In this document: piece after piece, positions 1 through 48,154 of the stretch | How the letters are laid out: every line of letters begins with the position of its first letter | Position numbering within the stretch: position 1 is the stretch's first letter | Origin: Aquificota bacterium | GTDB taxonomy: Bacteria; Thermosulfidibacterota; Thermosulfidibacteria; Thermosulfidibacterales; B14-G1 | DNA length: 48,154 nt | Assembly (NCBI GenBank): GCA_015486105.1 | Contig: WFSI01000093.1 | Coordinates: 1-48,154 of the forward strand | Direction: 5' to 3' | Notes under the pieces: model-generated | What the model saw: the letters and a program-made list of their open reading frames with translations, nothing else | What the model was told of the DNA's origin: nothing | Database searches by the model: none | Made by a program: the position numbers and the translations under genes

Positions 1-144
1 TATGTCCACCACCAAGGTACCATCTTCTCTGAAGTCAATGTTACTCACCAGAGCCGGCTCAAGAAGGATCTTCTCCGTTTCCGGATCCTTCACCCTCTTG
101 AGAATGGCCGCCATTTCGTCCCGGCTGGGAACTCCTATAGTCAT
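1..144 (-). CDS. DUF59/MIP18-type (Mrp N-terminal-like) protein, truncated by window edge
   Basis: Minus-strand reading frame [48 protein letters not shown]; 'VKDPE' start resembles DUF59. Its ATG overlaps the TGA of the aminopeptidase (ATGA). Confidence 0.55.
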
Positions 145-1247
145 GGGAGATCCACAAACCTCCCGCCTTTATAAATAAGCCTGCCATCGGCATACACCTC
201 TCCCTGGGACATACCCTTGATGAAGTCCCAGTGAAGCCCTGACTTGTTGGTGCTCCCCGTTTCGGGATAGGCCGCCCCCGCCGCCATGTGGATGGTACCC
301 CCTATCTTTTCGTCAAAGAGGATGTTCTTGGTGAACCGCTTGATACCATCGTTTAAGCCAAAGGCTACCTCTCCCAGATAACGGGCCCCTTGGTCGGTAT
401 CTAGCATCTTATTGAGGAACTCCTCTCCCTTATCGGCCCGGGCCTCCACGATCTTCCCCCCCTTGAAGGTTAGACGCACACCGTGGACTTCCACCCCCGA
501 GTAGCAGGCGGGATAATTGAAATAGATGTGCCCCTCTACAGAGGTCTCCACGGGAGAGGTGAAGACCTCGCCATCGGGCATGTTCCTCTTACCGTCACAG
601 TTTATCCACTTGCGCCCCTTTACAGAGAGGGTGAGATCCGTTTCAGGACCTACATAGCGCAGCTCCTTCACCCCCTGGAGACGCTCCCTTATCACCTCCT
701 GACGGGCTGAGACCCCCTTCCAGTGGGCCACGGGGTCATCCTTATCCACCCCACAGGCAGCGAAGAGAAACCCCTCGTACTCCAGAAGGGACATTTCGGC
801 ATCCTGGGCAAAGGCCTGGGTGGGATAAGGCGCCAGGACCCACCCGAACTCCCCCTTCATCTCCCGCTCGTCCAGGATATCCCTGATCTCCCGCTGGGCC
901 GCCCGAGCCTTGGCCATTTTGGCAGGGTCCACATTGGTGAGCTCCCTGGTGTTGGGCTCGCTCAGAAAGGCGATGAGGCCGTTGACGGTCCGGGCCGTCA
1001 CCCGGTCTATCTCGGAGATGAAAGTGAGCTGGGCATCCTGAGCCAGGGTGTAAAAGAGGTAATTCTGCCCCTCAAAGGAAAGCCTCACCATGGGATGGGC
1101 ACCCCTGTTCAACACCTCCCGAAAACAGGCCCTCACCACAGGCTCTGCTAGGGTAGTGGCCCGGATGATCACCACATCTCCCTCCTTCACCCCCAGGGAA
1201 TACTCCACCAGCAACCTGGCCAGACGATCTATCCTCACATCCTGCAT
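141..1247 (-). CDS. Aminopeptidase, M29 (thermophilic metalloprotease) family
   Basis: 368-aa [48 protein letters not shown] and C-terminal [16 protein letters not shown] typical of M29. Confidence 0.85.
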
Positions 1248-1568
1248 CCCTTCACCTCCTCAGTGGATTTCAAGCCATCCCTTTCAAACTACAACAGCCT
1301 TGGCCATCCAATCAAACAGGTCCGTGGCCCTGAGTTCCAAGGGGTTCTGTCCGGATCGCAGAACCACCGCTTCCCGATAACCAAGCACAGATACTTACCG
1401 TTACAACGGTCCATGCCACCATGACCTTTGCCTCCTAAAGGCCAGTATAAACAGGCAAAAGCAACCACTGGGAATTTTCAAAAAAGGCTCGATCTTGGGG
1501 CTCTATTCACCGTATATAGATTTATGGATTGAAACCAGGTCTCTATCAGGACATAAGGGAGTAAACCC

Positions 1569-1646
1569 ATGACAAAAGGTCTCTCGGATATAAAGGCGAC
1601 TGGACCAACAGAAAAACCCACAAAAGCAGGAAATAAAAAACGTTAA
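1569..1646 (+). CDS. Possible 25-aa small basic peptide MTKGLSDIKATGPTEKPTKAGNKKR
   Basis: ATG preceded by GGGAG-like RBS (aagggagtaaacccATG), TAA stop, followed 9 nt later by a 28-nt perfect palindrome with TTTT. Not in ORF track. Confidence 0.2.
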   Translation: MTKGLSDIKATGPTEKPTKAGNKKR

Positions 1647-1654
1647 AGGGAGAT

Positions 1655-1682
1655 AATGGGCAACCCTGCAGGGTTGCCCATT
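1655..1682. terminator. Rho-independent terminator-like hairpin
   Basis: Perfect palindrome aatgggcaaccctgcagggttgcccatt followed by TTttggcagTTTTT on + strand; T-rich on the - strand only further away. Confidence 0.6.
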
Positions 1683-1730
1683 TTGGCAGTTTTTCGTGAC
1701 AGCCACAAACCCCAGTCAGAGCTGCGAATT

Positions 1731-1886
1731 TTATTTGTGCCAAACCACCCAATTCTCCACAGCCAGGCCGGGGGCTCGGGAGAATTCTTTCTCGTTATTG
1801 GTGACAAGAGTTAATGAGAGACTCCTGGCGTGGGCCGCTATGAAAAGATCCATGGCCCCAATAGGCTGTCCCGTCCTTTCCAGATC
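1731..1886 (-). pseudogene. PIN-domain (VapC-like) toxin C-terminal remnant
   Basis: Minus-strand translation DLERTGQPIGAMDLFIAAHARSLSLTLVTNNEKEFSRAPGLAVENWVVWHK*; this is the PIN C-terminal block (G.PIGAMDLLIAAHA...LVTNN..EF.R..GL.VENW). An in-frame stop lies just upstream and there is no N-terminal half. Confidence 0.75.
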
Positions 1887-1888
1887 TA

Positions 1889-1915
1889 TTTACACCACTT
1901 CGCAGGTGGTGTAAA
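1889..1915. repeat. Palindromic repeat copy 1
   Basis: tttacaccac-ttcgcag-gtggtgtaaa: 10-bp perfect stem, 7-nt loop. Confidence 0.65.
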
Positions 1916-1934
1916 CAGGTATTAAACAAGCTTC

Positions 1935-1957
1935 TATCCCACTTCGTAGGTGGTATA
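1935..1957. repeat. Palindromic repeat copy 2
   Basis: tatcccac-ttcgtag-gtggtata: same loop (ttcg[c/t]ag) and arms as copy 1, one stem mismatch, 44 bp away. Confidence 0.6.
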
Positions 1958-1973
1958 TATGGAACCAGGACGG

Positions 1974-4382
1974 TTACTCACCCTCCAGGATCACCTGGCG
2001 GATCACCCTCACGGCCCTTTCTTTCCCATCCTCCACAGGGAGGTGCTCTTTCACCAGTTGATAGGGCTTGATAAACCCCCCCTTGACAGGCAGGGCCTTA
2101 AAGGAGAGAAGCCTCTCTTCATGACGGACCTCCAGGTCCGCCATGCCCTCCATCTGGGAGAGTCTGTCAGTCAGATCCGGGGGAAAGGGGGCAGTGAGCA
2201 CCTCCCGAGGCACCTGAAGGTGGTAATAGATAGCCTTAGCAATCTTACTTAGGGAAGGGGCACTTAAGGGAAGGGCCTCTTCCCTAATCACATCAACGCC
2301 AGGGGGCAGATCTTGATTGACTCTTTTGGCGATCTCGCCACAAGGCACAAAAGCTGTAAGGAAGAGATCGCAGGGTTCACCCAGGCTCTCTATGCCTAAA
2401 GGCAAGGCCATGGCAAAGACAACCCTCGCCTGGGGATTAAACTTTCCCCTATAGGCCAAGGGAATCTGGGCCCGCCTCAACAGGCAAGTGAAACACTGGA
2501 CAAAGTGATTGTGGCCCAATAGGGCCCCATCCCCTTTAAAAGCCAACCATACCCTGAGCCTATGACTCACATCCTTAGCAAACAGGGGGAGGGCTATCTT
2601 TCCCCTATTATCCTCAGGCAAAACATGGGCTACCCTTCCGTTACAGAGACCGCAACCCGTACAAACCTCCCGGCAGTCAGGGGTGGTTAGCCCCTTCAAG
2701 GCCCTCTCCCTCTCCCGCCATAGAAACTCCTTGGAAAAACCCATATTCACAAAATCCCAAGGGAGTGGTTCTTCCCTGGCTCGCGTCCTGTAAAGGAGAA
2801 AGGACAAATCTATTCCCACCTCCTCCATGGCGTCACGCCACAGGGAATAGTCGAAATGTTCCCCCCACTGATCAAATATGGCCCCTCTGCGATAAACAGC
2901 CTCCAAGAGCCCCTGTGTCTCCTCTCCACCTCTGGCCAACAAGGCTTCCACCAAGCTCTGGCGAGGGTTGTGAATGTTCAGGTCAATCCCCTTCCTGGGA
3001 ATGAGCCTCCTAAGCACAGCTCTCTTCCCCTCAAAGGCCTCCAGGGCATCCTGAGGGTCCCATTGAAAAGGGGTATGGGGCTTAGGCACAAACGGAGACA
3101 CAGAAACACGGAGTCGAGGTCTACGGGAAGAAGCCCTCCTGGCCCTCTCCATCACCCTGCGCACCAGGTAAGCTATAGCCTCCACGTCTTCCCAGGTCTC
3201 CGTAGGAAGACCCATCATGAAGTAAAGTTTCATGAGGTCCCAGCCAGCAGAGAACACCTTTTCCACCGTCTCCATGATTTCGTCTTCGCTGATGTTCTTA
3301 TTCACCACGTCCCTAAGGCGCTGGGTCCCTGCCTCAGGGGCCATGGTGAAACCCGTCTTTCTCACCTTTTGAATGGAGGCGATGAGGTCCCGGGTAAGGG
3401 TTCCAGAGCGAAGGGCAGGGAGAGAGAGGGAAACAAAGGACCCTTCCCCAGCCTCCATAAAGGTTTGTATGATTCTATGGATACACGAGTGATCCGTGGG
3501 AGAGAGAGAAAGAAGGGAAACCTCATTATAGCCAGTGGACTTGAGGCCCTCCTCCACCAGCTTCAAAAGGGTAGCTACACTTCTCTCCCTAACAGGTCGG
3601 TACTGATAACCCGCCTGGCAAAAACGGCATCCCCGGCTGCATCCCCGCATGATCTCCACAGTCACACGATCGTGCACGATGGGGATCCAAGGCATAAGCA
3701 CCCTACAGGGAAAAGGTACCTTCTCCAAATCCAAAACTATGCGCCGTTCAACTTCACCCCCAAAAACAGGAGACCACATTCCTTGAATCCGGGCGAGACG
3801 GTTTACCCTTTCCTCCCGGGAAGCCCCATCCCTTAAAGCCTCCAGCATCGTCTGGACTATCTCCACCTGTGCTTCCTCCGACTCCCCTACAAAAACCAGA
3901 TCCACGAAAGGAGCAATGGGGACAGGGTTCACCGTGGCCGCCCCACCCACTATAACGATGGGATCTCCCTCCCCCCTCTCTTCAGCCCGGATAGGAAGTC
4001 TGGAAAAGCGCAAGGCCTGGAGGAGGTTAGTGTAAAGGAGTTCATGGGGCAAAGACACCTCCAACACATGAAAGTCCTTGGAGGGCCTTCCCGTTTCCAA
4101 GCCCCAAAGGGGCACACCCTCCTTCTCCATGGCATCCAAGGCATCCACCCAAGGAAGATAGGCCCTGTCAGCCAAAACCCCTCCCATACCATTGAGGATA
4201 TGGTAGATAATCCTTAACCCCAGATGGGACATACCCACCTCATAGGTATCGGGAAAAAGGAGAAGGACCCTCAGGTCATTCTCCTCCCAGCCTTTGTTAT
4301 ACGAGTTCAACTCGCGGCCTAAGTAACGGCCAGGGCGCTCCAAGAGAGGTAAAAAAAATCGGAGCCCTTCTAAGGGTTTCAC
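1974..4382 (-). CDS. TIGR03960-type B12-binding/radical SAM protein fused to C-terminal DUF2344-like domain
   Basis: 802 aa; VLLLFPDTYEVGMSHLGLRIIYHILN N-terminus, radical SAM CSRGCRFCQAG, C-terminal RVWLAFKGDGALLGHNHFVQCFTCLLRRAQIPLAYRGKFNP. Confidence 0.9.
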   Translation of the reverse strand: MKPLEGLRFFLPLLERPGRYLGRELNSYNKGWEENDLRVLLLFPDTYEVGMSHLGLRIIYHILNGMGGVLADRAYLPWVDALDAMEKEGVPLWGLETGRPSKDFHVLEVSLPHELLYTNLLQALRFSRLPIRAEERGEGDPIVIVGGAATVNPVPIAPFVDLVFVGESEEAQVEIVQTMLEALRDGASREERVNRLARIQGMWSPVFGGEVERRIVLDLEKVPFPCRVLMPWIPIVHDRVTVEIMRGCSRGCRFCQAGYQYRPVRERSVATLLKLVEEGLKSTGYNEVSLLSLSPTDHSCIHRIIQTFMEAGEGSFVSLSLPALRSGTLTRDLIASIQKVRKTGFTMAPEAGTQRLRDVVNKNISEDEIMETVEKVFSAGWDLMKLYFMMGLPTETWEDVEAIAYLVRRVMERARRASSRRPRLRVSVSPFVPKPHTPFQWDPQDALEAFEGKRAVLRRLIPRKGIDLNIHNPRQSLVEALLARGGEETQGLLEAVYRRGAIFDQWGEHFDYSLWRDAMEEVGIDLSFLLYRTRAREEPLPWDFVNMGFSKEFLWRERERALKGLTTPDCREVCTGCGLCNGRVAHVLPEDNRGKIALPLFAKDVSHRLRVWLAFKGDGALLGHNHFVQCFTCLLRRAQIPLAYRGKFNPQARVVFAMALPLGIESLGEPCDLFLTAFVPCGEIAKRVNQDLPPGVDVIREEALPLSAPSLSKIAKAIYYHLQVPREVLTAPFPPDLTDRLSQMEGMADLEVRHEERLLSFKALPVKGGFIKPYQLVKEHLPVEDGKERAVRVIRQVILEGE

Positions 4383-5446
4383 TTACCTCCACCCAAAAGG
4401 CGAGTAATATCATTGTAAAAGGCCATGGCCATGATGGCGATAATGATAATCAGACCCACCTGCTGGGCAGTTTCCTTGGCTCTGGTGCTCAAGGGTTTTC
4501 TCCTCACGGCCTCAATACCGAAAAAGAGAAGGTGCCCTCCATCAAGGATGGGAATAGGGAAGAGATTGATTACCCCCAGATTAATGCTTATGAAAGCCAT
4601 AAAAGTGAAGAGACTAACTATACCCGACTTCACCTGCTGAGAGACCATCTGAACTATGAGGATGGGTCCTCCTACACTCTTGACAGGCACCACCCTCTGA
4701 AGAATCTTTATAATCCCCACTATGGTTAGATAGACCATCCGGTAGGTGTACTCCCACCCCCTTAGCAAAGCCTTAGCGGGATTAGACCTCTCTATCCTGT
4801 AAGTCCCTGCCGCCACTATTCCAATCCTCCCCACCACCCTCTTCTCTCCAAAGATGGTGCGGGCCTTCTGGGGCTTGGGAACAATGGTGAGAACAACCCT
4901 CTTTCCCTGCCTGTCAACCACTAACCTCAGAGGTTTTCCAGGGCTTTTCTGGATCAACCTGGCCATAGATTCCCAGGAATCCACATGCCTCCCCTCTATA
5001 AGGACAACTCGGTCTCCTGACATAAGCCCCGCCTCTTGGGCCCTGGAACCCGCCATTACCTGGCCCACTACGGGCTCTAACACAGGGATTCCCCAAAGAT
5101 AAAGACCTGTCATCACCACAAGGGCAAAAAGGATATTAAACAAGGGGCCAGCTCCCACCACAGCCACCCTCACAGAAAGGGGCTTCTCATAAAAAGAAGT
5201 CCCTCTCTTCTCCTCAGGGACCTCCTCCTCTGGGTCCTCACCCACCAGCTTTACATACCCTCCTAAAGGCACCGAGGACAGGGCGTATTCCGTCCCCCCT
5301 TTTTCTACACTCCAAAGCTTGGGCCCAAAACCTATGGAAAAACGCTCCACCCCCACGCCGAAGGCCTTGGCCACGATAAAATGACCTAACTCATGGACAA
5401 AAATGAGTACTCCCAATAAGAAAATAGCTACAAGTATCCCTACCAT
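4379..5446 (-). CDS. rseP: RIP metalloprotease (site-2 protease family)
   Basis: HELGHFIVAKAFGVGVERFSIGFGPKL zinc motif, PDZ region, PILDGGHLLF. Start taken at MVGILVAIFLLG rather than the ORF-track start. Confidence 0.92.
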   Translation of the reverse strand: MVGILVAIFLLGVLIFVHELGHFIVAKAFGVGVERFSIGFGPKLWSVEKGGTEYALSSVPLGGYVKLVGEDPEEEVPEEKRGTSFYEKPLSVRVAVVGAGPLFNILFALVVMTGLYLWGIPVLEPVVGQVMAGSRAQEAGLMSGDRVVLIEGRHVDSWESMARLIQKSPGKPLRLVVDRQGKRVVLTIVPKPQKARTIFGEKRVVGRIGIVAAGTYRIERSNPAKALLRGWEYTYRMVYLTIVGIIKILQRVVPVKSVGGPILIVQMVSQQVKSGIVSLFTFMAFISINLGVINLFPIPILDGGHLLFFGIEAVRRKPLSTRAKETAQQVGLIIIIAIMAMAFYNDITRLLGGGK

Positions 5447-5520
5447 GTTCAACCTCCTGGACTGAGGTATTAATTGACACGTATCGGGAAAGCAAGGCGA
5501 AAACCAAACCACAAGCGATG

Positions 5521-5554
5521 AAAACAAAAAAGGCGGACCTATCAGGTCCGCCTT
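5521..5554 (-). terminator. Rho-independent terminator of csp gene
   Basis: Minus strand AAGGCGGACCT-GAT-AGGTCCGCCTTTTTGTTTT: 11-bp stem, 3-nt loop, T tract. Confidence 0.88.
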
Positions 5555-5573
5555 ACCCTCGTCCGAAGTGATT

Positions 5574-5780
5574 TTATATCTTGCTTACTTCAGCAGCCTG
5601 GGGCCCTTTAGACCCGTCCACTACTTCGAACTCTACCTTCTGGCCCTCCATAAGAGAACGGAAACCATCCTCATGGATAGCAGTATAATGCACAAACACG
5701 TCGGTGCCTGTGTCGTCCCGGGTAATAAAACCATACCCCTTACTGTCGTTGAACCACTTCACTGTTCCTGTGTACCTCAT
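5574..5780 (-). CDS. Cold-shock protein (CspA family), copy 1
   Basis: [35 protein letters not shown] with RNP1/RNP2; start at MRYTG. Confidence 0.95.
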
Positions 5781-5870
5781 GCTACTTTCTCCTCCTACAA
5801 TTTTTGGCGCACTCACCGAAAAACCCAGAACGGTAACAACCTGAACGGGGACAAAAGAGAGATGGTGTTA

Positions 5871-5876
5871 ATTATA
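5871..5876 (-). promoter_or_regulatory. Probable -10 box (TATAAT) of csp copy 1, implying a leader of about 85 nt
   Basis: Minus-strand gcgTATAATtaac upstream of csp1; weak -35. Confidence 0.45.
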
Positions 5877-5964
5877 CGCCTTTTAGCCTCTCTTTTAGTA
5901 GGGAGAGGGAGAAAGGAGAGGAAAGAGAGTCTTAACTAATCAATTCCGCCTCCTCCCACCTCCC

Positions 5965-6171
5965 TTAAACTTTCTCTACATTAGCTGCCTGGGGCCCCTT
6001 AGCACCCTCTACTATCTCGAACTCCACTTTCTGGCCCTCTGCAAGGGAGCGGAACCCCCCCTCTTGAATGGCCGTATAATGAACAAACACGTCGGTGCCT
6101 GTGTCATCCCGGGTAATGAAACCATACCCCTTACTGTCGTTGAACCATTTCACTGTCCCTGTGTACCTCAT
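5965..6171 (-). CDS. Cold-shock protein (CspA family), copy 2
   Basis: [68 protein letters not shown]. Confidence 0.95.
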
Positions 6172-6287
6172 GCTGCTTTCTCCTCCTTACTTTGGTACAG
6201 ACTCCACCCTTCCATAGGATTTTTAAGGGGAAGTCAGAATGTACTTTTGGTGCTCAAAAACTCTCCTTTCTCCCTAATGCTGGGGGC

Positions 6288-6316
6288 ATAGGAGCACACC
6301 TCAAAAGAGAAGTCAA
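6288..6316 (-). promoter_or_regulatory. Possible sigma70-type promoter of csp copy 2, long 5' leader (about 110 nt)
   Basis: Minus strand TTGACT (6316-6311), 17-bp spacer, TCCTAT (6293-6288). Confidence 0.4.
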
Positions 6317-6469
6317 CAGGAAAATTCATGAAAATAGACTCTTTATAAACATAGCAAAGCTAACCAGCTTAAAAATAAAGATAAAGCCTGTAAAAATTTT
6401 TATCCCCTGGACCCCAAGAAGCCTTATTTCTGTGGCTTCCTTCCCAAAGGAGTGCTATAAAGACACCCC

Positions 6470-7252
6470 ATGCGGGAAAGGCTAACAATTATCGTACCTA
6501 CCTTCAATGAGGAGGAAAATCTCCCTCAGTGCTTGGAAAGCGCACAGTGGGCTGATGAAATCATGGTGGTAGACTCAGGAAGCACAGACGCCACATTGAA
6601 AATTGCTCAAACATACACCCACCGCATCCTCCAACACGAATACGTAAACTCTGCCACCCAAAAAAATTGGTCCATACCCCAGGCCACCCACCCCTGGGTC
6701 ATGATAGTAGATGCCGACGAAAGGGTAACACCCCCACTGAGGAAAGAGATAGAAGAGATACTCCATAGACCCCAGCACCAGGGGTATTCTATTGGAAGAC
6801 TCAATCACTTCTTGGGATACCCCTTGCGCCACGGAGGTTGGAGCCCCAAAGAAGACAGGAATATACGCCTATTCATGAGGGACAAGGGGAGATACGAAGA
6901 TAAAGAGGTACATGCCGATGTATTGGTTCAAGGAACGGTGGGACACCTCACTCATCCCCTCATCCATTACTCTTACCGGACATTGGATCAATACTTCAAA
7001 AAGATGGACCGATACACCCAATGGGCAGCCATGGACATCATAAAAAGGGGAAAACCTGTCAGGTGGCACCACGTCACCATCCGGCCCCTGGGAGACTTTA
7101 TAAGGCTCTACTTTATGAAACTGGGTTTACTGGACGGCCTTCCTGGTCTCATTATTGCCTTGCTTTCAGCTTATTACGTAATGGTCAAATATTCCAAGGC
7201 TTGGGAAATAGAAAAATCCTCCTTGACAAGAGGAGAGAAAACCCAGTATTAG
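6470..7252 (+). CDS. Glycosyltransferase family 2 (WaaE/LPS-core-like)
   Basis: [38 protein letters not shown]...[11 protein letters not shown]. Confidence 0.88.
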
Positions 7253-7288
7253 AACAGAAAAATAAATTATGTTTGGAAGGAGAAAGCC

Positions 7289-8107
7289 ATGGGGAAAAGG
7301 GCTAAATCAGATTATCTCATTCAATCCGTCTCCAACGCATGTGACATTATGGAATGTTTCTCCATAGAGGAGGATGAGCTGGGCACCACCGAGCTTGCCA
7401 GAAGATTAGGCCTCCATAAGAACAACGTTCAGAGACTATTAGCCACTTTAGAGTACAGGGGATACGTGGAACAATCCAAAATCTCGGGCAACTATAGGCT
7501 GGGACTCAAGGTCTTTGAATTAAGCCAGGTCTATACAAAACACCTTTACCTCTTCAAGCAAGCCAGAACTATCCTTGAAAAGGTCCAGGAGAAATGCAAC
7601 GAGACCACCTATGTAGGAGACCTGAGAGGGGAGTACGTAGTATATCTCATGTCTGAAGAAACCAGCAGATCAGTAAGGGTGGTCTCTAGAGTAGGGGCCC
7701 GCTTTTACCCCCACGCCACAGCTTTGGGAAAAGCCATTTTGGCATTCCTCACCCCGGAGCAGCTGGATGCCATTTACCCCCAGGAGGAGCTCCCCTCCTT
7801 CACCCCCAACACCATAGCTAACAAAAAAGCCCTCATACATCACTTAGAAGAAATCCGGGAAAAAGGCTATGCCTTGGACTTGGAGGAACAAGAAGAAGGG
7901 GTAAGGTGCATAGGAGTTCCCCTTTTCGATCATACCTTAAGGGTGATAGGAGGACTATCCATATCAGGGCCCATAACCCGTTTTAGCGAGGATCGCTTGG
8001 AAAATGAACTCATCCCTCAAGCCATAGAAGCAGGCCAGGAGCTATCCCAACGCCTGGGCTATGGTATAGGGAAAAAGATCAGCAAGCTCGTGGGCGAACT
8101 GATTTAG
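7289..8107 (+). CDS. IclR family transcriptional regulator
   Basis: N-terminal wHTH (TTELARRLGLHKNNVQRLLATLEYRGYVEQ) and IclR effector domain (ATALGKAILAFL, GYALDLEEQEEGVRCIGVPLFD). Confidence 0.92.
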   Translation: MGKRAKSDYLIQSVSNACDIMECFSIEEDELGTTELARRLGLHKNNVQRLLATLEYRGYVEQSKISGNYRLGLKVFELSQVYTKHLYLFKQARTILEKVQEKCNETTYVGDLRGEYVVYLMSEETSRSVRVVSRVGARFYPHATALGKAILAFLTPEQLDAIYPQEELPSFTPNTIANKKALIHHLEEIREKGYALDLEEQEEGVRCIGVPLFDHTLRVIGGLSISGPITRFSEDRLENELIPQAIEAGQELSQRLGYGIGKKISKLVGELI

Positions 8108-9380
8108 CCGCAAAGAGATTTATTATCCCTATAGGAGTGGGGTCTATCACCCTCACCCTTCTGTGAAGAGCAGCAGCTACGTCTTTGGAAGTAAGGTCAT
8201 CCAGGAATAGACCATCATCATTGAGGACCACTGAAGGAATGATCACCTCTCCCGCTGGAGCATCCTTCACCCCCTCAATGATGTCCATGCCAGAAAGGAG
8301 CCCCGCCACAGTCACATGATCACCAAAGAGCCTGTTCTTTATAGCCACCACATAGCTCTTTTCCTTCAGGGGGGAACTTTCTATGCAGGCCGCAAGGTAA
8401 GGGGCAAAAGCCTCCCCCGTGATAAAAATAAAGGGGGTAAAAATCTGAAAACCAGAAAAATCTAATTTTTCCCACTCATGAAGGAAAAAAGGGACCATAC
8501 CCACCCCGTCCTCCCACTGGGGGAAATCCCCATAGTGATCCAAAGAAGGAAAAGGAAGACCAGCTTTTATGTACCACTCATCGGAGAGAAAGAGGAAGGG
8601 AGAACCCACCTTACGTGAGGCCTCCTTCTGCATGGAGGAAGCCTTACGAACAAAATCCCTGGCATACTCCTCAGTTACAGGGACCAAGGGATAAAGCCCA
8701 TGGCGAAACCGGGTAATACCCACAGGAACAACGGCCATGGACATCACATGGGGATAAAGGGGAACCACATCACCCACGGTTTTTTCAAACACCCTACCAT
8801 CGTTGATTCCTGGACAAATGACCACCTGGAGATGGACCTTTATCCCTAAGGAGACTAATCTCTTGAGGCGGCTGTAGCCATGAGCCCCCTCGAGAGTACC
8901 CATCAAAAAGGACCTCACTTGGGGATCCGTAGCGTGAAGGGAGACATAGAGAGGTGAAAGGTGCTGTTCCTCCAAACGCCGCCAATCCTTTTCCCTCAAA
9001 TTAGTAAGGGTAATATAGTTGCCATGAAGAAAGGAGAGACGATAGTCATCGTCTTTAAGGTAGAGGGAATGCCTCATGCCCGACGGCATCTGGTCCATAA
9101 AACAGAAGATGCACTTGCAGGAACATTTCTTAGGGACAATATCCTCCAGAATTAAGCCCAAATCCTCCCCGGGTCGTCTCCCGATTTCCACCTCCCACAC
9201 CTCACCCCGAGCCTTCTCCACCAAAATCTCCAGCACCTCTTCCCCTGAGGTAAGGAAATGAAAATCCAACCAATCATTAACCTCCCTACCGTTTATCTGA
9301 AGAATTTTATCCCCCTCCTCCAGACCCACCTCAAAAGAGATGGAGTTAGGGGAAATACCCTTAATTACAAGGGCCATCAC
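8079..9380 (-). CDS. PDZ + DUF512 radical-SAM-like protein (TIGR03279 type)
   Basis: CSCKCIFCFMDQMPSGMRHSLYLKDDDYRLSFLHGNYITLTN; N-terminal PDZ-like; C-terminal DUF512. Confidence 0.85.
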   Translation of the reverse strand: MMALVIKGISPNSISFEVGLEEGDKILQINGREVNDWLDFHFLTSGEEVLEILVEKARGEVWEVEIGRRPGEDLGLILEDIVPKKCSCKCIFCFMDQMPSGMRHSLYLKDDDYRLSFLHGNYITLTNLREKDWRRLEEQHLSPLYVSLHATDPQVRSFLMGTLEGAHGYSRLKRLVSLGIKVHLQVVICPGINDGRVFEKTVGDVVPLYPHVMSMAVVPVGITRFRHGLYPLVPVTEEYARDFVRKASSMQKEASRKVGSPFLFLSDEWYIKAGLPFPSLDHYGDFPQWEDGVGMVPFFLHEWEKLDFSGFQIFTPFIFITGEAFAPYLAACIESSPLKEKSYVVAIKNRLFGDHVTVAGLLSGMDIIEGVKDAPAGEVIIPSVVLNDDGLFLDDLTSKDVAAALHRRVRVIDPTPIGIINLFAAKSVRPRAC

Positions 9381-9922
9381 AACTCCTCAGAAAGGGCCTT
9401 GATTCCCCGATATATATAGTCCAGTCCTGATACCATAGTGGCCATAAAGGTGACCAGCTCTAAAGCCGCTAAAAGATGATCCGTGGAAAGGGACAGGCCA
9501 TGAAAGAGAAGAGTGGCAAAAACCGTAACCACCTGGAAAAAGGTAGTTCCTTTACCTAAGAAAGAAGGACTAACCTCCACTACTCCCCCAAAAAAAAGGG
9601 CGGTCAGTACTACCCCTCCTACCAGCAACACATCTCGAGAGACCACAGTAATGGCCAACCAAGGAGGAGTATAATTCATAAAAGCCATAGTTATAAAGGC
9701 TCCATCTAAAAGAACCTTATCTGCCAAGGGATCCAAAAGAGTGCCCAGATAACTCTTCTGGTTAAAGCGCTTGGCTATGTATCCATCCAAGAGATCCGTA
9801 AAGGAGGCTAAAATAAAGATAGTCAAACCCAATACCACCCTTTTATACACTAAGGCCGTCACAAAAAATGGAACGGAGCAAAGCCTGAGAAGAGTGAGAA
9901 GATTGGGAATAGTGATTACCAC
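9377..9922 (-). CDS. pgsA: CDP-diacylglycerol--glycerol-3-phosphate 3-phosphatidyltransferase
   Basis: NLLTLLRLCSVPFFVTALVYK; CDP-alcohol phosphatidyltransferase motif TDLLDGYIAKRFNQKSYLGTLLDPLADK. GTG start at VITIPNLL assumed. Confidence 0.9.
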   Translation of the reverse strand: MVITIPNLLTLLRLCSVPFFVTALVYKRVVLGLTIFILASFTDLLDGYIAKRFNQKSYLGTLLDPLADKVLLDGAFITMAFMNYTPPWLAITVVSRDVLLVGGVVLTALFFGGVVEVSPSFLGKGTTFFQVVTVFATLLFHGLSLSTDHLLAALELVTFMATMVSGLDYIYRGIKALSEEL

Positions 9923-9923
9923 A

Positions 9924-10325
9924 TTAATCCCCCAAGATGCTGCCCTCACTCCTTAGGGCATCTTGAAGATACTCCGAATCAATATAGACTTCTACTTTCA
10001 CATGCCACTCCCCACCTTCCAAGGATTGCCCCTCCTGAGGAGGAGTGAAGGAAGCTTCCAAGACCCTATACTTCACTATAAACTCCTTTAACCTACCCTT
10101 TATACTATCCATAAAGGACTCTACCGTGACGGTATCCTCCTCAAGAAGGGAAACCTCCCGTTTCACTGCCTGGAAAAGAGCCTCCTCTAAAGCCTCATGG
10201 TAAGCCTGAGGTCTATCTTCTCCCTTCACAGCCACCTGAGCCTCCCCCTCAGACCTCACCAAAAGGCCTTGACTGAAAGCCGCCAAGGCAAGAAAAACCG
10301 CTAAAGCTCCCAAGAAAACCCTCAC
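9924..10325 (-). CDS. Secreted protein with signal peptide, FlgT-N/LPP20-like
   Basis: MRVFLGALAVFLALAAFSQG signal peptide; VRSEGEAQVAVKGEDRPQAYHEALEEALFQAVKREV pattern. Confidence 0.5.
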   Translation of the reverse strand: MRVFLGALAVFLALAAFSQGLLVRSEGEAQVAVKGEDRPQAYHEALEEALFQAVKREVSLLEEDTVTVESFMDSIKGRLKEFIVKYRVLEASFTPPQEGQSLEGGEWHVKVEVYIDSEYLQDALRSEGSILGD

Positions 10326-10930
10326 AAATCCCTCTCCAAAAGACGGGCCAAGATTTCAACCATCTTTTCCAGAGCCTTGGCCCGGTGGCTTATCCTATTC
10401 TTTTCTTCAGGAGGAAGCTGAGCCATAGTTTTACCGTAAGAGGGAAGGTAGAAAACAGGATCATAGCCAAATCCACTCTTACCCCGAGGCTCCTGGCCAA
10501 CAAAACCCTCACAAACACCTTCCACCACATACTCCTCACCCCGAGGAGTGACCAAGGCCATGACACAACGAAACCTGGCCTTTCTCTCCCCCAGTGGCAC
10601 ACCCTCAAGCCTTTTCAGGAGAAGGGCGCTCCTTTCATCATCCCCTAAACCCTCGCCACCAAACCGGGCAGAATATACCCCAGGCCCACCCCCCAATGCA
10701 TCCACCTCCAAACCAGAATCATCAGCCAAGGCTATTAATCCAGTGAAGCGGGCTACAGACCTAGCCTTTTTTAATGCATTATCGACAAAGGAATCTCCAT
10801 TCTCCTCCACAGATGGTATAGATGGGAAGGCATCCATAGAGAGGACCTCCCAACCTTTATCTGCCAGCAGGGCTTTCAGCTCCCGGATCTTTCCAGGATT
10901 TTTTGTAGCTACTACCAACTTAATAATCAC
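10322..10930 (-). CDS. rdgB: XTP/dITP diphosphatase (RdgB/HAM1 family)
   Basis: KLVVATKNPGKIRELKALL, DDSGLEVDALGGGPGVYSARFGG, GFGYDPVFYLP, ISHRAKAL. Start set at GTG (VIIKLVVATKN). Confidence 0.93.
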   Translation of the reverse strand: MIIKLVVATKNPGKIRELKALLADKGWEVLSMDAFPSIPSVEENGDSFVDNALKKARSVARFTGLIALADDSGLEVDALGGGPGVYSARFGGEGLGDDERSALLLKRLEGVPLGERKARFRCVMALVTPRGEEYVVEGVCEGFVGQEPRGKSGFGYDPVFYLPSYGKTMAQLPPEEKNRISHRAKALEKMVEILARLLERDL

Positions 10931-11050
10931 ATCTCCCCCGGTTGATGGGTAAACACTTTTCCCATATAGGATACCTACAGGGTTCATTTCAAGGGAGAGG
11001 CCTTTCTTGAAATGGATAGTGAGGAGGGATAAAGTCAACCACTTTAGGGG

Positions 11051-11341
11051 GTGGTAATGAAGTTAAAAGAGGAGCATATCCAACAAATCGCCAAGGTCAT
11101 GGCCAGAAGAGCCGTAAGGGATGGGTTGGTCCAGGGGAAAGAGCCCTTAGAAGAAAGGATTAGCAGAGTCATCTTTAAGGTAATCCAAGCAGACATGGCA
11201 AAAGAAAAGGCCATAGACCAAGAAGCCCACGATCTTCTCAAGGAACACATAAAAGATATAGAAGCTCATAGTATCAGCTACCACAAGATGTTTCAAAGGG
11301 TTAAAGAGAAATTGGCCCGGGAAAGGGGCCTCATCTTATGA
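11051..11341 (+). CDS. DUF507 family protein (copy 1)
   Basis: MKLKEEHIQQIAKVMARRAVRDGLV...; LLKEHIKDIEAHSISYHKMFQRVKEKLARERGLIL. Confidence 0.75.
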   Translation: MVMKLKEEHIQQIAKVMARRAVRDGLVQGKEPLEERISRVIFKVIQADMAKEKAIDQEAHDLLKEHIKDIEAHSISYHKMFQRVKEKLARERGLIL

Positions 11342-11610
11342 GTTTCAGCAGGGAAAGGGTTTTCCACTTAGTGACCCTCATCGTAGAAGGACTGGAGAAA
11401 GAGGAAATCACTATTCCCGAGCCAGAAAAGCTGAGGGGCCGCCTCACTCGGGTTTTCAGCGACGAGCTCCGGATATTAGAAACCATAGACCAGGATGTAA
11501 GGTCCAAGATAGGGAAGATGAGCAAGCCCATGGCCGAAGGAAGCGGAGAGTGGAAGGCCCTTTACGAAAGGTTTTTTGACGAAGAGTGGAAAAGGAGACT
11601 AAAATTGTGA
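11338..11610 (+). CDS. DUF507 family protein (copy 2)
   Basis: MSFSRERVFHLVTLIVEGLEKEEITIPEPEKLRGRLTRVFSDEL; ATGA overlap with copy 1. Confidence 0.75.
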   Translation: MSFSRERVFHLVTLIVEGLEKEEITIPEPEKLRGRLTRVFSDELRILETIDQDVRSKIGKMSKPMAEGSGEWKALYERFFDEEWKRRLKL

Positions 11611-12395
11611 GAAGGCTTCTCCTCCTTACCCTTCTTCTACCTCTCTTAGGAGGATGCCTCTTTTGGGGAAAGGGAAAGGAAAAGAAAGAAAACTCTTCTT
11701 CTCCCGAAGAACTCTACACAACAGGAGAGCAAGCCCTCTTTAACAGAAAATTCGGCACAGCTAAGGAACGATTCAAAAAGCTATTAGAAGCATCCCCAGA
11801 AAGCGAATTCTCCCGAACCGCTAGGTTAGGACTGGCCGAAGCCTACTTCAGAGATGGAGATTACGAAGAAGCTGCTCAGGCCTATAAGGACTATTTAGAC
11901 CTGCACCCTTTGAGCCCCAACTCCGATTACGTCCAATACAAGCTGGGCATGTGCTACTATAAACTTATGCTTCCCCCCGATAGAGATCAAAAATACACCC
12001 AAGAAGCTATCAAGGCCTTTGAAAAACTGATCAAGATTTACCCCACAAGTCCTTGGACAATCAGGGGCGCTCAACTCCTCAAAGAGTGCAAGGAAAAGTT
12101 GGCCCAACATGACATCTACGTGGGTAAATTCTACTATAAAGTGAAAGAGTACAAGGCAGCCCGGCTCCGTTTTCAAGCCGCTTACGACCGGGTAAAAGAA
12201 GGGGAATCGGCCGCCGAAGCTCTGTATTGGTTGGGTAAGACTTATCAAACCTTAGGGAAGAAGAAAAAGGCCATAGAGTGCTATCAAAAGGTAGTAAAAG
12301 AATATGGTATGTGGGGAGATGTAGACAAAGCCGAGGAGGCCTTAGAAGACCTGCAGAAAAATAGAAAAAGAAGAAAAAGGTTCCTCCTCTTTTAA
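11607..12395 (+). CDS. bamD: Outer membrane assembly lipoprotein BamD-like
   Basis: Lipobox LLPLLGGC; TPR pattern LYTTGEQALFNRKFGTAKERFKKLLEASPESEFSRTARLGLAEAYF. GTG start overlaps the upstream TGA. Confidence 0.82.
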   Translation: MRRLLLLTLLLPLLGGCLFWGKGKEKKENSSSPEELYTTGEQALFNRKFGTAKERFKKLLEASPESEFSRTARLGLAEAYFRDGDYEEAAQAYKDYLDLHPLSPNSDYVQYKLGMCYYKLMLPPDRDQKYTQEAIKAFEKLIKIYPTSPWTIRGAQLLKECKEKLAQHDIYVGKFYYKVKEYKAARLRFQAAYDRVKEGESAAEALYWLGKTYQTLGKKKKAIECYQKVVKEYGMWGDVDKAEEALEDLQKNRKRRKRFLLF

Positions 12396-12410
12396 AGGGA
12401 GGTAAAAAAT

Positions 12411-12941
12411 ATGAATCCCTTAGATATCCTTTTAGGGCTTATCATCCTGTTTTTTGTCATTTTAGGGCTTTACAGGGGTTTTTTCCGGGAGATAATGTCC
12501 CTCTTAGGTTTCATCCTGGGGCTATATCTGGCCCTTCACTTTTATGCCCCCTTAGCCCACTGGGCCATTAAATGGTTTCCCTCTTTTCCTGCCTTAGTAA
12601 ATGTTTTTTCCTTCTTAATCATATTCCTTACCACAGTCCTTTTGGCTGCCGGTGTGGGGGTAATATTCAAAAAGCTCATCATCATTGCTGATCTAAAGAT
12701 TACCGATAGGCTCTTAGGAGGCCTGTTTGGCTTTGGCAAGGCTTTCCTAATAAATTCTCTCATCGTCATATTTTTAGTAGCCTTTGTCCCCCAAGGAGAA
12801 AAACTGGTAAGGAACTCCCCTTTGGCTAAAACCACCCAACACCTTACTCAAATAGTACTAAGATTTGCACCTCCAGAGTTGAAGCATAAATTTTTTAACG
12901 GGCAGCAAAAGACCAACTCTATGGAGGAAGGGCATGATTAG
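12411..12941 (+). CDS. CvpA family protein
   Basis: NPLDILLGLIILFFVILGLYRGFFREIMSLLGFILGLYLALHF. Confidence 0.88.
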   Translation: MNPLDILLGLIILFFVILGLYRGFFREIMSLLGFILGLYLALHFYAPLAHWAIKWFPSFPALVNVFSFLIIFLTTVLLAAGVGVIFKKLIIIADLKITDRLLGGLFGFGKAFLINSLIVIFLVAFVPQGEKLVRNSPLAKTTQHLTQIVLRFAPPELKHKFFNGQQKTNSMEEGHD

Positions 12942-13731
12942 AAAACCAGCAGTAGCAGGATACTTTTATCCCCGGGACCCCATAAGACTCCGGGAGATGA
13001 TTGAACAGTTCCTGGTTCCCCAAGCTGACAGGATCAAGGCCTCAGGGGCATTATGTCCTCATGCAGGTTACATGTATTCAGGTCCTGTAGCCGGAGCTGT
13101 TTACTCCCATATCCAGATTCCCGAGAGGGTGATCCTCATTGGACCCAACCACACGGGTTTAGGGGCAAAAGCCTCGATCATGACCCAAGGATCATGGCTC
13201 ACCCCTTTTGGTGAGGTAGAGGTAGATACCACTTTAGCTTCCAAAATTTTGGAATATTCCCAGCACATCAAAGAAGACACCCAGGCCCATCTGGCAGAAC
13301 ACTCCTTAGAAGTCCAAATCCCCTTCCTCCAGTATTTCAAACCCCAAGTCAAAATCGTGCCCATCACCATCATGGGGATCTCCTACAGCACAGCCCAAGA
13401 GATAGGAGAAGCCATAGGCAAAGCCGTAGCTTCCCAGGAAACAGTTATCATAGCCAGCTCTGACATGACCCATTACGAACCCCAAAAAGCCGCCGCCAAT
13501 AAGGACCACAAGGCCTTAGAAGCCATCCTCAAATTAGACCCCCAAGAACTCTATGAGAGGGTTACGACCATGGATATCTCCATGTGTGGAGTAATGCCCA
13601 CTATAGCCACTTTAATAGCCTGCATACACTTGGGATGTAAAAAAGCCCAGCTTATCCGTTACATGACCTCAGGAGATACCACAGGAGATTACTCCCAGGT
13701 AGTAGGATACGCTGGGGTAGTCATCCACTAA
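12934..13731 (+). CDS. amrB: MEMO1 family protein (AmmeMemoRadiSam system protein B)
   Basis: RKPAVAGYFYPRDPIRLREMIEQFL, CPHAGYMYSGPVAGAVY, LIGPNHTG, SSDMTHY. Confidence 0.93.
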   Translation: MIRKPAVAGYFYPRDPIRLREMIEQFLVPQADRIKASGALCPHAGYMYSGPVAGAVYSHIQIPERVILIGPNHTGLGAKASIMTQGSWLTPFGEVEVDTTLASKILEYSQHIKEDTQAHLAEHSLEVQIPFLQYFKPQVKIVPITIMGISYSTAQEIGEAIGKAVASQETVIIASSDMTHYEPQKAAANKDHKALEAILKLDPQELYERVTTMDISMCGVMPTIATLIACIHLGCKKAQLIRYMTSGDTTGDYSQVVGYAGVVIH

Positions 13732-14198
13732 CTCCGCAATGTAGCCTTTAGCCTCTTAGGCTCCAAGAATAAACCAAGGGCACCCGCAGCATCCCCCATC
13801 AACACATGGGCCTTAGTAAGCAAGGGTGGATAAAGTCCCTCCCCTCCAAGAAGGGCAATAGCCAAATCCCCCTCCTCCATCATGAGAAGGTCATTGGAAC
13901 CGTTGCCTAAAACCGCTACTCCTCCCTCCAAAGAAGAAACAAACCGGGCCTTAGACTCCCTCTCCTGCCCAGGCTCCAAGATGAAAAGGTCCACAGGTAA
14001 GCCCTGGAGTTCCTCCTTAGCCATACCAAAAGTATCAGCAGTAATTATGTGAATCTTTAAGAAAGGGGCAATCTCGGAAAGGCTTTCCCTTACCCCCGGA
14101 GTAAGCCTTCCATCCAAGGCCAACGTGCCATTATAATCAGAAACGAGGTGGGAAAGCCTCAGAAAGCCGAATCCCGGAATGTCAATTTCTATAGGCAA
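13728..14198 (-). CDS. HAD-superfamily hydrolase (soluble P-type ATPase-like)
   Basis: VSDYNGTLALDGRL, ITADTFG, VLGNGSNDLLMM. Confidence 0.85.
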   Translation of the reverse strand: MPIEIDIPGFGFLRLSHLVSDYNGTLALDGRLTPGVRESLSEIAPFLKIHIITADTFGMAKEELQGLPVDLFILEPGQERESKARFVSSLEGGVAVLGNGSNDLLMMEEGDLAIALLGGEGLYPPLLTKAHVLMGDAAGALGLFLEPKRLKATLRS

Positions 14199-15126
14199 GA
14201 AGGATACGCCCCAGTTTCAAGTAGTAATAAGGATTGACGGCCACCTTACCCACCCTTACCTCATAATGTAGATGGGGAGCCGTACTCCTTCCTGTATTCC
14301 CCACCCGAGCTATAACTTGGTCCCTCTTCACCTTTTCTCCAACCCTAACGAGAATCTTGGAACAATGACCATATCGGGTAGAAAAACCATAGCCATGATC
14401 CACCACCACCATTTTGCCGTATCCCCCATTCCTCCCAGCAAAGACGACCACCCCGTCAGCGGGAACCCGAATAGGGGCACCCACAGGGGCTGCAATGTCT
14501 ATCCCTTCGTGGAATTCCCTTCTACCTGTGAAAGGACTTTTTCGGTACCCAAAGGGAGAAGTGATCCATCCTCTAACGGGATACCCCAAAGGGGTATGGG
14601 CTAAAAGAGCTTCCCTACTCCTCAGAAACTCCTCTAAGATATGAAAGCTCTCCCCTTGGACCTCAGCTGATCTTCTCACCCTAAAAAGGTCCCTCTTAAA
14701 GTCCATAATGAGCCTCTGGGTATTCTCCCTCAAGCCCTTCATCCTCTTTCTGAGGACAAACTCCTCCGGTCCCCCTAAGGCCAGGGTCTTATCCCCAGAA
14801 TCCAAATGGGCCAGTTTCCTAATCCTATTATCCATAATCTGGAGGCGAATCATACTGTCCTCAGTATCCTTCAACTCCATGGCCAGCTTTCTAAACTCCA
14901 ACTGATAGGAAGCCACCTTTTCCTCCAGCCTGTCGGCTTCCCTGGCCCTTAGGCTCCTCTGCACATAACCCGCTAAGAGAAGAGCATTGGCACCTGCGAT
15001 GCCTAAAAGCATCAGCAAGACCACAAGGAGAGAAAAAAGACTAAAGGTGATCTCCTTTTTCTTCTCATAACTGGAGAAAAGGAGGATAGCATAGCGCTTC
15101 TTCCGTAACCTCCCCATAAAACCCAT
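14182..15126 (-). CDS. M23 family metallopeptidase with N-terminal TM/coiled coil
   Basis: GWITSPFGYRKSPFTGRREFHEGIDIAAPVGAPIRVPADGVVVFAGRNGGYGKMVVVDHGYGFSTRYGH...HLHYEVRV. Confidence 0.93.
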   Translation of the reverse strand: MGFMGRLRKKRYAILLFSSYEKKKEITFSLFSLLVVLLMLLGIAGANALLLAGYVQRSLRAREADRLEEKVASYQLEFRKLAMELKDTEDSMIRLQIMDNRIRKLAHLDSGDKTLALGGPEEFVLRKRMKGLRENTQRLIMDFKRDLFRVRRSAEVQGESFHILEEFLRSREALLAHTPLGYPVRGWITSPFGYRKSPFTGRREFHEGIDIAAPVGAPIRVPADGVVVFAGRNGGYGKMVVVDHGYGFSTRYGHCSKILVRVGEKVKRDQVIARVGNTGRSTAPHLHYEVRVGKVAVNPYYYLKLGRILLAYRN

Positions 15127-15243
15127 CTACACCTCCTCCACTGGTTTCTTAAAAGCACATCTCCATCCATTTTTCAAGGTTAAACTTCTTTCTATTTTTC
15201 ACCTTTCTTGACCAATATACCTTAGAGGGATAAGGATGGCCCT

Positions 15244-16119
15244 TTGATGAGGGAAAAAATACGCATAGAGGATCTCCTCACTATAGCCTTCTGCGGTATC
15301 ATGGCCCTACTCACCCTTCTAAACAGTGAGAGAATACCTCAATGGGCCATTCATGTAGCCATAGACCTCACTACAGCCGTAGTTTGTATCATCATACCAT
15401 GGGCCACAGCAGGGAAAACCGATTCCTTCTCCTTCCATCTACGTCACTGGTACGTACTGGTGGTAGTACCCCTGAACTTTATGAATCTCAAAGGGGTGAT
15501 TCATGGAATCAACCCACGAAACTTCGACCACCTTCTTATAAAGATCGATCACTGGATTTTTGGGGTAAACCCCACCCAATGGATCCAGCACATCATCAAC
15601 CCATGGCTCACAGAGTACCTCCAGTGGGCGTATATGTCTTACTTCCTCATCCCTGTAATCCTGGGCATAGTTCTCTACAAAGAAAAACGCTATCATGATT
15701 TTAGGGTATCGGCCACAGTAATCCTTTTGGCCTTTTACCTCTCTTATTTAGGATACTTAGTAGTACCTGCCGTAGGACCTCGTTTCACTTTGCCTCATCA
15801 GATCCCTCTCCAGGGAGTGTTCCTCACTCACGAGCTCAAGGACCTCCTAAATATCTTAGAACCCACCCCCCACGATTGCTTCCCCAGCGGCCATACCGCT
15901 GTAGCCCTGGCCTGCGTCTTCTTAGCAGCCAGGTACAATCGAAGGCTCTTCTGGATTTACGTGCCCACCGTCTCCAGCCTCATTTTTTCCACAGTATACC
16001 ACCGGTATCACTATGTGATAGATGTAATAGCAGGTATACTTCTGGCTTTAATCGCCTGGTGGTGGGGTAATTGGCTTTTCTCATGGTGGGAGGACCACAC
16101 CCAGAACCACGAGGGATAA
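15244..16119 (+). CDS. PAP2-superfamily membrane phosphatase (Aur1/Ipt1-like)
   Basis: Multi-TM; CFPSGHTAVALACV and YHRYHYVIDVIAGI phosphatase motifs. Confidence 0.87.
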   Translation: MMREKIRIEDLLTIAFCGIMALLTLLNSERIPQWAIHVAIDLTTAVVCIIIPWATAGKTDSFSFHLRHWYVLVVVPLNFMNLKGVIHGINPRNFDHLLIKIDHWIFGVNPTQWIQHIINPWLTEYLQWAYMSYFLIPVILGIVLYKEKRYHDFRVSATVILLAFYLSYLGYLVVPAVGPRFTLPHQIPLQGVFLTHELKDLLNILEPTPHDCFPSGHTAVALACVFLAARYNRRLFWIYVPTVSSLIFSTVYHRYHYVIDVIAGILLALIAWWWGNWLFSWWEDHTQNHEG

Positions 16120-16138
16120 GGACTACCTGGGAGGGACC

Positions 16139-17749
16139 TTGAGGGCACCAGAGGAGCTTGCCGGCACACCTTCCCCCCAAGAATCTCAAAGGGGAGTGGC
16201 AGGGGCCACCCTCACCATCGGCTCCTTTACCCTTATAAGCAGGATCCTGGGTTTCGCCCGGGACATACTCATAGCCAGTCTCTTGGGAACCTCCAACACC
16301 GCCGACGCCTTCTTTGTAGCCTTTCGTATTCCCAATCTCTTCAGAAGACTCCTGGGGGAAGGGGCTCTAAGTGCCGCTTTCATACCTGTCTTTACCCAGT
16401 ATCACCTCAAATCACCTCAGGAAGAGACCCAAGAATTTTTAAACAGCGCTTTTTCCTTCTTCTTCACCATTTTGCTAATCCTCCTAATCACAGGGGAGGC
16501 CTTCACCCCATGGCTGGTAAAAATCACTGCTCCAGGATTCTCCCGCATTCCAGCCAAAATGGCCCTCACCGTATCCCTCACCCGCATCACCTTCCCTTAC
16601 ATCTTCTTCATAGGTCTGGCTGTTCTCACCATGGCCCTCCTCAACGCCCTCCAGCGATTCGCCATTCCCGCCTTCAGCCCGGTGCTCTTAAACCTCTCCA
16701 TGATTGCCGCCTTACTCCTGGCCTACAAAAAACCGGGGGCCGTCTTCTTTCTGGCCTGGGGGGTGATAATAGGAGGAATCCTTCAGTTTTTTCTCCAGGC
16801 AGGAACCATCTATAAAATGGGGTGGAGGCTCAAGCCCACCCTAAACCTTTTCCATCCTGGCGTATTAGAGACAGCCACCCTTATGCTCCCATCCGTTCTG
16901 GGTTTAGCGGTAAACCAGATTAACACCTTTGTGGACACTATCCTGGCCTCCCTTCTTCCGACAGGGAGTGTCTCCTATCTCTACTACGCTAACAGACTGG
17001 TCCAGTTCCCTCTGGGTCTCTTTGGCATCGCTTTAGGAACAGCCATACTCCCTACCCTCTCTCGGCAACAAACCTTAGAAGACAGAGCGTCCTTCAAAGA
17101 AACCTTCACCTTTGGCCTCTCCTTAGTTCTCTTCATCACTCTCCCTGCCCTAATGTGGCTCCTCATATTTGCCACACCCACCATATCCACCCTCTTCCAA
17201 AGATCAGCCTTCACTTGGAGGGCAGCCCAAGCCACAGGACAAGCCCTCTTTTGCTATGCCTTGGGACTGGGCTCCTTTGCCATGGTAAAAGTAGTGGTAC
17301 CCGTTTTCTACGCCAAAAAGGATATGAAAACCCCCGTCAAAGTTGCTGTCATCACTCTATTCCTTAACATCATCCTCAACCTTATCCTAATGATTCCATT
17401 GAAACATGCGGGCTTAGCTTTGGCCACTTCCATAGCCTCAACCTTCAACCTGCTCCTCCTTCTCCTTATCCTGGACAAAAGGGGTGAAGGCCCCCATTGG
17501 AATTCCTTGGGAAAGGCCACTGTCAGAAACCTCCCCCCCCTCTTAGGCCTCATTGCAGGCTCCCTTTTGTACGTCCATTTTCTGCCCTTTCACCCTCAAC
17601 AAGCCACTTGGGAGAAAGGGATGTGGATCCTGGGAGCCATACTTCAAGGAGGTGCCCTCTATCTTTTAGGGGCCTGGTGGACTAAGAGCCAAGAGCTGAA
17701 AGTCCTATGGGATATCCTCTTTAGAAAAACTAGCATGAAAGAGAGTTGA
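16139..17749 (+). CDS. murJ: Lipid II flippase MurJ
   Basis: LTIGSFTLISRILGFARDILIASLLGTSNTADAFFVAFRIPNLFRRLLGEGALSAAFIPVF. Confidence 0.95.
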   Translation: MRAPEELAGTPSPQESQRGVAGATLTIGSFTLISRILGFARDILIASLLGTSNTADAFFVAFRIPNLFRRLLGEGALSAAFIPVFTQYHLKSPQEETQEFLNSAFSFFFTILLILLITGEAFTPWLVKITAPGFSRIPAKMALTVSLTRITFPYIFFIGLAVLTMALLNALQRFAIPAFSPVLLNLSMIAALLLAYKKPGAVFFLAWGVIIGGILQFFLQAGTIYKMGWRLKPTLNLFHPGVLETATLMLPSVLGLAVNQINTFVDTILASLLPTGSVSYLYYANRLVQFPLGLFGIALGTAILPTLSRQQTLEDRASFKETFTFGLSLVLFITLPALMWLLIFATPTISTLFQRSAFTWRAAQATGQALFCYALGLGSFAMVKVVVPVFYAKKDMKTPVKVAVITLFLNIILNLILMIPLKHAGLALATSIASTFNLLLLLLILDKRGEGPHWNSLGKATVRNLPPLLGLIAGSLLYVHFLPFHPQQATWEKGMWILGAILQGGALYLLGAWWTKSQELKVLWDILFRKTSMKES

Positions 17750-18865
17750 TCCCTCCTCCCTTCTCACCACCAGCCTTCCCCCGTGCTTCTTAACCACTTC
17801 ATGAAACACTGCCACGCTCCAATGGTGAAAGGCTGGCTCCTGTTGGGCATGAGCCCAGGGCTGAAACATGGTGACCAGAACCCCTTCCGGCACCTCCACC
17901 CCTCGAAGTTTAGCTACAAGCTCCATAACTCCATCCTTCACCTGGGCCTCTATCCCCAGGTCTCCCTTGAGGGGACAGAAGTCCCTGCAAGTCTGGTGGG
18001 CCCCCTTCACCATATAAAGAAGCCCCTTAGTGAAAAGGGTCTTATTTCCCTTCACAACAAAAGTGGAAGGGACCACATGAAAAGAGATCCCAAGAGAACC
18101 CAAATATCTGGAAAGATTTAACTTCTTGGCCTCCTCGCTCCAAACGAGATCGGGAAGAATCCGAATCACCTCCATAAGATCCAGAGACTCATATACATGC
18201 TCTCCCTTGACCCTGATGAAATCTGTGTACTCGTCCACGGCCTCCTCCAGGTTTTCCAAGGCCTCCTCCATCATCCGAAAATAGGGATTGCCTTCCTCAT
18301 CCATGCACTCCTTGGAGATGATCCTCAAATAACCACCCAAAGGCATCACGGCATTGCGCACGGTATGAGCCATATACCTGGAAACCCCCTCTAAAACCTT
18401 CAGCTCCTCCACAGCACGGCGGTGGGTAATATCGGTAAAGGTCCTGATCACCCCCCTGGTCCCTCTATCAAGACCCCAAGGATAGGTCCTCACCTCAAAG
18501 ACCCTCTTCTCACCACCTATGAGAAGAACCAACTCCTCCTCCTCTCCCTCTCCCTTAAACATCACCCGCTTGCAAGAGATACCCCTGCAGGGAATGAGGG
18601 ATCCTTGGATGACCTCGTAGCACTTCTTTCCTTCATACTCACCGGGAATCCTAAAAAGCTCTCTCATGTATCTGTTCAAAACCAGAATGTTCATCTCATC
18701 ATCTATCACCAAAATACCCTCATAAAGGGCATCAAAGGCCGCACCCAGAATCGCCCCAAGCTCCTTGAGCCTTCTATCCTTTTCCCTGGCCCTAACCCTG
18801 AGCTTAGCTAGACTCTTCTCATGGGGGGATATCTTCTTAATTTTCCGAGCTTTTACCTGGGACAT
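17705..18865 (-). CDS. PAS-domain histidine-kinase-like protein with degenerate catalytic (CA) domain
   Basis: PAS (AAFDALYEGILVIDDEMNILVLNRYMRELF), H-box-like YMAHTVRNAVMPLGGYLRII. C-terminus lacks N-box Asn, DxGxG and GTGLGL. Confidence 0.8.
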   Translation of the reverse strand: MSQVKARKIKKISPHEKSLAKLRVRAREKDRRLKELGAILGAAFDALYEGILVIDDEMNILVLNRYMRELFRIPGEYEGKKCYEVIQGSLIPCRGISCKRVMFKGEGEEEELVLLIGGEKRVFEVRTYPWGLDRGTRGVIRTFTDITHRRAVEELKVLEGVSRYMAHTVRNAVMPLGGYLRIISKECMDEEGNPYFRMMEEALENLEEAVDEYTDFIRVKGEHVYESLDLMEVIRILPDLVWSEEAKKLNLSRYLGSLGISFHVVPSTFVVKGNKTLFTKGLLYMVKGAHQTCRDFCPLKGDLGIEAQVKDGVMELVAKLRGVEVPEGVLVTMFQPWAHAQQEPAFHHWSVAVFHEVVKKHGGRLVVRREEGSTLFHASFSKEDIP

Positions 18866-20925
18866 TCTTTTCCTTCCCCCTCCAAAGGCAAAAAGATCAG
18901 GAAGGTAACACCCACAGGAGGATTGTTCACCACCTCTATTTTACCTCCATGAAGCTCGGCAATCCTCTTGGCAATAGAGAGTCCCAAGCCAGTACCCGTG
19001 CTTTTGGTGGTAAAAAAGGGATTGAAAATGTTAGACAAATCCTTTTCTGGAATGCCTCCTCCTGTATCTGAAACCTCCACCCTCACCATCTCCCCGCCCT
19101 GTTTTACTGCCCGAGAGGTGGAAACCGTGATGGATCCCTTCCTTCCAATGGCTTGCAGGGCATTAGAAATAAGGTTCATAAAAACCTGCCTTATCTGAGG
19201 AGGATCTACATATACAGGGGGAAGGGCCCTATCCAGCTTCTTAACCACTATGATGTTTCTATCCCTCAACTCCTCAGCATGGAGAAAGAGCACATCGTCC
19301 AAAAGGGCATTGATGTCCGTGAGTCTCTTCTTAAGACGGGGAACCTTAGAATAACCCAATACGTTGGAGAGAATCTTTTCGGCCTCCTCCACCTCTTTGA
19401 GGATGGTCTTGGTGTAAACCTTATCGGGACAGTCCTCAGCCATCTTGTCATGAAGTCTCTTGGCAAATCCCCCAATAGCCACCAAGGGATTCTTAAGATC
19501 ATGAGCCACCCGGGCAGCTAACTCTCCCAGTGTAGCCAATTTCTCAGAATGAAAGAGCCTCTCCTGAGCATCCTCCAGATCCTCGCTGGTCCTTTTCAAA
19601 GTCTCCTGAAGCCTCCCGCTCTCTAAAGCCAATGCCAACTGATGGGAAAACATGGTGAGAAACTGCATCTCTTCAGCCTCTAAGGAAGCACTCTTGCCCA
19701 CCACCAGGGCCCCCACCAGGGTCTTTTCTCCCATCAAGGGCAAAGCCACATGGAACACACCCCCTTCACAAAAGGGTAAGTCCTTGGCAACGTTGGAAAG
19801 ATGAAGGGCCTCACCTTTTTCCAGCTCCTTTAAGAGGTAATCAGGAAGGCTAACCTCCCTGATATCCCGAAAGGCAGGAGAAGACTCTACCCTTTTAAGG
19901 TACTCCTCTTCTATCTCCCACTCCCTATCCCCCCAGGGGGAAAGACCAAACCAGGAAATGCCTATGAAACCCTTCAAACACCCGGTAGAGGAATAATGAA
20001 GAAAAAGAAAGGCCTGGGGAAGACCCAAACCCTTCTGAGGATCGGTAAGGGCTCTAAGGGCCAAAAGGGCTCTCTTCCTAAGCTCCGATGTCATTCTATA
20101 AGCATTACCCACCTGATACAAGATAGAGAGAAAGCGAATCTGCCTCTCCCTCTCATCCACCAAACCTTTAAGGCGCTCGTAAAGGGCAATATTCTCTAAA
20201 AAAGTACCAGCTAGTTCCGCCAGTATGTGAATCACCCGCTTCTGATAACGATTGAAGCTCGTCCTTTTGGGAAGGTAAAGCTCTATCACACCCCAGTTAC
20301 CCTTAGGAGACTCCAAGGAAACCACCCACCTCTTAAAAAGATCTTCACTGTAATAGCGTATCAAATCCCCCTTATCCTTAGTCTCCCTAACACCATAGGT
20401 GCGGTGACCCTGAGTATCGAAAAGGGTCACACTCACATAAGAAGCCTTAGAAAACCTCTTGGCAAAATGGGCCAGTTTTTCACCCATCTCCTCTCTATCC
20501 AAGGTAGATCCTAATTCCCTACCCGCAGAGTAGAGATCCAGAAGAAGCCGGGATCCCATCTTTAATTCTCTCTTGGACTGGAGATTCCTAAGGAACTGAT
20601 CCACCTGGCCTGTTACTACCTGAAGGAGCAATCTGTCATTGGGGGACAGCTCCCTCTTTTTCACTACAAGATCCCCCCTTGGCTCATTCCCATGAAGCAA
20701 GGTAAATATTTCAAATTCCTCCTTCTCACCCTCCAAAGCCTTTTTATAAGAATTGGAGTCCAAGCCCTCCGGCCATAGATAAACCTGCCCTGGCATAAAG
20801 AGGCATATGCCTTCCAAAGAAAGGGCTTCGCCCACTAAAGCCAAAATCTCCCTGATGCCCCTCTTAAAGCTAGCTTGGCTACATATAATACCACATATCC
20901 TTAAAACCAGATCGAGAGGTTCCAT
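18853..20925 (-). CDS. GAF-domain sensor histidine kinase
   Basis: HDLKNPLVAIGGFAKRLHD H-box, NLISNALQAI N-box, SDTGGGI, NPFFTTKSTGTGLGLSIAKRIAELHGG. Start at MEPLDLVLRICG. Confidence 0.9.
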   Translation of the reverse strand: MEPLDLVLRICGIICSQASFKRGIREILALVGEALSLEGICLFMPGQVYLWPEGLDSNSYKKALEGEKEEFEIFTLLHGNEPRGDLVVKKRELSPNDRLLLQVVTGQVDQFLRNLQSKRELKMGSRLLLDLYSAGRELGSTLDREEMGEKLAHFAKRFSKASYVSVTLFDTQGHRTYGVRETKDKGDLIRYYSEDLFKRWVVSLESPKGNWGVIELYLPKRTSFNRYQKRVIHILAELAGTFLENIALYERLKGLVDERERQIRFLSILYQVGNAYRMTSELRKRALLALRALTDPQKGLGLPQAFLFLHYSSTGCLKGFIGISWFGLSPWGDREWEIEEEYLKRVESSPAFRDIREVSLPDYLLKELEKGEALHLSNVAKDLPFCEGGVFHVALPLMGEKTLVGALVVGKSASLEAEEMQFLTMFSHQLALALESGRLQETLKRTSEDLEDAQERLFHSEKLATLGELAARVAHDLKNPLVAIGGFAKRLHDKMAEDCPDKVYTKTILKEVEEAEKILSNVLGYSKVPRLKKRLTDINALLDDVLFLHAEELRDRNIIVVKKLDRALPPVYVDPPQIRQVFMNLISNALQAIGRKGSITVSTSRAVKQGGEMVRVEVSDTGGGIPEKDLSNIFNPFFTTKSTGTGLGLSIAKRIAELHGGKIEVVNNPPVGVTFLIFLPLEGEGKECPR

Positions 20926-21094
20926 CTTGTATCTCCCTTTACTAAGGATAATGCAAAAGTGAGGTATTATCAAAGCTTACAGATTGGAGAATCCGCCTTT
21001 TTCCTAAGGTTGAAACCTTAGAAAGGTAAAAACCCCATTTAGGATATTCCCCAAAAAGCCAAGACTGCAAACACCAAAAGCGTAAAATACATCC

Positions 21095-22543
21095 CTAAAA
21101 GGCAAGCCAAGCAAAAGAGCTATAGGAAGCAGAAAGGGCACTCCCTGGAAAGATACCCAATTGAAATATGCCTACTACAACGATAAGCAAGGCAATAACG
21201 GCGGCAGGATGAATGGAAAAGGCATACTCCTCCTTCGGTTCTACCATATACATCACATAAACCACCTTTAGGTAATAGTAGGCAGCCACGGCGCTGTTAA
21301 AAACAGCTATAATGACCAAGGGTATAAGCCCCGATCTTATTCCAGAGGCAAATACATAGAACTTACCCATAAAACCTGCCGTCCCCGGGATACCTGCCAG
21401 AGAGAAAAAGCATATGGCCATAGCCGCTGCCAACACAGGTCTTTTAGCTGCCAAGCCAGCATAATCCGAGATGTCCACGAATCTCTCTCCCTGACGACCT
21501 ACCAATGACACGACACCAAAGGCCCCCAGATTCATAAGGGAATAGGCCAACATATAAAATATCACCGCCGCTCCTCCTTGCCTGGAGGCAGCAGCCACAC
21601 CCACCAAAGCATATCCGGCATGGGCTATGCTGGAGTAAGCCAGAAGACGCTTAATGTTTTCCTGGCGAAGGGCTGCAAAGTTTCCAATAACCATGGAAGC
21701 CACCGATACCACGGTAACTATGACTACCCAATGGGCCTTCAAGGGATACAGCGCCATTCCCAAAAAGCGAAGCATCACCGCAAAAACAGCTACCTTGGCT
21801 GCTGTAGCCATGAAACCAGCTACAGGAGCAGGGGCACCGCCATAGACGTCAGGGGCCCACCCATGAAAAGGCGCTGCCGAGACCTTGAAGAAAAAGCCCA
21901 CTAACACCAATACAACCCCCACAAGCAGCGTAGCGGAAGGAGAAGCAGTGGAGACAAACCGAGCTACATCCTGAAAATAAAGGCTCCCCACAACACTATA
22001 TATGAAAGCCAACCCCATAAGGAAAATGGCTGATGCAAACCCGCCCAAGAATAGGTACTTCAAAGCCGCCTCATTGCACAGGTCCCTTTGACGCACAAAA
22101 CCTGCCAAGGCATAGAGGGCAATGGAAAGAACCTCCAATCCCACGAAAAAGAGGATAAGGTGCTGGGCCGAAGTCATAAAGAAAAGCCCTATAACTGAAA
22201 AAAGAATAAGGGCGTAATACTCTCCCAGGTTCCGACCTTCTTGGCGAAGGTACCCAGGGGAAAAAAGGAAGGTGAGACCAGCAATAAGGATGTATATAAG
22301 AAAAGTAATGATAGATAGTTTATCAGTTATTAGGGTATGAGCAAAGGTAAGACTATGCACATTCCAAAGGCCCAAGGAAAACCAGGCGGCCAGGGCTAGC
22401 CCCACCAATCCCAGATAGCCATAGTGACTCTCCCTTCCCTTGGCACCAAAGACATCTACAAACAGCACCACCACCCCCGTAACTAAAAGCACAATAACGG
22501 GCAACAAAGGGCGAATATTGACAGACAACGCTTGAGTAGTCAT
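21095..22543 (-). CDS. nuoN: NADH-quinone oxidoreductase subunit N
   Basis: Multi-[40 protein letters not shown]. Confidence 0.95.
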
Positions 22544-24123
22544 GGCCTCACCTCAACCTTGCGTTCTTCCACTACGGACGCCGCCAGGGAAATCTTCCCC
22601 TTTATTTCAGGATTATGCTCCATGGCCACAGCTGTATCCCCCTTAATCTGGGCAATGAAATGGGCAACGGAAGGCTCCATCCTCTGTAAAACTGGCTTTG
22701 GATAGATGCCTATCCAAAACATGGGAATGCTGAACATGAGGCAGATCACAACCTCCCTAAGCCCAAGGTCCTTCAAAGAAAGATTTTCCTTAACGGTGAT
22801 TTCATGGAAAAAGACCCTCTTAACCAGCCAAAGCATGTAACAAGCAGAAAGCACCGAAGTTGTAGCCCCCAATGCCCCATAAATAGGATACGCCTTAAAG
22901 GTTCCCACCAAGGCCAAAAACTCCCCAACAAAACCGTTTAACCCAGGGAGACCTATGGAAGAGAAGGTAGCAATCAGGAAAAAGGCAGAATATATGGGCA
23001 TAACCTTGGCAATGCCTCCATAATCCTTTATAAGTCGAGTGTGTCTTCTATCGTAGGCCATACCCACCAGCAAAAAGAGGGCACCCGTAGAAATACCGTG
23101 GTTTACCATCTGGAGGAGCCCCCCAGAAACTCCTTGCAAGGTAAGGGCAAACATACCCAGCATAACCAAACCCAAGTGGGAAACAGAGGTATAAGCCACC
23201 AGTTTCTTCATATCATCTTGGACCAAAGCCACCAAGGCCCCATAGATAATGCTGATAATAGCCAGTATCAAAAAAAGATTACTGAACCGAAGGGCCGCAT
23301 GGGGAAAGAAGGGCATACAAAACCGCATGAAACCGTAAGTACCCATCTTTAGGAGCACACCAGCAAGAATCACCGATCCGGCAGTAGGGGCTTCCACGTG
23401 GGCATCGGGCAACCACGTATGAAAAGGGAACATGGGCACCTTAATAGCAAAGGCCAAGGCAAAGGCCAAAAAGAGCCATGGGGCAAGAGACGGGGAAACA
23501 GGCGTTGATAGAAGCTTGGCTAAACTGAAGGTGAGCTCCCCCGCCACCCGATAGTGATGATAATAAAGGAAAATGATAGAAACCAGCATAAGCACAGAAC
23601 CCGCCATAGTATAAAGGAAGAACTTGATGGCGGCATATACCCTCCTGGGCCCTCCCCAGACGCCAATAAGGAGATACATGGGCACCAGCATGGCCTCCCA
23701 AAAGAGATAGAAAAGCAGCATGTCCAAAGCACAAAAGACACCAATCATGGTGGTCTCTAAAAGAAGAAAGGATATCATGTACTCCTTGATATGCTTCTGG
23801 ATAGACCAGGAGGCCAATATAGAGAGCATAGTTAGAAAGGTAGTGAGAAGCACTAAAAAGAGGGTTATACCGTCTATCCCCAGGTGATAGTTGGCCCCCA
23901 GGATCTTGATCCACGGAATCTTCTCAACAAACTGAAAGTGATAAGTTCCCAAGTGAAATTTAAAATAGAGCGGGATGGAAAGAATAAACTCCGCCACAGT
24001 GGTTACAAAAGCCACCCAGCGAAGAAGGTCTTTGCTCTCCTTATCAACGAAGAGCAAAACAAGCACACCCACCAATGGGAAGAAGGTAATAATAGTCAAA
24101 ACAGGATACGTAAAACCGCCCAT
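22540..24123 (-). CDS. nuoM: NADH-quinone oxidoreductase subunit M
   Basis: [65 protein letters not shown]. Confidence 0.96.
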
Positions 24124-24138
24124 CTCTCCTCTCCTCGC

Positions 24139-26019
24139 CTAAAATAGTCTGCCAATCCAGTAGATGACCACTGCTCCCATCAGGATCATCCAGGCATAGT
24201 CGGGGATATACCCCGTCTGAAACTGCCGGATGCCGCTCCCAGCCAGACGACAGAGCCTCCCCACCCCATTTACTGTGCCATCTATAATGACCACATCCAC
24301 AAACTTCCACAGAAGGTAACGAGACCCATCCACCAAGGGATTGATAATAAAAGCGAAGTAAATCTCGTCCACATAGTACTTGTTATAGAGCAAGGTATAG
24401 ACAGGCCTAAAGGTCCTGGCCATCCCCACAGGGTCAGGCATTTTCCTCATGTACATGAAATAGGCCAATATGATACCAGCTACCCCCATGATGACCGAAA
24501 TAACCAAAAGCACATGCTCCACCCCTGCCCCAGCTTCCTCCCCATGGGCTGCTACTTCACCCAAAACCTTATTAAGGAACCCACCGATACCCCCATGGGG
24601 ACCCAAAGCCAAAAGACCTACCACTGCTGAACCAACAGCCAGTACTATCAGAGGCACCGTCATCACTGGAGGCGATTCTTGAGCTATTTCATAGAGATGA
24701 CTATCCCTAGGCTTACCAAAGAAGGTGAGAAAGATAAGCCTAAACATATAAAAAGCCGTGAGGAAAGCTGTAAAGGTTCCCACAAACCAAATCACCTTGT
24801 GTCCATGCATGAAGGCCCCCGCCAAGATCTCGTCCTTAGACCAGAAGCCTGATAAAGGAGGTATACCTGAAATGGCCAATGCCCCAACTATAAAGGTCCA
24901 TCCTGTGATGGGCATCTTCTTGATAAGCCCTCCCATCTTCTGCATGTTCAGCTCACCGTGAAGCATATGCATCACCGAGCCAGCGCAGAGAAACATAAGG
25001 CCTTTGAAGAAGGCATGGGTAAAGAGATGGAAGATACCAGCAGCGTAAACCCCCACTCCAACACCAATAAACATGTAACCCAGCTGACTTATGGTAGAAT
25101 AAGCCAAGACACGCTTGAGGTCATTGTTCACCAAGGCAATAGTGGCAGCCAATAAGGCGGTAAAAGCACCGATGGAAGCCACTATCTCAGCAGAGAAGGG
25201 GGCCAAATTGTAAAGGACATGGACCCTGGCCACCATGTACACACCCGCAGTGACCATGGTGGCAGCATGGATAAGGGCACTGACCGGGGTAGGGCCTTCC
25301 ATGGCATCAGGGAGCCACACATAGAGAGGGAACTGGGCAGATTTACCAACGGCGCCAACAAAGAGAAAGAGGGTTATGAGGGTAATGATAAGGGGAGAAG
25401 CAAGAGAAGCCCTGGAAAAAACATCAGCAAACATCAAAGAACCATAGAACTTGTATATGGCAAAGAGACCGATCATGAACCCGAGATCTCCAAGTCTGGT
25501 AGTGACAAAGGCCTTCATACCTGCATTGGCCGCGCTGGTCTTCTCATACCAGTACCCGATAAGCAAGTAGGAGCAAAGGCCTACTCCCTCCCAGCCAACA
25601 AACATGAGTAAAAAGTTGTTAGCAGAAACCAGCAGGAGCATAAAAAATGTGAACAGGTTTAACCAAGAAAAGTATTTAGCGTAACCCCTGGGGGTCTCGT
25701 GCTCCATGTACCCAATTGAATAGAGATGAATCCAGGCAGCCACAAAGGAAACCGTGGCCAACATAACCGCCGATAGCTCATCAACAAGGAATCCAACGGG
25801 TATCCTGAAACTCCCCACCGGAATCCACGTATAAAGGTTCATATCACCATGAGCACCGCCTATCACCTTAGAAAGCACCACTAAGGAACATATGCATGAG
25901 GCAAAAAGGGCTGGCACCGCAATGAGATGGGCTTTCTTCTTGGTCACCCACAGAAAGATGCCGTTTATGGCTGCACCCAAAAGAGGAATAAAAACGGCCC
26001 CCACCACCCAAATCATCAT
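24139..26019 (-). CDS. nuoL: NADH-quinone oxidoreductase subunit L
   Basis: FAWLNLFTFF-like SWLNLFTFFMLLLVSANNFLLMFVGWEGVGLCSYLLIGYWY; AQFPLYVWLPDAMEGPTPVSALIHAATMVTAGVYMVAR. Confidence 0.96.
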   Translation of the reverse strand: MMIWVVGAVFIPLLGAAINGIFLWVTKKKAHLIAVPALFASCICSLVVLSKVIGGAHGDMNLYTWIPVGSFRIPVGFLVDELSAVMLATVSFVAAWIHLYSIGYMEHETPRGYAKYFSWLNLFTFFMLLLVSANNFLLMFVGWEGVGLCSYLLIGYWYEKTSAANAGMKAFVTTRLGDLGFMIGLFAIYKFYGSLMFADVFSRASLASPLIITLITLFLFVGAVGKSAQFPLYVWLPDAMEGPTPVSALIHAATMVTAGVYMVARVHVLYNLAPFSAEIVASIGAFTALLAATIALVNNDLKRVLAYSTISQLGYMFIGVGVGVYAAGIFHLFTHAFFKGLMFLCAGSVMHMLHGELNMQKMGGLIKKMPITGWTFIVGALAISGIPPLSGFWSKDEILAGAFMHGHKVIWFVGTFTAFLTAFYMFRLIFLTFFGKPRDSHLYEIAQESPPVMTVPLIVLAVGSAVVGLLALGPHGGIGGFLNKVLGEVAAHGEEAGAGVEHVLLVISVIMGVAGIILAYFMYMRKMPDPVGMARTFRPVYTLLYNKYYVDEIYFAFIINPLVDGSRYLLWKFVDVVIIDGTVNGVGRLCRLAGSGIRQFQTGYIPDYAWMILMGAVVIYWIGRLF

Positions 26020-26032
26020 ATCTCCTCTCCTC

Positions 26033-26338
26033 TCACCACTTCATCAAGTGTGCCCGATCTACATCAACACCACCCCTGTTCCTGTAAAAGGTGGTGATGA
26101 CCGCCATCCCAATGGCCGCCTCAGCAGCGGCCACAGCCATGACAAACAAGACAATGACCTGACCCTCTGCACTCCCCATGTGCCTGGACAACGCCATAAA
26201 CAAAATATTCACCCCGTTGAGCATAAGCTCTAAACAGAGAAACATGACGATGGTGTTTCTCCTAACCATCAATCCCAACGCTCCCAAGAGAAAAACCAAC
26301 ACACTCAACACCGTATACTGAAAAAGCCCTACTCCCAC
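26033..26338 (-). CDS. nuoK: NADH-quinone oxidoreductase subunit K
   Basis: LGLMVRRNTIVMFLCLELMLNGVNILF; GTG start at VGVGLFQYTVLS. Confidence 0.93.
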   Translation of the reverse strand: MGVGLFQYTVLSVLVFLLGALGLMVRRNTIVMFLCLELMLNGVNILFMALSRHMGSAEGQVIVLFVMAVAAAEAAIGMAVITTFYRNRGGVDVDRAHLMKW

Positions 26339-26348
26339 CTTATACCCC

Positions 26349-26852
26349 CTACAGCTTCTTCTTAGCCAATGCCACAGCTCCCAAAGCAGCAACAAAAATG
26401 AGAACGGAAACCAGCTCAAAGGCCAGCATGTAACGGGTGAAAATGAGATGGGAAATCTCACCTATGGACACACCGTGGGATCCCCCTTTCACCCATCCCT
26501 TCCACTCCACACCAAGGACAACCACTTGAATAACAAAGAGGACAACAGCGCCTAAGCCGAACAAGAACCTCCAAGGCGCTATCCTATCCTCATACTCCCC
26601 TTTGTGCAGGTTCATGAGCATGAGAACAAAAAGGAAAAAAACCATGATGGCTCCAGCGTAGACGATGACCTGGAGCATAGCAATGAAGGGAGCCCCCATA
26701 AGAGCCAAGTACATAACAGCAGTAATACACAAATTAGCCAACAGAGAAAGGGCCGAATAGACGGGATTTTTGAGAAAAACTACCCCCAAAGCCGAGAGGA
26801 GAATCAACACAGCCAAAAAGAAAAAAAGCACATCCCAAAGATTAATAATCAT
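26349..26852 (-). CDS. nuoJ: NADH-quinone oxidoreductase subunit J
   Basis: FLKNPVYSALSLLANLCITAVMYLALMGAPFIAMLQVIVYAGAIMVFFLFVLML. Confidence 0.94.
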   Translation of the reverse strand: MIINLWDVLFFFLAVLILLSALGVVFLKNPVYSALSLLANLCITAVMYLALMGAPFIAMLQVIVYAGAIMVFFLFVLMLMNLHKGEYEDRIAPWRFLFGLGAVVLFVIQVVVLGVEWKGWVKGGSHGVSIGEISHLIFTRYMLAFELVSVLIFVAALGAVALAKKKL

Positions 26853-26854
26853 AG

Positions 26855-27286
26855 CTACTCCCCACCCGTTTTCTCTAAGAGCCAATTCTTTTCCTTTAAC
26901 AGATGCACTCTACCAGGACCCGGTACCGTTAACTCATAATCCTGGGTCATCTCTATTGCCCCTCGGGGACAAGCATCCACACACAAGCCGCAAAATATAC
27001 ATCTACCATAATCAATGGCGTAATACTCAGCATACTTACCCACATCAGAGCGCTTAAACTCGGGATCCTCCTTCCCATAGAGCTTTATTGCATACGCAGG
27101 ACAAATCTCCTCACAGAGACCACAGGCACAGCATCTCTCTCTTCCATCCTCATCTACCTTGAGAATGTGCCTCCCCCTGTATCTATCCGAGACCTGCCTT
27201 TTCTCGTATGGATATTTTATAGTGATATGAGGCTTAAAGAGATGGCCAAAAGTGACGCTCAATCCCTTAATCAACGGCCCAATCAT
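26855..27286 (-). CDS. nuoI: NADH-quinone oxidoreductase subunit I (2x[4Fe-4S])
   Basis: CCACGLCEEICPAYAI and CIFCGLCVDACPRGAI motifs. Confidence 0.95.
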   Translation of the reverse strand: MIGPLIKGLSVTFGHLFKPHITIKYPYEKRQVSDRYRGRHILKVDEDGRERCCACGLCEEICPAYAIKLYGKEDPEFKRSDVGKYAEYYAIDYGRCIFCGLCVDACPRGAIEMTQDYELTVPGPGRVHLLKEKNWLLEKTGGE

Positions 27287-27289
27287 GAC

Positions 27290-28297
27290 TTAAATTCCCC
27301 CTTGGAGAAATAGCATCACACCACCTGTTGCCACTATGTTCAACAGAGTTAAAGGCAAAAGATACTTCCAGGAAAATCCCATGAGTTGATCGTATCTGAA
27401 CCGAGGATAGGTCCACCTAACCCATAGTAAGAAAAAGAATACGGCCACTATCTTAATCAGGAACCATATGGGTCCAGGAACCCAGGCCAAAAAGGAAACG
27501 GGGCTGTACCACCCGCCCAAAAAGAGACACACAGCCACAGCAGAGGTAACTGCCATATTGGCATATTCCCCTAAGAAGAACATGGCAAACTTCATAGAGC
27601 TATACTCAGTATGATACCCACCTACCAATTCCGATTCGGCCTCCGGTAAATCAAAGGGCAAACGGTTAAGTTCGGCAGTGGCAGCCACCATATATAAAAT
27701 AAATGCCAAGGGCTGATACGCCACCAGCCACATGTTTTTCTGATAATGGACGATATCCACTAAACTAAAAGAACCCACAATCATGAGCACGCCCATGATA
27801 GAAAGCCCCAGTATAAGCTCATAGCTGATGAACTGAGCAGCAGATCTCAAACCACCAAGCAAAGGGTACTTGGAATTGGCAGACCACCCACCAAACACGA
27901 TGGCATAGACAGAAAAAGAAGACACGGCCAACAGGTAAAGAACGGCCACATTTATATCAGTAATCACCAGATTGATCTTATGCCCAAAGAGGGTAATGCT
28001 CTCCCCAAAAGGAATAACCCCTATGGCCAAAATGGCAGGAATAATAGCTATTGTAGGGGCCAAAAAGTAGAGGAACTTATCGGATTTGCTCGCTACAATA
28101 TCCTCTTTAAAAAAGAGCTTAAGGCCGTCGGCAAAGGGCTGCAAAAGCGCATGGGGACCGCAGTACATAGGCCCCAGCCTATCTTGAATATGGCCGGAAA
28201 CCTTCCTCTCAGCTAATGTCCCATACGCAACTATCAACATGAGCACCGCAAACAGCACTAACAGCTTAACCAATGCCACTATGATAGCCAGTAACAT
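27290..28297 (-). CDS. nuoH: NADH-quinone oxidoreductase subunit H
   Basis: ERKVSGHIQDRLGPMYCGPHALLQPFADGLKLFFKED; ELNRLPFDLPEAESELVGGYHTEYS. Confidence 0.96.
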   Translation of the reverse strand: MLLAIIVALVKLLVLFAVLMLIVAYGTLAERKVSGHIQDRLGPMYCGPHALLQPFADGLKLFFKEDIVASKSDKFLYFLAPTIAIIPAILAIGVIPFGESITLFGHKINLVITDINVAVLYLLAVSSFSVYAIVFGGWSANSKYPLLGGLRSAAQFISYELILGLSIMGVLMIVGSFSLVDIVHYQKNMWLVAYQPLAFILYMVAATAELNRLPFDLPEAESELVGGYHTEYSSMKFAMFFLGEYANMAVTSAVAVCLFLGGWYSPVSFLAWVPGPIWFLIKIVAVFFFLLWVRWTYPRFRYDQLMGFSWKYLLPLTLLNIVATGGVMLFLQGGI

Positions 28298-28300
28298 AGC

Positions 28301-30595
28301 TCACTCCTTAATGTTACTTAACCTGATTCCCTGGTACCAAGAACCCTTCAAGGTACTTGTCAAGGGAAAATCCGAGAATCCCAAAGAGACCAATGCCCCA
28401 CCCTTAGGCACCTCGTCTTTGACCAAAAGCTTCATATGGAATTGAAGATCATCCGACTCCATTATCACCCTATCGCCCTCCTTAAACCCTAACTCCCCAG
28501 CATGCTCCGGATTCAAAGCAACCCAGGGCTCAGGTTCCAGATGTACAAAGGCATTGCAAAAATCCATCTTCACTCCCATCTTGTAAAAGGGATAATCAAA
28601 CAGAGCAGGAATATCCCCTCTCAATAAATCTTCCTTAGCACTCGACACCTGGGGAGCCTTCAAAACCTCCTTGGAGAGCTCTTGAAAAACCAAAGAAGAT
28701 ACATCCTCTATCTGTTGAAAATCTCCCAAGGGCTTACCCCATTCCCGTGATAATTCCATAGCCACTTGCCAGAGAGACAAAGAATCTCCCTTGGGCTTAA
28801 TAGCCCTCTTACGCTTTTGAGGTTCCCAAAACATGTTCAGCACGGTGCCTCCATCCTCTGCAAAACTGGTAGCGGGTATAAAACAATCCGCATAGGCAAC
28901 GGTCTCCGTAAAGAACATGTCATGCACAACCAACAGGTCCAAATTAGAAAAGGCTTCCTTTATCAAAGATCCATAAGGATAGTCTCTAAAAAGATCCGTG
29001 GAGGAAACAAAAAGGGCCTTTACCTCTCCAGATACACACTTGTTCAATATATCTTCCACGGTTTCTCCATTGGGTGACCAGAATCCCATTTGAAAAGCCC
29101 CTTTAGGATTACCGCCCCAATCCAAAAAGAGGGGAACCACATTCAACCTCCCACCCAACCTCTTTAAGAGATCCCTACCAGCGGGGCTGAGTCTATTTCC
29201 CCCCAAAAGAAGAGGCTTCTTGCCCTCCAATCCCTGGGCAATCTCTTTAACCGTCTCTTCAGAAATCCCGCTTCCCTTTACTAAGGGGCTATACTCTTTC
29301 CCCTCCAAAGCCAGCAGAAGGGCTTCCAGCAATTTCTCTTCCCATCCCGGTAAGGGATTAGCATGCACAGTGGCAAACTTGTAGAGAAAAGAATCAGCAG
29401 TTACCAATAGATAAAGGGGAGATCCCCCTTCCTTACACCCTTTACCGATACTGAGGGCTAAAACTGGATGATGAAGACTCACATCCTCTCCCACCACAAA
29501 GTAGGCCTCTGCTTTCTCCACATCCTCCAAGGAGTTTACAGAAGGCTTCTCAGGGTAACCCTTTTCACCATAAAGCCTGTAATCCACATACTCGCTACCC
29601 AACACCTCCCTCATAAACCTTCCCATAAGAAGGTAGTCCTCACACGTGAGATGGGGAGATGCTAATGTTGCCACTTGGCCACCATTACCAACAATCTCTC
29701 TTAGTCTCTCAGTCACGAAAGTGAAAGATTCTTCCTTCGCAATACCCCTCAGCTTATTCCCTTCCCTCTTTAGAGGAACAGCGATCCTTTCCCCATGATT
29801 TGCAAACTCAAAACCATAACCCCCCCTGTCACAAATCCAAGGGGAAGGATAAGCTGTTTGATGCCGAATCTTCAAAAGCTGATCATCCCTCTGGCCCAAA
29901 TCCAACCAACAACCTATTTCGCAATGGGGACACACACTAGCAGTAAAATCCAGCTTCCATATACGGGTTTTATACCGATAAATATTAGACGTTATAGCTC
30001 CCACAGGACACAAAGCCTCCATATTAAAGGTGTAACGATCAGCAAAGGTCTCGCTCTCATAGGGACCTACTATCGTCCTATGTCCCCTCTCATAGGCACC
30101 CCAGTTGGTACCCCCCATCACCTCGGAACCAAACCTGACACACCTTCTGCAAAGAACGCAGCGGCTCATCTGATGAACAATTAGGGGCCCTAAATACCGG
30201 GTAGGGTACTTATGGGGCTCATCATGAAGGCGCTTTACCGGCTCTCCATACTTAAAAACAAAGTCCTGCAACTCACATTCACCCGCTTGATCGCACACGG
30301 GACAATCAAGAGGATGGTTCACCAAGAGAAACTCCAACAGCCATTTTCTGGCTTCTTGAACCTTTTCGCTATTGGTATAGATCTCCCAACCATCCTGGAC
30401 TTCTGTTATGCAAGCAGGCATAAGTTTAGGAGCACCTTTGACTTCCACCAAGCACATCCTACAGATGCCCGCCGGCTTCAAATATGGATGATAACAAAAG
30501 GCCGGGATATCAACACCAATGCGGTTGGCAGCATTTAGTACAGTCGTCCCTGCGGGAACTTCAATTTCTATTCCATCAATAACTACCTTGGGCAT
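28301..30595 (-). CDS. nuoG: NADH-quinone oxidoreductase subunit G
   Basis: [2Fe-2S] CYHPYLKPAGICRMC, HPLDCPVCDQAGEC, CVLCRRCVR...CPVGAI, CPHCEIGC; molybdopterin-type C-terminus. No H-cluster motifs. Confidence 0.94.
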   Translation of the reverse strand: MPKVVIDGIEIEVPAGTTVLNAANRIGVDIPAFCYHPYLKPAGICRMCLVEVKGAPKLMPACITEVQDGWEIYTNSEKVQEARKWLLEFLLVNHPLDCPVCDQAGECELQDFVFKYGEPVKRLHDEPHKYPTRYLGPLIVHQMSRCVLCRRCVRFGSEVMGGTNWGAYERGHRTIVGPYESETFADRYTFNMEALCPVGAITSNIYRYKTRIWKLDFTASVCPHCEIGCWLDLGQRDDQLLKIRHQTAYPSPWICDRGGYGFEFANHGERIAVPLKREGNKLRGIAKEESFTFVTERLREIVGNGGQVATLASPHLTCEDYLLMGRFMREVLGSEYVDYRLYGEKGYPEKPSVNSLEDVEKAEAYFVVGEDVSLHHPVLALSIGKGCKEGGSPLYLLVTADSFLYKFATVHANPLPGWEEKLLEALLLALEGKEYSPLVKGSGISEETVKEIAQGLEGKKPLLLGGNRLSPAGRDLLKRLGGRLNVVPLFLDWGGNPKGAFQMGFWSPNGETVEDILNKCVSGEVKALFVSSTDLFRDYPYGSLIKEAFSNLDLLVVHDMFFTETVAYADCFIPATSFAEDGGTVLNMFWEPQKRKRAIKPKGDSLSLWQVAMELSREWGKPLGDFQQIEDVSSLVFQELSKEVLKAPQVSSAKEDLLRGDIPALFDYPFYKMGVKMDFCNAFVHLEPEPWVALNPEHAGELGFKEGDRVIMESDDLQFHMKLLVKDEVPKGGALVSLGFSDFPLTSTLKGSWYQGIRLSNIKE

Positions 30596-30612
30596 CTCAG
30601 GGACCTCCTAAG

Positions 30613-31815
30613 TTACTTGTCTACATCTCCGAGCACAATATCTAAGGTACCTATTATAGCAGCCATATCGGCCACCTTATGGCCCTTAGAGAGGAGGGGA
30701 AGAGTTTGAAGGTTCATGAGAGATGGCAGCCTAATCCTCAGCCTAAAAGGCTTAGGACCCCCGTCACCTACTACATAAAACCCCAACTCCCCTTTAGGAG
30801 CCTCTATGGACTGATAAACCTCACCTACAGGAGCATGGAAGCCCTCACACACAAGCTTGAATTGATGGATAAGGGCCGCCATATCCCTATGTTCTCCCCT
30901 AACCAAATCCGGATCAGGAAAGAAAAGCTTACCCTCGAGAGCATGTATAGGACCCTCCGGTAAACCCTCCAAGGCCTGAAGAATAATCCTCCTACTCTGC
31001 CTCATCTCCTCCATTCTCACTAAGTACCTGTCATATGTATCACCGTGCTCACCCGTAGGGATCTCAAAATCAAACTGCTCGTATCCCGAGTAAGGATATA
31101 CCTCCCGTATATCCCATCTGAGCCCGGAACCTCTAAGCATGGGACCCGTAGCCCCGTAAGCTATCGCATCCTCCTTACTCAAAACCCCCACATTCACCGT
31201 TCTCAACTTCCATATCTTGTTTTTGGTAAGAAGATTTTCGTACTCCTCAATCTTGCCAGGAAGGATATCCAAAAACGCCTTCAGCTTGGGAATAAAAGCC
31301 TCAGGCAAATCCCATCTCACCCCCCCCACCACAAAGTAGCTTTGATGCATCCTCACACCAGCAACCATCTCCAAAAGCTCATAAGTGATCTCTCTCTCAC
31401 GGAAGGTGTAAAGGAAAACTGTTACAGCACCAATATCCATGGCGTGGCTACCCAGCCATATCAGGTGACTGGCAATCCGAGCCAGCTCAGCCATGATCAC
31501 CCTGATATACTGAGCACGAGGTGGCACCTTAATGCCAAGCAACTTTTCTACCGCCAAGCAATAGGCAAAATTATAAGCAGGACAGGCCAGATAATCTAAC
31601 CTATCTATCAGAGGAATCACCTGCTGATACGTTTTAGACTCTGCCAGCTTCTCCGTACCCCTGTGAAGATACCCTATGACAGGTTGGGCATCTACAACCG
31701 TTTCTCCCTCCAGATCCAAGATGACCCTCAACACACCATGGGTACTGGGATGCTGAGGCCCCATATTGAGGGTAACTGTCCTTCTCTCAGCCCGCTCTGT
31801 GGTCACACTCATCAT
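30613..31815 (-). CDS. nuoD: NADH-quinone oxidoreductase subunit D
   Basis: LNMGPQHPSTHGVLRVILDLEGE; ERITYELLE-like; DIVLGDVDK C-terminus. Confidence 0.96.
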   Translation of the reverse strand: MMSVTTERAERRTVTLNMGPQHPSTHGVLRVILDLEGETVVDAQPVIGYLHRGTEKLAESKTYQQVIPLIDRLDYLACPAYNFAYCLAVEKLLGIKVPPRAQYIRVIMAELARIASHLIWLGSHAMDIGAVTVFLYTFREREITYELLEMVAGVRMHQSYFVVGGVRWDLPEAFIPKLKAFLDILPGKIEEYENLLTKNKIWKLRTVNVGVLSKEDAIAYGATGPMLRGSGLRWDIREVYPYSGYEQFDFEIPTGEHGDTYDRYLVRMEEMRQSRRIILQALEGLPEGPIHALEGKLFFPDPDLVRGEHRDMAALIHQFKLVCEGFHAPVGEVYQSIEAPKGELGFYVVGDGGPKPFRLRIRLPSLMNLQTLPLLSKGHKVADMAAIIGTLDIVLGDVDK

Positions 31816-32280
31816 CTACTCCTCAAAATCATAACCTTCAGTAGGATAGTCTTTCCTCAAGGGATGACCAGGGAAATCCTCTGACAAATAAAGCCTGGTA
31901 AGATTCGGGTGACCTTCAAATTCTATACCAAACATGTCGTAGACCTCCCGTTCCATCCAATCTGCTCCAGCCCAAAGCCCACAGGAGGAAGAAACAGTCT
32001 CACCTTCCTCCAAACCTACCTTCACCCGGAGCTGGACTTTAGAATCCATGTTTCTCAAGTGATAGACCACATAAAAACGAGGGCTCTCGCCCTCACCCAT
32101 ATCCAAACCACAGAGATCCACCAAACAATTGAAACCGAAGTCCCTTCTCAGAAGTTCCAGGGCCTCAAAAAGGGAAGATTTATCCACCACCCAGGTATGC
32201 TCTCCTCTAAATTCCGCCTCGTTTATCACCGCCCCTTGCAAACACTCCTTTGCCTCATCCAGCCAATCCATAGCAATCAC
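31816..32280 (-). CDS. nuoC: NADH-quinone oxidoreductase subunit C
   Basis: WMEREVYDMFGIEFEGHPNLTRLYLSEDFPGHPLRKDYP. Confidence 0.95.
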   Translation of the reverse strand: MIAMDWLDEAKECLQGAVINEAEFRGEHTWVVDKSSLFEALELLRRDFGFNCLVDLCGLDMGEGESPRFYVVYHLRNMDSKVQLRVKVGLEEGETVSSSCGLWAGADWMEREVYDMFGIEFEGHPNLTRLYLSEDFPGHPLRKDYPTEGYDFEE

Positions 32281-32286
32281 CTGTAA

Positions 32287-32853
32287 CTATATCTTATTTT
32301 GAAAAGATTCTTTCTCTATCTTCTTCTGAAGCATCAGAATAGCCTGAAGCAAAGCTTCAGGCCTAGGGGGACAGCCAGGAACATAGAAATCCACTGGCAC
32401 TACCTTGTCCACACCTTGCACCACAGCGTAACTCTTATATATACCACCGCCAACAGCACAGGCCCCCATAGCTATAACCCACTTGGGATCGGGCATCTGA
32501 TCATAAACCCTCTTAAGGACAGGAGCCATCTTCTTAGTAAGGGTGCCAGCGACTATCATGAGATCAGCCTGCCTAGGAGATGGTCTAAACACCTCCGCTC
32601 CAAAACGGGCCATATCATAGTGAGAAGCAGCCGTAGCCATCATCTCAATAGCACAACAGGCTAAACCAAAGGTCACCGGCCAGATAGACCATTTTCTGGC
32701 CCAGTTCACTGCCTTATTTAGGGAAGTAATGAGCACTCCCCCCTTTTCCAACATTTCAAGCTCGGCCTCTGTTACGCTCTCCTCTACCAACCTCTCCTCA
32801 GGCTTCACCAACCTGGGGATCTCTACCTTTTCAACAGGAGTTCTCTTCACTCC
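32287..32853 (-). CDS. nuoB: NADH-quinone oxidoreductase subunit B
   Basis: [60 protein letters not shown]. Start at MGVKRTP. Confidence 0.96.
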
Positions 32854-33203
32854 CATTCCAAAGCCCCCCTCCCCCACACATAGACAAAGATAGCCAAGAA
32901 TATAGCGATAAAAACCACCATCTCCAAAAAACCAAAGAGCCCCAGTCTTTTGAAACTCACAGCCCAGGGATAGGTAAAAACAACCTCTATATCAAAAACA
33001 AGAAAGAGAAGAGCAACGATGTAGTAATGAATGAAAAAGGGAGCCCGGGCATCTCCGATGGGATCCAAACCACACTCATAAGGAGAAAGTTTGATAGAAT
33101 CGGGTCGCTTTGGTCCCAGTAAAGCAGAGGCCAAAACAGCAAATACCCCAAAACCAACTCCCAACAAGAGCACAAGGATCAATGGCCAATACGCTTCTCT
33201 CAT
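32847..33203 (-). CDS. nuoA: NADH-quinone oxidoreductase subunit A
   Basis: [41 protein letters not shown]. Confidence 0.95.
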
Positions 33204-33228
33204 TGGATATCCCCCAAAAATCGAAGGC

Positions 33229-33282
33229 TACATATCACCCAGTCCCCAGCCATGTCAATAGAGAAAATTGTTTTTTTCACAA
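33229..33282 (-). promoter_or_regulatory. Predicted nuoA promoter with 30-bp element shared with the GAF-operon promoter
   Basis: Minus strand TTGTGAAAAAAACAATTTTCTCTATTGACA (33282-33253), TTGACA as -35, 18-bp spacer, TATGTA (33234-33229). 26/30 identical to 40411-40440. Confidence 0.65.
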
Positions 33283-33335
33283 TATCTCCTCCACCTAACC
33301 TGCAAGTGCGTGCAGATAGAGCAAAACAATCTTCC

Positions 33336-36300
33336 TTAATTAACAGCCTCTACCTTTTCCAGTTCCTCTTCCTCTTCTATCTCCTCTGGAGGTCTATCAC
33401 AGTGGAGGCACCTCTTAGCCTCTTCAACGGCCTGATCCAACGAAAGGCCCTCATTCACCTCCACGAAACTTTTTCTATCCTCCAAAGGCAACATGCAAGG
33501 CTTCGCCCGGGGGAGAGTCACCAGATAAGCCTCCTCATCATAGGTGGTTCCAACCACTTCCCTTTCGGGGAAGGGAATTTTACCTTCATAACCAAAGTAT
33601 TTGTCGATCTCCATAGCAGCTAACCTTCCATGGGCCACGGCTTCCACCACCGTGGCAGGGTTAACTGCGTCTCCCCCTGAAAACACGCCAGGGATGCTGG
33701 TCTTCATAGTCCTATCATCCACTTGCACAAATCCCCATTTATTGAAAAGCTCTTCTTGGGCATCCAGTCCTTTAGTTAAACCCTGACCTATACAAGGAAT
33801 CAAGGTATCGGCCTCTATAGCAAAATTGGAGCCTTCCACAGCAACAGGTCGCCTCCTGCCACCCCTATCGAAACCCCTGGTCTCCATGCGAACGCACTCT
33901 ACCCCCGTCACCTCGCTCTCACCTAGCACTTTAACAGGCGTAATGAGGAAATTGATCTTGACACCCTCTTCCAAAGCCTCTTCAATTTCCTCAGGAAAGG
34001 CAGGCATATCGTTCTTAGTGCGACGATAAATAATGCTCACCTCCTCAGCCCCCAACCTAAGGGCGGTCCTGGCAGCGTCAATGGCAGTATTACCACCTCC
34101 CACTACCACGACTTTATTCCCAATCTCCACCTCCTTACCTAGATTCACATCCCTCAAGAAGTCTATGCCGTGGTACACGCCAGGCAGATCCTCGCCTGGC
34201 ACATTCAGTTTATAGGAGGTATGAGCACCAACCCCCACGAACACAGCCTTATAACCCTCGTCAAAGAGGTTCTGAAGGCTATCCACCTTGTGGTTCAGCT
34301 TAAGATCAACCCCCGCCTCCACAATTCTTTCTATCTCCCTATCCAGCACCTGGGGGGGCAACCGGTAATCAGGGATACCCACCCTCATCATACCTCCCGC
34401 CACTGGCAAGGCTTCAAAAACAGTAGGCAAGTAGCCTAAACGGGTAAGATAAAAGGCGCAGGCCAAACCTGCCGGTCCAGCCCCTATTATAGCCACTTTC
34501 TCCTTTTTGGGATCCTCAGGAGGCCCCCAGGGACCCGCATCTTTCAATGCCCAGTCAGCAAAGATCCTCTTGATCTCCCTTATGGCCACCGCCTCATCAA
34601 ACTTCTCCCTGTTACACTTCTTCTCGCAAAAGGCAGGACACACCCGGGAGCAGGCCGCAGGAAAGGGATTGTTCTCCATGTGAACGTAGTAAGCCTCGGG
34701 TATCTTATTTTCCGCTACCAAGGCTACATACCGGGCAGGATCCACACCAGCAGGACAGGCATTCTGACAGGGGGCATAAAAGAGGGCAGCGCATACACCA
34801 GCAGGACATTTTTTGTCCACGATATGAGCAATATACTCATCTCTGAAATACCTCATAGTGGAAAGGACAGGATTGGGAGCAGTTCCCCCCAAGGCGCAAA
34901 GGGATGTGTTAATTATGAGGTGCCCCAAGGTATCCAGGGTGTCTAAGTCCTCTATCTTGCCTTCACCGTTGGTAATCCTCTCCAAGATATTCAGCATCTG
35001 CTTTAGACCCACACGACAAGGTACACACTGACCGCAGGACTCCTCCACACAAAATTCCAGGAAAAACTTGGCTATATTAACCATGCAGGTATCTTCATCA
35101 AGAACAATCATACCACCAGAGCCCATAATTGCGCCCAGTTCCTTCAAAGATTCATAATCTATGGGAGTATCCAAGTAAGGAGCAGGGATGCAACCACCCG
35201 AAGGACCTCCCGACTGTATAGCCTTAAACTTCTTGCCTTTGGGAATACCCCCACCAATATCGAACACCATCTCCCCCACGGTGGTGCCCATGGGGACCTC
35301 CACCAATCCGATATTGTTCACCTTACCCGTAAGGGAAAAGACCTTGGTGCCCTTACTCTTTTCCGTACCCATGCTGGCATACCAGTCACCGCCGTTCCGG
35401 ATAATAGGGGGAATATTGGCATAAGTCTCCACATTATTGATATTGGTGGGCTTGCCCCAAACGCCCTTATTGGCAGGAAATGGAGGCTTGGGTCTGGGCT
35501 CTCCCCTGCCTCCCTCCACAGACTTGAGCAAGGCCGTCTCTTCTCCACATACAAAGGCACCTGCCCCAATCCTTATCTCCACATCGAAGTCGAACCCCGT
35601 ATCCAGAATGTTTTCACCCAAGAGTCCATACTCCCGGGCCTGGCTCATGGCTATTTCCAGCCTCTCAATGGCTATGGGATACTCTGCCCTTATGTAAATG
35701 TAGCCCTTCTTCACGTTTCCAATAGCGTAAGCAGCTATGGCCATGCCTTCCAATACCCTATGGGGGTCGCCCTCCATGACGCTCCTGTCCATGAAGGCCC
35801 CGGGGTCGCCCTCATCGGCGTTGCAAATTATATACTTCTCATTACCAGGGGCCTTCCTGGTAAACCCCCACTTGAGTCCTGTGGGAAAGCCGGCGCCACC
35901 TCTGCCCCTCAGGCCGCTCTTTGTCACCTCCTCAATCACCTGCTCAGGGGTCATCTCCATTAAAACCTTAGCCAAAGCCTCGTACCCGTTCTCGGCAATG
36001 TACTCATCTATGGACTCAGGATCTATCTTACCCGCATTTTCAAGAACTATCTTGTGCTGCTTGGCGAAGAAGCTGTACTCCATCATGCTCCTGACCACCT
36101 GCCCAGTGACCTCGTGGAGGAGCATCCTCTCCACAGGCCTTCCTTTGAGCAAATGCTCCTCCACAAGAAACGGCACATCCTCAGGCTGAACCCTGGCATA
36201 GAGAAGCATATCAGGATAGATCACCACCACGGGGCCCAAATCACAGGTCCCTCCACATCCCCTTTTTACTACCTTCACCTCAGCCTCTAAGCCCCTCCTC

Positions 36301-36395
36301 TTTATCTCTTCTTCAAAGGCTGCCCTGACCTTAGGAGACCCACTGGCCACGCAAGCCGTACCCTCACAAATTAAGACATGGGTTCTATAAATCAT
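33336..36395 (-). CDS. nuoF: NuoF/HydB-like diaphorase subunit fused to NfnB/GltD-like FAD oxidoreductase (1019 aa)
   Basis: N-term Trx-like [2Fe-2S] (CEGTAC...CGGTC), FMN/NADH site GLRGRGGAGFPTGLKWGF, SLBB, [4Fe-4S] ESCGQCVPCR. Then CQNACPAGVDPARYVALV...CSRVCPAFCEKKCNR and KVAIIGAGPAGLACAFYLTRLGY, VVVVGGGNTAIDAARTALRLGA. Confidence 0.92.
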   Translation of the reverse strand: MIYRTHVLICEGTACVASGSPKVRAAFEEEIKRRGLEAEVKVVKRGCGGTCDLGPVVVIYPDMLLYARVQPEDVPFLVEEHLLKGRPVERMLLHEVTGQVVRSMMEYSFFAKQHKIVLENAGKIDPESIDEYIAENGYEALAKVLMEMTPEQVIEEVTKSGLRGRGGAGFPTGLKWGFTRKAPGNEKYIICNADEGDPGAFMDRSVMEGDPHRVLEGMAIAAYAIGNVKKGYIYIRAEYPIAIERLEIAMSQAREYGLLGENILDTGFDFDVEIRIGAGAFVCGEETALLKSVEGGRGEPRPKPPFPANKGVWGKPTNINNVETYANIPPIIRNGGDWYASMGTEKSKGTKVFSLTGKVNNIGLVEVPMGTTVGEMVFDIGGGIPKGKKFKAIQSGGPSGGCIPAPYLDTPIDYESLKELGAIMGSGGMIVLDEDTCMVNIAKFFLEFCVEESCGQCVPCRVGLKQMLNILERITNGEGKIEDLDTLDTLGHLIINTSLCALGGTAPNPVLSTMRYFRDEYIAHIVDKKCPAGVCAALFYAPCQNACPAGVDPARYVALVAENKIPEAYYVHMENNPFPAACSRVCPAFCEKKCNREKFDEAVAIREIKRIFADWALKDAGPWGPPEDPKKEKVAIIGAGPAGLACAFYLTRLGYLPTVFEALPVAGGMMRVGIPDYRLPPQVLDREIERIVEAGVDLKLNHKVDSLQNLFDEGYKAVFVGVGAHTSYKLNVPGEDLPGVYHGIDFLRDVNLGKEVEIGNKVVVVGGGNTAIDAARTALRLGAEEVSIIYRRTKNDMPAFPEEIEEALEEGVKINFLITPVKVLGESEVTGVECVRMETRGFDRGGRRRPVAVEGSNFAIEADTLIPCIGQGLTKGLDAQEELFNKWGFVQVDDRTMKTSIPGVFSGGDAVNPATVVEAVAHGRLAAMEIDKYFGYEGKIPFPEREVVGTTYDEEAYLVTLPRAKPCMLPLEDRKSFVEVNEGLSLDQAVEEAKRCLHCDRPPEEIEEEEELEKVEAVN

Positions 36396-36421
36396 TGCAT
36401 CCTCCCTTAGTGATCATGGCT

Positions 36422-36802
36422 CTATTCTAAAGGCGTAGAGACCACATATTCCTTCACGGTTTCACCCCTTATTATGTGGCTTTCTATGATCTCTTTGGCC
36501 TTTTCAGCAGTGAGATTGCAGTACATCACCTTTCTCCCTTCTCTATCCTCCACCAAAGCCACGGGCTGAATAGGATCGCTTCCCATGAACCCCGTCTGGG
36601 TCACCACTACATTGTGGAGATCATGCTCTTCTATTGCATCCAAAAAGGCCTTTAACACCTCTCTGGCGCCAGCGGCTATCCCTGAGGTTCCCATAGGAAC
36701 GACTATTCTATAGTCATACTCCCCCTCCCTTATGTCCATCTTCTTCTTAGCCTGCTCCCTTATTTTCCTCAATTGATCCAAGGTTCTCACCTTCTCTGCC
36801 AT
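36422..36802 (-). CDS. Thioredoxin-like [2Fe-2S] ferredoxin-family protein lacking the cluster cysteines
   Basis: IVVPMGTSGIAAGAREVLKAFLDAIEEHDLHNVVVTQTGFMGSDPIQPVALV. Family fold is recognisable; the only Cys in the protein is in VMYCNL. Confidence 0.8.
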   Translation of the reverse strand: MAEKVRTLDQLRKIREQAKKKMDIREGEYDYRIVVPMGTSGIAAGAREVLKAFLDAIEEHDLHNVVVTQTGFMGSDPIQPVALVEDREGRKVMYCNLTAEKAKEIIESHIIRGETVKEYVVSTPLE

Positions 36803-36812
36803 AACTCACCTC

Positions 36813-37361
36813 CTACTCTGCTTTCATTACATCTCTAAGATTTTCGTTTATATAACCCCTTAAAAACCCGAGCACATTAGCATCAGACATGGGTACATCA
36901 CCCAGCAAATCCTTCACCTTTTTGCTATCAAAAAGAAACTCACCTTTCCCCTCATACTTCACTACAAATCTGACCTCAGGGTTAGAAACAATAAGGGCAA
37001 AGAGGGTACCGGCTAAATCCCCCATAGGGGGACGATCTATGTGACTTAATCCAAACGCCGCTTCCAGGACAGTTCCTTTACCAGGGCTACTATCCAAACT
37101 GAAATAACCATCACAATGCTCGGCCACCCACTTAAACATCGGTATCCCCAAGCCCACCTTTCCACCTTGCTTAGTTGTATAAAATGGATCCTGAACCCAT
37201 TTTAACTCTTTGGCAGTCATACCTCTGCCATCGTCCTTAACCCGCACCTTAAGGAGATCCCTGTCCATATCTTCATTTATGACGAGCTCTATCTTCCTCG
37301 CACCAGCGGCTAAAGAGTTTTGAAGTATGTCCATTATATGCAAGGCAAGTTCCTCCATCAT
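36813..37361 (-). CDS. Stand-alone HATPase_c domain protein
   Basis: LALHIMDILQNSLAAGARKIELVI (N-box), VKDDGRGM, DPFYTTKQGGKVGLGIPMFKWVAEHCDG, SSPGKGTVLEAAF; no DHp domain. Confidence 0.85.
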   Translation of the reverse strand: MMEELALHIMDILQNSLAAGARKIELVINEDMDRDLLKVRVKDDGRGMTAKELKWVQDPFYTTKQGGKVGLGIPMFKWVAEHCDGYFSLDSSPGKGTVLEAAFGLSHIDRPPMGDLAGTLFALIVSNPEVRFVVKYEGKGEFLFDSKKVKDLLGDVPMSDANVLGFLRGYINENLRDVMKAE

Positions 37362-38137
37362 GATTCATCTTGCCCCAATTCGAGAGAATTTGAAGAGCGA
37401 TGAAGCACCTGAACCGCCTCCTTGCCCCTCTTCAAGGCCTGCATAAAACCCCACCACGAAGGCTCCTCCATGAAAAAGAGGGTAACAACAGCCCCTATAT
37501 CTTCAGGGTAATGGGCATCTGAAGCGCTCACGATAGTATACTTCCGCAACTCAGGCCACTTAGCTACAGCTTGCTCCGGTGTTAGCGCCCGGGAAACCTC
37601 TACCGCCTCAAGATCCAAATAATCGGGAATAAACCCCAACTGGTTGATTACACCGTAGGAAGCCCTGTCCACATGGGCAGGAATGGGGAAACCCTGATAG
37701 TCCTTCACCATTCTGACGCATGCGTCAAAAGAGAGGGACAAGGAGTTAAGAAGGAGTTTCTCCTCAAATCCCACCACATTTTCATCCTCATCCACTATCA
37801 CCTGATCCCCGAAATAGTCGGGGTTGTTCTTCACATCTGGAAGATACCCATAGATTACATCTCTAAAAGAGAAGACCGCATCAAGAGTTCCGAAATAAGC
37901 CAAAAGATGAACCTCCTCTTCCGTCTGGAGCTCCATTCCTGGAATGACCTGCACTCCTATCTTATCCCCTATCCTCTTGGCATACAACACGTTGTCACAA
38001 GTATTATGATCAGTAACAGCAATCATATGAATACCCTTCTCCTTGGCTTCTCTCACGATACGCCCTGGAGACATCTCCAGGCTCCCACAAGGAGATAAAG
38101 TAGAGTGTATGTGAAGGTCCGCCATATACCACTTCAA
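37358..38137 (-). CDS. PHP-domain phosphoesterase
   Basis: ADLHIHSTLSPCGS, AVTDHNT, PGMELQTEEEVHLLAYF, SASDAHYPEDIG. Confidence 0.92.
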   Translation of the reverse strand: MKWYMADLHIHSTLSPCGSLEMSPGRIVREAKEKGIHMIAVTDHNTCDNVLYAKRIGDKIGVQVIPGMELQTEEEVHLLAYFGTLDAVFSFRDVIYGYLPDVKNNPDYFGDQVIVDEDENVVGFEEKLLLNSLSLSFDACVRMVKDYQGFPIPAHVDRASYGVINQLGFIPDYLDLEAVEVSRALTPEQAVAKWPELRKYTIVSASDAHYPEDIGAVVTLFFMEEPSWWGFMQALKRGKEAVQVLHRSSNSLELGQDES

Positions 38138-38484
38138 GAATCATCCTCCCCCCTCAAAAGCTCATACAACACCCCGGACAATTCAAATAAAGGTAATTTG
38201 GAAACAAGAATAGGAATCCCCTCTTTCTCCGCTTTATCCAATACTTCAGGTGAAGGAACTATACCTTTAGCAAGCACGATTCCCCCCAGATCACTTACTT
38301 TAGCTACAGCCACTATATTTAAATGCCTCTGAATAGTAAGCCACAAATCCCCTGCATTAGCACCAGCCATTACATCGGAAAGAAGGTCCGATGCATAGGC
38401 CCACCTCACCTCCCTGTCTTGGACATCCACACCCCTCGTCACTAATTCTAAATCCAATTTGTCTATAATATTTTTAAGCAGCAT
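38134..38484 (-). CDS. DRTGG-domain protein (copy 1)
   Basis: YASDLLSDVMAGANAGDLWLTIQRHLNIVAVAKVSDLGGIVLAKGIVPSPEVLDKAEKEGIPILVS. Confidence 0.82.
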   Translation of the reverse strand: MLLKNIIDKLDLELVTRGVDVQDREVRWAYASDLLSDVMAGANAGDLWLTIQRHLNIVAVAKVSDLGGIVLAKGIVPSPEVLDKAEKEGIPILVSKLPLFELSGVLYELLRGEDDS

Positions 38485-38944
38485 CTTTCCTCCTAAAAAC
38501 CACAGAATATATCTTGGTTCCTTTGCCCATCTCCGACTCTATATGAAAAACATCAGACTTTTCCTTAATATTAGGCAAGCCCAAACCTGCACCGAAACCC
38601 AATTCTCTTATCCAGAGAGGAGCCGTAGAGTAACCAGGAGTCATGGCCTTTTCTACATCCTCAATACCCGGGCCATCATCTTCCACAACCACCTCCACTC
38701 TGTTAGGCTTAACCTCAACCTTCAAGTGACCACCCCTATCCGCGTAAGATGCCAGATTCATCTCAGCCTCAAAACAGATTATAGATACCTTTTTGATCAC
38801 ATCATCCTCGACCCCTATTTCTTGCAAGCGCCTCTTTATCTCTGTAGAAACTACGCCCACATTGTCCAAATCCCCACCTTTCAAAATCGCATAGTGAAGA
38901 ACAACCTCCCAGCCTTCACTCAAAGATACTTCCCCTCTGAACAC
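38474..38944 (-). CDS. RsbW-like anti-sigma/Ser-Thr kinase ATPase
   Basis: SIICFEAEMNLASYADRGG, VEDDGPGI, GFGAGLGLPNIKEKSDVFHIESEMGKGTKI. Confidence 0.85.
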   Translation of the reverse strand: MFRGEVSLSEGWEVVLHYAILKGGDLDNVGVVSTEIKRRLQEIGVEDDVIKKVSIICFEAEMNLASYADRGGHLKVEVKPNRVEVVVEDDGPGIEDVEKAMTPGYSTAPLWIRELGFGAGLGLPNIKEKSDVFHIESEMGKGTKIYSVVFRRKDAA

Positions 38945-39279
38945 CGAATCCCTTTTAAGTACAACCTGCCGCAGGCCTCAAAGGTGGGGATAGGGGTACT
39001 TAATAACACTATACCGTTCTCCGTTGCCCAACTAATCACTTTCTCTTCAGTGGGCTTCTTACCCCTCACGTAGAGAATAGCCGGAATACCCATCACCTCC
39101 GCCACTCTCACTACCTGTGGTGCCACATTACTAGTGACAGTAAGGGCAGGTCCGCCTCTCAGAGCCAGAACATCAGACAGAAGATCCGCCGCACAAGCGG
39201 CTTCTATTTCCCTTCTTCCCTCTTCTTCCAGGTTCAAGAACTGGGCTTCCAATAGCTCAGCTACTTCCTTCAGTTTCAC
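38920..39279 (-). CDS. DRTGG-domain protein (copy 2)
   Basis: AACAADLLSDVLALRGGPALTVTSNVAPQVVRVAEVMGIPAILYVRGKKPTEEKVISWATENGIVLLST. Confidence 0.8.
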   Translation of the reverse strand: MKLKEVAELLEAQFLNLEEEGRREIEAACAADLLSDVLALRGGPALTVTSNVAPQVVRVAEVMGIPAILYVRGKKPTEEKVISWATENGIVLLSTPIPTFEACGRLYLKGIRCSEGKYL

Positions 39280-39766
39280 TCAATCCCTCCCTCTCATAGT
39301 ACCCCTTCACTATATTCCAGGCCCGCTGGGGACTGAGCCTCCCGTAAACATCTTCACCAATCATAATAACAGGGGCAAGACCACAAGCCCCAACGCATCT
39401 CACGGTATTCACAGTAAACTTCTGATCTTTAGTGGTGCCCCCCACCTTAACCCTCAGCCTGTGACAGAGGGTTTCCAGCACATCCTTCCCCCCCTTCACG
39501 TGGCAGGCAGTTCCCAAACAGACACGGATCTCATACTCCCCTATGGGCTCTGTCCTGAAAAAGTTGTAAAAGGTTACCACGCCATAAACATGGCTGGGCG
39601 GAACCCCTAGTTCCTGGGCAACATACCCAATAATCTCCGGCGGAAGATAGCCAAAGACCCCTTGAGAAAAGTGAAGCACTTTAATAAGGGACCCAGGATC
39701 CCCCCTGAAATTCGCCACGAAGTCCTTAACCTTATTATGCTCCGGCGTGTCCGGCAGTTTCACCAT
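39257..39766 (-). CDS. nuoE: NuoE/HydC-type [2Fe-2S] subunit
   Basis: IKVLHFSQGVFGYLPPEIIGYVAQELGVPPSHVYGVVTFYNFFRTEPIGEYEIRVCLGTACHVKG...CVGACGLAPV. Confidence 0.94.
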   Translation of the reverse strand: MVKLPDTPEHNKVKDFVANFRGDPGSLIKVLHFSQGVFGYLPPEIIGYVAQELGVPPSHVYGVVTFYNFFRTEPIGEYEIRVCLGTACHVKGGKDVLETLCHRLRVKVGGTTKDQKFTVNTVRCVGACGLAPVIMIGEDVYGRLSPQRAWNIVKGYYEREGLSETEGSS

Positions 39767-39778
39767 TGCCCCCCTCCT

Positions 39779-40351
39779 TTAACGAGCACCAAATTCAAAC
39801 CAGTGATAAACATCCCTCATGAGCTGTTCATAACTACCCTTCACACCCTCATAGAGTCGGGCATTCTCTATAGCAATAGTAGCCTGCTCAGCCAAAGCCT
39901 GAACAAAATCTACCTCATCCGCGCCAAAAGCCCGGGGGTTAGAAGTATAAAGTCTAAGAACACCAATCACTTTACCCCTCAACACCAAAGGAACACTAAG
40001 TATAGAAGCTACGCCTTCCTTTACAGCCGCCTCTTTATACTGGACCCTAATATCATGAGCTGCATCATAAACAGCTACAGGTTTACCCTCCATGGCATCG
40101 GCGACGCTTCTGTCAGCCTCAACGGGACCCTTCTTTAAATAATCCTCAGAGATGCCATAAGAAGCCACCAACTCCAATCGCTTAGACTCCTCATCCAAAA
40201 GCCGCAGAGTAGCACCCTTGACCCCCATCACTTCCGAAACCTTCTTCACCGCCCGGTCAAAAACTTCCTTGAGACTAAGAGTAGAGTTAATCAATCTACT
40301 CACTTCTTTGAAAGTCTCAAAATACTTCTTATACCTCCCCTCTTCTGCCAT
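39779..40351 (-). CDS. GAF-domain protein
   Basis: GAF: VKKVSEVMGVKGATLRLLDEESKRLELVASYGIS...VASILSVPLVLRGKVIGVLRLYTSNPRAFGADEVDFVQALAEQATIAIENARLYE. Start at MAEEGRYKKYF because the ORF-track start lies upstream of the predicted promoter. Confidence 0.88.
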   Translation of the reverse strand: MAEEGRYKKYFETFKEVSRLINSTLSLKEVFDRAVKKVSEVMGVKGATLRLLDEESKRLELVASYGISEDYLKKGPVEADRSVADAMEGKPVAVYDAAHDIRVQYKEAAVKEGVASILSVPLVLRGKVIGVLRLYTSNPRAFGADEVDFVQALAEQATIAIENARLYEGVKGSYEQLMRDVYHWFEFGAR

Positions 40352-40386
40352 AAAAGCACCCCCCCCCCAAGGTACTATTCTGGGAG

Positions 40387-40440
40387 AGATTACTACCCCG
40401 GTGAAATCATTGTCAATAGAGAAAATGATTTCCTTCACAA
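40387..40440 (-). promoter_or_regulatory. Predicted promoter/operator of the GAF-NuoE-signalling-NuoF unit, sharing the 30-bp element with nuoA
   Basis: Minus strand TTGTGAAGGAAATCATTTTCTCTATTGACA (40440-40411), TTGACA -35, 18-bp spacer, TAATCT -10 (40392-40387). Confidence 0.65.
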
Positions 40441-40591
40441 AAGAGACTTAAGAACCCTCTTGCCTCTTCCTAATCCACTATCTTCAAGAGCTTCCATAGC
40501 AAAGCCATCCCCTTTTAAGACCCCCGCCTCAACAAGTCTTTACTGATTCTTATCCTTTATGCTAAAGGGTGGCCGCTTGAAGGAGAATTTC

Positions 40592-40714
40592 ATGTTTAAA
40601 AAGCTGGGCGAGAATAGACTGAGCAAGAAGGCCTGGATTATTATCTTAGGCACACCCTTGGTCCTTATACTACTGCTGCTCCTCCTCTCTTTGGTTATAA
40701 GGTTGGGAAAATGA
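40592..40714 (+). CDS. 40-aa single-TM microprotein MFKKLGENRLSKKAWIIILGTPLVLILLLLLLSLVIRLGK
   Basis: AGGAG RBS 6 nt upstream of ATG; hydrophobic helix flanked by Lys/Arg; stop overlaps dprA start (ATGA). Not in ORF track. Confidence 0.65.
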   Translation: MFKKLGENRLSKKAWIIILGTPLVLILLLLLLSLVIRLGK

Positions 40715-41790
40715 AAAGCAAAGAATGGAGCCTCTTCCTCTCCCTGGCACCCGGGGTGGGCGCTAAAACTTACAGCAGACTCATCACAGCATTAGGTTCC
40801 ACCAAAGCCGTTTTTGAGGCTTCGAAGAGAGAATTAGAGGCCATTCCGGGGATCAGGCCTTCTGTCATAGAGACCCTACTCTCCCCGGGAACCTTATTAG
40901 AAAAAGGCAAAGAAGTCTTACGGGATTTACAAGAACACAAAATAGGTTATATTACCTTAGAACAAAAAGACTATCCTCTTTCCCTCAAAATCATCCCTTA
41001 TCCTCCTCCAGTTCTTTACTACAAAGGGAACCCATCCACATTAAAGGAGCCATGTTTCACCGTGGTGGGTACCAGAGGGGCATCCCCCTATGGCTTGAAC
41101 ATGGCCTTTAACTTATCCAAGGGGTTAGCCCATGCTGGATTGGTAATCATTAGTGGCTTAGCCCGGGGCATAGATACCTCGGCTCACAAAGGGGCTCTTA
41201 GTACAGGGATCACAGCTGCCTTCCTGGGCTCTGGACTAGATACCCTTTACCCTCCAGAAAACAGAAGATTAGCCCAAAGCATTATAGAGAAAGGAGGTGC
41301 AATCTTAAGTCCCTACCCCCCCGGAACCCCACCGGAACGGGGGCATTTCCCAAGACGCAACCTCCTCATGGCAGCCTTGGGGACAGGGGTTTTGGTTGTG
41401 GAGGCCGGGGAAAAGAGCGGTGCCCTCATGACAGCTCACTATGCCAGGAATATGGGCAAAGAGATCTTTGCTCTACCCGGTCCCGTGGGACTATCTCGAA
41501 CCAGAGGAGTCCACACACTCATAAAAGAAGGGGCCCATCTAATAGAGGACACCCAGGACATCCTGAACGTTCTACATATAAAAGGCAAAAAAGCACCGAG
41601 AAAACCCCCTATGACTGAAACAGAAAAAAGGGTGTGGGAAACCCTAGAGGAAGGGGCCTTACCCATCGAGGTACTCATGGAAAAATGCGATCTCACCCTC
41701 CAGGAGGCTTACTCACTCCTCCTCCAAATGGAGCTGAAGGGACTGATAGCCAGCGGGGGAGGAAATATCTTTATGAGAAGGGCATTATGA
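40711..41790 (+). CDS. dprA: DNA processing protein DprA
   Basis: FTVVGTRGASPYGLNMAFNLSKGLAHAGLVIISGLARGIDTSAHKGALS...NRLLA-like FPRRNLLMAALGTGVLVVEAGEKSGALMTA. Confidence 0.95.
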   Translation: MKSKEWSLFLSLAPGVGAKTYSRLITALGSTKAVFEASKRELEAIPGIRPSVIETLLSPGTLLEKGKEVLRDLQEHKIGYITLEQKDYPLSLKIIPYPPPVLYYKGNPSTLKEPCFTVVGTRGASPYGLNMAFNLSKGLAHAGLVIISGLARGIDTSAHKGALSTGITAAFLGSGLDTLYPPENRRLAQSIIEKGGAILSPYPPGTPPERGHFPRRNLLMAALGTGVLVVEAGEKSGALMTAHYARNMGKEIFALPGPVGLSRTRGVHTLIKEGAHLIEDTQDILNVLHIKGKKAPRKPPMTETEKRVWETLEEGALPIEVLMEKCDLTLQEAYSLLLQMELKGLIASGGGNIFMRRAL

Positions 41791-43835
41791 AGAAAAAACT
41801 GGTCATTGTTGAATCACCAGCCAAGGCCCGTACCCTGAATAAGTACCTTGGCAGGAACTTTCAGGTGAAAGCCAGTATGGGCCATGTAAGGGATCTACCT
41901 AAAAGCAAATTAGGAGTAGATGTAGAGAACAACTTTGCCCCTACTTATGTCACCATAAAAGGAAAAGAAAAAATTTTAAAAGAACTTAAAAGGGACGCCA
42001 AAGACTCCCAAGAGATATACTTGGCCTCAGATCCTGACCGGGAGGGAGAAGCGATAGCCTGGCACATTGCCCAGGCGTTGGGGAAAAAGGAAGGCAAAAA
42101 GCTCAGGAGGGTTCTCTTCCACGAAATCACCAAAAAGGCCATTCAAGAAGCTTTAAAACGCCCTGGCCCCATTGATACTAACAAGGTAAACGCACAACAG
42201 GCTAGGCGCGTCTTAGACCGGTTAGTAGGCTATACTCTCTCCCCCCTTCTCTGGCGCAAAGTAGAAAGAGGACTGTCCGCAGGCAGGGTCCAGTCCGTAG
42301 CCGTGAGACTCATCTGTGAGCGGGAAGAAGAAATAGAAAAGTTCGCTCCCCAGGAATACTGGAGCATCACCGCTCACTTAGAGAAAAAAGGAGTACCTCC
42401 TGCCTTTTCTGCCAACCTTTTCAAGATAAAAGGCAAAAAAGCCGAACTTCCCAAGAAAAAGAAAGTCAAGGAGGTCCTCGATAGCCTAAAAGGAGCCACC
42501 TATAAGGTAGTAAAAGTTGATAGAAAAGAGAGAAAAGACAATCCTAAACCCCCTTTCACCACCTCTACCCTCCAGCAAGAAGCAGCCAGAAAACTGGGAT
42601 TCACTGCCAAAAAAACCATGCTCGTTGCCCAACATCTCTACGAAGGTACGGACCTGGGAGAAGAAGGACCTGTAGGTCTCATTACTTACATGAGAACGGA
42701 TTCGGTAAGGCTATCCCCAGAAGCCCAGAAACAGGCTCGGAAAGTTATCAAGAAACTCTGGGGAGAAAGGCATCTCCCCTCCAAGGCCCCTCAGTACAAG
42801 AGCAAAAAAAGCGCCCAGGATGCCCATGAGGCCATCAGACCTACAGAACCCTCCAGGATTCCCGATTCCCTTAAAGGGCTCCTGCCTCAAGAACACTGGA
42901 AACTCTATAAGCTCATCTGGGACCGGTTCATGGCAAGCCAGATGAAACCCGCCCTCTACGATGTAACCACCGTGGACATCCTAGCAGGGGAATGCCTGTT
43001 CAGAGCCACAGGGAGAGTGCTTAAGTTCCCTGGATACACCATACTTTACACTGAAGGAAAAGATGAAAAAGGGGAAGAAGAATCCGTCAGCCTTCCCCCT
43101 CTAAAAGAAAAAACCACCTTAGAACTCATAAAATTAGAATCTAAACAGCACTTCACCCAGCCTCCTCCAAGATTTACTGAAGCCACCTTAGTAAAAACCT
43201 TGGAAGAGAGGGGCATTGGTAGACCCAGCACCTATGCTGCCATCCTCTCCACCATTCAAGAGAGGGGCTACGTAGAAAAAAAGCAGAAACGCCTTCATCC
43301 CACCATCCTGGGCCGTACAGTAAATGAACTTCTAGTAAAGTTCTTCCCCCGAATTCTGGACGTAGATTTTACCGCCCGCATGGAAGAATTCCTGGACGAA
43401 ATCGAAGAAGGTAAGAGGGAATGGGTAGAGCCCCTGCAGCAATTCTACACCCCTTTTACGGAAGAACTGAAGATAGCAGAAGACAAGATGGAACGGGTAA
43501 AAAAAACGGGCAAGACCACGGATATTCTCTGTGACAAGTGCGGCAGACCCATGGTGGAAAGGTGGTCCCGTCATGGCCGATTCCTAGGCTGTTCAGGATA
43601 CCCAGAGTGCAAAAATATCATACCCCTCAACTCACAAGGAGAAATCGTGAGGAAAGAAGAATTGGATAAATCCTATCCATGTCCCGCAGAAGGGTGTGAT
43701 GGCTACCTGGTGAAGAGGAGGGGTCGGGGTGGACGGTTCTTTTACGGCTGCAGCAACTATCCCAAATGCAGATTCACCACCAACAAGCTGGAAGATATAG
43801 AAAAAGGAGATCAAAAAGAAGGCCCAACCCCCTGA
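41787..43835 (+). CDS. topA: DNA topoisomerase I
   Basis: KKKLVIVESPAKARTLNKYLGRNFQVKASMGHVRDLP; ASDPDREGEAIAWHI; GLITYMRTDSVRLS; C-terminal Zn ribbons. Start at MKKKLVIVES (ATGA overlap with dprA). Confidence 0.97.
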   Translation: MKKKLVIVESPAKARTLNKYLGRNFQVKASMGHVRDLPKSKLGVDVENNFAPTYVTIKGKEKILKELKRDAKDSQEIYLASDPDREGEAIAWHIAQALGKKEGKKLRRVLFHEITKKAIQEALKRPGPIDTNKVNAQQARRVLDRLVGYTLSPLLWRKVERGLSAGRVQSVAVRLICEREEEIEKFAPQEYWSITAHLEKKGVPPAFSANLFKIKGKKAELPKKKKVKEVLDSLKGATYKVVKVDRKERKDNPKPPFTTSTLQQEAARKLGFTAKKTMLVAQHLYEGTDLGEEGPVGLITYMRTDSVRLSPEAQKQARKVIKKLWGERHLPSKAPQYKSKKSAQDAHEAIRPTEPSRIPDSLKGLLPQEHWKLYKLIWDRFMASQMKPALYDVTTVDILAGECLFRATGRVLKFPGYTILYTEGKDEKGEEESVSLPPLKEKTTLELIKLESKQHFTQPPPRFTEATLVKTLEERGIGRPSTYAAILSTIQERGYVEKKQKRLHPTILGRTVNELLVKFFPRILDVDFTARMEEFLDEIEEGKREWVEPLQQFYTPFTEELKIAEDKMERVKKTGKTTDILCDKCGRPMVERWSRHGRFLGCSGYPECKNIIPLNSQGEIVRKEELDKSYPCPAEGCDGYLVKRRGRGGRFFYGCSNYPKCRFTTNKLEDIEKGDQKEGPTP

Positions 43836-43930
43836 GGTTAAAGGCACTCAGAGGTCTTTAACGGAAAGAAATTGAAATAGCACCGCCAAAGAATTAACTT
43901 TCCCTCAGAAAAACAAAGGGGAGAGAGAAA

Positions 43931-45838
43931 ATGGAAAGGTTCTTTAATCCCATCAAATTAGGTAGATTAGAATTAAGAAATCGATTCATCATGGCTCCTA
44001 TAAAAACGGCCTATGGCACACCCGAAGGGAAAGTGACCCAAAGGCACCTCAATTTCTACAGTAAAGTGTCCCAAGGAGGGGTATCCCTCATCATCCTTGA
44101 GCCCGTATCTGTATTGAAGAATGGCAAGGAGCACCCTAAACAGCTATGCATAGACAGCAAAGAATGCGCCTCAGAACTGGAAAAGATAGTGAAACTTCTG
44201 CACAAAAATAGTACCTACGCCTGCCTGAATCTTAACCACGCGGGAAGGGCTGCCAACCCCAAGGCCACAGGAGGAAACCCAAAGGCACCATCACCTGTGC
44301 TATGCCCTTCCACAGGCCAGACCCCCCAGGAACTCACCACCGAGGAAATAAAAGAAATCATCACCGCCTTTGGCATTGCAACTCAGAGGGCTATAGAAGC
44401 AGGATTTGATGCCATTGAAGTCCAGTGTGGTCACGGATACCTTGTAAGCCAGTTCATGAGGAAAAGCATTAACAAAAGGGAAGACGCCTACGGCCGAGAC
44501 CCCCTCCTCTTCGCCAAAAGAGTGCTGGAGGAAGTAACCAGCAAGGCGGGAGACACCCCAGTGTTCATTCGCATATCGGGAAGTGAATTCGTAGAAGGAG
44601 GGATCACGCCTCATGAGAACCAAGCCCTCATCGCTCTGGCGGAAGAACTGGGGATAAAGGCCATCCATGTGGGATTTGGAAACGCCTGCGAAACACCACC
44701 TTGGTATTTCGGTCACATGGCTCTGCCAGAAGAACCCCAACTCGAAGTCCTTAGGGAAATAAGGGGCATGACCAAACCCCCCCTCATCGCAGCGGGTAGG
44801 ATGGCCTCCAAGGAAAAACTCCAAAAAATAGCCGATGAAAACCTAAGCGACATGGTAGCATTTGGCAGACCCCTCATAGCCGATCCCCTGCTGGTGAATA
44901 AACTGGAGGCTGAAGACTACGACTCCATAGTTTACTGTGGCTACTGCCTTCAGGGCTGCCTTTTCAATGTGAAAGCTGGATTGGGTCTTGGATGTATAGT
45001 CAATCCAGGCATAGACAAGGAAGAACCCCCTCCCCCAAAGGAAAAACTTAAATGCGTGGTGGTGGGCGCCGGTCCTGCCGGCATTGTGGCAGCCATAAAC
45101 TTGGTGCAAAGAGGACATAACGTTAAACTATATGAAAAAGAGAAAGAACCAGGAGGCCAATTCAGACTTGCTCCTCTATCTCCCTTAAAGAAAAACATGA
45201 CCAGACCCTTGAACTCCCTGATAAAACAGCTTGAGACAAGCCATGTGGAGATAATCTTTGGAAAAGAGGTGACAGTTGATCTCCTCAAATCTGAAGCCCC
45301 TAACGTGGTAATTATTGCCACGGGGAGCGTACCCAACGTCCCCCACATCGAGGGGCTCAAGACCCAGTACTGGATGACAGGCGTGGACTTCTTCACGGAC
45401 AAGAAGTCCGTGAAGGGAGAAAGGGTTCTTATCATAGGAGCCGGTATGGTAGGCGTCGAGGCGGCAGAGATCCTCAGCAGAGAGAACAAGACCGTGGTGG
45501 CTACCAAAAGGACAGACACTATAGCCAACGACATGGAACCCATCACCAGAAACCTCCTTCTCAAAGACCTGAACTCCAGGGCCAATGTAAAGCTCATGCC
45601 CAACACCACCGTTAAGAGGTTCACGCCCCAAGGAGTGGAAGTGGTTTCTCAAGGAAAAGATACGCTCCTAAAGCCCTTCAATACGGTGATCCTCACCGCT
45701 GGCATGGAACCCTCCGACGCCCTCTACCAAGAACTCAAAGATAGTATAGAAAAATTAGAAATCATAGGGGACTCCAAAGAGCCCAGAAGTATATACTGGG
45801 CAACTCAGGAAGGATACGAGGTTGGAGTGAAGTACTAA
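43931..45838 (+). CDS. NADH:flavin oxidoreductase / 2,4-dienoyl-CoA reductase-like [4Fe-4S] flavoenzyme
   Basis: OYE barrel (NRFIMAPIKTAYG, FGRPLIADP), CGYCLQGCLFNVKAGLGLGC cluster motif, C-terminal VVVGAGPAGIVAAINL FAD/NAD domain. Confidence 0.92.
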   Translation: MERFFNPIKLGRLELRNRFIMAPIKTAYGTPEGKVTQRHLNFYSKVSQGGVSLIILEPVSVLKNGKEHPKQLCIDSKECASELEKIVKLLHKNSTYACLNLNHAGRAANPKATGGNPKAPSPVLCPSTGQTPQELTTEEIKEIITAFGIATQRAIEAGFDAIEVQCGHGYLVSQFMRKSINKREDAYGRDPLLFAKRVLEEVTSKAGDTPVFIRISGSEFVEGGITPHENQALIALAEELGIKAIHVGFGNACETPPWYFGHMALPEEPQLEVLREIRGMTKPPLIAAGRMASKEKLQKIADENLSDMVAFGRPLIADPLLVNKLEAEDYDSIVYCGYCLQGCLFNVKAGLGLGCIVNPGIDKEEPPPPKEKLKCVVVGAGPAGIVAAINLVQRGHNVKLYEKEKEPGGQFRLAPLSPLKKNMTRPLNSLIKQLETSHVEIIFGKEVTVDLLKSEAPNVVIIATGSVPNVPHIEGLKTQYWMTGVDFFTDKKSVKGERVLIIGAGMVGVEAAEILSRENKTVVATKRTDTIANDMEPITRNLLLKDLNSRANVKLMPNTTVKRFTPQGVEVVSQGKDTLLKPFNTVILTAGMEPSDALYQELKDSIEKLEIIGDSKEPRSIYWATQEGYEVGVKY

Positions 45839-45844
45839 ATCTAA

Positions 45845-45870
45845 GGGGGGACAGGAGAAACTGCCCCCCC
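45845..45870. terminator. Possible bidirectional hairpin between convergent genes
   Basis: gggggg-a-cag-gagaaa-ctg-cccccc; 9-bp GC stem with one bulged A; no clear T tract. Confidence 0.35.
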
Positions 45871-45876
45871 AGAAAC

Positions 45877-47199
45877 TCACATCTTCATCATAGCATCCTT
45901 GGCCGCCAGCATCACGGGATTGGAACTGGGAAGAGGAGTGAGGAGGGGATGGGAACAGTGCTGGAGAAAGACCAAATCGTCTACCTTCATCTTTTTCCCT
46001 ATGCAGAAACTCAAAAAGTTTATAAGTTCACCTACCGAATCGCCCCCCTTAATCTCTGCACCAATAAGGGCACCTGAGGAGCAGTCAAAGATGAGCTTCA
46101 GGAAAAGGTTGCAGGTCTCAGGCATGGTAGCAGGGTGCTTATCGGGAACCTCACAGGTACCTACGGCGTATCTAATGCCCTCTCCCTGAGCCATTTTCTC
46201 GTTCAGACCAGCCATACCTAAGGAGAGATCAAAGATCTTCGTGGCGAATGACCCGATCACCCCAGGAAACTCTCTGCGGTGTTCAGATACAGCATTTGAG
46301 GCCGCAGTCACACCCTCCCATACGGCAATTGAGGCCAACTTCACGGGGGTCTCCTTCCCTGTAACAAAGTTGATCTTGCTCCTGCAGTCCCCCGCAGCAT
46401 AGACACCCTCAATATTTGTCTCCAGATACTTGTCCGTCTTTACACCAAATTTGCCCAACTCTATCCCCATCTTGGAGGCAAGGCCCGTATTTGCCCTGAC
46501 TCCAATGCCAAAGATTACCACATCAGCCAGAAGATCCACTCCCGAGTCCAAGTGCACTCTCTTCATGCCCCTATCTGCTTCGATACCTATGGCTGTGCTC
46601 CTGGTGCATATCCTTATATCTTCAGCCCTCATTTTGAACTCTGCCGCCTCACAGAACTCCTCGTCAAAGACCGTCTGGAGACAATGGGGAAGCATCTCCA
46701 CTATGGAAACATCCATCCCCCTTCTTCTAAGCTCCGTCCCTACTTCTAATCCAATAAAGCCACCACCGACGATAACTGCAGAATTAGCATGCTCTAAAGC
46801 TTCCTCTACCCTTATCATGCTTTTTCTGTCTTTAATACTGAAGACATCCTCCAGCTCAGCCCCAGGAATGGGAGGAATAATAGGCTTAGATCCTATTGCA
46901 AGGATGAGCTTGTCAAATTCTACTTTTCCTCCGCTTTGAAGCGTGGCTACTTTATCCTTAACTTCAACTACCACATCCACGATGAGATCCACACCCACCC
47001 CTGTAACCATGGAGTCCGGTATCACAATAGAATCCCTTGGAACCGTTCGACCCATTGAGTATGGAATAGCACAAGGAATAACCGTTAAGGGGCTGGTCCT
47101 GATCTGAGCCACTTCAAGGTGGGGATTCATCGCCCTGGCAAATCTCGCCGCAGAAATACCAGCGGGGCCTCCTCCTATCACCAACAGATCCTTCTTCAT
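45877..47199 (-). CDS. FAD-dependent pyridine nucleotide-disulfide oxidoreductase (CoA-disulfide reductase/NADH oxidase-like)
   Basis: DLLVIGGGPAGISAARFAR; TVIPCAIPYSMG; VIVGGGFIGLEVGTELRRRG; GVYAAGDC. Confidence 0.88.
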   Translation of the reverse strand: MKKDLLVIGGGPAGISAARFARAMNPHLEVAQIRTSPLTVIPCAIPYSMGRTVPRDSIVIPDSMVTGVGVDLIVDVVVEVKDKVATLQSGGKVEFDKLILAIGSKPIIPPIPGAELEDVFSIKDRKSMIRVEEALEHANSAVIVGGGFIGLEVGTELRRRGMDVSIVEMLPHCLQTVFDEEFCEAAEFKMRAEDIRICTRSTAIGIEADRGMKRVHLDSGVDLLADVVIFGIGVRANTGLASKMGIELGKFGVKTDKYLETNIEGVYAAGDCRSKINFVTGKETPVKLASIAVWEGVTAASNAVSEHRREFPGVIGSFATKIFDLSLGMAGLNEKMAQGEGIRYAVGTCEVPDKHPATMPETCNLFLKLIFDCSSGALIGAEIKGGDSVGELINFLSFCIGKKMKVDDLVFLQHCSHPLLTPLPSSNPVMLAAKDAMMKM

Positions 47200-47240
47200 C
47201 CTGTCCTCCTTTTCACGGCTCTTCTGAAACCAAGAGCAAT

Positions 47241-47633
47241 TTAAGCAGCATAAACGGTAAAAGGCTTCTCTCCCTCTTTTCTAACCTCTTTAATGTGATT
47301 CTCATCGTCCACCAAGACCACAGTAGGTGTCCAGTTCTTGGCCTCATCCTCCATAGCCTGGGCATAGGCAGCGATGATCACCTTGTCCCCCACAGTCACT
47401 TTTCGGGCAGCAGCACCGTTAAGGCAAATAACCCCCGAACTGGGGGGTCCCTCTATCACATAGGTATTGAAACGCTCCCCGTTGGTAATGTTCCAGATCT
47501 CCACCACCTCGTAAGGCAGAATGCCACTGGCCTTTAGAAGCTCCCCATCAATGGTAATGCTTCCCACATAGTCCAAATTGGCCTCTGTCACTGTAGCCCT
47601 ATGGATCTTCGCAAGAAACATTCTCCGCATCAT
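47241..47633 (-). CDS. panD: Aspartate 1-decarboxylase
   Basis: [24 protein letters not shown] (Gly-Ser self-cleavage site), [26 protein letters not shown]. Confidence 0.95.
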
Positions 47634-47645
47634 GCTTTTACCTCC

Positions 47646-48154
47646 TTAAAGGCTATCTACGCCCAACTGAATATTGTCTATAAGTCTTGCCGGACCCACC
47701 TTTACCGCCAAAGCCACCAGAGTACCCTCTTTCACTTCCTTAAGGGATAAAAAGGTATCGGGGTCCACTACTTCCACATAATCTATGGTGGCCAGGGGTT
47801 CGGCTTGAATCAGCTTTACCACCTCCTTTCTGAAGGTGCCAGCGTCCTTTTCCCCCTGGGCAAAAAGCTCCTGAGCCCTTCTAAGGGAATGGTAGAGACA
47901 CAGGGCTCCCTTTCTCTCTTGTGCATTTAAATATGCATTCCTGGAACTCATGGCTAAACCATCAGGTTCCCGAATGATAGGCATGGGTACGATCTCCAGA
48001 TCCATGTTGAGATCAGCCACCATGGTGCGAAGGACCACGTACTGCTGAAAGTCCTTCTTACCAAAGTAAGCCCTATGGGGCCTCACAATATTGAAGAGCT
48101 TGCAACACACGGTGGTGACTCCCCGGAAGTGACCGGGCCTGGAAGCCCCACACA
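47646..48154 (-). CDS. panC: Pantothenate synthetase, 5' end outside window
   Basis: [41 protein letters not shown]; open to the window edge. The ORF-track start at 48110 is internal. Confidence 0.95.

Follow-up and report, generated by a model that had tools for sequence, protein, structure and literature searches.

A conserved 30-bp promoter element, a putative operator, at the two transcription units of one complex I in the Thermosulfidibacterales

The complex I locus and its two promoters

The window, the whole stretch of 48,154 nucleotides that was analysed, carries a complex I encoded on the minus strand in two transcription units. The nuoA-B-C-D-G-H-I-J-K-L-M-N operon (21095..33203) is without nuoE and nuoF between nuoD and nuoG. 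The second unit, an NADH-input module (33336..40354), lies between the two copies of a 30-bp element and encodes a GAF protein, a NuoE-like protein, a DRTGG-like protein of 119 amino acids, a HATPase, a DRTGG protein, a PHP protein, another HATPase, a 2Fe-2S protein and a NuoF-GltD fusion. In the last of these (33336-36395, 1019 amino acids) NuoF is fused to a GltD/NfnB-like NAD(P)H domain; the HATPase, DRTGG and PHP genes are found in the same module. Directly after nuoN, and in the same direction, there is a sensor histidine kinase with GAF, HisKA and HATPase domains (18853..20973, minus strand) and its partner, a PAS protein with a degenerate histidine-kinase core (17705..18865, minus strand). 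This pair follows nuoN in 5/5 genomes whose assembly extends far enough at this end of the operon (the source genome, G001, G002, G003 and G008, from two families). No response regulator occurs near the pair.

The two copies of the element are both on the minus strand. The nuoA-type copy (33253..33282) reads TTGTGAA AAAAACA ATTTTCTCTA TTGACA, and the nuoE-type copy (40411..40440) reads TTGTGAA GGAAATC ATTTTCTCTA TTGACA, for a common pattern of TTGTGAA-N7-ATTTTCTCTATTGAC(A). The first-pass annotation had reported two such copies, each ending in TTGACA with a -10-like hexamer 18 bp further on and each lying 50-60 bp before a start codon, and this description proved accurate; the case for the element is in fact better than that annotation had claimed. 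The full 30-mers, TTGTGAAAAAAACAATTTTCTCTATTGACA at 33282-33253 and TTGTGAAGGAAATCATTTTCTCTATTGACA at 40440-40411, are 26/30 identical; the hexamers are TATGTA (33234-33229) and TAATCT (40392-40387); the distances to the start codons are 49 nt for the nuoA unit (33203) and 56 nt for the module unit (40354). A search of the window with up to 3 mismatches to the pattern returned these two places only, and 100 dinucleotide shuffles of the window gave 0 matches at the same threshold. With a simple model, about 0.008 such pairs of 30-mers would be expected in 48 kb.

The last six bases of the element are the -35 box of a sigma-70 promoter (33253..33258 in the nuoA promoter, minus strand). This box adjoins the upstream part with zero gap in every copy, and TTGAC is present in 12/12 copies known from the order, so that the 24-bp upstream part, TTGTGAA-N7-ATTTTCTCTA, is fused to the -35 without any change in spacing. 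In most copies 17-18 bp separate the -35 from a TAnnTA-like hexamer; the distal copy of G005 is uncertain in this respect. The nuoA promoter has an extended -10, TGaTATGTA (33229..33237, minus strand), 18 bp after the -35, and TGnTAnnTA recurs in the nuoA promoters of G001, G002, G003, G006 and G008. In the module promoter, TAATCT (40387..40392, minus strand) also follows the -35 by 18 bp, and relatives have TAGTTA or TAGTCT there. The -10 hexamers of both promoters are poor. Neither source promoter was reported by an automatic sigma-70 scan, both being below its threshold; the promoter calls are supported instead by the recurrence of TGnTAnnTA in the nuoA promoters of relatives. What points to sigma-70 promoters here is a TTGACA at a conserved distance from the -10. 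The -35 of the module promoter (40395-40432) is framed by a perfect 8-bp inverted repeat made up of GAAATCAT and ATGATTTC; both arms are also found in G001, not in G002 or G003.

The first-pass annotation had called the second unit a "GAF/NuoF unit". A NuoF unit led by the element is indeed present. The GAF gene (39779-40354), positioned between the promoter and nuoE, does not define it, since it occurs at this place in the source genome only; in G001, G002 and G003 the element stands directly before nuoE with no GAF gene. What the element leads is thus the NADH-input module, to which the GAF gene has been added locally. The nearest relatives found for the GAF protein are 46% and 41% identical and belong to unrelated lineages. 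G002 and G003 have a short ORF, some 30 codons long, between the element and nuoE (L095, ~6300-6400, and its orthologue L097); the stop of this ORF overlaps a Rex-like TTGTGAAATAAATCTCAA.

Conservation, specificity and history of the element

As the first-pass annotation had anticipated for a shared control site, the element is kept in relatives, being found in 7 of the 9 genomes of the order and in three families. There are 12 copies of TTGTGAA-N7-ATTTTCTCTATTGACA, of which 11 are exact and one has a single change in the last base. The source genome, G001, G002, G003 and G005 have two copies each, G006 and G008 one each. The two genomes without a match, G004 (73% complete) and G007 (71% complete), have contigs that end before the site. 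All 22 core positions are identical across the 12 copies. The flanks differ at chance level: identity to the source nuoA promoter is 15-40% over the 40 bp upstream and 27-65% over the 60 bp downstream. All copies stand in front of nuoA or of the nuoE...nuoF module. The distance to nuoA is 52-55 bp in G006 and G008, close to the spacing in the source.

The element is also not scattered, the other outcome that the first-pass annotation had considered. With up to 3 mismatches to the full pattern, no further place was found in the nine genomes of the order, and a search with only the upstream part, allowing up to 2 mismatches, gave no additional place in the genomes of family f1. When 84,980 GTDB genomes of bacteria and archaea were scanned for exact matches to the 21 fixed bases, the result was this order and two stray matches, L091 (Thermoanaerobacterales) and L094 (inside truA), both judged to be chance. 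Among 377 genomes outside the order, two had a match with 3 mismatches, versus six matches for a reversed control pattern, so the two are chance-like. At 22 nuoA promoter loci of other phyla the best matches were within the shuffle range, except for one locus that was one mismatch beyond it. The 15-mer core had no match in the literature searched. The element is likewise absent from a second, paralogous complex I operon of the same genomes. The promoter of that operon (L124, ~7780-7863; orthologues L127, L128 and L129) has its own block conserved at the family level, AAGGGTTGMAATAAMAATCACAATATGCTAACCC, in which a Rex-like right half lies between the -35 and the -10. From the genome scans and the absence at the paralogous operon, the element is specific to the order and, inside the order, to one complex I. 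It is conserved far above its flanks and confined to one functional system, as expected for the operator of a dedicated regulator.

Different arrangements of the locus within the order suggest how two copies came about. G008 (family f3) has canonical nuoABCDEFG with a single element before nuoA. G006 also has a single element before nuoA, with a canonical D-E-F-G block on another contig. In G005 (family f2) the nuo order is canonical as well (the same nuoD stretch is found on contigs C98 and C200), and two elements stand in tandem, 153 bp apart, before nuoA (L092, 4490-4672). The distal element, with the spacer TAAAATC, is of the nuoE type, and the proximal element more nearly resembles the nuoA type. 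In family f1 the NADH module sits exactly between the nuoE-type and nuoA-type elements. With both types in tandem in G005, the module containing NuoE and NuoF/GltD probably entered between two pre-existing promoters. The simplest history, going by the three arrangements, would be tandem duplication of the promoter first, followed by insertion of the f1 module between the copies and loss of the old nuoEF.

Rival readings of the element

A dedicated repressor that sits on the element, occluding the -35 at both promoters until complex I is needed, is unlikely; it has two points in its favor. The -35 itself is part of the conserved block, and its consensus sequence would fit a promoter that fires strongly once unblocked. 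However, the poor -10 means that the free promoter would not be strong. Repressor sites also often extend to the -10 or the start site, and in this clade the Rex-like site before rex does so, whereas nothing 3' of the -35 is as strongly conserved as the element.

Another reading dispenses with a regulator: RNA polymerase alone would read an UP element and a strong core promoter, selected for expression level. We consider this improbable. Like an UP element, the upstream part is AT-rich DNA (-60 to -37) directly 5' of a consensus -35, and the TTTTCT..TTGACA end occurs in other promoter-like sites of the genome. The full element, in contrast, is absent from all other promoters. Compared in register (-59 to -38) with the E. 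coli consensus NNAAAWWTWTTTTNNAAAANNN (PMC5664571), the copies match at 4-7/15 positions, which is the level of random DNA (mean 4.6). Unlike an UP element, the element has invariant G and C positions, and the invariant TTGTG and CTCTA are not something that UP elements demand.

It is still less probable that Rex, the NADH/NAD+ sensor, binds the element with TTGTGAA as a half-site. An NADH sensor acting on complex I would make sense, since the target would be NADH metabolism, and Rex is encoded in the source genome (G000:C70) and in all genomes of the order but one (71% complete). The Rex operator is TTGTGAAW4TTCACAA (PMC2883068), and its left arm is that of the element. Against the inverted repeat TTGTGAA-N4-TTCACAA, however, the element has 8-10/14 matches. 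The left half accounts for 7 of these; TTCACAA, the right half, is missing, and the element does not fit a canonical Rex operator. The rex gene in these genomes has a proper and different site of its own, TTGTGA..GT...CACA, with both halves present and 12/18 positions invariant in seven genomes. This site is a helpful gauge of the variation found in a probable operator within the order. The rex gene (L073; orthologues L069-L072, L075 and L076) follows a gene resembling atpE, and TTGTGA-N7-CACA sits between the rex promoter and its start codon, an arrangement from which autoregulation of rex is probable.

Other known architectures were also compared. The nuoA-type copies match the CRP operator (TGTGA-N6-TCACA) at 6-7/10 positions and the FNR operator (TTGAT-N4-ATCAA) at 5-7/10. 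No HTH_Crp_2 protein above the cutoff was found in G001 or G008 (drafts, 96% and 90% complete), both of which carry the element. The poor match, together with the lack of an above-cutoff family member in these two genomes, speaks against a CRP/FNR operator. There is no direct repeat in the core, and an OmpR-like architecture finds no support. Two-fold symmetry, T.G.GAA-N10-TTC.C.A, is suggestive only (shuffle fraction 0.056).

That the copies are non-regulatory direct repeats, an attachment site or duplication left by recombination, is suggested by the two same-orientation copies flanking the 7-kb module in f1 genomes and is hardly credible, because G006 and G008 have single copies before nuoA with no inserted module, G005 has both types in tandem with no module, and every copy keeps its promoter position (most also the -10 spacing).

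A dedicated regulator for one complex I

With 22 invariant bases and essentially no occurrence elsewhere, the element very probably serves as the binding site of a dedicated, putative regulator, and with Rex, CRP/FNR and the UP element failing, this is the best remaining reading. The first-pass annotation had concluded that one regulator serves both halves of the complex I locus. The shared control element stands, on its invariant bases and its restriction to these promoters; a single regulator is simply the natural way to read it. We favor, with moderate confidence, a composite promoter/operator common to both units of one complex I and recognized by a dedicated putative regulator, likely an activator. 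The invariant junction with the -35 favors an activator that touches polymerase. In such a scheme a dedicated DNA-binding protein would bind the AT-rich stretch between about -60 and -37, recruiting sigma-70 RNA polymerase by direct contact. Recruitment would compensate for the poor -10 and the 18-bp spacer, and the NADH-input module and the membrane/quinone arm would thereby be made together. Two considerations count against an activator. Promoters that depend strongly on an activator do not usually have a consensus -35, and the same footprint would be expected of a repressor whose site overlaps the -35.

The signal acting on the element could plausibly come from the kinase pair after nuoN, a hypothesis that forms the weakest step of the scheme. 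We tentatively propose a wider picture, possible but less than probable as a whole: a previously undescribed circuit specific to complex I, in which a dedicated activator uses a 24-bp site of unusual rigidity, joined directly to the -35, at only the one or two promoters of a single complex, is fed by the kinase/pseudo-kinase pair at the end of the nuo operon, and had the NADH-input module inserted between its tandem promoter copies.

Here a promoter element that is invariant across an order occurs at only one respiratory enzyme of an uncultured lineage, which makes the locus a clear example of its kind, and the paralogous complex I operon in these genomes serves as an internal control. A complex whose input module has been replaced and split off can stay co-expressed by means of two copies of one promoter. 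The element also provides a sharply defined 30-bp bait in the search for the regulator.

Activator sites that abut or overlap a sigma-70 -35 are known, for example CRP at -41.5 and Mor at -43.5 of the phage Mu Pm promoter (PMC4390567). The element resembles these in being fixed directly upstream of, or overlapping, the -35 of promoters with a poor -10. It differs in that it matches neither CRP nor FNR sites and in that its upstream part would be centred nearer -48. In model bacteria the nuo operons are regulated by ArcA and Crp, e.g., in Shewanella (PMC12210985). As in those organisms, the complex I operon would be controlled at its own promoter; in contrast to them, the sequence and the lineage are different, and two separate units carry one element.
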